Shown piece after piece: positions 1 to 41,348 of a DNA stretch of 41,348 bases. Origin of the DNA: Veillonellales bacterium. Lineage in GTDB: Bacteria; Bacillota; Negativicutes; JAAYSF01. Both the position numbers and the translations under genes were made by a program. Numbering within the stretch: the first letter of the stretch is position 1; every line of letters begins with the position of its first letter. Where the stretch lies: assembly GCA_039680175.1 (NCBI GenBank), contig JBDKTO010000066.1, positions 1 through 41,348 of the forward strand. The letters are read 5' to 3'. The notes under the pieces are model-generated. The model was not told where the DNA came from. It worked only from the letters and a program-made list of their open reading frames with translations, and did no database searches.

Positions 1-131
1 CCTTTGCTACAGATCACCAGAATCTATTGTAGCATCAGGAGTTCCAAAATTAAGTAACTAAAATAAAAAATAAGCTTTGTAAGTAAGGCTGGTATCTGCT
101 TACAAAACTTATTATACGAGGAGGAAATAAT
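1..131. other. Leader region upstream of thiG with an imperfect hairpin
   Basis: No gene can be assigned to the first 131 bases; short open frames running in from the left edge stop by about position 60. An imperfect inverted repeat at 70-112 pairs ATAAG.TTTGTAAG with CTTACAAA.CTTAT (one mismatch) and sits just before the strong GAGGAGG ribosome site of thiG. It may be a terminator or processing hairpin between an upstream thi gene (thiS or thiF would be usual) and thiG. No TPP-riboswitch core motif is visible in this short leader. Confidence 0.35.
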
Positions 132-905
132 ATGACACAGCAAGACAATTTAATTTTGGGAGGACACACCTTTACCTCCCGCTTCATCTTAGGCTCGGGA
201 AAATATTCCCTGGATCTCATTCAGGCCGCCGTCGAGCAGGCCGGTGCTCAAATCATCACCCTTGCTCTCCGCCGTGCCAATCAGGGCGGTCCCGCCAGCA
301 TTGTCGACTATATTCCCAAGAATGTTACCCTCTTACCGAATACATCAGGTGCCCGCACGGCCGAGGAAGCCGTCCGCATTGCCCGCTTGGCCCGCGAAAT
401 CGGCTGCGGCGACTTCGTGAAAATCGAAGTCATCCGTGATACAAAATATTTACTCCCCGACAATACGGCAACGATCAAAGCCACGGAAATGCTTGCCAAA
501 GAAGGCTTTGTCGTCCTCCCTTATATGTACCCTGATCTCAACGCCGCCCGGGATATGGCCAATGCCGGCGCCGCTGCCATTATGCCCCTTGGCGCTCCGA
601 TCGGCTCCAACAAAGGCCTTTGCACCAAAGAGTTTATCAAGATCCTGATTGATGAGATCGACCTGCCCATTATTGTCGATGCCGGCATCGGCCGCCCCTC
701 GCAAGCCTGTGAAGCTATGGAAATGGGAGCCGCCGCCATTATGGTCAACACCGCCATAGCCACTGCCGGTGATATTCCCGCCATGGCCGCCGCCTTCCGC
801 CAAGCCATCGAATCAGGGCGCACCGCCTACATGGCAGGCTTCGGCCGCGTTCTTAAAACAGGAGGAACCGCTTCTTCGCCTCTGACAGGATTTTTACGAA
901 ATTAA
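132..905 (+). CDS. thiG: Thiazole synthase ThiG
   Basis: ThiG condenses 1-deoxy-D-xylulose 5-phosphate, dehydroglycine and sulfur from ThiS thiocarboxylate to form the thiazole phosphate moiety of thiamine in the cytoplasm. The 257-residue length is typical. The family is recognised from the N-terminal LGSGKY segment, the RRANQGG segment, the [14 protein letters not shown] block that carries the Schiff-base lysine region, the [12 protein letters not shown] phosphate loop, and [11 protein letters not shown] near the C-terminus. The start ATG is preceded by GAGGAGG at a good distance. It is followed after 14 bp by thiH, so the two are surely co-transcribed; ThiG and ThiH are physical and functional partners. 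The usual thiS and thiF genes are not in the window and may lie to the left. Confidence 0.97.
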
Positions 906-919
906 GGAGAGATCACAAT

Positions 920-2071
920 ATGACTACAAAAATCGACCACATGACCTATTTACCTAATATGGAGATCATTTCGTCGACCATACTCGACGAAGTCCTCCAA
1001 GCGCATCAAGCCTACAATCCGGACTGCTATACGGCCGGCCAGGTACGGCAGGCTCTGCAAAAAACGCATCTTCTTCCCGATGATTTTGCCGCCCTCCTCT
1101 CACCGGCCGCCCTCCCTTTTTTAGAAGGAATGGCTTGCAAGGCTCAAAGGGCGACACGGAAACAATTTGGCAACTCCATTTATCTCTTCACCCCCCTCTA
1201 TTTGGCAAATTATTGCGAAAATCACTGCATTTACTGCGGCTTCAACAGCCATAACCGCATTCACCGCGCCCGCCTCAACAGCAGCGAAATAGAAACGGAA
1301 ATGAAAGCCATCGCCGCCACGGGTCTCCAGGAAATTCTGCTTCTCACCGGTGAAAGCCGCAACATGTCCGATGTCACCTACATCGGGGAAGCCTGTCAAA
1401 TCGCCCGTAAATATTTCAACGTCGTCGGCCTTGAGGTCTATCCCATGAACACAGACGAATATGCCTATCTTCATCAATGCGGCGCCGATTACGTTACCGT
1501 ATTTCAGGAAACCTATAACTCCGACAAATACGAAACCCTTCATTTGGCAGGCCATAAACGGATATTCCCCTATCGCTTCTACGCCCAAGAGCGGGCCATC
1601 CTCGGCGGCATGCGCGGCGTAGGCTTTGGCGCACTCCTCGGGCTCGATGACTTCCGCAAAGATGCCTTGGCCACCGGACTCCATGCCTACCTGCTGCAGC
1701 GGAAATATCCCCATGCCGAAATCGCCCTTTCCTGCCCACGGCTCCGGCCAATTATCAACAATGATAAGATCAACCCCAAGGACGTCCACGAACCTCAGTT
1801 ACTGCAAATCATTATGGCCTACCGCCTCTTCCTCCCCTTTGCCAGCATTACCATTTCCACCCGCGAATGTGAGCGTTTCCGGAACAGCGTGATCAACTTG
1901 GGCGCTACCAAAATATCGGCGGGTGTCTCGGTTGCCATCGGCGGACATCAAGAAGAAGCCAAGGGCGACGAACAGTTTGAAATTTCTGATCCCCGATCCG
2001 TCCAGGAAGTCTATAATGCTATCCTGGCGCAAAATCTCCAACCCGTTATGAGTGACTACATCTATGTATAA
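920..2071 (+). CDS. thiH: 2-iminoacetate synthase ThiH (radical SAM)
   Basis: ThiH is a radical SAM enzyme that cleaves tyrosine to dehydroglycine (2-iminoacetate), the substrate of ThiG in anaerobes; aerobes use the oxidase ThiO instead. The [4Fe-4S] binding motif C-x3-C-x2-C is visible as NYCENHCIYCGF near residue 97, followed by the SAM-binding LLLTGES segment. The C-terminal biotin/thiamine-synthesis-associated domain includes ISTREC and ISAGVSVAIGGH. At 383 residues it is full length. The ribosome site AAGGAG lies just upstream of the ATG. The gene overlaps the following tenI-like gene by 8 bp, indicating translational coupling. Use of ThiH rather than ThiO fits an anaerobic host. Confidence 0.97.
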   Translation: MTTKIDHMTYLPNMEIISSTILDEVLQAHQAYNPDCYTAGQVRQALQKTHLLPDDFAALLSPAALPFLEGMACKAQRATRKQFGNSIYLFTPLYLANYCENHCIYCGFNSHNRIHRARLNSSEIETEMKAIAATGLQEILLLTGESRNMSDVTYIGEACQIARKYFNVVGLEVYPMNTDEYAYLHQCGADYVTVFQETYNSDKYETLHLAGHKRIFPYRFYAQERAILGGMRGVGFGALLGLDDFRKDALATGLHAYLLQRKYPHAEIALSCPRLRPIINNDKINPKDVHEPQLLQIIMAYRLFLPFASITISTRECERFRNSVINLGATKISAGVSVAIGGHQEEAKGDEQFEISDPRSVQEVYNAILAQNLQPVMSDYIYV

Positions 2072-2660
2072 GCTTCTTGCCATTACCAGCCGCCAGCTTT
2101 GCAAAGAAAAATTTCTGCACCGCTTGGAAAAAATCGCCGCCACGAAAATAAGCGCCATCATCCTGCGGGAAAAGGATCTTCCCCCCGCCGCCTACGAACA
2201 GTTGGCGCGGCAAGTCCTGCCTCTCTGCCAGCGCTGCAATACTCTCTGTATTCTCCACACCTACGAAGACATTAGCCAACGGCTCCGGTGGCCCCATATC
2301 CATATGCCCTTGTCTCGCTTGCGGCAAAGCTCCGTATATAAAGGCTATTGGAAAACCTTAGGCGTATCGGTGCACTCTGTGGAAGAAGCGGAAGAAGCAG
2401 CCGGCCTCGGTGCTACCTACCTTACAGCAGGACATATCTTTGCCACTGCCTGTAAGAAAAACCTATTGCCCCGGGGTACTGGCTTGCTTCGTGAAATCTG
2501 CCAGCACACCGTCATTCCTGTCTATGCCCTTGGCGGCATTACTCCGCAAACAATAACAAAATTACGGGGCCTTCCAATCGAAGGCGCAGCCATCATGTCA
2601 GCACTTATGGACTGTAATGATCCCAGCCGGTACGTCGATACCTTGCTGGCCTCTAAGTAA
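2064..2660 (+). CDS. tenI: TenI/ThiE-family protein, probable thiazole tautomerase
   Basis: This is a (beta/alpha)8 protein of the thiamine-phosphate synthase superfamily. The segment TAGHIFATACKKNLLPRG resembles the TenI signature (GHxFxTxxKxGxxPRG) more than the ThiE active site, and the usual ThiE segment for pyrimidine-pyrophosphate binding is replaced by HIHMPLSRLR. TenI isomerises the ThiG product to the aromatic carboxythiazole tautomer, which fits its place directly after thiG-thiH. I chose the ATG at 2064, which overlaps the thiH stop; a GTG at 2052 is also possible. Neither has a clear ribosome site, so expression is probably coupled to thiH. A true ThiE function cannot be fully excluded. 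Confidence 0.85.
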   Translation: MYKLLAITSRQLCKEKFLHRLEKIAATKISAIILREKDLPPAAYEQLARQVLPLCQRCNTLCILHTYEDISQRLRWPHIHMPLSRLRQSSVYKGYWKTLGVSVHSVEEAEEAAGLGATYLTAGHIFATACKKNLLPRGTGLLREICQHTVIPVYALGGITPQTITKLRGLPIEGAAIMSALMDCNDPSRYVDTLLASK

Positions 2661-2674
2661 TCTAGCTTTATCAC

Positions 2675-2734
2675 AACAACAAAGCGTCGAACCAAGCGAG
2701 CTTCACCCTGCTCCTGGATCGACGCTTTGTTGTT
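2675..2734 (+). terminator. Rho-independent terminator of the thi operon
   Basis: A perfect 16-bp inverted repeat (AACAACAAAGCGTCGA at 2675-2690 and its complement at 2719-2734) is followed by TTATT on the + strand. It begins 15 bp after the tenI stop. The right arm abuts the stop codon of the convergent gene, so it may end transcription in both directions. Confidence 0.85.
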
Positions 2735-3868
2735 TTATTCTGCCATAGTAACGATATCCCCATTTTGAAGCTGATCAACATGGCTTGTTATTACTAGACT
2801 GCCTTCTGGTATAGCGGCGGTAACTTCCCACAGCTCGCCGATAGCTTCACCGATAACAACTTGTTGACGAACTGCTTTCCCTTTAACAGCCAAAAAAATA
2901 AAATGCTGCCCTGCTTCGTCACAACTCACAGCTTGAGGCGGAACTGCTATTGCAGCAACCTCTTGTCCGGTAGCAATACGTACGGTAACAGACATTCCTG
3001 GTGTTAGCATTTCCCCTGGCGGCTGTATTAGTTTTATATGTGCCATAAACGACGCAATCTGCTTATCTTTAACCTCCGGATAAATACCGGAAACCTGGCC
3101 TGCCAGTTCCTGTCCCGCTGTCTCTACGACTGCCTGTGAGCCAAGCTGAATAAAATATAGCTCGCTTTGCTCCAGCGGCACGACAATCTCAACTTCTTGC
3201 CCACTGCCAATGGCCATGAGTTCTTGTCCTGCTTGAATCGCGCTGTCAACGGTTACTACATTTCCGGTAATCGTTCCATCAATCGATGCCTGGATCGTAA
3301 CCGGGCCGCTCACGGCGGTACTCGTTCTAACAGGCGCTGCCGCCGTTGCATCTTGCTGACTCTGCATGCCTGCGCCTGCTTGAGCCGCTTGCAGACGCGC
3401 TTCTGCCGCCTCCAGCTTTTTACGGGCGATTGCACCTTGTTCATAAAGCTGTTGATACCGATTATAATCTTTCAGTGCACTTTCATATTCATCCTTCGCT
3501 GCCAAAGAAGCTTCTAATGAAACAGGACTAGGCGCCGCCATAGCTTCACCGCCGCCGCCGCCGGTGATCTCCAGCTTAACCAGCGGCTGTCCGGCCTTCA
3601 CCGCCTGACCGGTGATTACATAAACATCGCTGACATGGCCTGACCCTTCGCTGTAGACAGGGACCATCGTTGCCTGCACTGCCACTCCAGTCCGCTCAAC
3701 GCGCAACGGTTTATTAACAGTACTGGCCGGAGCAGCGGCAACACTTACCGGCGTCCGCTGATTCGTACGCTGCAGAAAAAATGGAATCACAGCGGCTAAA
3801 AGGCCTATAAGCACCAATGCTGTAATTATTATCATCGGCTTACGAAATTGCTGCATAGATACCTGCAT
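2735..3868 (-). CDS. HlyD/AcrA-type membrane-fusion (periplasmic adaptor) protein
   Basis: The protein has one N-terminal membrane anchor (MIIITALVLIGLLAAVIPFF), a biotinyl-lipoyl-like half motif (GHVSDVYVITGQAVKAGQPLVKLE), an alpha-hairpin coiled coil (about residues 130-170, rich in E/A/K/Q), a second lipoyl half, and a C-terminal beta-barrel segment (PGMSVTVRIATG). Such adaptors bridge an inner-membrane RND or ABC pump and an outer-membrane channel. No pump or TolC-like gene lies next to it, so its partner must be elsewhere or it is an orphan. The start at 3868 was chosen because GGAG precedes it by 9 nt; an upstream in-frame TTG at 3883 overlaps that ribosome site and is less likely. The product would be about 377 residues. 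Confidence 0.88.
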   Translation of the reverse strand: MQVSMQQFRKPMIIITALVLIGLLAAVIPFFLQRTNQRTPVSVAAAPASTVNKPLRVERTGVAVQATMVPVYSEGSGHVSDVYVITGQAVKAGQPLVKLEITGGGGGEAMAAPSPVSLEASLAAKDEYESALKDYNRYQQLYEQGAIARKKLEAAEARLQAAQAGAGMQSQQDATAAAPVRTSTAVSGPVTIQASIDGTITGNVVTVDSAIQAGQELMAIGSGQEVEIVVPLEQSELYFIQLGSQAVVETAGQELAGQVSGIYPEVKDKQIASFMAHIKLIQPPGEMLTPGMSVTVRIATGQEVAAIAVPPQAVSCDEAGQHFIFLAVKGKAVRQQVVIGEAIGELWEVTAAIPEGSLVITSHVDQLQNGDIVTMAE

Positions 3869-4078
3869 CCTTGTCATCTCCAATATAAAAGCTTAGCCCG
3901 TTACTATGTTCTCATGTTTCGAAATTGCCGTCAAGTATTGTTATTATCAGCCGCTTTAAAATTTGGGTAAGCAAAATATCTTGATTTCCGTTATAATATA
4001 GAATAGTAGCCAAATGAATCTATATCCTACGTGCTACCTTTACCCCGTTTACACTGCTTTTAAGGAGGAAACTCAGTT

Positions 4079-4705
4079 ATGACGTATCCCACAGAAACTC
4101 CGGCCGCAAAAAAAGCAGCCGTTAGCGAAATACCAACCCGCTTCACACCCCGGCGCTTTTTCCTGCTATGTGTGCTTCTCTTATTTGTCGCTATACTCTT
4201 TGTCCAATTATACCAGCCGCCGGCGATCGCCGTACAAGCGGCAGCAGCAAATGAAGCTGCCAGTCTCCAAGCGCCGCCCCCGATCACCCCTAAGCCGCTT
4301 GCCAGCCTAGCAGCAACACCATCGATTTGGCCTGCCCAAGGAACTGTTACTTCCGGCTTTGGTTGGCGGATTTCACCATTTGGCGACGGCAATGAGCTGC
4401 ATCCCGGTATTGATATTGCCTATACCATGGGGGCACCGGTAGTGGCCACCGCCGACGGCGAAGTCGTAGTAAGCGGCCCGGCAGGCGGCTATGGCAATTT
4501 GATACAAATTGATCACAAAAATGGTATTGACACCCTGTACGGCCACAACTCCCAGTTGGCGGTTGCTGTCGGGCAGCAAGTAAAAAAAGGACAGGTTATT
4601 GCCTATGCCGGCAGCACCGGCAAAAGCACCGGTCCCCATGTACATTATGAAGTACGCGTAAATAATACTCCTGTTGATCCGATGAAATATCTTGTACTGT
4701 ATTAA
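4079..4705 (+). CDS. Membrane-anchored M23 (LytM-type) peptidase
   Basis: This is a peptidoglycan endopeptidase-like protein. Residues 27-46 form a single transmembrane helix, followed by an Ala/Pro-rich periplasmic linker and a C-terminal M23 domain (about 85-205). The zinc-binding HxxxD (H108-P-G-I-D112) and HxH (H187-V-H189) motifs are both intact, so catalytic activity is plausible. The ATG follows a strong TAAGGAGG ribosome site. A TATAAT-like box lies at 3992-3997 but no good -35 element was found. It stands alone, convergent with the phage-like amidase gene. The family cuts or binds peptide cross-links during growth or division, or acts as an amidase activator when zinc residues are lost, which is not the case here. 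Confidence 0.92.
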   Translation: MTYPTETPAAKKAAVSEIPTRFTPRRFFLLCVLLLFVAILFVQLYQPPAIAVQAAAANEAASLQAPPPITPKPLASLAATPSIWPAQGTVTSGFGWRISPFGDGNELHPGIDIAYTMGAPVVATADGEVVVSGPAGGYGNLIQIDHKNGIDTLYGHNSQLAVAVGQQVKKGQVIAYAGSTGKSTGPHVHYEVRVNNTPVDPMKYLVLY

Positions 4706-4756
4706 AGCTGCGTGCGTTTTCATATTCTGCAACTCTATCGCTACATCACCTCTCAG

Positions 4757-5323
4757 CTATACTTCCACACCATTTTTTTGATACCAAACCGCCTTGCTGC
4801 GCAGCATATTCCCTCCGCTCATCCATTCGTCGCCATTGTGTAATATTGCCAAGTCCCAGCGCTCACAAGTTGTTGCCGGTCCATAGCCATCTAAATCGGC
4901 TGCTTCAGCATGAGTCATCACATGATCAACATCGATCGGAATTTCAAGTGTTCCCGACAACACCGCAACCACCCGGGCCATGCTCTCAATCTGACAATCT
5001 GTCGGCGGTTCCGCGCCTAAATCGTTTGCTGTACAAAAAGCACCACAAGCCAGACTGATACCAACCGCCCCGGTATTGCGATGCCAGGTGTGGGCCAGCA
5101 CTGTGGATAAATCATCTGTTGTGACATAAATAATGCCATCGTCATCAAGGCTGATATGATAATCATCATAATGCTGGTGATAGTGGCCGGCTGACCAATG
5201 CAGGTATAGCATCCCATCCCGGCCAACTGACTGTGCGGCGGCCAAAAGTTTTTCCTTCGAATCTGCCGCCAATTGCCGCAGTTCCTCCATCGTTACTTGT
5301 CTACCCTGAACGATGTTACCCAT
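4757..5323 (-). CDS. N-acetylmuramoyl-L-alanine amidase (amidase_2/PGRP fold), endolysin-like
   Basis: The protein is soluble and has no signal peptide, as is usual for phage endolysins that depend on a holin. The amidase_2 fold is indicated by LHWSAGH (H42, probable zinc ligand), the HRNTGAVGISLACG core strand, and THAEAADLDGYGP...CERWDL near residues 137-157, which carries the second His and a Cys/Asp position typical of the third ligand. It would cleave the MurNAc-L-Ala bond. Its ATG lies inside the end of the upstream small membrane protein gene (8-bp overlap), so the two are co-translated. A lysis role or a domesticated cell-wall role are both possible. Confidence 0.82.
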   Translation of the reverse strand: MGNIVQGRQVTMEELRQLAADSKEKLLAAAQSVGRDGMLYLHWSAGHYHQHYDDYHISLDDDGIIYVTTDDLSTVLAHTWHRNTGAVGISLACGAFCTANDLGAEPPTDCQIESMARVVAVLSGTLEIPIDVDHVMTHAEAADLDGYGPATTCERWDLAILHNGDEWMSGGNMLRSKAVWYQKNGVEV

Positions 5324-5636
5324 TATTTATTTCCCCCGTATCTTTTGGATTTTTTCTGACTGACGGCGCCATCTGCCCCTCGGGTGAGCCATATTTTTGC
5401 GCCGTGAACGTATTGACTAATTTGTCGCCCACCTTTCCGGTCAAGGCACCGCCGCCGGTAATCATCGCAAATGTTCCGTAATCAGTCCAATGAATGCCGT
5501 AAATTTGGAGAATAATATCCGCTGCAGTACCAATCATAAAGCCCAAAAAGGCCGCTGCGATAATTACACGAGTCAAACTGGGTTCGTTTTGCTCATATAG
5601 CAAGCCAAATAAAAACTCTTTAATTTTAAGCCACAC
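5316..5636 (-). CDS. Small membrane protein, probable holin-like partner of the amidase
   Basis: This 106-residue protein has two hydrophobic segments (about 20-47 and 53-68, AAAFLGFMIGTAADIIL and GTFAMITGGGALTG) and a charged C-terminal tail (about 85-106). It starts with GTG at 5636; an ATG two bases upstream is in a different frame. The overlapping amidase gene directly downstream is the classic holin-endolysin arrangement, and that context is the main reason for the call. No other phage genes surround it, so it is either a phage remnant or a captured lysis pair. I do not recognise a specific holin family. Confidence 0.6.
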   Translation of the reverse strand: MWLKIKEFLFGLLYEQNEPSLTRVIIAAAFLGFMIGTAADIILQIYGIHWTDYGTFAMITGGGALTGKVGDKLVNTFTAQKYGSPEGQMAPSVRKNPKDTGEINNG

Positions 5637-5799
5637 ATTACCACTATCCTTTCGTCCTTCCTCTATTTATAATTATGTTGGACGCAGTAATCAGGATACT
5701 GTTTGATCCTGTTTTATACATTGTTTTTCCTTGCAAAATTCAACGTTCTGCCCCCCGATGAGCGTCATATTTTAAGCTATTTGATTATGGAGGACATAA

Positions 5800-6864
5800 A
5801 TGCTTGAAATACTAACTGAAATAGGCAACAGAATCATAAACGGCAGCTTCAAAACGCATTTGGCGGTTTACTTCATTAGTTTAGCGTTAGGCATCATCAT
5901 AATTCGGCTGATATTTTCCAAACTGCTCAAAATCGTCGCAAAAAAAACCAACATCGCGTATTCCCTGCTGCAGCAAACATTTAGAGGAATACCTACGTTG
6001 TTGGGCATTCTTATTGGTCTCTATGCTGTTATGGAAATCCTGACAATTCCGCCACGGCCGCTGCTGTTTCTCCAAAGGCTGTTCCACTCATTAATTATAC
6101 TGTCCTGCACTCTCCTGATTGCGCGCTTGGCCTCCGGTTATCTTAAACAAAAGTTTGGGAAAACATCCGGCGCCTTTGCTTCGACGTCGATCTTAGCCAC
6201 AACAATTGACCTGTCCGTTTATACCATTGGCATATTGTTTTTGCTTGAATCGTTTGGAGTCGCAATCTCGCCGCTGCTTACCGCTTTAGGCGTCGGCGGC
6301 TTGGCTGTCGCTTTGGCGCTGCAGGACACACTGGCAAATTTATTTTCCGGCATCAATATTCTGGTGGCCAAACAAATCAAAATAGACGATTTCGTTAAAC
6401 TGTCGACCGGTGAGGAAGGCCATGTTGTGGACATGAACTGGCGCAATACCACAATAAAAACTTCCACTGAGAACATGGTGGTCATACCCAACCAAAAATT
6501 TGCTTCCTCCACAATCACCAATTATGCGCAGCCGTTTGCTGAATGTTCCATCGCTATCCCCATAGGAGTCAGTTATGAAAGTGATTTGGATCATGTAGAA
6601 AAAGTTACTGTAACGGTTGCAAAAGAAATTCTCCATGAAATTGAGGGAGGCGTCAACAGTTTTGAACCGTTTGTTCGGTACTGCAGTTTTGCCGAATCCA
6701 GCATTAACTTCAATGTTGTCCTGCGAGTAAAGACCGTAACGGACCAACACCTCATCCGTCACGAATTCATCAAGAGACTTCATGCACGTTACCAACAGGA
6801 AGGAATAATAATTCCGTTTCCAATCAAAACGGTCAAGTTGGAACAGGTAACGCCGCTGGAATAA
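5800..6864 (+). CDS. Small-conductance mechanosensitive channel (MscS family)
   Basis: This is an inner-membrane channel that opens on hypo-osmotic shock to release solutes. Four to five hydrophobic segments occupy about residues 15-170. The pore-lining helix TM3 is clear in LLTALGVGGLAVALALQDT, with its Gly/Ala packing pattern, followed by the ANLFSGINILVAKQIKIDDFV segment of the beta domain and the N-W-R-N-T-T-I motif. The C-terminal alpha/beta cytoplasmic domain runs to residue 354. The ATG follows TGGAGG. It is monocistronic, with the next gene convergent. Confidence 0.94.
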   Translation: MLEILTEIGNRIINGSFKTHLAVYFISLALGIIIIRLIFSKLLKIVAKKTNIAYSLLQQTFRGIPTLLGILIGLYAVMEILTIPPRPLLFLQRLFHSLIILSCTLLIARLASGYLKQKFGKTSGAFASTSILATTIDLSVYTIGILFLLESFGVAISPLLTALGVGGLAVALALQDTLANLFSGINILVAKQIKIDDFVKLSTGEEGHVVDMNWRNTTIKTSTENMVVIPNQKFASSTITNYAQPFAECSIAIPIGVSYESDLDHVEKVTVTVAKEILHEIEGGVNSFEPFVRYCSFAESSINFNVVLRVKTVTDQHLIRHEFIKRLHARYQQEGIIIPFPIKTVKLEQVTPLE

Positions 6865-6917
6865 CAATACCAACGGCAAATTTTAGTGACGTTAAGCCAC
6901 GTTAAGCCATAAGCCAA

Positions 6918-6945
6918 TAAAAAAAACACCCGCTATGCGCGGGTG
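6918..6945 (-). terminator. Terminator of the lactate dehydrogenase gene
   Basis: On the minus strand CACCCGC and GCGGGTG form a short GC-rich stem at 6927-6945, followed by a run of eight or nine T (plus-strand A run at 6918-6926). It lies about 20 bp after the stop of the dehydrogenase gene. Confidence 0.88.
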
Positions 6946-6965
6946 AGATTCAAAACGTATTCAAC

Positions 6966-7928
6966 TTAATCAATATGAATAGAATCCAAAACGGCACGAA
7001 CTGTTTTAGCACAATGCCGTAAATTATTAACTTCCTCTTCCGGTAAGTTCAGCGGAAGTTTCTTTTCAGCACCATTCTTGCCGATAACACAAGGAATACT
7101 GAGCGATACCTTTTCAGCAATGCCATATTCACCTGCAAAAGTAACGGAAACCGGCCCCACAAAGCGTTCATCATACATAACTGCTTTGGCAAGACGAACA
7201 GCGCCCATGGCAATACCCGTATTAGTCCAACCTTTGCCGTTCAATACATCGTAAGCAACTTGCACAACTTGTTTACCGATAGCTTCTTTATCAAGCGGTG
7301 TTTCCATGCCAAAATATTGATCCAATTGAGCTGCCGGAATGCCGCCTATATTTACCATACTCCACGCCGGAAAAGCAGAATTTCCATGTTCGCCCAGCAT
7401 AAAAGCTTGTACACTGACGGGCGCCACCTGATAACGATCTGCAAGGATCCGTTTGAGGCGGGATGTTTCAAGCGTTGTACCGGTGCCGAATATTTTCCCC
7501 TGGGGATAACCGAAGTGATTTGCAGCATAATAGGTCGTAATATCAAGCGGATTGGTAATAAAGATGATTACAGCGTCTTTCGTGTATTGAACAATCTGGC
7601 TCATAACCTCCTTAACAGTTTCCGCATTACGACTAGCCAAAACAAGGCGATCCAAATTTTTCCCCGGCATGATGCTAGGTCCTGCGCACATAATGATTAC
7701 CTTAGCGTCAGCACAGTCCTGGTAGGTGCCTTTATGTACATTAATGTTCGCATTATAGTCAAAAGGAGTAGCATGGTCAGCATCTAATGCTTCCCCCATT
7801 GCCCGCCCTTCTTCAATATCAATCAGAGCAATCTCCGATGCGATTTGATGAGCAACGGCAGTCGACAAGACCTGAGACCCCACATGTCCAACACCAATAA
7901 TTACCAATTTATTAGTTGTAGCTGTCAT
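6966..7928 (-). CDS. L-2-hydroxyacid (lactate-type) dehydrogenase
   Basis: This is an NAD-dependent enzyme of the LDH/MDH superfamily, about 320 residues. The Rossmann motif GVGHVGS is at the N-terminus. The catalytic His lies in GEHGNSAFPAWS, and the TNPLD and GTTLETSR blocks are clear. Two active-site features differ from textbook LDH: the mobile loop reads GPSIMPGKNLDR instead of the NQKPGETR type, and the Asp before the substrate-binding Arg is Glu (LETSR). This resembles L-2-hydroxyisocaproate-type enzymes, so the substrate may be pyruvate or a bulkier 2-oxoacid. The ATG at 7928 was chosen because GGGGG lies about 8 nt upstream; an ATG at 7943 contains that ribosome site. A 34-bp palindrome overlaps the promoter. 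Role: NADH reoxidation in fermentation. Confidence 0.88.
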   Translation of the reverse strand: MTATTNKLVIIGVGHVGSQVLSTAVAHQIASEIALIDIEEGRAMGEALDADHATPFDYNANINVHKGTYQDCADAKVIIMCAGPSIMPGKNLDRLVLASRNAETVKEVMSQIVQYTKDAVIIFITNPLDITTYYAANHFGYPQGKIFGTGTTLETSRLKRILADRYQVAPVSVQAFMLGEHGNSAFPAWSMVNIGGIPAAQLDQYFGMETPLDKEAIGKQVVQVAYDVLNGKGWTNTGIAMGAVRLAKAVMYDERFVGPVSVTFAGEYGIAEKVSLSIPCVIGKNGAEKKLPLNLPEEEVNNLRHCAKTVRAVLDSIHID

Positions 7929-7955
7929 ATAAAATACCCCCATTTATTATTATAG

Positions 7956-7989
7956 AAACTTATGTAAAAATCAATTTTTACATAAGTTT
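7956..7989. promoter_or_regulatory. Perfect 15-bp inverted repeat, likely operator in the ldh promoter
   Basis: AAACTTATGTAAAAA (7956-7970) and its exact complement (7975-7989) flank a 4-base centre. On the minus strand, one base after the palindrome, lies TATAAT (a -10 box), so the palindrome covers the whole -35 region and its centre is near -30. This geometry suits a repressor. The half-site does not match the usual Rex (TTGTTAA), CcpA or Fur sites, so the binding protein is unknown. Confidence 0.7.
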
Positions 7990-8037
7990 TTACACTTTAT
8001 AAACAAAAACCGGAACAACAATCTTTTTAAAATTTGC

Positions 8038-9192
8038 CTATTTTGTCAAGCTTCTATGATATATCATCCTAATTTCTGCCTTCGTGGGCACTTTCGGATT
8101 ATTTTCGATATTAGCCTTCATCGTTTTCAAGGCATTGCCGGTCAGCCAATCCAAGTGTTCTTCTGTCACGCCAAGTTCCCCAAGGGATGGCGTCATACCC
8201 ACACTTTGCAATATACTTTTTATACATTCAACACTCTTGGCCGCCGCTTCTTCCAGCGACATTCCGACAGTATTTGCTCCCATGGACTGGGCCAGAACGG
8301 CAAATTTTTGCGGTGCAGCTTTATAGGTAAATTGCATAATTGTCGGGAAAACAGCTGCCAATCCTTCACCATGGGTAATATTAAGCAGCCCGCTGATCGG
8401 ATGTTCCAGGGCGTGCGGTAAAGTAGTGCCGCTCGCATCAATGGCCATCCCGGCCAGCGTATTAGCCCATGCCACCTTTTCCCACGCCTCAATATCACGA
8501 ACATTTTTATAAACCCGCGGCAAATTGGCGGTCAATAGGCTGACTGCCTGCAGTGCCATCATTTCAGTCATAGGATTACTTTTTTTTGAAATATAGGACT
8601 CAATCGAGTGAAACAATGCATCCAGCCCCGGCCCTGAAACAGATCGCTGCGGTAAAGTCACAAACAATTCCGGATCAACAATTGAAGCTTTTGCATAAAG
8701 ATACGGTGATCGTATTGCCTTTTTATCCTTCGTCTCCGGATTCGTGAGTACCCCCGCACAATTACCTTCGCTGCCCGTTCCAGCAGTTGTTGTAATGAGC
8801 ACTAAGGGAAGTGCGCCATTCCCCGGTTTCCCATAAATATAATCGGATACATCCCCCTCATTAACCGCCATAAATGCAACTGCTTTCGCGGCATCCATAG
8901 AACTGCCGCCGCCAAGTCCCACGACAACATCACACTTTTCATCTCTTGCTAAAGCAGCGCCTTCGTGAGCCATCGTTGTTAGTGGATTCGCTTTTACCTT
9001 ATCAAAAACAACAGAATCCATTTTTTCTTCCCGCAGGTAATTTATGACTCGCTGCAGCGTCCCGGTCCGCCCGGAACTGCCCGATGTGACAATAAGGGCT
9101 TTCCTTCCCTGTTCGCTAGCCAATTTACCAATCTGATCAATTTTCCCCTGACCAAAAATCAACCGAACAGGATTATAAAACTCAAATCGCAT
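8038..9192 (-). CDS. Iron-containing alcohol dehydrogenase
   Basis: This is a group III (Fe-type) NAD(P)-dependent alcohol dehydrogenase of about 384 residues. The nucleotide-binding GGGSSMDAAKA motif, TTAGTGSEG, the DALFHSIESY signature, and HALEHP plus ITHGEG supply the metal-binding Asp/His set. Likely reactions are interconversion of short aldehydes, 1,3-propanediol or butanol-type alcohols; the exact substrate cannot be read from sequence. The ATG at 9192 is chosen because GGAGG lies about 9 nt upstream; an upstream in-frame ATG at 9225 lacks a site. It follows the second Fe-type dehydrogenase by 57 bp, suggesting one transcript. Confidence 0.92.
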   Translation of the reverse strand: MRFEFYNPVRLIFGQGKIDQIGKLASEQGRKALIVTSGSSGRTGTLQRVINYLREEKMDSVVFDKVKANPLTTMAHEGAALARDEKCDVVVGLGGGSSMDAAKAVAFMAVNEGDVSDYIYGKPGNGALPLVLITTTAGTGSEGNCAGVLTNPETKDKKAIRSPYLYAKASIVDPELFVTLPQRSVSGPGLDALFHSIESYISKKSNPMTEMMALQAVSLLTANLPRVYKNVRDIEAWEKVAWANTLAGMAIDASGTTLPHALEHPISGLLNITHGEGLAAVFPTIMQFTYKAAPQKFAVLAQSMGANTVGMSLEEAAAKSVECIKSILQSVGMTPSLGELGVTEEHLDWLTGNALKTMKANIENNPKVPTKAEIRMIYHRSLTK

Positions 9193-9249
9193 TGCCAATA
9201 CACCTCCAAAATGCGGCAATATCAATTGGTGCCAACGAAATAACGCAAA

Positions 9250-10335
9250 TCAAAATTCGTGTGCCCGATTATAATCTTCCAGTCTCACAATTGCATCATA
9301 AAGCATTGCTTTCGTAACGGGATAAGGTGTACGCGCAAGTTCAGAACTTTGCTCCGTCTTCGTAAGCACCGCATCCATCTCTTCAATTTTCACATCAATA
9401 TCCGCTAATTTAGTCGGCAGCCCGATAGTTTTGCAAAATTTAAAGATACGTTCTAATTCCTGATCATTCTTATCACAAGTCAATAATACTAAGACACCAT
9501 ACGCGACGACTTCACCGTGTAAATGCTTTGCTTCAATTTGCGGCAAATCAACGATAGTACAATATAACGCATGAGCAATATGTCCATTATAATCTTGTAT
9601 AACGGAATTAGAAACCATGCCCGTGCTGACAATAATCGCCAGAATAACCCGTTCAAGTTCATCACTCGTTATTTTACGTTGATTGTCCTGCAAAGCTTTT
9701 TCGCCGTATTGAATAATCGGATCAGCACACATTTTACTCATTTGTACACCCAGAGCGTTCAAATGATCCAGTTCAACATTTCTTGCCGAGATAGTAGCTT
9801 CATAATATTTTGCAAAAGTATCTCCCATACCTGCCCATAAAAACTGTTTTGGGGCTTCGGCAATAATCTTCGTACAAATAAAAACATGCACCGGCGGAAT
9901 TTTAGAAAATGATAATTCTCTAAACAAGCCATTCGGATGATAAACAACACCAAGGCTGGTTAAAGAAGCACAATTACTGGCAATTGTCGGAAAAGTGAAA
10001 AATGGCTTTCCAATCGCATGCGCTAAAACCTTACAAGTATCTATCGCTTTACCGCCGCCAATAGCAAAAATCATATCCGCAGTCTGAACGCTGTTATACC
10101 CTTTCAACTTTTCAACATTTTCATAAGCCGCCTCGCCGCCAAACCAGATAAATTCTACAATCTCAAGCTCAGTATCGGCCACGGCTTTTAGAATCATTTC
10201 TTTTGCCTTTGCCATTGCAATTTTTCCGCCAATAGCAACTATTTTTTTACCATAACGCGGACAAATTTCCCTTATTTTAGCATAAGCATGCTCACCAATC
10301 GTATAACTGGGAAAATTAACTGTATAAGTATCCAT
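9250..10335 (-). CDS. GldA/YbdH-like iron-containing dehydrogenase
   Basis: This 361-residue member of the glycerol dehydrogenase branch of Fe-type ADHs carries the NAD-binding GGGKAIDTCK loop, the FPTIASNCASLTSLGVVY block typical of GldA-like proteins, and metal ligands spread over GMGDTFAKYYE, IAHALY and KHLHGEVVAYG. Related proteins oxidise glycerol or reduce 2-hydroxy/2-oxo acids and related carbonyls (E. coli HcxA/YbdH). The exact substrate is not determinable. GAGGGG precedes the ATG. It is first in a probable operon with the following Fe-ADH. Confidence 0.88.
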   Translation of the reverse strand: MDTYTVNFPSYTIGEHAYAKIREICPRYGKKIVAIGGKIAMAKAKEMILKAVADTELEIVEFIWFGGEAAYENVEKLKGYNSVQTADMIFAIGGGKAIDTCKVLAHAIGKPFFTFPTIASNCASLTSLGVVYHPNGLFRELSFSKIPPVHVFICTKIIAEAPKQFLWAGMGDTFAKYYEATISARNVELDHLNALGVQMSKMCADPIIQYGEKALQDNQRKITSDELERVILAIIVSTGMVSNSVIQDYNGHIAHALYCTIVDLPQIEAKHLHGEVVAYGVLVLLTCDKNDQELERIFKFCKTIGLPTKLADIDVKIEEMDAVLTKTEQSSELARTPYPVTKAMLYDAIVRLEDYNRAHEF

Positions 10336-10717
10336 GGACGCTATCCCCTCATAAAAATTCTGTTTTTCAAACTATGCCATTGCAGTAACTGCCGATACCG
10401 CTGCGGGTATTTTCCAGCACTTCCTTATAGCTCCTAACTATTCCCCCTCTTTTCTGAGCCTTTGCTCAACCATAATCAAAACGGATTTTCATTGAGTATC
10501 ATTTTTTTTATTATTCTCTATCTTTACACAGATACCTCTAACCGCTTGTATATTTGTCTAAATTCGTATATAAGCACCCATCCCTGCCTAATGTCACGCA
10601 GAATAATAGTGTTGCGTAAAACTTCATAATGAATGTGGAGGAATTTGTAGAAATATAATGAATATAGAACATTATTGTGGACTATCTAAAAGAATATATT
10701 GAAAGGAAGTTATTGCC
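10336..10717. other. Divergent AT-rich intergenic region
   Basis: This 382-bp region separates the leftward dehydrogenase operon from the rightward transferase gene, so it must hold promoters for both. A TATAAT box at 10654-10659 could serve the rightward gene, but no good -35 was found. I saw no conserved RNA motif, no credible small gene and no strong hairpin. Confidence 0.4.
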
Positions 10718-10741
10718 ATTAAAAAAGCACTTTTCAATAAA

Positions 10742-12796
10742 ATGCTGATCCTTCACAAAAATAAACTTATCGCAATCGCTGTGATTTTTTGCCTAGAAAT
10801 ATATTTTTCCTTTCAATTCTACAGCGCGGAGCCGGAATTTCCCACAGGGATATTCGCGATTGACGCAGCGAATGCTATTTTCCGTGATTTGTTGCTGGCA
10901 GGTATCTTTATATTCTTCCAAAAACATATTACCCAGGTTAAACTAATTGCAAAAGAATACTGTCCAATCATGCTGCTAGCAATCCTTTGGCTAGGTATCT
11001 CGACGTTTATCATCCATTCATTAAAGTTGAACTTTAATGCACTCACTCTCATATCCGTTGTGACCGGTGTGATTAATAATATTTTATTCGTACTTTTGAC
11101 TGGCTATATATATACTAAATGGAAAAATATACTATCTAAAACTCTCTATTTTTTATCCTATTTTTTTACCATTTTGTTTTTTTACGGTGATACCCTCTAT
11201 TTTTGGATTACGTCGGCCCATATTCAAAAAATGTTATTTGAGAATTTAAATAATTATTCTATAACAAGTGTATTATATACTTCAGATAAAATTGTTTTAA
11301 TCAGCATACTAATAAGCTTTTTCTTGCTTATATTATTATTCCGCACTCCGAAAAGAATGGATAATTTGCTTAAAAAAAATGCTGGCGTCAGCATTATTAT
11401 AATGATCTGTATTGCGGCTAATCTTATTAATATTGCCACTGCCAACGCATTTCCCAAAGCGCTGGTAGCCGGTGGTTTTGACGAGGAAGGCGAAATAGAA
11501 AAATCGAGAAATTTGTCCCGCGATATGCTCTCCGAATCTGTGACGATCAACTTAATGCGGGAATTTTTGCGCGATGACGAAAGACAAGCAACCGCCCCCA
11601 GCCAGCTTCACCGTGTGGCATTTTCTGAACAGGAAACACAACTGCTGAGCGAATTGGGACTTGGGGTTGATGAAAAAACTGTTTCGAATCAAACCGTTTT
11701 CCCCTATGAAAAAATAGTTGTAATTGTGGCTGAATCGTTCCATCGCGATTACTTGCATTTTTATAATCCAAAAATTCCAGCGGAAACAACGCCATTTTTA
11801 GATAGCTTATGTGCCAAGTATCCCCATTCGGACCATTATTACACTGGGAATAAGCCTACAACCCAAGGGCTCACTTCCATGTTTCTCTCTCAGTTGATTT
11901 ATTCCGACGAGCAAGGTTTTGAGAATAATGCGACATTATTCAAAACTCTCGCGAGTAATGGCTATGATACAGCGTTTTTAGAAGCCACCAGCCAATATTA
12001 TAATAATGAATTCCGGGCATATAAAAAACGTTTTGGAATGCATATTTACAGAGCAAAAGAAGATTTGGAAAAACAAGGATACATTGGAAGTACTGGCTGG
12101 GGATTTCATAATGACGTAATGTATGAAGAAACGGTTAAGCTCTTGGAGCAAAACCGTAATAATAAAATTTTTATAGCGACAAAAACGATCGATTCCCATC
12201 AGCCCTATCCCTATTGCGGGCTTTCTAATGACGATATTCCAGCGGCCATCGGGGAGCAAAATAACAATCTTTATCTTAAGGCAATTTATTGGGAAAATAG
12301 CAGCTTGCAAAAATTTTTTCATGATCTTGAGGAACGGAATTTGCTGGACGATAAGACTCTGATTATTATTACAAGTGATCATAATCCCCATCCCAGTCAG
12401 AACGACAATTATAAACGTCTTGGGCAACAAGAGTTAAGTTTAACCTTAGCTCCCATCCCGCTTATCTTTGTCAGCGCGAATTTGCAGCCTTTTGAAAATT
12501 TCAACAGTGCAGTCTTTGCCAGTCAAATTGATTTTGCCCCGACACTTTTGGGAATATTGGGAATTTCTTCCCCACAGGAATTTTCCGGAAAGAATATGAT
12601 GAATATTCCGGAAGAGCGTAGCTATGCAATCGGTTGTTTTGGCGAAACAATTTATTACCGGTCAAGAAACAACCAAATACGAACCGACATGTATACCGGA
12701 AAAAATGAAAATGCTTATGAAAAAGCACTGATACATTGGGTTCAGGATTCATATGCCAAATATTTCCTTAGTAATTCTGTCACTGAGCTTCCCTAG
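10742..12796 (+). CDS. LtaS/EptA-like membrane sulfatase-fold phospho-transferase
   Basis: Five or six hydrophobic helices (about residues 9-235) are followed by an extracytoplasmic alkaline-phosphatase-superfamily domain (about 320-640). Metal and nucleophile motifs are visible: VAESF (metal Glu), GNKPTTQGLTS (nucleophilic Thr region), KTIDSHQPY, and ITSDHNPHP near the C-terminus (metal Asp-His). Relatives move phosphoglycerol or phosphoethanolamine from phospholipids onto teichoic acid, lipid A or glycans. In a diderm host an outer-membrane or periplasmic glycan acceptor is more likely than lipoteichoic acid; that is inference. The ATG at 10742 has no ribosome site. GAAAGGAAG at 10701-10709 is spaced ideally for an in-frame ATT at 10718, which would add eight residues (MKKALFNK). 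The gene is clearly more AT-rich than the thi region. Confidence 0.85.
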   Translation: MLILHKNKLIAIAVIFCLEIYFSFQFYSAEPEFPTGIFAIDAANAIFRDLLLAGIFIFFQKHITQVKLIAKEYCPIMLLAILWLGISTFIIHSLKLNFNALTLISVVTGVINNILFVLLTGYIYTKWKNILSKTLYFLSYFFTILFFYGDTLYFWITSAHIQKMLFENLNNYSITSVLYTSDKIVLISILISFFLLILLFRTPKRMDNLLKKNAGVSIIIMICIAANLINIATANAFPKALVAGGFDEEGEIEKSRNLSRDMLSESVTINLMREFLRDDERQATAPSQLHRVAFSEQETQLLSELGLGVDEKTVSNQTVFPYEKIVVIVAESFHRDYLHFYNPKIPAETTPFLDSLCAKYPHSDHYYTGNKPTTQGLTSMFLSQLIYSDEQGFENNATLFKTLASNGYDTAFLEATSQYYNNEFRAYKKRFGMHIYRAKEDLEKQGYIGSTGWGFHNDVMYEETVKLLEQNRNNKIFIATKTIDSHQPYPYCGLSNDDIPAAIGEQNNNLYLKAIYWENSSLQKFFHDLEERNLLDDKTLIIITSDHNPHPSQNDNYKRLGQQELSLTLAPIPLIFVSANLQPFENFNSAVFASQIDFAPTLLGILGISSPQEFSGKNMMNIPEERSYAIGCFGETIYYRSRNNQIRTDMYTGKNENAYEKALIHWVQDSYAKYFLSNSVTELP

Positions 12797-12827
12797 AGGC
12801 AGGTTTGACTTATGGTAATTTTGGCGC

Positions 12828-14063
12828 CTACTTGCTATTTTTTATTTCTGTTTGATCAATAAGCTCCCCGTTCTGCTTAAAAGCAGCGACTTTAAGAACA
12901 GCATGTGAGGCTTCAAACACAAGGTAATTCGGCATATCCAGCGGGTTATAATAAACTTCATCCATCGGTTTGCGCGGCGATTTATCCCATACCTTGTCAC
13001 CACTGCGTCCCGTCGTAATATAAATAGTGCCGGAAGGATCGGTACGGCCATTTTTCAGGGCCGCCGTCCGTGCATAGGAATGTACATGTGCCGTAAATAC
13101 AAGATTTACATGATATTTATCAAACACCGGAACAAAGGTTTTGCCAATCTCATCGAGCGGCCCATTGAAAGGATGCTCCCATACACCACGATGCATAAGA
13201 ACTACCTTCCACTTTTTTTGTGTTTGGGAAAGGTCTTTTGCAAGCCAAATTTTTTGTTGTTCTAACAAATCAGGATACCAGTCACGCAGCTCATTCAGCT
13301 GTGTATTGAGTACGACAAAATGAACATCGCCGAAATCATAGGAATAAGCGTATCGCTCCAGGCCTGCCGGACCATTCGCCGGCAGGTCGAAAAGTGAGAG
13401 ATAGTAATCGGGTTTGGCCATCTTCCAATCGAGACTATATGTCTCGTGATTTCCCATGACCGGTACTATCGGTATCGCTGCTAATAAATTCGCTGCCCCA
13501 TCAAACCAGGCGTTCCATTGCAATTCGTCCTGCCCATTATCAACGATATCACCCATATTAATAAAAAATGCTGCATCTGCATTATTTTCCCCAGCTGTCT
13601 GAGCTGTTTTCGCCCAATCTTTATAATTTGATGACTGTGAATCACCAAAAATAAGTGCCTTAAATGACGTCGCCTCCGGTTCCGTCCTGAATTCTTTCCA
13701 TACAGATTGCCGTTTGCCAACGGAAACACGATATTCATAATCAGTTCCAGCCGTAAGATTTGTAATATGCGTCGTATAAAGCACAAAGTGATTGCCACCA
13801 TTATACGAAGGCAGATCCACCGCCTCGGCGTTTATCCTTCTGATATTTTTCGACTGCTTGGGGCGTATCTCCAAATGTCCCGGCTCGCCAGATTTTTTTG
13901 CCTTCCATGAAATCGTGTGCTCATGCTTCATATCCGCTGTAACCACATGCATGATATGCCCCACATCAGTATCATACCCTGTATGCACCGATTTCGGCAC
14001 AGACAAAAAACATATGACGGCTATGATACAAGTAAACATAAACCACAGGATATATTTTTTCAT
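12828..14063 (-). CDS. Secreted/anchored purple-acid-phosphatase-like metallophosphoesterase
   Basis: An N-terminal hydrophobic segment (residues 4-22) acts as signal peptide or anchor. A fibronectin-like PAP N-terminal domain (about 45-135, ending in EYRVSVG) precedes a calcineurin-type metallophosphoesterase domain. All five metal motifs are readable: GDSQSSNY, GDIVDNG, GNHET, the MHRG histidine, and TAHVHSYART. The protein would hydrolyse phosphate esters outside the cytoplasmic membrane; the substrate is unknown. The ATG follows AAGGTGATA. It is convergent with the phospho-transferase gene with only 31 bp between them. No clear terminator is seen in that gap. Confidence 0.9.
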   Translation of the reverse strand: MKKYILWFMFTCIIAVICFLSVPKSVHTGYDTDVGHIMHVVTADMKHEHTISWKAKKSGEPGHLEIRPKQSKNIRRINAEAVDLPSYNGGNHFVLYTTHITNLTAGTDYEYRVSVGKRQSVWKEFRTEPEATSFKALIFGDSQSSNYKDWAKTAQTAGENNADAAFFINMGDIVDNGQDELQWNAWFDGAANLLAAIPIVPVMGNHETYSLDWKMAKPDYYLSLFDLPANGPAGLERYAYSYDFGDVHFVVLNTQLNELRDWYPDLLEQQKIWLAKDLSQTQKKWKVVLMHRGVWEHPFNGPLDEIGKTFVPVFDKYHVNLVFTAHVHSYARTAALKNGRTDPSGTIYITTGRSGDKVWDKSPRKPMDEVYYNPLDMPNYLVFEASHAVLKVAAFKQNGELIDQTEIKNSK

Positions 14064-14223
14064 TTATATCACCTTTTGTAACCAATCCTAAAGTATCGTG
14101 TTTTTAGTTTACCCAAATTTTAGTTTATCTATTTCGTGATTGTCCTGAGAAAAATAAAACCATCATCTGGCTGGCTTTCTATGTTAGCGGTAGTTTCATT
14201 CACCATAAATCATTAAAAATGCA

Positions 14224-14306
14224 GAACGTTAGTTCGAAAAAATCATCAAACGCACTTGCACAGAACATATGTACTATGCTAAAATAAAAGAACCAAACAT
14301 ATGTTC
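14224..14306 (+). promoter_or_regulatory. LexA-controlled promoter with three SOS boxes
   Basis: Three matches to the Firmicute SOS box GAAC-N4-GTTC stand in a row: GAACGTTAGTTC (14224-14235, full match), GAACATATGTAC (14263-14274, one mismatch) and AAACATATGTTC (14295-14306, one mismatch). The middle box lies between a possible -35 TTGCAC (14256-14261) and -10 TAAAAT (14280-14285), spaced 18 bp, so bound LexA would block the polymerase. The third box ends 15 bp before the start codon of the LysM gene. Confidence 0.8.
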
Positions 14307-14320
14307 AGGAAGGTGCTGTC

Positions 14321-14587
14321 ATGATGAGAAAAATAACGCTTGTATTGTCTCTAGTTCTTGTTGTATTAACCGTCACGCCCTTAGCTATTTCACGGGCTTT
14401 TGTTGATACCACTACATATGAAACGGTTTACGTAAATCCGGGAGATACCGTTTGGCAGATTGCTGCTAAATATACAACACCCAAAGACGATATTAGGGAA
14501 GTCGTTTTTGAGATTAGGCGAATAAATAAATTAGATAACAACGCTAAGGTTTATCCCGGTCAAACGTTGAGAGTTCCGGTTAAATAG
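14321..14587 (+). CDS. YneA-like SOS-induced LysM protein (probable cell-division inhibitor)
   Basis: This 88-residue protein has an N-terminal hydrophobic segment (residues 5-27) and a single LysM domain (about 36-87: VYVNPGDTVWQIAAKY ... INKLDNNAKVYPGQTLRVP). B. subtilis YneA has the same plan (one membrane segment plus LysM, roughly 100 residues), is repressed by LexA, and delays septation during DNA damage. Here three SOS boxes lie directly upstream, which supports the same role. Unlike the usual arrangement, lexA is not next to it in this window. The ribosome site is AGGAAGG. Without the regulatory sites it could only be called a LysM protein. Confidence 0.78.
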   Translation: MMRKITLVLSLVLVVLTVTPLAISRAFVDTTTYETVYVNPGDTVWQIAAKYTTPKDDIREVVFEIRRINKLDNNAKVYPGQTLRVPVK

Positions 14588-14625
14588 TAACATCTTCTTA
14601 AACGGATTTATCGTTATGGCGCTTT

Positions 14626-16524
14626 CTACCGTAAAATACGGCCGGCATTCAGCACCGCCAGCAGAGCCACCCCCACATCGGCAAATACCGCCTCCCACAT
14701 CGTGGCGGCACCGGCGATGCCCAGTACAATAAACACTCCTTTTACCCCTAAAGCGAATATCACGTTCTGCCAGACGATCCGTCTGGTCTTGCGGCCAATG
14801 CCGATGGCCTCGGCCACTTTCGACGGCGCATCGGACATAATCACCACATCGGCCGTTTCCACCGCCGCGTCGGAGCCTAACCCCCCCATGGCGATACCTA
14901 CATCGGCCCGGGCGATCACTGGCGCATCATTAATGCCGTCTCCCACAAAAGCGATCTTCTCATCCTTTGCCGCCTGCTGCAGCAGTTCTTCTACCGCCCT
15001 TACTTTTTGTTCCGGCAGCAGCGCCGCCCGGTAAAAATCCATTCCTAATTTACAAGCCGCAGTCTGCACTACCGGTTCCCGGTCACCTGACAACATGCCG
15101 ACACGTCTTACTCCGGCCAGCTTAAGCAGCGGAATGACTGACAGCGCATCTTCTTTCAATTCGTCGGCAATGACCAGATACCCGGCATACACGTTGTCAA
15201 TTGCCAGATACACCACCGTACCGGCTTCCTCTACCGGCGTGACCTTAATATTCTCCCGCAGCAGCAGCCGTTCATTGCCGGCAAGCACTGTCTGCGAGCC
15301 GACCTTGGCCCGTACCCCGCACCCGGCGACTTCCTCATAGTCGGTCAGCAGAAAACTGTCCACTGCTTGCCCATAGGCCTCCCTGATGGACTGGGCAATA
15401 GGATGGCTGGAATGCACTTCAGCCAGTGCCGTCAGGTGAAGCAGCTCCTCTGCGGCAAAGCCGTGTTGCGGATAAACCCCTGTCACTTTAAACACGCCTT
15501 GTGTCAGAGTGCCTGTTTTATCAAAAACAACTGTCCGGGTGGCCGCCAAACTATCCAGATACGTCGATCCTTTCACCATAATGCCCCGTTGGGCGGCTCC
15601 CCCCACACCACCGAAATAGCCGAGAGGAATACTGATTACCAAACCGCACGGACAGGAAATAACCAGCAGAATCAGCGCCCGCTGCAGCCAGTCGGCAAAA
15701 GCCTCTCCCAGCCAGATCAGCGGCGGCAGAAGAGCCACCCCTGCCGCTGCCAGCACGACAACCGGTGTATAGTACGCGGCAAATTTCGTGATAAATTTTT
15801 CGGTACGGGATTTTAAGCTGCTGGATTGCTCCACCAGCTGAATGACCCTCGCAATCGCCGATTCCCCCACCGGCTTGGTGACCCGGACGGTCAGCACACC
15901 TGTCTGGTTTACCATGCCGGCCAGCACCGGCGAGCCGGTACCGACCTGGCGGGGCACCGGCTCGCCGGTTAACGCCGCCGTATTCACCAGAGATTGTCCG
16001 GAAATAATGTCGCCGTCCAGCGGTACCTGCTCACCGGGGTTGATGACAATGACGTTCCCAACCTGCACCGTGTCCGGAGACACTTTGTTAACCGTCTCCC
16101 CTTGCTTCAGATTGGCATACTCCGGTCGCAATTCCAGCACAGCCACAATGGACCGGCGTGAACGCTCCACCGCCAAATCCTGCAAAAACTCTCCTACCTT
16201 GAAAAACACCATGACACTCACAGCCTCCGGCATCTCCTGCAGCAAAAAAGCCCCCGCCGTAGCGACCGTCATTAAAAAGTTTTCATCCAGGAATGTCCCC
16301 TTACCGACATTGCGCACCGCACTGGCTACCACATTCCAGCCGCTAATTCCGTAAGCCAGCAAAAAAACCGCATACTCGCCGACGAAATAGGGCGTGGCAT
16401 GCAAGGCCTCCCGAAAAATTGACCCCGCTACCAATAAAACCAGCGCCACGCCGATTAAAACGAGCTCGCGGGTGATATTAAATTCATCCGTACTATGTTC
16501 ATGCTGGTGCTCATGCCCGCTCAC
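14626..16524 (-). CDS. cadA: Zn/Cd/Pb-type P1B ATPase (CadA/ZntA family)
   Basis: This heavy-metal efflux ATPase has 632 residues. The usual N-terminal HMA ferredoxin-like domain is missing; a short His-rich tail (HEHQHEH, residues 4-10) takes its place and may bind metal. Family motifs are in order: TGEPVPR (actuator), SCPCGL in the transmembrane metal site (CPC, specific for P1B pumps), DKTGTLTQG (phosphorylated Asp), SSHPIAQS (SE/HP motif), and GDGINDAP (hinge). It exports Zn2+, Cd2+ or Pb2+ across the inner membrane. It follows the cadC-type regulator by 30 bp in the same direction and is surely controlled by it. Confidence 0.94.
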   Translation of the reverse strand: MSGHEHQHEHSTDEFNITRELVLIGVALVLLVAGSIFREALHATPYFVGEYAVFLLAYGISGWNVVASAVRNVGKGTFLDENFLMTVATAGAFLLQEMPEAVSVMVFFKVGEFLQDLAVERSRRSIVAVLELRPEYANLKQGETVNKVSPDTVQVGNVIVINPGEQVPLDGDIISGQSLVNTAALTGEPVPRQVGTGSPVLAGMVNQTGVLTVRVTKPVGESAIARVIQLVEQSSSLKSRTEKFITKFAAYYTPVVVLAAAGVALLPPLIWLGEAFADWLQRALILLVISCPCGLVISIPLGYFGGVGGAAQRGIMVKGSTYLDSLAATRTVVFDKTGTLTQGVFKVTGVYPQHGFAAEELLHLTALAEVHSSHPIAQSIREAYGQAVDSFLLTDYEEVAGCGVRAKVGSQTVLAGNERLLLRENIKVTPVEEAGTVVYLAIDNVYAGYLVIADELKEDALSVIPLLKLAGVRRVGMLSGDREPVVQTAACKLGMDFYRAALLPEQKVRAVEELLQQAAKDEKIAFVGDGINDAPVIARADVGIAMGGLGSDAAVETADVVIMSDAPSKVAEAIGIGRKTRRIVWQNVIFALGVKGVFIVLGIAGAATMWEAVFADVGVALLAVLNAGRILR

Positions 16525-16554
16525 TTACCCTTCCCCCTTTACGCCACCGTTGTT

Positions 16555-16917
16555 CTACTCATGGCTGATATGCTCCAAACCCTGGTGCATCAAATCCACC
16601 ACATGGTCATCGTCCAATGAATACCAGGCTTCTTTCCCATCCTTCCGGAATTTGACCAGCCTGGCACTGCGCAACACGCGGAGCTGATGGGAAATTGCCG
16701 ATTGCCCCATAGAAAGTGCTGCGGCAATATCGCACACACACATCTCCTGGTTAACTAAGAGCTGTAATATTTTAATCCGGGTACCATCGCCTAAAATCTT
16801 AAACGTTTCCGCCAGCTGCTGCACCGTATTTTCCGGCAGCAGTTCGGCTTTAGCGCGGCATATCATCGCGGGATGCTCGCACTTCTCCTCGCACATATCA
16901 CATAATAACTCTTTCAT
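16555..16917 (-). CDS. cadC: ArsR/SmtB-family metal sensor repressor (CadC-type)
   Basis: This is a 120-residue winged-helix repressor. The N-terminal Cys cluster CDMCEEKCEHP (residues 6-16) together with the CVCDIAA motif in the alpha-3 helix forms the thiolate metal site of CadC-like sensors. The recognition helix is seen in SMGQSAISHQLRVLRSARLV, and the C-terminal DDHVVDLMHQGLEHISH supplies an alpha-5-type Asp/His zinc site. Binding of Cd, Pb or Zn would release it from the operator at 17029-17048 and turn on itself and the downstream ATPase. It is the first gene of the two-gene operon. Confidence 0.93.
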   Translation of the reverse strand: MKELLCDMCEEKCEHPAMICRAKAELLPENTVQQLAETFKILGDGTRIKILQLLVNQEMCVCDIAAALSMGQSAISHQLRVLRSARLVKFRKDGKEAWYSLDDDHVVDLMHQGLEHISHE

Positions 16918-17028
16918 ACGTCACCTCAATCGTTGCGTTATTTCTGAATCCTTGCACCGTACGGCTATCGCAGCCGTATCGTCCCCCTGCTGCCTGCCGT
17001 GGTATCCGCACAAGCGCTACATTATCTT

Positions 17029-17080
17029 ATATGATTATATGTTCATATATAATATTAAAGGCTGCCAAACCGCTTGTCAA
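17029..17080 (-). promoter_or_regulatory. cadC-cadA promoter and operator
   Basis: On the minus strand TTGACA (17080-17075) and TAATAT (17057-17052) are separated by exactly 17 bp. Directly downstream, covering the expected start of transcription, lies the inverted repeat ATATGA-N8-TCATAT (17029-17048), a typical ArsR-family operator. The leader to cadC is about 110 nt. Confidence 0.85.
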
Positions 17081-17143
17081 GTCTGCGCCGTCATATCCTC
17101 GTATCGGATTTCACCAATAAGCAAGCGCCATGCTTGGCATATT

Positions 17144-17175
17144 CTAAAAAACCGCCCACCCCGAAGGATGAGCGG
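17144..17175 (-). terminator. Terminator of the omega-subunit gene
   Basis: On the minus strand CCGCTCATCC and GGGTGGGCGG (with G-U pairs) form a 10-bp stem closed by a TTCG tetraloop (17152-17175), followed by a T run. It lies about 20 bp past the rpoZ-like stop codon. Confidence 0.88.
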
Positions 17176-17197
17176 CAGATTTCTGAAATTAGTCTAC

Positions 17198-17401
17198 TTA
17201 AATACCATTCTTTTTCTGTTGAAAAGTTGTTTCCTCTTGAGCGATTTCCTCCAATGCTATGGTAACTGGCTTTGATGACTTGCAGTCTACCAAAGGTTTG
17301 CTGCCATCGACTATTTCTCTCGCACGTTTAGCCCCTAAAACAGCAAGGATATATTTATTATCAACCTTACTTAACAATTCATTTAATGATGGATGAACCA
17401 T
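17198..17401 (-). CDS. rpoZ: RNA polymerase omega subunit (RpoZ), isolated copy
   Basis: This 67-residue protein matches the omega family: HPSLNELLSKVDNKYILAV at the N-terminus, the AKRAREI helix that contacts beta-prime, and KPVTIALEEIA near the end. Omega helps assemble RNA polymerase. The usual neighbours in Firmicutes (gmk and coaBC/priA) are absent; the gene stands alone with its own terminator and an extended -10 (TGGTATAAT, -10 at 17486-17491). It could be a second, divergent omega. The start is the ATG at 17401, preceded by GAGG at 9 nt; a longer frame reaching a TTG at 17452 has no ribosome site. Confidence 0.85.
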   Translation of the reverse strand: MVHPSLNELLSKVDNKYILAVLGAKRAREIVDGSKPLVDCKSSKPVTIALEEIAQEETTFQQKKNGI

Positions 17402-17485
17402 TGCCGTTTGCCTCTTTTCGTTATTTACCGCTGCAGCTATCTTCGCCTCCAACGTTACTGTTAAGATTTTATATTAACATAATAT

Positions 17486-17495
17486 ATTATACCAT
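17486..17495 (-). promoter_or_regulatory. Extended -10 promoter of the omega gene
   Basis: On the minus strand TGGTATAAT (TG-N-TATAAT) gives a consensus extended -10; a -35 is not obvious. Transcription would begin near 17480, giving a leader of about 80 nt. Confidence 0.5.
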
Positions 17496-17761
17496 ACTTT
17501 TGACCTTAAAAAATAAAAATTCCCTGCCCCAGCCAGCGGCCAAGATAGGGCGACTTTAAATTTAGTAAAATATAACCTTTTATTCTTTGCCTGCTTACCG
17601 ATAATCTTCTTTAATACTTCCTCGGTTTATCCTGTCCATCTAAAGCCATGGTGTTTTTGAACAAGACTGTCTCATTTCCCGGTTCATAACTTATCTTCCT
17701 TATTATATCCCGCCTGCCGGTTTAATTTCAAACCGTCAGGCGGCTTCGTTTAGGTTTTGCT
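17496..17761. other. Intergenic region between tpsA and the omega gene
   Basis: Apart from the omega promoter at its left end and the hairpin after tpsA at its right end, I see no gene, RNA motif or repeat here. Confidence 0.4.
17710..17743 (-). terminator. Hairpin after tpsA, possible terminator
   Basis: CCGCCTG-C-CGGTTT and AAACCG-T-CAGGCGG form a 14-position stem with one mismatch and a 6-nt loop, about 20 bp past the tpsA stop. No clean T run follows on the minus strand, so termination is likely but not textbook. Confidence 0.6.
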
Positions 17762-20700
17762 TTATTCCGGAGAATCAGTATGGATATATACTGATTCTAT
17801 ATTGTTCACACTGACGCCCAATTTTTCCTGTACCGTCAACACTCCCATGCCGATGAGCAGCTTTCTGCCGTCGCCTCCGTTGTCGGCAGTCATAGCCGCA
17901 GCCGACTTATTAAGGGGTTTAATACTCAAAGCTCCGTCGGTATAAGTGACGCTGAATTCGGCAACAGTACCGGAAGCACTGGTAATTGTAAAACTGCTGA
18001 CGGAAGAATTGTTTGTCTTAGGTTCCGGCAAAGCAGCGGCAGGAGAAGGATTGGACGTCAATGAGACCGTACCATTGCCCTGCGTTAAACTAAAGATTTC
18101 AGCCGTCTGAGAAGCGCCTGCGCCGACAGTAGTTACTACTATATTCTTGGCAGGAGCAGTCATTGCTGTTGTGCCGCTATTGCTGCCGCCGAAAGCTGAA
18201 ATCGTGAAGGTATTCCCGGTTGTACCGACAGAATAGCTCCGCGTATTCCCTTCGATACTGGCAGTAATGGTTGAGGCTGGCGCTGCTGTCCGAACGGTAG
18301 GCGATAGCGCGGCGTTTCCGGCAGCAGCATTAGCTGTACTGCTTGTGCTGCTTCTGCCGGCTGGTTGACTGCTGCCTGCAGTTGCACCCCCATTGGTCGA
18401 GGTGCCGCTAGTCGTTGTCTGCGTGCTTCCTGTACCTGCTGCCGTATTTTGAGACGGCGCCACACTGCCAGAAGTACCGCCTTGCTGAGCGGAAGTATCG
18501 ATACTAATTGAAACCGGTACAGGCTGAGTAACCGGTCCGGTCCCCTGGGGCGTAGTATCAACGATCGGTTTCGGTTTAACCTGGTCTATCTGCTGCGAAG
18601 TATTCTGCTGGATAATCTCACCGATAGCTGCCGCCGGCTGATTGGTGGATAACGTATAATTGCCCGCATCTGCTCCGGTCAGGGCAATGCCGTCTGCCGT
18701 CACTAATTTGTTTTTACCGGCAGTTTCGTCATTGTATTGTCCCGCTGCCGTATTGTCAAGACTTACGCTGTCTCCGGCCACTACGCCGTCCAATTGGTAG
18801 TTAGAGGTATGTAAGACAGCGGTTTTATTGCCGTCATAGGTTTTGCTGACCGTGCCGACGAGGCTGGGAGTTATCGCCGCCTTATCGATCGCCCCTGTCA
18901 TGCTGTTGACATAGGTTACATTGTAGTTGCTGCCGTTGTTGCCGTCATTAATCACGGCTGCCGGTGTCAATGTTTTATTGCTGCCGGAATTTTTATTGTC
19001 ATAGGTTTCCGTCAGGCTGGTAAAGCTGTCGCCCGTCTGCAAACTGCCGCCGCTGGTAATAGCTGGCGTAGCCGCCGCACTCGTGGTGCCGTCGTAGGTC
19101 TTGGTATTGGCCGCTGCCGTGATGGTCAGGCTGCGGGGCGTGATATCGGCCGTGGTTGGCGCGGTCGTGTTATAGGTGTAGTTGCTGCTGTCGTCTCCGC
19201 TGATGGTAATGCCGCTTATAGTAACCGTCTTGCCGGTTCCCACGTTTTTATCGCCGAAAGATCCCGTTCCGCCAATGAAAAGCACATCTCCGGCCACCCG
19301 GTTATCTCCATAGGTAACAGTAGCACCTACTGTACCGTCGTAGACTTTATTTTGACCGGCTGCCGTCACTGCCAAATCGCGTTTTCCAATATTAGCATAC
19401 GCTGTAGCAGTAGGCGATACACCATAGTTACTTGCCAAGCCTCCATTTGCACCATTAGACAAGGTAATTCCAGTAATGTTAACGATTTTATTTATGCCTG
19501 CGTTTTTATCTTCAAAAGTGCCTGTACCGTTGACTGTTACCGTTTCAGTGCCGACAAAGCCGCTTAAACCATAACCCATTACTGTCGCTGTTACCATGCC
19601 GTCATACACCTTATTTGCTACCGTAATCCCGGTCATAGTCAATGTCTTCTTGATGATATTAGCCGTAACCGAAGCATCGTCGAGACTGTAGTTCGAAGCA
19701 AGACCACCATTTATTCCATTCGATAAGATGTAAACTACCAACACTTTCTGGTTATCTCCTGCATTCTGGCTGTCGAATGCACCGGTGGCCGTAGCGCTGA
19801 CGGTTTCACCTCCGACAAGGCCGGATAGGCTGCCTACGGTAATTACCGCACTGGAAGTGCCGTCATAGGTTTTATCAGCTGCCGTGCTGCCGGTTACAGT
19901 CAAGGCCTTTTTGCCAATTGTAGCTGTAAGTCCTGTGGTATCTGCCAGGCTGTAGTTTGATGCAAGTCCCCCGTTTGTTCCGTCGGCTAAGGTATAACTC
20001 GCGGTTGCCGTCCGGCTGCCTGCATTTTTGCTGTCGAATACACCGGTTGCCGTAGCACTAACGGTTTCACCGCTGACAAAACCGGATAGGCTGCCTACAG
20101 CAATGACTGCATTGGCAGTGCCGTCATAGGTTTTATCGGCGGCCGTGCTGCCGGTTACAGCCAAGTCCTTTTTGCCAATTGTTACTGCCGCATTCGCGCT
20201 GTCCAGGGCTGGCAGTTGATAATTTGCTGCCAGGCCGCCGGAGCCGTCGCTGGCATTCTGCAAGGTGATCGCACTTATATAATTGCTGCCATTGTCGACT
20301 ACATTTTTGCTGCTTGCTGCTGCTCCTCTATACGTTAAGGTCTCGCTGCCCACTCCGGTTATAATCGCTACCTTGCCTGTCAGATCGGTCGTACCATCAT
20401 AGGTTTTACCGGCGAAAAGGCTGACTGTCTTAGCCGCTATTGTAGCAGTAAGGCCTGCGGTATCTGCCAGACTGTAGTTTGATGCAAGTCCCCCGTTTGT
20501 TCCATCGGCTAAGGTATAACTTGCGGTTGCCGTGCGGCTGCCTGCATTCTGGCTGTCGAATACACCGGTTGCCGTGGCGCTGACGGTTTCACTTCCGACA
20601 AAGCCGGATAGGCTGCCTACGGTAATTGCCGCATCCGCAGTGCCGTTATAGGTTTTATCGGCTGCCGTGCTACCGGTTACGGTCAAGGCCTTTTTGCCAA

Positions 20701-23700
20701 TTGTGGCAGTAAGGCCTGCGGTATCTGCCAGACTGTAGTTTGATGCAAGTCCCCCGTTTTCTCCATCGGCTAAGGTATAACTCGCGGTTGCCGTTCGGCT
20801 GCCTGCATTCTGGCTGTCGAATACACCGGTTGCCGTGGCGCTGACGGTTTCACTTCCGACAAAGCCGGATAGGCTGCCTACGGTAATTGCCGCATCCACA
20901 GTACCATTATAGGTTTTATCAGCTGCCGTGCTACCGGTTACGGTTAAGGCTTTTTTGCCAATTGTAGCAGTAAGTCCGGCGGTATCTGCCAGACTGTAGT
21001 TTGATGCAAGTCCCCCGTTTGTTCCATCGGCTAAGGTATAACTCGCGGTTGCCGTCCGGCTGCCTGCATTCTGGCTGTCGAATACACCCGTTGCCATAGC
21101 GCTGACGGTTTCACTTCCGACAAAGCCGGATAGGCTGCCTACGGTAATTGCCGCATCCACAGTACCGTTATAGGTTTTATCAGCTGCCGTGCTGCCGGTT
21201 ACGGTCAAAGCCACCTTGCTGATGGTCAGCGCTGCTCCGGAATAGCTGATATCGTAACCCTGATTGTCTGTGGAGTATAGGTTAATATAATACGTGCCGG
21301 CATTTTTTTCGTTGCCGTTACCATAGACTTTGCCTGTTCCCAGCAGCGAGGTGTCAACAGTGCGATCCAGAGAATAGTTTGCTGGACCGGTGGTAACGGC
21401 AATGCCGTCATAGAGCTTAGAGCAGCTCTCCGCCGTCACCGTTAATGGCTTAAGAAAATCTCTCAGCAACGGATAGCTGTAGCCGTCGTAGATGCGCCAG
21501 ATCGCACTGATATCGCCGCCAACCGTCGCAATCTTCCAGTCGGAGGAATAATTGGTACTTTGCTCCATTTGAGTCAAAGTCAGCCCGCCTACACCGGAGA
21601 CAAGGGTATGGCTATCACCATTCACGCCAATGGCGCTAAGGCCGGAATTATTATCAGTACTCCAGTAGCAGCTTGTAACCTTACTGGTTCTGGAATCGCC
21701 CTGGGAATTTTCATTGTCGCCAACAAGACCGCCGACCATGTTGCTCTGAGGGGCGGAAGGATATCTCGAATTGACGCTGATTGAACCGACATTGTAGCAT
21801 TGATTGATAACTCCGCCATAATTATTATGACCGACCAATCCGCCTACATAGTAAGCGTAATTCCCCCCATGTACCGTGCCGGTAGTATAACAATACTGGA
21901 TAAGGCCTTGGCTAGGCTTGTTAAAGCCTATATTTTCGCCAACCAATCCACCTACATATTCATCGCCAGTTACTTTGCCGGTATTATAGCTATATTGAAG
22001 GCTGCCTTGGCTAAACCCGGCCAGCCCGCCAACTTGGTATACTCCTGCCACGTCGGCGGTATTATAGCAATACTGGACAGCACCATTCGTAGTTATCCCA
22101 CCGATCAAGCCCCCAACGTGATCAGCCCGACTGGTTACCTTGCCGGTAGTATGATAGCAGTGTGAAACCGTGCCGCCGTTGTGCTCGCCGAGCAAACCAC
22201 CTGTATACATCCCATTGGACTCGCTGGTTACCGTACCGGTACTGTAAGAATCGTTGACATTTCCCCAATTGTACCCCACCAGCCCGCCAACGATGGCGTA
22301 ATAGCAACCGCTGGAATCTTGAACAAAAGCCTTGGAAAGCACCGTGCCCGTAGCGTAGCAGTTTGTGATGCTACCGCCGTTATTGCTGCCCACAAGGCCG
22401 CCGACATTCTCACCTTTCACCCAGTAATCGATGGATTCAATGTAGTCAGGCAACGTTACATTACCACTGCTGTAGCAGCTAGTGATCGCAGCGGTGTTAT
22501 AACCGATCAACCCGCCGATGTTATTTCCGCCGCCTGTTACGCTTCCCGTACTGTAGCTGTCGGAAACGGCACCCGTGTTATAGCCAATTAAACCGCCAAC
22601 ATTGCCTGCGGTTGACGACACCAAACCGGTGCTATAGCTGGTATCCTTAACCGTTCCGGTGTTATAGCCAATGAGCCCACCGGTATAACTCCCGGTTGAC
22701 TTCACATCACTGGTGTTATAGCAGCCGCTGATCGTACTGGTGTTATAACCGATCAGCCCGCCGACATAAGCCGCACCACCGCTGACGCTTCCCGTGCTGT
22801 GGTAACCAGAAACGGCACCGAGGCTATTATTATAACCGATTAAACCGCCGACGGTTCCTCCGTTTGACGTCACCGAACCAGAGCTGTAACTTTTGTCCTT
22901 ATCTGCACCGGTAACCGTACCCGTATTATAGCCGATTAAACCGCCAACGTAAATTTGGTCGCTGGTGCCGGTCATCGTCACGGCACTATCGTTGTAGCTG
23001 TCTTCGATCAAAGCAGCGTTCCAGCCAACTAATCCGCCGATATAACTATTGCTCGACGTCACCGAGCCAGTTTTGTGCCAACTGCCACTGATAGTACTCT
23101 TATTATAACCTACTAGGCCGCCGACCCACGACACGCCTTTAACAGTTCCCGTACTATAGCAAACGCTGATGGTGCCTGAGTCATTATTCCCCACTAGCCC
23201 GCCAACATAATTTGTGCCGATAATATTTCCCGTGCTCCAGCTACCGGTGATTTGGCCGCCGGTGTTATATCCCACCAACCCGCCGGTATAATTTGTGCTG
23301 GATTCTACCGTAGAGGAACTGAAAGAGTTAGCAATCTTTGCCGAGTTATAGCCTACCAGGCCGCCGGTGTATACATATTTACTCGACTGGCTTGTTCTGA
23401 TCACCGTTCCGCTGCTGCTGGAGTCGGAAATGCTGGCTTTGCTATCTTCGTTGGCGCCCGCCAGGCCTCCCATTGATTTTCCGTTGGTGCTCACCGTTAC
23501 CGACACAGCACTGGTGGAAGCGGTGATCGTGCCGTAATTATCCCCTACCAGCCCGCCGACATTTTTCGTGCCGCTTACCGTTCCTGCGCTATTACAATTT
23601 TCTATGGTACCATTGTTATAACCCACCAGAGCGCCTACGCTGCTACCGCTACCGGTGATGTTGACGTTTGTCAAGCTGATGTTGCGAATAACCGCCGTAC

Positions 23701-25642
23701 TGCCGGTGTAGCCAAACAGACCAATATTGCTACTAGTCCCGCCGCTAATGGTAAGCTTGCTTACGGTGTGGCCGAGGCCGTCGAAGATGCCGGTAAAGGC
23801 GGACGTGCTGGTACCGATTGGCGACATGGCTTGATTGGTTGCACTTGCGTCGACGTCGCAGCCCAACGCATACTGGCCGCCAAGGGTTAATGATGGAAGT
23901 TGGCTTTTGTAATTGTTAGCATTGAGAACGGTATAGATTTGACCGCCGATACTCAGAGTAGGACTGTTTCCCGACAGAGTGATTTTCGCGCCGCTGCCCA
24001 AGCTGTATTTCCCACCGGAACCATAGGTCAGGACCATACCAGCGTTATCGCCGCTGGCGGTAATGTTGGCACTAACATTGATATTGTTGGCAGCGGACAG
24101 TGTCAGCTTAGTATTAGCCGACCAGCTTACCGCAGCATTAACATTGATATCGCCAGCCTCGCTGCCTATCGTAGCTGTTGAAATACCAATATTACTCCCG
24201 CCGAGATTGGCAGCCAAGGTATCGGCGCCAATGCCACTGTCGGTTTGTGCACCACTGCCACTGGTAATAGTAAAATTGGCAGGGTCGAGTAGCCAATTGC
24301 CGCTCATGCCTTTTGCAGCCGTAGTAGTTACCCTGGCCGTACTGCCGACGGTCAAATGTTTACCCGAGGTTTCTACCTTTCCGCCGTTACCGTTTTCGCT
24401 ACCACCTTTGCCCGTTATCGCGCCGTTAAAATCCGTAGTTTTATCGGCCCAAACGACGACCTTGCCGCCGCTGCCGCTGGTAACGGCATCGGCCTTGAGT
24501 GCGACATCCGCTGCTATCGTGGTCGTTGCCGCATGCTGCTCGGTGCCGCTGCCCTGGTAGTTGCCGCCGACCAGGATCGTACCGCCGCCCTGGTCGCCAG
24601 AAGCGTCAAGCGCAGCATTGGCGACGCTGATATTGTTGCCCAGGATTTTAATCGTTCCGCCGGTCTGGCCGCTTGCTTTGCCGGAGGCGTCCAGCGTACC
24701 GCTGACCTGTACTGTGCCGTTATCGCCGCCGTCTAACAAAATGACGCCGTTTTTCGCGTTGATGCTTTTGGCCCGGACGACGCCGCTGTTGTTAACCGCC
24801 GTTGCGGCTAAAATATCGGCTGCTCTCGCGGTCATGATGACTTTGCCGCCGTCGGCTTCCATGAGGTTTTTATTTTCTGCCAGGGCGTTGACCGCCGACT
24901 GGTTGACAGCGAGACTCAACATGCCGTCGCCGTCCATATCCAAAGTGACAGCATTGCCCGTGCCTAAAGCGACTGTGCCTTTATTGGCGACGATAACGCC
25001 CTGATTGGAGACTTGTCCGCCCAAGAGAGCTACAGAACCGCCGTCAGTCGCCGTGATGGTTCCCTGGTTGACGACCGAGCCGCCATTGCCGGTGAAGTTG
25101 TATTTTCCGGTTTGAAAGTCTTTATCACTCAGGCTCAGTGTCGATGCCACTAGGCCGCCGACATTGACCTGGGCGCCTTTAGCGAATAATACGCCGTTGG
25201 GGTTGATAAGAAAGACTTTGCCGTTGGCGTTCAATTGGCCGTAGATGCTGGAAGCGTTGTTGCCGAGAACCCGGTTAAGGGCAACGGAACTGGCTCCCGG
25301 CTGATAGAAGTTCACCTTTTCATTGGCCGCGATGTTGAAGCTTTGCCAGTTGATGCCCATTTTGTCGGTAGTCTGGGTAATGTTGGTGGTATTTCCCTTT
25401 TGGGCGATGCTACCCGCACCGGACACGACTTGTCCGCCCTGGGGACTTGCGTACGCCCCTGTCATCGTGGAGAACAGGATACTTGCCGCCGCTACCGGCG
25501 GCAGCAGCCTTTTGGCAACCCGGGATGCCATTTGGATGACGTTATTTTTCACTGCCCGCTTTTTCTGCTTAGCTGGCCGGTATATCGCCCAGTGGGGTTT
25601 GCCCCGCTGCCAAGATCGACGCCATTTTCGTTGTATTTTCAT
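17762..25642 (-). CDS. TpsA-type filamentous exoprotein/adhesin with GLUG and YDG repeats
   Basis: This 2626-residue two-partner-secretion exoprotein begins with an extended signal peptide of about 65 residues (basic N-region, hydrophobic core PPVAAASILFSTMTGAYA, cleavage after AYA). The TPS secretion domain follows, with NFYQPGASSVALNRV and the NPNG motif at 147-150, then a right-handed beta-helix region. From about 650 to 1320 there are many GLUG-type repeats (GGLVGYN/GGLIGYN). From about 1400 to 2330 there are YDG/MBG-like modules (KTYDGT ... GLASNYSL). A Ser/Thr/Gly/Gln-rich linker and a compact C-terminal region end the protein. TpsB, encoded just upstream, exports it across the outer membrane. 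Such proteins mediate adhesion, aggregation or contact toxicity; no toxin domain was recognised. A good GGAGG precedes the ATG. Confidence 0.95.
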   Translation of the reverse strand: MKIQRKWRRSWQRGKPHWAIYRPAKQKKRAVKNNVIQMASRVAKRLLPPVAAASILFSTMTGAYASPQGGQVVSGAGSIAQKGNTTNITQTTDKMGINWQSFNIAANEKVNFYQPGASSVALNRVLGNNASSIYGQLNANGKVFLINPNGVLFAKGAQVNVGGLVASTLSLSDKDFQTGKYNFTGNGGSVVNQGTITATDGGSVALLGGQVSNQGVIVANKGTVALGTGNAVTLDMDGDGMLSLAVNQSAVNALAENKNLMEADGGKVIMTARAADILAATAVNNSGVVRAKSINAKNGVILLDGGDNGTVQVSGTLDASGKASGQTGGTIKILGNNISVANAALDASGDQGGGTILVGGNYQGSGTEQHAATTTIAADVALKADAVTSGSGGKVVVWADKTTDFNGAITGKGGSENGNGGKVETSGKHLTVGSTARVTTTAAKGMSGNWLLDPANFTITSGSGAQTDSGIGADTLAANLGGSNIGISTATIGSEAGDINVNAAVSWSANTKLTLSAANNINVSANITASGDNAGMVLTYGSGGKYSLGSGAKITLSGNSPTLSIGGQIYTVLNANNYKSQLPSLTLGGQYALGCDVDASATNQAMSPIGTSTSAFTGIFDGLGHTVSKLTISGGTSSNIGLFGYTGSTAVIRNISLTNVNITGSGSSVGALVGYNNGTIENCNSAGTVSGTKNVGGLVGDNYGTITASTSAVSVTVSTNGKSMGGLAGANEDSKASISDSSSSGTVIRTSQSSKYVYTGGLVGYNSAKIANSFSSSTVESSTNYTGGLVGYNTGGQITGSWSTGNIIGTNYVGGLVGNNDSGTISVCYSTGTVKGVSWVGGLVGYNKSTISGSWHKTGSVTSSNSYIGGLVGWNAALIEDSYNDSAVTMTGTSDQIYVGGLIGYNTGTVTGADKDKSYSSGSVTSNGGTVGGLIGYNNSLGAVSGYHSTGSVSGGAAYVGGLIGYNTSTISGCYNTSDVKSTGSYTGGLIGYNTGTVKDTSYSTGLVSSTAGNVGGLIGYNTGAVSDSYSTGSVTGGGNNIGGLIGYNTAAITSCYSSGNVTLPDYIESIDYWVKGENVGGLVGSNNGGSITNCYATGTVLSKAFVQDSSGCYYAIVGGLVGYNWGNVNDSYSTGTVTSESNGMYTGGLLGEHNGGTVSHCYHTTGKVTSRADHVGGLIGGITTNGAVQYCYNTADVAGVYQVGGLAGFSQGSLQYSYNTGKVTGDEYVGGLVGENIGFNKPSQGLIQYCYTTGTVHGGNYAYYVGGLVGHNNYGGVINQCYNVGSISVNSRYPSAPQSNMVGGLVGDNENSQGDSRTSKVTSCYWSTDNNSGLSAIGVNGDSHTLVSGVGGLTLTQMEQSTNYSSDWKIATVGGDISAIWRIYDGYSYPLLRDFLKPLTVTAESCSKLYDGIAVTTGPANYSLDRTVDTSLLGTGKVYGNGNEKNAGTYYINLYSTDNQGYDISYSGAALTISKVALTVTGSTAADKTYNGTVDAAITVGSLSGFVGSETVSAMATGVFDSQNAGSRTATASYTLADGTNGGLASNYSLADTAGLTATIGKKALTVTGSTAADKTYNGTVDAAITVGSLSGFVGSETVSATATGVFDSQNAGSRTATASYTLADGENGGLASNYSLADTAGLTATIGKKALTVTGSTAADKTYNGTADAAITVGSLSGFVGSETVSATATGVFDSQNAGSRTATASYTLADGTNGGLASNYSLADTAGLTATIAAKTVSLFAGKTYDGTTDLTGKVAIITGVGSETLTYRGAAASSKNVVDNGSNYISAITLQNASDGSGGLAANYQLPALDSANAAVTIGKKDLAVTGSTAADKTYDGTANAVIAVGSLSGFVSGETVSATATGVFDSKNAGSRTATASYTLADGTNGGLASNYSLADTTGLTATIGKKALTVTGSTAADKTYDGTSSAVITVGSLSGLVGGETVSATATGAFDSQNAGDNQKVLVVYILSNGINGGLASNYSLDDASVTANIIKKTLTMTGITVANKVYDGMVTATVMGYGLSGFVGTETVTVNGTGTFEDKNAGINKIVNITGITLSNGANGGLASNYGVSPTATAYANIGKRDLAVTAAGQNKVYDGTVGATVTYGDNRVAGDVLFIGGTGSFGDKNVGTGKTVTISGITISGDDSSNYTYNTTAPTTADITPRSLTITAAANTKTYDGTTSAAATPAITSGGSLQTGDSFTSLTETYDNKNSGSNKTLTPAAVINDGNNGSNYNVTYVNSMTGAIDKAAITPSLVGTVSKTYDGNKTAVLHTSNYQLDGVVAGDSVSLDNTAAGQYNDETAGKNKLVTADGIALTGADAGNYTLSTNQPAAAIGEIIQQNTSQQIDQVKPKPIVDTTPQGTGPVTQPVPVSISIDTSAQQGGTSGSVAPSQNTAAGTGSTQTTTSGTSTNGGATAGSSQPAGRSSTSSTANAAAGNAALSPTVRTAAPASTITASIEGNTRSYSVGTTGNTFTISAFGGSNSGTTAMTAPAKNIVVTTVGAGASQTAEIFSLTQGNGTVSLTSNPSPAAALPEPKTNNSSVSSFTITSASGTVAEFSVTYTDGALSIKPLNKSAAAMTADNGGDGRKLLIGMGVLTVQEKLGVSVNNIESVYIHTDSPE
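20430..21212 (-). repeat. Three near-identical 261-bp tandem repeats inside tpsA (YDG modules)
   Basis: Three tandem units of 261 bp (87 codons; about 20952-21212, 20691-20951 and 20430-20690) are almost identical at the DNA level, each encoding ALTVTGSTAADKTYNGT ... SETVSA.ATGVFDSQNAG ... GLASNYSLADTAGLTATI. Further, more diverged copies lie at about 19630-20170. Near identity at synonymous positions points to recent duplication or gene conversion, and the array is prone to copy-number change. Confidence 0.9.
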
Positions 25643-25695
25643 TGTGCCTTCCTCCTTGTCTATCTTAACTTTTACGTGCTATGGGTAACGAGGAT

Positions 25696-25794
25696 TTGTC
25701 ATTGCGAACGCAGCGAAGCGGAGTGCGGCAATCCCTCTGACCTAAGGCGCAGCACCGGAGATCGCCGCGTCGCTATCGCTCCTCGCGATGACAA
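25696..25794. repeat. Dispersed palindromic repeat between tpsB and tpsA
   Basis: A 99-bp imperfect palindrome begins TTGTCATTGCGAACGCAGCG and ends in the near complement GCTCCTCGCGATGACAA; inner segments GCGGCAATC and GATCGCCGC also pair. This TCATTGCGA...GGCAATC pattern is a known kind of interspersed palindromic repeat in many genomes, often mis-annotated as a peptide reading CERSEAECGNPS. It fills most of the 162-bp tpsB-tpsA gap and could fold in the mRNA, affecting the expression ratio of the two genes. Confidence 0.75.
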
Positions 25795-25804
25795 TAAGGA
25801 TGGT

Positions 25805-27493
25805 TTAAAAATATTTTATCGTTTGCAGCCAGACGCGCCCGTTGTCGTCGGGAGCCGAGGCTGCCGGATTGTCGGTGGTAATCTTCCAGGCGTAATCGAG
25901 ACGCACAGCATAGCCGTCCGGGCTGTTCCAGATGAGGCCGAGCCCGGCGCCGGCCAGGACGCGTTTATTCTCCCCCGCTCCGGCCCAGGAATTTTTATTG
26001 ATCCGGGCTTTGCCGTTATCGTAAAAGGCAGCCAGTTGGAAGTTGGGCTTTGGCAGATTCCAGCGGAATTCTCCGGTAAAGAGATAGCCTTCGTCGCAAG
26101 AGGCTTCACCGACCGGATAGGCCCGTACGCCGGTGGGGCCGCCAAGCTGCAGTTTTTCCGAAGAGTCCAGGTTTTTATCGGACAGTTGGCCGGTAAAAGA
26201 AGCATACAGGGTTAATCGGTCATTGATGTACTGGAGCCGCCTTCCGGTCATTTCGGTTTTGCCGAAGCTGCCGCCGGCCTTGGCATTGGCGTCGCTGGCG
26301 ACGGCGTCGCCCGAATCAAGGCTGAGATCACCTTTTTCATAAGTCAGGCTGAAGCTGTTGACTCCGCCGCCGCCAAAGTTGTCCCGGCTGTCGCCGCTTA
26401 GGCCGAATACCCACACCTCGGCTCGTTTTCGGTTGTCGGAAGCGTTTCGGTCAATTTGATCCTTTAGCAATTTGTTATCGTATTCCACTCTGGCGTTCAG
26501 GTTGAAATCCCGGGAACGCTTGAGGGCAAAGGTTTCATAGAGGCTGGTGGTCTTCGACACGCCGCTGGCCCCCAGGGGGGCAAAGGTATTGCCCAGCAGG
26601 TAATGCATCTGTGAATAGCCTACGCCGAATTTGGCTCCCTCGCCGCCGGTGGGGATCAGATAATCGGTGCTGTAGTTGTACATCCCGCTGCCGGCGTACA
26701 CGCCGCCTACATTCAGGAGGTCGCCGCGACCGGAAAAGTCATTGATATTCAGGGAAACCCCGAGCCGGTTCTTGCCAGTATAACAGTTGCCCCAGTTGTC
26801 GGCGTAAGTCTGGCCGTTTATTTTCGCGGTATCGGTGATGGCGACGACAAGATCGGAGGTGCCGGCGTCCACGCCGGGGACTAACGTCGCTTTGACGCTG
26901 ACGCCGCTCAGGTCATTCAGAAAGAGCAGTGTCCGGTCAAGCTTGTCCTTCTGGACATAGTCGCCGCTGTTGAGGCCGCTCAAAAAGTTTACTGCCACAG
27001 CGGTTTTCAGGCCGGAGTGATTCTGGATGTCGATTTTGCCGTACCGGCCGATGATGACGGCGATTTCGACAACGCCGTCTTTTACGGCCTGAGCCGGGAT
27101 ATAACCATTAGCCACCAGATAGCCCTGTTGGCGAAGGTGCTGGGTGATTTTAGCGGCAAGGTTATTGAGATCCGTCAGAGTCAGTTCCCTGCCCGCCTCG
27201 CTGGCTACCAGCGCTAACAGTTCTTCCTGTGGTACCGGCGGCAGCGCCCCGGTAATCCGAAAGCTGCTTACGGCAATTCTTTGACCGCCACCGTTTTCTG
27301 CCGCCGCTTTCTGACCTTCGACGGTAATTTGCGGTGTCTCATGCACCGGCTGCTGCAGAACCGGCTGTTTGTTCCCCCCCAGTACGATGCCGGCATCCGG
27401 CTGCACTGCGGCATAAACCGGGCAGGCTGCCATGGATAGCAGCGTTAAACCGGTGAGAATTCGTTTTTTGTGCTGTGCAAAGTTGTTAAGCAT
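25805..27493 (-). CDS. TpsB-type outer-membrane transporter (FhaC/ShlB family)
   Basis: This outer-membrane barrel exports the TpsA partner. A signal peptide (LTGLTLLSMAACPVYA) is followed by POTRA-like domains (about residues 50-205; ITGALPPVPQEELLAL ... QGYLVANGYIPAQAVKDGVVEIAV) and a C-terminal 16-strand barrel. The LQLGGPTGVRAYPVGE segment matches the conserved L6-loop motif (VRGY-like), and the protein ends in aromatic F as outer-membrane proteins do. At about 562 residues it is normal length. The start ATG at 27493 follows AAGGAG; a TTG at 27511 overlaps the ribosome site and is rejected. It lies 162 bp upstream of tpsA in the same direction. Confidence 0.94.
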   Translation of the reverse strand: MLNNFAQHKKRILTGLTLLSMAACPVYAAVQPDAGIVLGGNKQPVLQQPVHETPQITVEGQKAAAENGGGQRIAVSSFRITGALPPVPQEELLALVASEAGRELTLTDLNNLAAKITQHLRQQGYLVANGYIPAQAVKDGVVEIAVIIGRYGKIDIQNHSGLKTAVAVNFLSGLNSGDYVQKDKLDRTLLFLNDLSGVSVKATLVPGVDAGTSDLVVAITDTAKINGQTYADNWGNCYTGKNRLGVSLNINDFSGRGDLLNVGGVYAGSGMYNYSTDYLIPTGGEGAKFGVGYSQMHYLLGNTFAPLGASGVSKTTSLYETFALKRSRDFNLNARVEYDNKLLKDQIDRNASDNRKRAEVWVFGLSGDSRDNFGGGGVNSFSLTYEKGDLSLDSGDAVASDANAKAGGSFGKTEMTGRRLQYINDRLTLYASFTGQLSDKNLDSSEKLQLGGPTGVRAYPVGEASCDEGYLFTGEFRWNLPKPNFQLAAFYDNGKARINKNSWAGAGENKRVLAGAGLGLIWNSPDGYAVRLDYAWKITTDNPAASAPDDNGRVWLQTIKYF

Positions 27494-27604
27494 TGATTTC
27501 TCCTTTTTCAATATACTTTTGGGGTGAAATGTAAGCTATATAAGTCCCTGCTATTGGCTGTTCACTATCTTCAGCCGCGTGCTATTCACTTTAGCTAATT
27601 GCTC

Positions 27605-27940
27605 TCAGCCCATTGCTCCTGTTATGGCTTGTGTCAAGTCCTCCATATTCTTCAGCTTCAGTTCGCTGCTGATAACAACCAGCGAGGCTTCGGGCCCTTC
27701 CAGGCCGATCAGTTTCATGCCGGGAAACCGAAAGAGCAGCGAGCCGACACTGGCGTCATCGGCATCCTGCATATCAAAAATGACTACGTCGGGAACAATA
27801 ATCGCCAACGCGGCCAGCGTGGCCGCTATCGGCAATTCCACATAGGTAACCCGAAACGCGCTGCTATCTTTCAGTCTGGCCGCCAGCCCGGCCACTAGCA
27901 GAGATTTGCCGAGGATGACCACTTCCAAAGATTTTGGCAT
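27605..27940 (-). CDS. Degenerate receiver-like protein
   Basis: This 111-residue protein has the alpha/beta pattern of a response-regulator receiver: a hydrophobic beta-1 (LEVVILG), then PDVVIFDMQDAD with an Asp (D56) in the phospho-acceptor position. The acidic pair after beta-1 is replaced by GKS, and the conserved Thr and Lys are not evident, so normal phosphorylation is doubtful. It has no output domain. The start was chosen at the ATG with AAGGAG 9 nt upstream (27940). It sits between the two-component genes and tpsB, 111 bp upstream of tpsB. It may be a decoy or protein-interaction module in control of the exoprotein; that is inference. Confidence 0.6.
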   Translation of the reverse strand: MPKSLEVVILGKSLLVAGLAARLKDSSAFRVTYVELPIAATLAALAIIVPDVVIFDMQDADDASVGSLLFRFPGMKLIGLEGPEASLVVISSELKLKNMEDLTQAITGAMG

Positions 27941-27985
27941 TGCCTTAAACTCCTTTACCAGAACTTTTTTGCTGCTTTCAGACAT

Positions 27986-28023
27986 AAAAAACAAAAATGG
28001 AACATATTTCTATGTTCCATTTT
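27986..28023 (-). terminator. Strong terminator-like hairpin after the response regulator
   Basis: AAAATGGAACATA (27994-28006) and its exact complement (28011-28023) form a 13-bp stem with a 4-nt loop. On the minus strand it is followed by TTTTTGTTTTTT. It would end the kinase/regulator transcript about 50 bp before the start of the receiver-like gene. Confidence 0.8.
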
Positions 28024-28036
28024 AGCAAGTTATATT

Positions 28037-28072
28037 TTTTTTGACCCTGTCAAAAGTAACAGGGTCAAAAAA
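28037..28072. terminator. Second hairpin after the response regulator
   Basis: TTTTTTGACCCTGT (28037-28050) and ACAGGGTCAAAAAA (28059-28072) form a perfect 14-bp stem with an 8-nt loop about 18 bp past the regulator stop. A T run follows on the plus strand; on the minus strand the tail is A-rich. It may act in tandem with the hairpin at 27986-28023. Confidence 0.6.
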
Positions 28073-28089
28073 TTTTTTTAAAATTTTTA

Positions 28090-28743
28090 TTAAAAATTCA
28101 GATGGGAAATATGGGCGAGCAACTGTGTCCGGTTCGTCAAATGAAGCTTGCCGATAATCTCGTTCACATGATAGCACACGGTTCTTTCACTGATGGTAAG
28201 CGCCGCACCGATTTCTTTATACGTCATCCCCTGGGCCAGCAAATTCAGTACCTCGGCCTGACGGGGACTCAACTCCGGCTGTTCCGGCACTGCCGGCTTT
28301 ACAGGCTGTTTTTCGCCAGTGCTCCGGTCTTGGGCGGCAAACTCCCGCAAAATCCGCTTCGCCATTCCTGAGGCCAGCACTGCCTCACCGGCGGCCAGCC
28401 GCCACAGCTCCGTCAAAAATTGCTGTGAATTCATGCCCTTAAGCAAATAGCCGGATGCTCCGGCCCGGATCGCAGCGAATAAATGCTCATCATCTTCCGA
28501 TACCGTCAGCATGACAATCTCTATTGCCGGAAAGTCCCGTTTGATCAATCGTGTGGCTTCAATCCCGTCACAGCCGGCCATCTGGACATCCATGACAATC
28601 ATCTCCGGCTGAAGCATCGCGACCTTGTTCAAAGCCTCCAGGCCACTCCCCGCCGTACCGATTACCTCGATGCCGTTGTCCTGCAAAAAGCTTTTCAGCC
28701 CTTCCAGATATAAAAAGTTATCATCAACCAACAGTAATTTCAT
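28090..28743 (-). CDS. NarL/FixJ-family response regulator
   Basis: An N-terminal receiver (residues 1-120) has the acidic pair VDDN (D7, D8), phospho-acceptor D52 in VMDVQM, and the conserved Thr in MLTVSEDDE. A C-terminal LuxR-type HTH (about 153-217) reads LSPRQAEVLNLLAQGMTYKEIG ... SERTVCYHVNEI. It is a DNA-binding transcription regulator. The ATG at 28743, with GGGAGGG 8 nt upstream, lies inside the end of the kinase gene (20-bp overlap), so kinase and regulator are translationally coupled. Its position just upstream of the TPS genes makes them the likely target. Confidence 0.94.
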   Translation of the reverse strand: MKLLLVDDNFLYLEGLKSFLQDNGIEVIGTAGSGLEALNKVAMLQPEMIVMDVQMAGCDGIEATRLIKRDFPAIEIVMLTVSEDDEHLFAAIRAGASGYLLKGMNSQQFLTELWRLAAGEAVLASGMAKRILREFAAQDRSTGEKQPVKPAVPEQPELSPRQAEVLNLLAQGMTYKEIGAALTISERTVCYHVNEIIGKLHLTNRTQLLAHISHLNF

Positions 28744-30436
28744 GGCTTTGCCCTCCCTTGCCAAGGGGCAGCCGGACAGTCACCCGTGTCCCGGCACCCG
28801 GAGCAGAATCTATTCTCAGCCCCCCGCCGATCTCGCCGGCCCGCTCCTGCATAATACTGAGACCGTGACGGTTATCTTTAGCAGCAAGCACAGCCGGATC
28901 AAAACCGCTGCCATCGTCTTCAATCACAACGACAGCCTGTCCCTCAGCGATATAAAATGATACGGTAGCCTGACTGGCACAGGCGTGTTTACGAATATTG
29001 GCCATGGCTTCCTGAATAATCCGCAGCAACTGCAATTCCACGCTCGGCGAGAACTGCGCCGCAATTTCCGGGGAAATCAGCAAATCGGTATGAATCCCAT
29101 AGGTACGCTCGTACCATTCTATAAACTCATGAAGCGCCGGCACAAGCCCTTTGCCGGAACCGGACTTCAATCCGGCCAGCGACTCGCGGACACTGCGATG
29201 AAAGTCGCCGCTGAGCGCCACCAGCTTCTGCAGTCTGCTGTCAGCTTCGTCCAGCCGCCGCCCGGCCAAAAGATTGCGCAGCTGCTCATACTGCAGTTTC
29301 AAATAGCTCCAAATCTGGCCCGACCCATCATGCAGTTCCCGCCGCAGCCGGTCCCGCTCGGTCGCGATGACCAAGGCTTTTTGCTGCTCGGCAATCCGGG
29401 CCTGCGCCTTTTTCAACTCCGTAATATCCTCCAAAACGATGGCCTTGCCCATCTCATGGTTTCTCCAGCCCGTAAGCGGCGTAACCCGATAAAGATAAAA
29501 ACCGCCAGCCAGCGAAATCCCGCCTGTCCGCACCTCCCGGCCGCCAGCCAGTTCGGCCAAAGCCGGCCAAGGAGCCAAGGCCGTCGCCGCCCAGCTGCCG
29601 GTCAGGCCCGTCTTCTGTCCGCCCAGCAATTGCTCTGCGGCCGGATTTACTTCTACAATATAATCCTGATCATCCAAAATAATCAGACTGTCGTTCATGT
29701 TATGCGTAACCGCAGTTTGGGCCAACTGCGCCAGGTTAAGAACCCGCAGGCGGACAAAAATCCACGACCAGATTATGCCGCTCAGCAGAAAAGCCAGCGG
29801 CAGCGGCGGTATGACCCTGTCCTGATCAATGACCCATAATATATGCCCGGTCACCGCTATCAACGGATTGCTCGGCAGGGCCGCGAACTGCCACCGCCTG
29901 AGGCCCTTAAAACGAAACGCCAAAACAATACACAGAAGACAAACCAATAAGAACTGAAGATAGCCGATAATGGTGATTCCCCAGTAGATCGGCCCGCGGA
30001 TGATGCCGAAAGTCGTCCCGTCCCAGACCACCCCCCGCCAGTATCCCCCGTGCCAGCCGGTAGTTAAGAGCGCCAGCATGCCAAAAGCAGACGCCGCAAC
30101 CAATATCCCCACGGCGATTTTCGTAGCCCGGGTGTTTTCCCCGGCGAGATTCACAACAAACAAAAGAAAAATCGGAATGAAAGCCAAAGCGCTCAATTGT
30201 TGTATTCTAACCCAAAAAATCTTATCCTCCGGCGCAAGGCTGACAGTAACCATGACTAAAGATAACAGGAATACCGCCCTGAGGGACAGTCCAAAAATCC
30301 AATACCGCGCCGCCATCATCCTCCGGTACTGCCAGGCATACCCTGCTATAGCCGCCAGTGCTGCTGCCGCCAGTAAATAAACCCATATCTCTTTAATTGG
30401 GTAATAAATCATGATCTGCAGCGACGATTCATTCAT
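28724..30436 (-). CDS. Membrane histidine kinase (7TM N-terminus, PAS, HisKA_3)
   Basis: Seven hydrophobic helices occupy about residues 10-230, resembling the 7TMR-HISK_N sensor fold. A PAS domain follows (MNDSLIILDDQDYIVEVNPAAEQLLG). The HisKA_3 dimerisation box RRELHDGSGQ carries the phosphorylated His (about 369), and the HATPase domain has NIRKHA, EDDGSGFD and HGLSIMQERA. This is the NarX/DegS/LiaS class, which pairs with NarL-type regulators such as the one it overlaps. I chose the ATG at 30436, preceded by AAAGG; an ATG at 30493 also exists but has a weak site. The signal sensed is unknown. Confidence 0.93.
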   Translation of the reverse strand: MNESSLQIMIYYPIKEIWVYLLAAAALAAIAGYAWQYRRMMAARYWIFGLSLRAVFLLSLVMVTVSLAPEDKIFWVRIQQLSALAFIPIFLLFVVNLAGENTRATKIAVGILVAASAFGMLALLTTGWHGGYWRGVVWDGTTFGIIRGPIYWGITIIGYLQFLLVCLLCIVLAFRFKGLRRWQFAALPSNPLIAVTGHILWVIDQDRVIPPLPLAFLLSGIIWSWIFVRLRVLNLAQLAQTAVTHNMNDSLIILDDQDYIVEVNPAAEQLLGGQKTGLTGSWAATALAPWPALAELAGGREVRTGGISLAGGFYLYRVTPLTGWRNHEMGKAIVLEDITELKKAQARIAEQQKALVIATERDRLRRELHDGSGQIWSYLKLQYEQLRNLLAGRRLDEADSRLQKLVALSGDFHRSVRESLAGLKSGSGKGLVPALHEFIEWYERTYGIHTDLLISPEIAAQFSPSVELQLLRIIQEAMANIRKHACASQATVSFYIAEGQAVVVIEDDGSGFDPAVLAAKDNRHGLSIMQERAGEIGGGLRIDSAPGAGTRVTVRLPLGKGGQSHEITVG

Positions 30437-30853
30437 CAGCAAAAGCCTTTCTTCCATCAAGATGATGGGGGAAATTCCCATGACTATCTTCATTGACTTC
30501 GATTAATTATGTGTTTATTATTCGACAGTTACCAACTATCCCCTTCCACCTTTCCTTTTCGTTTCCTTCTTCGGCCGATGAATGCAGCAAGCATGTTAAG
30601 GCATTCAACATAAGCGAAGCAACGATTGCGGCTTGCATTTTGTGCTTATCTCAATGTCCCGATTTTTATCAAATTATTTACCGCTTTAGAAACCGTATAT
30701 TTCGTCTATAGAAAATAACAAAAAAAGATATGTTTCCCCTATCACTCCGGTTTATTTGAGGAAACATATCTTCTTCTTCCTGTCAACACATCATATCATG
30801 GTGCATTCACTGGTTCCATACACTATCTTTCGGTTGCTTTCCTTTGCGGGAGT
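30437..30853. other. Intergenic region upstream of the kinase, with a terminator at its right end
   Basis: This stretch should hold the promoter of the kinase operon on the minus strand, but no consensus -35/-10 pair is evident. Apart from the terminator at 30720-30772 and a possible longer kinase N-terminus reaching 30493, I see nothing that can be called. Confidence 0.4.
30720..30772 (-). terminator. Terminator of the ferritin-like gene
   Basis: AAGATATGTTTCC (30725-30737) pairs exactly with GGAAACATATCTT (30760-30772) across a 22-nt loop. On the minus strand the stem is followed by a T run. It lies about 80 bp past the stop of the ferritin-like gene. Confidence 0.8.
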
Positions 30854-31441
30854 TTAATCGTTTTTTTCTAGGCATTCTTCAATATTTCTAAGCAAATCAG
30901 GACAAAAATGAGATGCTGCCTGGGTAAATAGCTTTAAATGATATTCTTCATCCTTAATAATACGCTCCAGCAATCCCTTAATATGAATGTCCTCAATGAG
31001 AAAATGATGCTTCCGATATTGTTTAATTGCCTGTTTTTCCGCTGCAATATCAGATGCTAACCGGTCGCAAATATCTGCTCCATAGAATACATACGATGCA
31101 TCCCAAAATATTGGGCAATTATTTGTAATAGTTCGATACTTAGGGTCAACTCCCAAAAGAAGAATGCTCTCAGCAAGAAGCTCGAGATGGTGCATTTCTA
31201 TGATCGCGATACATTCTTCTAATTCAGCCAAATCTTCATATTGATCATCAAACATAAAGTGGTGATGCATGTACTGATTGATTGCTGTCAGTTCGCTTAC
31301 ATTGCCTGCGTAATCCTCAAGGAGCAGCGTAGCATAAAAAAAATTTGGCTGGATCACTTTAGGTTCAGGATAATGGTCAGGAAGGGCACACCAACTTTTT
31401 GTATGTTTCTCAGCCTGAGATTCATCAGTTTTTTTCGCCAT
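30854..31441 (-). CDS. Ferritin-like di-iron protein
   Basis: This 195-residue four-helix-bundle protein carries a complete di-iron ligand set of the ferritin/rubrerythrin type: E50 in VSELTAINQY, E82-x-x-H85 in IIEMHH, E135 in AAEKQAIKQY, and E165-x-x-H168 in KDEEYHLKLF. It lacks a rubredoxin domain. Relatives act in peroxide or oxygen detoxification, iron handling, or as spore-associated proteins; the exact reaction cannot be read. The ATG follows GGGGG at 7 nt. It is monocistronic with its own terminator. Confidence 0.82.
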   Translation of the reverse strand: MAKKTDESQAEKHTKSWCALPDHYPEPKVIQPNFFYATLLLEDYAGNVSELTAINQYMHHHFMFDDQYEDLAELEECIAIIEMHHLELLAESILLLGVDPKYRTITNNCPIFWDASYVFYGADICDRLASDIAAEKQAIKQYRKHHFLIEDIHIKGLLERIIKDEEYHLKLFTQAASHFCPDLLRNIEECLEKND

Positions 31442-31619
31442 TTCAGAACCCCCTGTAATTAACTCTTAAGTATTATTATTTCCTTTAAGTGTCTATTATT
31501 ACAGTAATTTCTTGAGAAACATTCCAGTCAAACCCCATGGAATCAGCTATTTTTATCAGGTTTTGACGAGCCGGTCTTAAAAGAGCAAAACCGGGTAAAG
31601 TGATTCAAGTTACCATTGA

Positions 31620-32135
31620 TTAATTTGTTTTATATACTGCCTTCTCTTCTTCAGGAATACGAATACATAGAAGAAGCAGTGCATTACATAAACTTGCTAA
31701 TACTGCTGTAAAAATTGCATTACAGAGCAAAGGTATACTCAGCATTTCTATCGCCACGGCAATATAATTAGGATGCTTTACAAATCTATACGGTCCCGTG
31801 CGTAAGGGTTTATTTCCGGGAATCACTAAAATCCTTGTATTCCAATAATTCCCCAAACTAATAATACACCAATACCGAAGAATTTGTGCATTTATCAATA
31901 ATATACCCCAAATATACCAATACCTATTTATCGTCCAGCCATTAACATAACATTCTAATATCCAGCCTAAAATCCAGCTGGTATGCAGAATAAAAAACAT
32001 GTAATAATGACCTGCTCCATATTCGAGTGCTCCAAGTTTTATTACCGCTTTGCGATTGCGGTTAGCAATATAGAGTTCAACGGCCCTTTGACAAATAATG
32101 ATTGCTGCTAAAATAAAAATTATTGCTTTTACCAT
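31620..32135 (-). CDS. Isoprenylcysteine carboxyl methyltransferase-family membrane methyltransferase (BpsB-like)
   Basis: This 171-residue membrane protein has about four helices and the ICMT-family C-terminal signature: TGPYRFVKHPNYIAV (Arg-His-Pro-Asn-Tyr SAM and substrate region) followed by RIPEEEKAV. Its start overlaps the end of the type III PKS gene by 7 bp. In B. subtilis the same pair (bpsA-bpsB) makes alkylpyrones and methylates them to alkylpyrone methyl ethers. By this parallel it most likely O-methylates the PKS product in the membrane. Confidence 0.88.
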   Translation of the reverse strand: MVKAIIFILAAIIICQRAVELYIANRNRKAVIKLGALEYGAGHYYMFFILHTSWILGWILECYVNGWTINRYWYIWGILLINAQILRYWCIISLGNYWNTRILVIPGNKPLRTGPYRFVKHPNYIAVAIEMLSIPLLCNAIFTAVLASLCNALLLLCIRIPEEEKAVYKTN

Positions 32136-33175
32136 TTAAATAGCACCTGCTCCGCACTAAACCCAGGACCTAAAGCTAACAGTACACCGTACTTTCCTTC
32201 TTTTATATTTTGGGACATAAAATCCTTTATTTCAAATAAAATAGAAGCACTTGACATATTCCCAAAGTCGTGCAAATTTTGCCTTGCATATCGTAGTGCC
32301 TCGTCTGTCAAGCCAAGGCTTTCTTTATAAGCCTCTATGACTTTTGCTCCACCCGGATGGACAATATAATGCTCTATTTCTTTTGATTCTATCGTCCAAG
32401 CATTACAAGCCTTATTTAGTAATTCCGGCAAACATTTTTTTATAATGTGCGGGATAGTTTTAGAAAACCGAACCTTCAAGCCAGTTTCTATAATATCCCA
32501 TCCCATAATGTCTGCCGAGTTAGGAAATAAATGGCTAAAACTATCTACTATTTCTGGTCCTTTCCCTCCTACTGACAGTAATACAGCAGCTGCCCCATCA
32601 CTAAAAATGCTAGCACCTACTAAATTAGCTTTTGAGAAATCATCTCGTTGGAAAGTTAGGCTGCATAACTCTAATGCCACTAATAATACCGATTTCCCTT
32701 TTGTTATTCCAGCTATTTCCGCCGCCCGTGCTAAGCCTGATACGCCGCCGGCGCACCCCAGTCCCCAGATAGGAATACGTTTACTATTCTCTGGCAAACC
32801 AAGTTTTTGTGTTAGACTGGCATCAATAGTAGGTGTAGCAATTCCTGTAGACGAAACAAAAATGATTGCCCCGATATCTTTAGGCTCTACTCCAGCCTCT
32901 GTCATAGCTGCCCGACTGGCCTTTTCTACTAAATCTATTCCCACTAGTTGATAGATTCGATTAGCCTCGGTAAAAGAATGTTCTTCTTGATACCAATGTA
33001 ACGGCATCGATACATACCGTTTACTAATATGACTGTTATCAAATACTGCAAGCAAACGATTTATATCTTTATACGACTGTCCAAATGCTCTAAACGCAAA
33101 GGCCTTTCCTTCTTCTTGTGATATTGCATATTGCGGTGTCGCAGTACCTATAGCTTGTATTTTTATATTTCCCAT
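32129..33175 (-). CDS. Type III polyketide synthase (BpsA/chalcone-synthase-like)
   Basis: This 348-residue homodimeric ketosynthase has the full catalytic triad: Cys141 in GLGCAGGVSG, His273 in YIVHPGG, and Asn306 in FGNMSSASI. The GFSAEQVLFKW C-terminus and the GxLGPGFS-type loop (ALGPGFS) fit the chalcone synthase superfamily. It would extend fatty acyl-CoA or acyl-ACP starters with malonyl units to alkylpyrones or alkylresorcinols. It is coupled with the methyltransferase gene, and separated from the next gene upstream by a strong terminator, so the pair forms its own operon. Confidence 0.94.
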   Translation of the reverse strand: MGNIKIQAIGTATPQYAISQEEGKAFAFRAFGQSYKDINRLLAVFDNSHISKRYVSMPLHWYQEEHSFTEANRIYQLVGIDLVEKASRAAMTEAGVEPKDIGAIIFVSSTGIATPTIDASLTQKLGLPENSKRIPIWGLGCAGGVSGLARAAEIAGITKGKSVLLVALELCSLTFQRDDFSKANLVGASIFSDGAAAVLLSVGGKGPEIVDSFSHLFPNSADIMGWDIIETGLKVRFSKTIPHIIKKCLPELLNKACNAWTIESKEIEHYIVHPGGAKVIEAYKESLGLTDEALRYARQNLHDFGNMSSASILFEIKDFMSQNIKEGKYGVLLALGPGFSAEQVLFKW

Positions 33176-33245
33176 TTCACCATTACGCCCCCTAGTTTAT
33201 AAACTTCTTAAGGATAACTTATTTTATTGAATTTTAAAAAATACC

Positions 33246-33286
33246 AAAAAAAAAGAGAAAAAACGGTCTATGCATTCGACCGTTTT
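33246..33286 (-). terminator. Terminator of the seven-gene cluster
   Basis: AAAACGGTC (33260-33268) and GACCGTTTT (33278-33286) form a 9-bp stem with a 9-nt loop; on the minus strand it is followed by TTCTC and a long T run. It lies about 40 bp past the alpha/beta hydrolase stop and separates the cluster from the PKS operon. Confidence 0.88.
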
Positions 33287-33326
33287 TATCATTATAAACT
33301 ATTTGAGGAATATATTCTGTATCGCC

Positions 33327-34112
33327 TTAAAAATTCATTTTAGCCCCAAAAAAATCAATATTTTCCTGAGCTACTAACATACGATCATTATCAATTGTCA
33401 CCATATGGTAGGAATTTTGTAACAAAACTTTTCTGATTTCAGTCGAACCCACATGAGTTTGTACATAATCAGCATTTTTTACACTCGCGGTATCATCTTC
33501 GTTAGCATGAATTAGCAGTAAGGGCGTCTTAATGCACGGCATATGTTTTTTTACGCGGCTAATTAGCCGAAAATTCTGATCCATTACTACCCCGGGCACT
33601 TCATCATAGACTAACGTTGCTGTATTCGTCTGAACTATTTTTCGCAGCCGTTCATTTTTAATTCCATAAGGCGGTCGCTCTGAAAAGGAATAAATATATT
33701 TTACCGGGGTATAATACGCCAACGGGATCAAAAATGAATACCATGGGATGGTCCAGCCGTCATAGAATAAAGTGGTTGACATCAAGGATACTGCCGGTAT
33801 TTCTTTAAATTCAAAAGATAACTCCAGTGCCAGCACTGCCCCCATACATAAACCGGCAATACCCACTTTGTGATGACTTTGTTTCAATCCAAGATAGCGC
33901 TCACGGACCCGATCATACCAATTCTGCCACCGTGTATTTTTCAGTGCCTCGATCGTTTGGTTATGCCCAGGAAGGCAAGGAGCTGAAACAGTGAAACCTG
34001 CTTTATTTAATTTTTCGGCTAAAAACTTCATTTCGTAGGGATTGCCTGTCAAGCCATGAATAAGCAGCACAGCTTGTTCACCGCCTGGCAAATCAATATC
34101 ATATTTATTCAT
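33327..34112 (-). CDS. Alpha/beta hydrolase with Cys nucleophile (carboxylesterase/acyltransferase-like)
   Basis: This 261-residue protein resembles carboxylesterase/monoacylglycerol-lipase-type hydrolases: LLIHGLTGNPYEM oxyanion loop near residue 18, a nucleophile elbow, HANEDD (D206/D207) and the catalytic His in NSYHMVT (H236). The elbow reads GLCMG, with Cys89 (TGT) where a Ser is expected. Cys nucleophiles occur in dienelactone hydrolases and PHA synthases, so this may be an acyl-transfer or thioester-using enzyme rather than a simple esterase. It has no signal peptide. It is the last gene of the cluster, 87 bp after the aminotransferase. Confidence 0.85.
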   Translation of the reverse strand: MNKYDIDLPGGEQAVLLIHGLTGNPYEMKFLAEKLNKAGFTVSAPCLPGHNQTIEALKNTRWQNWYDRVRERYLGLKQSHHKVGIAGLCMGAVLALELSFEFKEIPAVSLMSTTLFYDGWTIPWYSFLIPLAYYTPVKYIYSFSERPPYGIKNERLRKIVQTNTATLVYDEVPGVVMDQNFRLISRVKKHMPCIKTPLLLIHANEDDTASVKNADYVQTHVGSTEIRKVLLQNSYHMVTIDNDRMLVAQENIDFFGAKMNF

Positions 34113-34199
34113 TTTGCCACCATACTTTATCTAAATATCAAATCTCATTTTTTTAATAAACGTGCTGAGGAAAATTCATCCCCAGCACACCATACTCAA

Positions 34200-35582
34200 T
34201 CAATGTCCAAGCCGTTTAAGAAGCTTTTCAAACAACTTGATGAATAAGTCGATTTCTTCATAGGTAATTGTAAGGGATGGCGCCAAAGTAAATACATTTT
34301 TATAGTAGCCGCCAATATCAAGCACCAATCCATAATCTTTGCCATCTACTTCAATATCGCCCTTCATTGCCTCATCGACAATAGCGTCAGCAAGCTGTTT
34401 ATCCGGAGTAAATCCGTCGGTTTTGGTCATTTCAATGCGCAGCGCCAAGCCTAACCCGTCAACATCGCCAATAACATTATGACGTGATTTTAACTTTTTA
34501 AGCTGCTCCAACAAATAGGCCCCCTTCTCAGCAATGCTATGCTCTATGTTATGTTTTTTGCAGTATTCCAGTGTCGCCAAACCAGCCGCCGTACCTAATG
34601 GATTGCTGGCAAAGGTTGAATGAGTAGATCCGGGTGGGAATTTTTTCGGATTAATCATGTCTTCCTTTGCCCACATGCCAGAAATCGGATTCAAGCCGTT
34701 CGTCAGCGCCTTGCCAAACACAATGACATCAGGATCAATAGCAAAATGCTCGGCTGACCACAACTTCCCGGTACGATAGAACCCCATCTGAATCTCATCA
34801 ACCACAAGTAAAATGTTATGCCGTTTTAAAATAGCTTGCAGCTTGCTAAAATATTCTTTGGGAGGAATAATATATCCCCCCGTCGCTTGAATAGGTTCAA
34901 TATAAAACGCTGCAAACTCAGCTTCATTAACTTTAGGATCAAGGATGCCATAATATTCCGTTTCAAACAATTTTTCAAACTGCTTAATGCATTCATAACC
35001 ACACGTTTTGGTTTGTTTGCCATAAAAGCAACGATAGCAATACGGAAAAGGAATAAAATTGGCACGATTGCCAAAATGCCCATACCGGCGACGATAACGA
35101 TAGCTGCTGGTAATTTCCGATACAGCAATTGTCCGACCATGATAACCTCCCATAAAAGCAAACATGGATGATTTACCATGAGTATAATTACGGACTAATT
35201 TCAGGCTGTCTTCTACTGCCTGCGCGCCACCGACATTAAAATGTATTCGTCCTTTTGAACCAAAACGTTTTTCCGTTTCCGTCGCAATTTCATATGACAG
35301 CATAATTTTTTCCTTGTGCAGATATTGGCAAGCAAGCTGCGGCAACTTGTCCATTTGTTTTTTGTAACCTGCTTCGATTTCGGCATTCCTATAGCCAAAG
35401 TTTACTGCCGAATACCACATTTGCATATCCAAATAAGGCTTGTCTGCTCTGTCAAAAAGCCATGAACCTTCACAATGATCGAAAATTTTGGCTGGATCAA
35501 TATAATGTACCGTGTCTCCATACGAACAATATTTTGCCTCAATTTCCAACAGTTGATTGTCATTCATTTCTTTCCAATTCAT
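34200..35582 (-). CDS. Class III PLP-dependent aminotransferase
   Basis: This 460-residue fold-type I aminotransferase carries GGAQAVEDSLKLVRNYT (PLP phosphate loop), the GGYHGRT motif, VVDEIQMGFYRTGK (PLP-binding Asp), and the Schiff-base Lys in VFGKALTNG at about residue 290. The internal Cys-rich segment CYRCFYGKQTKTCGYEC is unusual among textbook members and appears in a subset of 4-aminobutyrate/diamine-type enzymes. The amino group it moves is likely at the omega or terminal position of a diamine, amino acid or aldehyde; exact substrate unknown. It lies 33 bp after the HAD phosphatase gene. Confidence 0.9.
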   Translation of the reverse strand: MNWKEMNDNQLLEIEAKYCSYGDTVHYIDPAKIFDHCEGSWLFDRADKPYLDMQMWYSAVNFGYRNAEIEAGYKKQMDKLPQLACQYLHKEKIMLSYEIATETEKRFGSKGRIHFNVGGAQAVEDSLKLVRNYTHGKSSMFAFMGGYHGRTIAVSEITSSYRYRRRYGHFGNRANFIPFPYCYRCFYGKQTKTCGYECIKQFEKLFETEYYGILDPKVNEAEFAAFYIEPIQATGGYIIPPKEYFSKLQAILKRHNILLVVDEIQMGFYRTGKLWSAEHFAIDPDVIVFGKALTNGLNPISGMWAKEDMINPKKFPPGSTHSTFASNPLGTAAGLATLEYCKKHNIEHSIAEKGAYLLEQLKKLKSRHNVIGDVDGLGLALRIEMTKTDGFTPDKQLADAIVDEAMKGDIEVDGKDYGLVLDIGGYYKNVFTLAPSLTITYEEIDLFIKLFEKLLKRLGH

Positions 35583-35615
35583 TTTGGTAACCTCGTTTCA
35601 TTTTAATATAATCTG

Positions 35616-36269
35616 TTATGCAATAACATTCTTTTCAATCTGCTGTCTACGCAGATTCTCCTTAATATCTCGAAAATCAGTGTACACGTAATGAGGTATG
35701 TTTTCTTGTATACAATAATCGACTAAGTTTGCTTTAGCATAAACAAAATCAGCTACGCTTGCCAAACAAAAATCACTTCGACCATCGCCGATAAGATAGA
35801 CAGGTAAGCCTTGTGCTGCCTTCTTAGCGGTATGGCATTTACATGTTCCTGCCTTACAACGCGCATAAGAATAGGGATAGGTAGTCACCAGTTTTTTATT
35901 AACAGAGCGAAGTTCATTTGCAATAACCGGCAGTCCCGATAGACCATTTTGGGCTAAAATATACTCAATAAAGACTTGAAAGCCATCACTAATGATAGCA
36001 AAAGGAACTTCCTCTTGCTGCAATTGCCGAACAAATTCAATAAAGGTAGTGTCGATTTCAATATCTTTCACAAAAGTCAAAATTTCCGCTAAAGGTGCAT
36101 CAATTAAGGCGAATTGTTTACTCAAGCATTCTTGTGACCCTATCATTCCTTGCTGCCATATTTGTTCAATTTCCAACCACTTTGGCAAAGCAAACATCTC
36201 AAGCACAGCATCAGTCACATCAGATTTGGCAACTGTGCCATCAAAATCAATGGCAAAAAAATAATCCAT
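35616..36269 (-). CDS. HAD-superfamily phosphatase, MtnX-like
   Basis: This 217-residue protein shows the HAD motifs in order: DFDGTVAKSDVT (motif I, nucleophile and acid Asp), IISDGF (motif II), a Lys region near AKK, and LIGDGRSDFCLA (motif IV). The spacing and the WLEIEQIWQQGMIGSQECL cap region resemble MtnX (2-hydroxy-3-keto-5-methylthiopentenyl phosphatase) and phosphoserine-phosphatase-like HAD-IB enzymes. No methionine-salvage genes are nearby, so the substrate is probably another small phosphate ester. A Cys-rich stretch (CKAGTCKCH) around residue 138 is notable. GGAAGGGAG precedes the ATG. Confidence 0.85.
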   Translation of the reverse strand: MDYFFAIDFDGTVAKSDVTDAVLEMFALPKWLEIEQIWQQGMIGSQECLSKQFALIDAPLAEILTFVKDIEIDTTFIEFVRQLQQEEVPFAIISDGFQVFIEYILAQNGLSGLPVIANELRSVNKKLVTTYPYSYARCKAGTCKCHTAKKAAQGLPVYLIGDGRSDFCLASVADFVYAKANLVDYCIQENIPHYVYTDFRDIKENLRRQQIEKNVIA

Positions 36270-36383
36270 GTTATGAACTCCCTTCCACTAAAAACATAAG
36301 ATCCTAATTATGTAGATAGTAAATTATTCATTTAAATCGTGGCAGAAAATTCGCCTGCACCCTCCTTTCTCCCTCAAGCAATA

Positions 36384-36746
36384 TTAACGGCTAACAAAGT
36401 AAGCACCCCCACAAATAAGTAAAATGCCCACCATTCTTGAAAGGGTAAAGTTTTCGTGAAAGATAATACAGCCAACAGCAATTGCAAATATATAATTAAG
36501 CGAGGTAAGCGGAACAACCACACTGAGATCACCGCTTTTGAGAATAAAAATCCACAATAACAGATCAATGGCGCTAATTGCCACGCCAAACAAAATTAAG
36601 GGATTTTGTATGACTTCACCTATCCACAGCAAGACTTCCTGGGTATTTTGCGGCGTTATTAGAGAGCGGGTACCCAATTTTATTAAAATCTCGCCAGTCG
36701 AATTGATGCAACACCATAGCACGATTAGGATCAGCAAGTGCTTCAT
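36384..36746 (-). CDS. Small EamA/SMR-type membrane transporter
   Basis: This 120-residue protein has four predicted helices (about 3-22, 41-66, 74-95 and 100-118), with the pattern PLTSLNYIFAIAVGCIIFHENFT...GILLICGGAYFV typical of the drug/metabolite transporter superfamily half-unit (ArnE/SMR-like). Such proteins work as dimers to move small molecules or lipid-linked sugars. It lies 6 bp after the acyltransferase-like gene, so it is co-translated with it. In this cluster it could flip or export the pathway product; this is inference. Confidence 0.8.
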   Translation of the reverse strand: MKHLLILIVLWCCINSTGEILIKLGTRSLITPQNTQEVLLWIGEVIQNPLILFGVAISAIDLLLWIFILKSGDLSVVVPLTSLNYIFAIAVGCIIFHENFTLSRMVGILLICGGAYFVSR

Positions 36747-36752
36747 TGTTTA

Positions 36753-37859
36753 TCACCTCGTCTTATGTTTGCCTTGTATTTTTTCTAACGCTTTACGATC
36801 AGATTCAAAAACACCGGATAAATGAGCTAGCCCTCGTCGCAATAAGGGGTTGGCCGGATAAATCGCATGTTTGGTAAAGACAAAATGTGCGCCAAGATAA
36901 GCTTTAATTTCCGGGCTTGTCCATCCAAAGATGGCATATTTACAAGAATGATCCAGAGCATACTGCAGTATATCAAACCAGCTAACAAAATAAAGATTGT
37001 TTTCGCGAAATGCAGGGTACTCTGCCCCCATGTATTTATCAATTATGTACTCGCCGCGATGAAAACATAAGAAATACCCGATACAATGTCCTTGATAAGA
37101 ATACTCAAAAACCAAGCCTCCTGAAGTGTCGTCATTTAGCACTTTTGCAAAAAAAGTCCTAGACAATTTATCAAAATGAATTCTACTATTTTTATAAACA
37201 TTCTCATAAAGCCTATAATACGAGTTAATTTTATCGGAATTACAGAACTGCAAATCGCCCGTAGAAATTATCTGTAACTCAAGATCGCTGCGTTTTCTGA
37301 GTTTACGCCGGAAATTAGAACGATGCCTTTTGGAAAAGCGCGATAGAAACTCCGTTTCCGAGGTAAAATTAATTGGAACATAAGCCAATGCTTGACCTTC
37401 AATGAGTACAAAACCGGCAGCGGTCAAAGAACTGCAAATTTTATCTGCTAGAATAATTTCTTCAGCCGACAGAAAAGGGGCTTCTGTCGCAATATCTTTT
37501 ACAATCAAGAACTTCACGTGCTCTTCGGCCATTTTATTTAGCAAGACAGGTTTTAGTTCTTGCAAGTTGATTTCTGCCGGAAACAACGCAAATTCCGACA
37601 CGGTTGTCCCAATAAACAGTGCTCGGCGGCGAAATAAAAAATTGCAAAACTCGTCAGGAAGAAATCGACTTACAAAATGAACAAAATTTTGAATGGATTC
37701 GTCGGCAGTCAATAACAAGTCAAAATCAGTAGCAAATGCCGGTATTTGTTTTCCATTGAGTGCAACAAAGCAACTTTTAAAATCAGTCGGAGGGTTATAA
37801 AGAAAAGCATCAATTAACATCGTCGGTTCTAATTGAAATAATAAAAAGTCGTTATTCAT
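36753..37859 (-). CDS. GNAT/FemAB-like acyltransferase
   Basis: This 368-residue protein has a C-terminal GNAT-fold domain (about 165-345). The segment FSKRHRSNFRRKLRKRS followed by Y..YENVYKNSRIHFDKL and YQGHCIGYFLCFHRGEYIIDKYMGA resembles the BioF2-like/FemAB-type acetyltransferase group that transfers aminoacyl or acyl groups. The N-terminal 160 residues are less conserved and have no membrane segment. It probably transfers an acyl or aminoacyl group to an amine or glycan. It is followed 6 bp later by the small membrane transporter gene. Confidence 0.78.
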   Translation of the reverse strand: MNNDFLLFQLEPTMLIDAFLYNPPTDFKSCFVALNGKQIPAFATDFDLLLTADESIQNFVHFVSRFLPDEFCNFLFRRRALFIGTTVSEFALFPAEINLQELKPVLLNKMAEEHVKFLIVKDIATEAPFLSAEEIILADKICSSLTAAGFVLIEGQALAYVPINFTSETEFLSRFSKRHRSNFRRKLRKRSDLELQIISTGDLQFCNSDKINSYYRLYENVYKNSRIHFDKLSRTFFAKVLNDDTSGGLVFEYSYQGHCIGYFLCFHRGEYIIDKYMGAEYPAFRENNLYFVSWFDILQYALDHSCKYAIFGWTSPEIKAYLGAHFVFTKHAIYPANPLLRRGLAHLSGVFESDRKALEKIQGKHKTR

Positions 37860-37888
37860 CCTGAAATTCTCCCATTTTCAGCTAGGCC

Positions 37889-38725
37889 TTAGCCGTTTAT
37901 TTTCAAAGCTTCCAGCAATAATAAATTAACGCGGCTTTGACAATCCAGTGCTTCGCTCGCGGACATTTTTTCCCTCAAAGCCGGATGATCCCAGTCTGAT
38001 AGCAATCGCTTGATCGAGTGGCCGGTAAGTTTACTTCGTCTGGAATATTCACCAGTAATGTCAACTCCAATCAAGTCAAGGGCATCAGCTAAAGCGGCAA
38101 GGTTGGACTCTAAAACAGGCAGTGTCATGATACCGTTATCCCAGTCACCCGGCGCTTCTTCAGCCGTTAATACATCTTTATCGATACTTATATAAACAGG
38201 CACATTGACCATTTTTAATGTATTCACGGCCAAGTTAAGTGCTGCCTGATAAGCCGCTAAATTCTTAGCAGGCACCGCCGGAATAACTCGTAACTTTCCT
38301 GAGCGCAACAAATGATTCAAGCTCAAAACTTTTCGCAGAAAACCATATTGCTCGGTCGAGCCGACATGAAGAATTTTTTTGCAATTTGGCAAACTGGCTG
38401 CATGGTACAACCAATTACCACAAGCATAACGGGGAAAACGGTAAGAACAATCGAGATGATTATCAAATACAACGAGAGAAAAGGGAGTGCGAAGCTCCTC
38501 CAATATAACCAAAGTAAGATGATGAAAGTCGCCTGACCCTAAAAAGCGGCATACCCCTGCAGCAGAAAAAGGCGAGAATAGGCGATTACGGCATTTTCTG
38601 ATAGCATTCTTTTGGGCGAAATATTGCAATTCATCCCGCAGATCACGTAGGTCAATTTGAGCGGCTGTCAGCAAGGCTGTTAACCGCTGCAAACTGTCAT
38701 CCGTATGAACTATAACTTTTTTCAA
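37889..38725 (-). CDS. Arginase/ureohydrolase-fold protein
   Basis: This 278-residue protein keeps the six metal-ligand positions of the arginase superfamily in altered settings: a His in GSGDFHH (normally GGDHS), FDNHLDCS (D-x-H-x-D) and SIDKDVL (S-x-D-x-D), with IGVDITGEYS later. Ureohydrolases cleave guanidino compounds to amines and urea, or act as deacetylase-like hydrolases. The departure from normal arginase/agmatinase motifs suggests a separate subfamily and substrate. The start is the TTG at 38725, preceded by AGGAGG at a good distance (MKKVIVHTDDS); an ATG at 38752 would run through that ribosome site. Confidence 0.82.
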   Translation of the reverse strand: MKKVIVHTDDSLQRLTALLTAAQIDLRDLRDELQYFAQKNAIRKCRNRLFSPFSAAGVCRFLGSGDFHHLTLVILEELRTPFSLVVFDNHLDCSYRFPRYACGNWLYHAASLPNCKKILHVGSTEQYGFLRKVLSLNHLLRSGKLRVIPAVPAKNLAAYQAALNLAVNTLKMVNVPVYISIDKDVLTAEEAPGDWDNGIMTLPVLESNLAALADALDLIGVDITGEYSRRSKLTGHSIKRLLSDWDHPALREKMSASEALDCQSRVNLLLLEALKING

Positions 38726-38791
38726 CAAATAAGCCTCCTGCCAACTGAGCATACAACTAGAAATAATACATTCAATTCTTTTATTAGATTA

Positions 38792-39724
38792 TTACTGCTC
38801 AATAACTTTATTGAATTTTACAGTGTGTGTAATCTGCGTTAAGGACTGTACAATTATTTCACCAATTTTATCAAGTAAACTATATCGCTTTCGATAAAGA
38901 TTACGTTTATGAGATACCACGTCTTCTATGTTTTTTCGCGGATCGGTTATTAGAATTTCAAAAAAGCGAGGATCATTGTTAACGTTTCCTCCAGTTTCAT
39001 TCCAAAATTTATCTAAAGATGTTTTTAGTTTTCGGTTCCGGCGCAAATGATTATTGGTATAAAAGCCATAGTTAGATACAGCGTATATTTCACTTATGGA
39101 TAAAACTTGCGCTAGGATACGCAGAGCATACAAAATTAGATTTTTGGGGCGATAACCAAAAAAATACTTAGTTATTTCTTTATTAATGGCCAAACCGTCC
39201 CGTGAGCCTTGTAAAGCCCCAATGTATAGAGAAAGAGTGCTGTTCATGTCAGAAACAATCCAGAAATTTGTATGATATATATATTTATTATCCAGTTTCA
39301 GGCCTAAACTCATTGTGCCTTCTCTAATTTCACCGTCGCGAAACGCTAAATCAATAGCCAAGTTTTGCCCTTTATAATTTTCGCTCCAAAGCTGAAGTCC
39401 AGATCCAAAATAAATTTGCCGTAAGGCATGTTCTGTAAATTGGTTCTCCCAAAATAACAGGCTGTGTGTGATAACGGTCAACCTCTCCGAAGTAGTGGAG
39501 TTTTTATAAAAAAATTGACGTGTGAGTTGAGCAAAAACCAAGGGATGCACCGCGCTGATTTCGCGACGCAAAGGATTAAGCTGGAAAAAGTTATTTAACA
39601 GTTGCACTTCTTTATGATGAAGTAACGATCTAATTACAAATACCAGCACACACCGATAATTGATCCACCTTTCACAATGGTAAAGGCGTGTCCCTAATTT
39701 AAACAAACTTATCATTTTTATCAA
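38792..39724 (-). CDS. VirK/YbjX family (DUF535) protein
   Basis: This 310-residue protein is recognised as DUF535 by HPLVFAQLTRQFFYKN, REGTMSLGLKLDN, IGALQGSRDG, and the C-terminal YAVSNYGFYTNNHLRRNRKLKTSLDKFW segment read in parts. VirK and YbjX affect outer-membrane properties and antimicrobial-peptide resistance in enterobacteria; the biochemical activity is unknown. It is the first gene of the co-directional run, 39-66 bp upstream of the arginase-like gene depending on its start. The TTG start at 39724 is 8 nt from GGAG; an ATG three codons later is too far away. Confidence 0.85.
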   Translation of the reverse strand: MIKMISLFKLGTRLYHCERWINYRCVLVFVIRSLLHHKEVQLLNNFFQLNPLRREISAVHPLVFAQLTRQFFYKNSTTSERLTVITHSLLFWENQFTEHALRQIYFGSGLQLWSENYKGQNLAIDLAFRDGEIREGTMSLGLKLDNKYIYHTNFWIVSDMNSTLSLYIGALQGSRDGLAINKEITKYFFGYRPKNLILYALRILAQVLSISEIYAVSNYGFYTNNHLRRNRKLKTSLDKFWNETGGNVNNDPRFFEILITDPRKNIEDVVSHKRNLYRKRYSLLDKIGEIIVQSLTQITHTVKFNKVIEQ

Positions 39725-40150
39725 ATTTCATACTCCTTCATCTTCATCATTTTATCGGTCATTGCGATTAATTACTTCTACTTTTTCAATACCCCGCCAG
39801 AGATACGAAATATTATCTATACCCCAATATGATCGAAAGCTATCATCGAATTTGCGGGTGATCACAAAGGAAAAGAATGTCATCCCTTCAGACGACATTC
39901 TGCTAAAGGTGCTCTATCTATCAACCCAGGATGTGATGTGAAATGAGCAGGCCAAGTTCAGAACTGAGACACACTTTACTCCAGCTGTCCATTGTCTTCT
40001 GTTCAACTTAGCCTGTCTTGAACAGTTTTAAGGTAATTGCCACACTGTCCCTCTCCGCAAGTAAATTATGTCAAAACCCGCCAGATAGAACAATAGCACT
40101 AAGGTGCCATATTATAATATGGCACCTTAGTGCTATTAAAGGGGCATTGC
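39725..40150. other. Intergenic region before the seven-gene cluster
   Basis: This 426-bp region should contain the cluster promoter; no clear -35/-10 pair was found (TATAGATAAT near 39815 on the minus strand is a weak candidate). It also holds the 46-bp palindrome at 40092-40137. The stretch 39950-40080 has a coding-like, more mixed composition and could be a worn insertion-sequence end, but I could not support that. Confidence 0.4.
40092..40137. repeat. Perfect 46-bp palindrome
   Basis: AATAGCACTAAGGTGCCATA continues through a TTATAA centre into its exact complement, giving two 23-base arms with no loop. It lies 14 bp beyond the stop of the membrane LuxR gene. As RNA it would form a very stable hairpin, so it may terminate that gene, although no T run follows on either strand. 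It could also be a protein-binding site or a mobile-element relic. Confidence 0.85.
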
Positions 40151-41119
40151 CTATTTTGCTGTTATCACAAGATGCATCAACTCCACCCTATTCTTCACGG
40201 CTGTCTTGCGAAAAATATTGTTCAAATGCCTTTTCACCGTGAACGGAGAGATACACAACATGTCAGCTATTTTCAAATTGCTGTGTCCCTCATACACCAT
40301 AAGTAATACTTCCTTTTCCCGGTCGGTGAGAGAATATTGCGCACCGATATCCTCAATAGATGGTCGCCCTTTATCGGTCCACTCCGGCCCAAAAGCTTCA
40401 TCCGTTTTCCTAGCCTTAATAAGCAAGTCTTCCTTGAAAACGTAGATAATGAACAAAACGTTCAGTAACAAATAAATAACAACTATCGGATCAAAAAAAT
40501 AGGCATCAATATAAGAGTCCCAAAAATCAAAGTACAGGTCGAGCTCTTCATAAGAAAACAGAAGTATAAACAGATACAACGCTACGCTCAGTACCAGCAA
40601 AACCTTTTTCGTCACTTGGTCCGCCACTTTCAGACCTTTTACCAGATAAAATACACTCCCCCATATTGCAAAAGACAATAAAATGCTGTCTATGCTAATG
40701 TCCAAGACTTTTCCCCATATAGTTAGATTATAATTCTGATCCATACCGTAGAGAAAAGTGAATAGTCCGATCAACACATACATTACACTGAAAAGCTTCA
40801 GACTTTTGTCAAAAAGCCTATTTTTCACTTCCACGCGCGCTACCTTACCAATCAATCCTACCCAGGCGTATAAAAGTGCCACTGAACAGATATCGGTAAA
40901 AAACGCCAAAATTATATTCGTTTCCCAATGTAAATCAAAGAATGAACTATAGATGGCTATGAAATTGGTCACTTCATATAAAAAGAAGGTTACAACAAAA
41001 GCCCTTAGCCATTTGTATAGCTCATCTTCAAACCTTTTCGCCAGCAGGACCGCAAGGGTTATACCAGAAACTCCCATTAAAAATGAAATAATATAAAAAA
41101 AGATAATTACATGTTTCAA
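40151..41119 (-). CDS. Membrane-anchored LuxR-type transcription regulator
   Basis: The N-terminal 235 residues form about seven hydrophobic helices, and the last 65 residues are a LuxR HTH: LTDREKEVLLMVYEGHSNLKIA ... SPFTVKRHLNNIFRKT. There is no receiver or kinase domain, so the membrane part probably senses the signal directly and the HTH acts from the membrane. The start is TTG at 41119 (MKHVII), with AGGTGG and AGG upstream. Its nearby targets could be the cluster to its left, which has no other regulator; that is inference. Confidence 0.88.
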   Translation of the reverse strand: MKHVIIFFYIISFLMGVSGITLAVLLAKRFEDELYKWLRAFVVTFFLYEVTNFIAIYSSFFDLHWETNIILAFFTDICSVALLYAWVGLIGKVARVEVKNRLFDKSLKLFSVMYVLIGLFTFLYGMDQNYNLTIWGKVLDISIDSILLSFAIWGSVFYLVKGLKVADQVTKKVLLVLSVALYLFILLFSYEELDLYFDFWDSYIDAYFFDPIVVIYLLLNVLFIIYVFKEDLLIKARKTDEAFGPEWTDKGRPSIEDIGAQYSLTDREKEVLLMVYEGHSNLKIADMLCISPFTVKRHLNNIFRKTAVKNRVELMHLVITAK

Positions 41120-41156
41120 TACGCCTATCCACCTCTTTCAATAATAAACCATCATC

Positions 41157-41166
41157 ATTATACCAT
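41157..41166 (-). promoter_or_regulatory. Extended -10 promoter of the membrane LuxR gene
   Basis: On the minus strand TATGGTATAAT gives TG-N-TATAAT about 38 bp before the start codon. No convincing -35 was found, as is usual for extended -10 promoters. Confidence 0.5.
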
Positions 41167-41238
41167 ACAGGCCAAAAAAATTGCCTTAACATCCCAATGT
41201 CATTAAGTTAAGAAAACAAAACGACAAAGAAACAACGG

Positions 41239-41280
41239 AAAAGACAGAGAGATTGAGAAATAATGGTCTCCCTGTCTTTT
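41239..41280. terminator. Hairpin at the right end
   Basis: AAAAGACAGAGAGA (41239-41252) pairs with TCTCCCTGTCTTTT (41267-41280) with one mismatch and a 14-nt loop. It probably terminates a minus-strand gene lying beyond the right edge of the window; the T content after the stem on the minus strand is only modest. Confidence 0.55.
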
Positions 41281-41348
41281 CTGTCTATTTTTGAGCACCA
41301 CAAACAGACAGATTGTCATCTGCCAATAAAAGGGATATAGTAAATAGG

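Follow-up and report, generated by a model that had tools for sequence, protein, structure and literature searches.

The window, which is the whole stretch of 41,348 nt that was analysed, contains seven minus-strand ORFs at 33327-39724, exactly where the preliminary description had placed them. From the VirK end to the hydrolase end, the ORF coordinates give intergenic gaps of 39, 29, 6, 114, 33 and 87 bp, and hairpin folding places one terminator after the hydrolase gene (-12.7 kcal/mol, z -2.95). The layout described earlier, with gaps of 6-114 bp and a single closing terminator, is thus confirmed, and Pfam agrees with the family label given to each of the seven genes. The features of the unit and its borders are:

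38792..39724, minus strand: VirK/YbjX (DUF535) protein, first gene of the unit (Pfam DUF535)
37889..38752, minus strand: arginase-fold hydrolase, ARG (Pfam Arginase; metal site; AF2 model)
36753..37859, minus strand: Fem/MprF-type tandem-GNAT transferase, GNAT (Pfam FemAB_like; AF2; hhalign)
36384..36746, minus strand: small SMR/EamA transporter, ArnE/ArnF-like, putative flippase (Pfam EamA; NCBIfam ArnE/ArnF below cut-off)
35616..36269, minus strand: MtnX-like HAD-IB phosphatase, HAD (NCBIfam; motifs; adjacency to AT)
34200..35582, minus strand: class III PLP aminotransferase, AT, marker gene of the operon (Pfam Aminotran_3; family-specific loop)
33327..34112, minus strand: alpha/beta hydrolase, ABH, monoacylglycerol-lipase-like (Pfam Hydrolase_4; nearest solved relatives)
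about 33248..33288, minus strand: Rho-independent terminator closing the unit (10-bp hairpin and long U tract)
39874..39901, minus strand: 12-bp-stem hairpin, terminator- or attenuator-like, in the VirK leader upstream (hairpin scan and folding)

The terminator stands between the unit and a type III PKS-like gene (32129-33175) and an ICMT-type methyltransferase gene (31620-32135), and these two are therefore ruled out as operon members. The two genes overlap by a few bases, the PKS-like gene is closest to DpgA with a score below the cut-off, and the pair resembles the bpsAB arrangement of B. subtilis. A membrane-LuxR-type gene precedes the VirK unit, and a 22-bp perfect inverted-repeat hairpin (40091-40138; -35 kcal/mol, z -9.7) lies just 3' of this gene. 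A promoter scan gave no useful signal, with 34 sites versus 26 expected. Further away are a two-partner secretion pair (17762-27511), made up of a 2626-aa exoprotein with TPS secretion, YDG and GLUG repeats and an FhaC/ShlB-type transporter, and, downstream of a ferritin-like gene, a 7TM histidine kinase with a NarL-type response regulator (28090-30493). The host is a diderm, with LpxC in its genome and FhaC and TPS genes in the window.

Six of the seven genes form a real and widespread operon that apparently has no name. Orthologues of the aminotransferase with 61-90% identity mark 89 loci in Nitrospirota, Pseudomonas, Rhizobiales, other Proteobacteria, cyanobacteria and a few class relatives; the search of genome contigs gave 80 loci at 61-75% AT identity (Nitrospirota, Deltaproteobacteria, Pseudomonas, Rhizobiales, Telmatospirillum, Magnetospirillum, cyanobacteria and others). 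The Pseudomonas protegens locus (L095, NZ_CP031396.1) has AT near 2091777-2093126. HAD lies within 6 kb of AT in 86 of the 89 loci (within 150 bp in 82), ABH in 81, GNAT in 44, ARG in 37 and the SMR genes in about half (SMRa in 44, SMRb in 53). At these 89 loci, none of the five families was found solely beyond 6 kb from AT. The joint recurrence of six of the seven families in different phyla puts the seven-gene set far beyond chance. The preliminary description had proposed a search for co-occurrence of the GNAT-like, arginase-like and EamA genes; this succeeds, across many phyla rather than mainly in the class of the window, in which 5 of 300 genomes have an AT orthologue (100, 90, 75, 74 and 64% identity, with the next sequences at 37%). 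A 398-genome sample of the phylum, largely outside that class, held no AT orthologue besides the window's own. Among 60 relatives, one other genome (G034) has an arginase-like match, and its locus is one run, GNAT-ARG-HAD-AT-ABH-SMR-SMR, with 64% identity to the window for AT, 41% for HAD and ABH, and 30% for ARG. In another genome (G014), GNAT is on a different contig from AT, and a search for an arginase found none.

The VirK/DUF535 gene is a local addition outside the conserved core. It matches Pfam DUF535 at 1e-66 (225.6 bits versus 27) and is the sole copy in the genome, and neighbourhood clustering of other loci gave no recurring family that contains VirK. The earlier view of a conserved, uncharacterised cluster of seven genes therefore holds for six, which recur among the 89 loci, and fails for VirK/YbjX. 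In Shigella, VirK/YbjX is regulated by PhoPQ, and loss of VirK leads to higher outer-membrane permeability and peptide sensitivity (PMC12562796). Klebsiella VirK caused no change in lipid A and had no effect on polymyxin susceptibility (PMC13109725).

Searches of open-licence PMC full texts by component names turned up no account of the operon, in agreement with the earlier remark that no named pathway with this set was known to its author. A role in anti-phage defence was considered and rejected, as PADLOC had no match for six of the proteins.

Gene content around AT is bimodal. The full set, defined as HAD, ABH, GNAT, ARG and at least one SMR, is present in 33 of the 89 loci; in the count by gene content, about 31 loci have everything and about 26 have HAD-AT-hydrolase alone near AT, some of them on short contigs. 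The trio must therefore work without the ARG-GNAT-SMR part. This pattern could mean that two independent modules are adjacent and share no product, a metabolic HAD-AT-hydrolase module and an envelope module of ARG, GNAT and SMR, and it would also fit with the placement of GNAT elsewhere in G014 and with three loci (L048, L078 and L101) in which ARG-SMR-GNAT-SMR stands as its own block. We consider such an arrangement quite unlikely, because both sets interleave in the rhizobial and window gene orders, ARG and GNAT distances track AT distances, and strong GNAT matches in the 300-genome class sample were found in three genomes, all AT-bearing. Protein distances correlate with AT distances in Mantel tests (r 0.83 for HAD, 0.80 for ABH, 0.79 for GNAT and 0.91 for ARG; 0 of 1000 permutations each), and since common ancestry of the genomes feeds these correlations, they show co-inheritance and not function.

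In other genomes, the neighbourhood also includes a two-component system, MipA/OmpV, a desaturase, KAS+ACP or a second SMR. In the annotated Rhizobium leguminosarum, Agrobacterium larrymoorei and Sinorhizobium plasmids, the order is RR/HK - HAD - AT - arginase - EamA - (fatty acid desaturase) - hydrolase - GNAT - EamA - (CFA synthase) - MipA/OmpV, with HK immediately after RR in the Agrobacterium larrymoorei and Sinorhizobium plasmids. The closest families of the Agrobacterium regulator pair are QseBC and PmrAB, with scores below the cut-offs. At Pseudomonas loci, ARG-SMR-SMR is accompanied by a divergent MipA, by HAD-AT-ABH-GNAT and by an NtrBC-like pair; ACP and a KAS are additional genes at Nitrospirota loci; hyphomicrobial loci have a DevABC-like exporter where the SMRs would stand; and a Bartonella plasmid has kept AT-GNAT-ARG alone. 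Two Mg-translocating P-type ATPases flank the G034 operon. The conserved set includes neither a glycosyltransferase nor a lipid-specific synthase.

Several loci depart from these arrangements. HAD-AT-hydrolase adjoins genes for a DevABC-like (glycolipid-type) ABC exporter, with no SMR genes, in L053, L058, L059, L061, L064 and L091 (family names tested for L064 only). In the cyanobacterial version (L092 and L077, judged by eye), AT is followed by genes for a small GNAT-like protein, a zinc-type alcohol dehydrogenase and SDR proteins. An ArnT-like glycosyltransferase fragment, also recognized by eye only, lies a few genes from HAD-AT-hydrolase in L033 (11901-13043, G073).

The trio around the marker gene has intact catalytic features. 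AT (Pfam Aminotran_3, 3e-74) falls in a separate clade and carries a loop, SSYRYRRRYGHFGxRA, that is present throughout its family and absent from paralogues; we infer from its Arg-rich sequence that this loop may bind a phosphorylated or acidic substrate. HAD (Pfam HAD, 1.4e-11) has the motifs DFDGT, SDG and GDGxSD and a conserved CxxGxCKC. It passes the NCBIfam 'MtnX-like HAD-IB' cut-off (91.4 versus 81.55 bits) and misses the equivalog cut-off for MtnX, the methionine salvage phosphatase (89.8 versus 303 bits). The nearest solved relatives of ABH (Pfam Hydrolase_4, 1.5e-12) are monoacylglycerol lipases and carboxylesterases. Its nucleophile is Cys in the window and in about 20 homologues and Ser in most. 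Because Cys is not a family trait and because of these relatives, a role as a hydrolase or in lipid turnover fits better than acyl transfer, the role that the preliminary description had suggested for the Cys hydrolase.

The arginase-fold protein is a putative ureohydrolase, judged by fold and metal ligands. It matches Pfam Arginase (1.5e-7) and has a complete dinuclear-metal site (H77/H78, D97-x-H99-x-D101 and D191-x-D193), with ligands kept across 24 sequences, one of them too short to cover the last pair. Its AF2 model aligns with arginases at Z 22 and rmsd 3.0 over about 240 residues. The protein thus has the fold and all six metal ligands of the arginase/agmatinase/proclavaminate amidinohydrolase superfamily, but it has only 12-15% identity in structural alignments, scores below the agmatinase cut-offs and carries motifs of its own, CGxW and WDxG; no NCBIfam equivalog cut-off was reached in the window or in other loci. 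The arginase fold would fit guanidinopropionase and metformin hydrolase too, and ureohydrolase, aminotransferase and phosphatase classes all occur in catabolism. The operon could then serve to break down or salvage a guanidino or amine compound and play no part in the envelope. This is highly improbable given the Fem-like transferase, ArnEF-like SMRs, MipA and PmrAB-like regulators, which are not catabolic, and given that neither a catabolic dehydrogenase nor an uptake system accompanies the cluster in a conserved way.

The transferase is a Fem/MprF-type tandem GNAT, a correction to the preliminary description, in which a GNAT acylates the amine. It matches Pfam FemAB_like (PF04339; 1.9e-8, above cut-off) and Acetyltransf_6 (3e-5), and K121, D122, R180, K275 and K319 are invariant among homologues. 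The AF2 model (pLDDT 93.9) has as its top matches the aminoacyl-tRNA-dependent synthases Sba18/Sbb17, FemX/FemA and MprF domains (Z 16-18), and N-myristoyltransferases follow at about 13; FemX gives Z 17.7 and the MprF domains give Z 16-17 with rmsd 3.6-4.2 over about 260 residues. In a single hhalign comparison with the Bacillota FemAB profile, the probability was 96.8% (E 2e-10). GNAT thus shares with FemABX both the fold and detectable profile homology, but it has no PF02388 match and its operon partners are amine-metabolism and SMR genes. Homology to the MprF synthase domain went undetected by profile (no PF09924 match; hhalign probability 2.6% against LPG_synthase_C), though the folds match. 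An acyl-CoA P-loop was also sought and rejected, since [RQ]xxGx[GA] occurs in 12 homologues only and at scattered positions. The tandem-GNAT fold of Fem and MprF proteins is that of aminoacyl-tRNA-dependent transferases. Therefore, on the modelled fold and the FemAB profile match, an aminoacyl-tRNA donor is at least as likely as acyl-CoA. A soluble LPG_synthase_C protein of about 300 aa is encoded elsewhere in the window's genome (L140; G000:C24).

The SMR protein (Pfam EamA, 1.7e-8) has ArnF (2.2e-8) and ArnE (2.9e-8) as its best NCBIfam families, yet it scores 34 bits versus cut-offs of 92-99, and SMRs in other loci are likewise below the cut-offs. The window has one SMR, unlike the SMR pairs in many hosts, and a second partner of its type was sought elsewhere in the genome and not found. 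Paired SMRs can export polyamines, as MdtIJ does, and one SMR of G034 matches MdtJ weakly. The product of the operon might be soluble, a small secondary metabolite or a compound akin to polyamines, and leave through the SMR or an ABC exporter, the envelope being only the exit route. Ureohydrolase and aminotransferase would suit polyamine chemistry, dehydrogenases and a small GNAT-like protein are present instead in a cyanobacterial version, and the best fold matches of GNAT include aminoacyl-tRNA-dependent synthases of the streptothricin pathway. We regard a soluble product as rather unlikely. The SMRs score best to ArnE/ArnF, the neighbours that recur (desaturase, CFA synthase, KAS+ACP, DevABC-like exporter and MipA) indicate a link to lipids and the envelope, and the phylum sample added no further AT orthologue.

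We favor, at a probability of roughly 0.58, the reading that the cluster is an operon for a pathway by which diderm bacteria modify their envelope: an amine-bearing compound would be made, (amino)acylated and flipped. The observations beneath it are the conserved neighbourhood, the enzyme classes, the intact active-site motifs and two predicted folds, and the make-(amino)acylate-flip outline is the best reading by analogy with Arn and MprF, although the enzymes here differ from theirs. AT, with its Arg-rich loop, would transaminate a carbonyl compound, probably phosphorylated, and HAD would then remove the phosphate to leave an amine or amino-alcohol. ARG could act on the precursor or on the added residue and hydrolyse a guanidino or amide group there, for example converting arginine to ornithine and urea. 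The Fem/MprF-type transferase would attach an aminoacyl group, or less probably an acyl group, to the amine itself or to an amine-carrying lipid, and the ArnE/ArnF-like SMR protein or proteins would flip the product to the periplasmic leaflet. The monoacylglycerol-lipase-like hydrolase might trim or recycle the product, as do aminoacyl-lipid hydrolases beside MprF-type synthases; LpiA-AcvB is a precedent for a hydrolase beside an aminoacyl-lipid synthase (PMC13197417). VirK/YbjX may serve a similar role as an accessory gene. Under cationic or low-Mg stress, the pathway probably makes the surface less negatively charged or less permeable. Its strongest steps are ArnEF-like SMR transport and Fem-type transfer; its weakest points are which amine is made and what the arginase-fold enzyme acts on. 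The earlier proposal of making an amine, acylating it and moving it to the envelope is thus supported in outline and in its envelope link, with the corrections that an aminoacyl donor is at least as likely as an acyl donor, that hydrolysis or lipid turnover suits the hydrolase better than acyl transfer and that VirK is outside the core.

In its logic, such a pathway would mix Arn (amine, SMR flippase and PmrAB-like control) with MprF (Fem-like transferase, flippase and hydrolase). The cluster shares with the Arn/Pmr L-Ara4N system (ArnBCADTEF) a PLP aminotransferase, a hydrolase and ArnE/F-like SMR flippase(s), and in rhizobial versions PmrAB/QseBC-like two-component control. However, its aminotransferase is class III (Aminotran_3) and not a DegT-type ArnB, there is no ArnA, ArnC, ArnD or ArnT among the window or annotated operon genes, and it adds a Fem-like transferase, an arginase-fold enzyme and a HAD phosphatase. 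With MprF and LpiA-AcvB it shares a tandem-GNAT transferase fold, a membrane flippase and a partner alpha/beta hydrolase. In contrast to those systems, the transferase is FemAB_like and not LPG_synthase_C, the flippase is a separate SMR, there are extra amine-making genes, and the hydrolase lacks any obvious signal peptide, AcvB being a periplasmic protein. Because the cluster resembles Arn and MprF in logic but fails the defining features of both, envelope amine modification by a distinct system has a real chance. We tentatively suggest, at somewhat less than even odds, a third envelope-charge system beside Arn and MprF, not described before. In it, the class III aminotransferase, the phosphatase and the arginase-fold hydrolase would build a new membrane compound bearing an amine, to which a free-standing Fem-type transferase would add an (amino)acyl group and which ArnEF-like SMRs would flip. 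The system would extend across Proteobacteria and Nitrospirota and to a few diderms related to the window organism.

If this is true, an unstudied means of altering the cell surface is present in many bacteria of soil and plants, among them Pseudomonas protegens and Rhizobium. The gene set is defined and present in genetically tractable species, and the pathway would bear on cationic-peptide and polymyxin resistance and on plant and host interaction.
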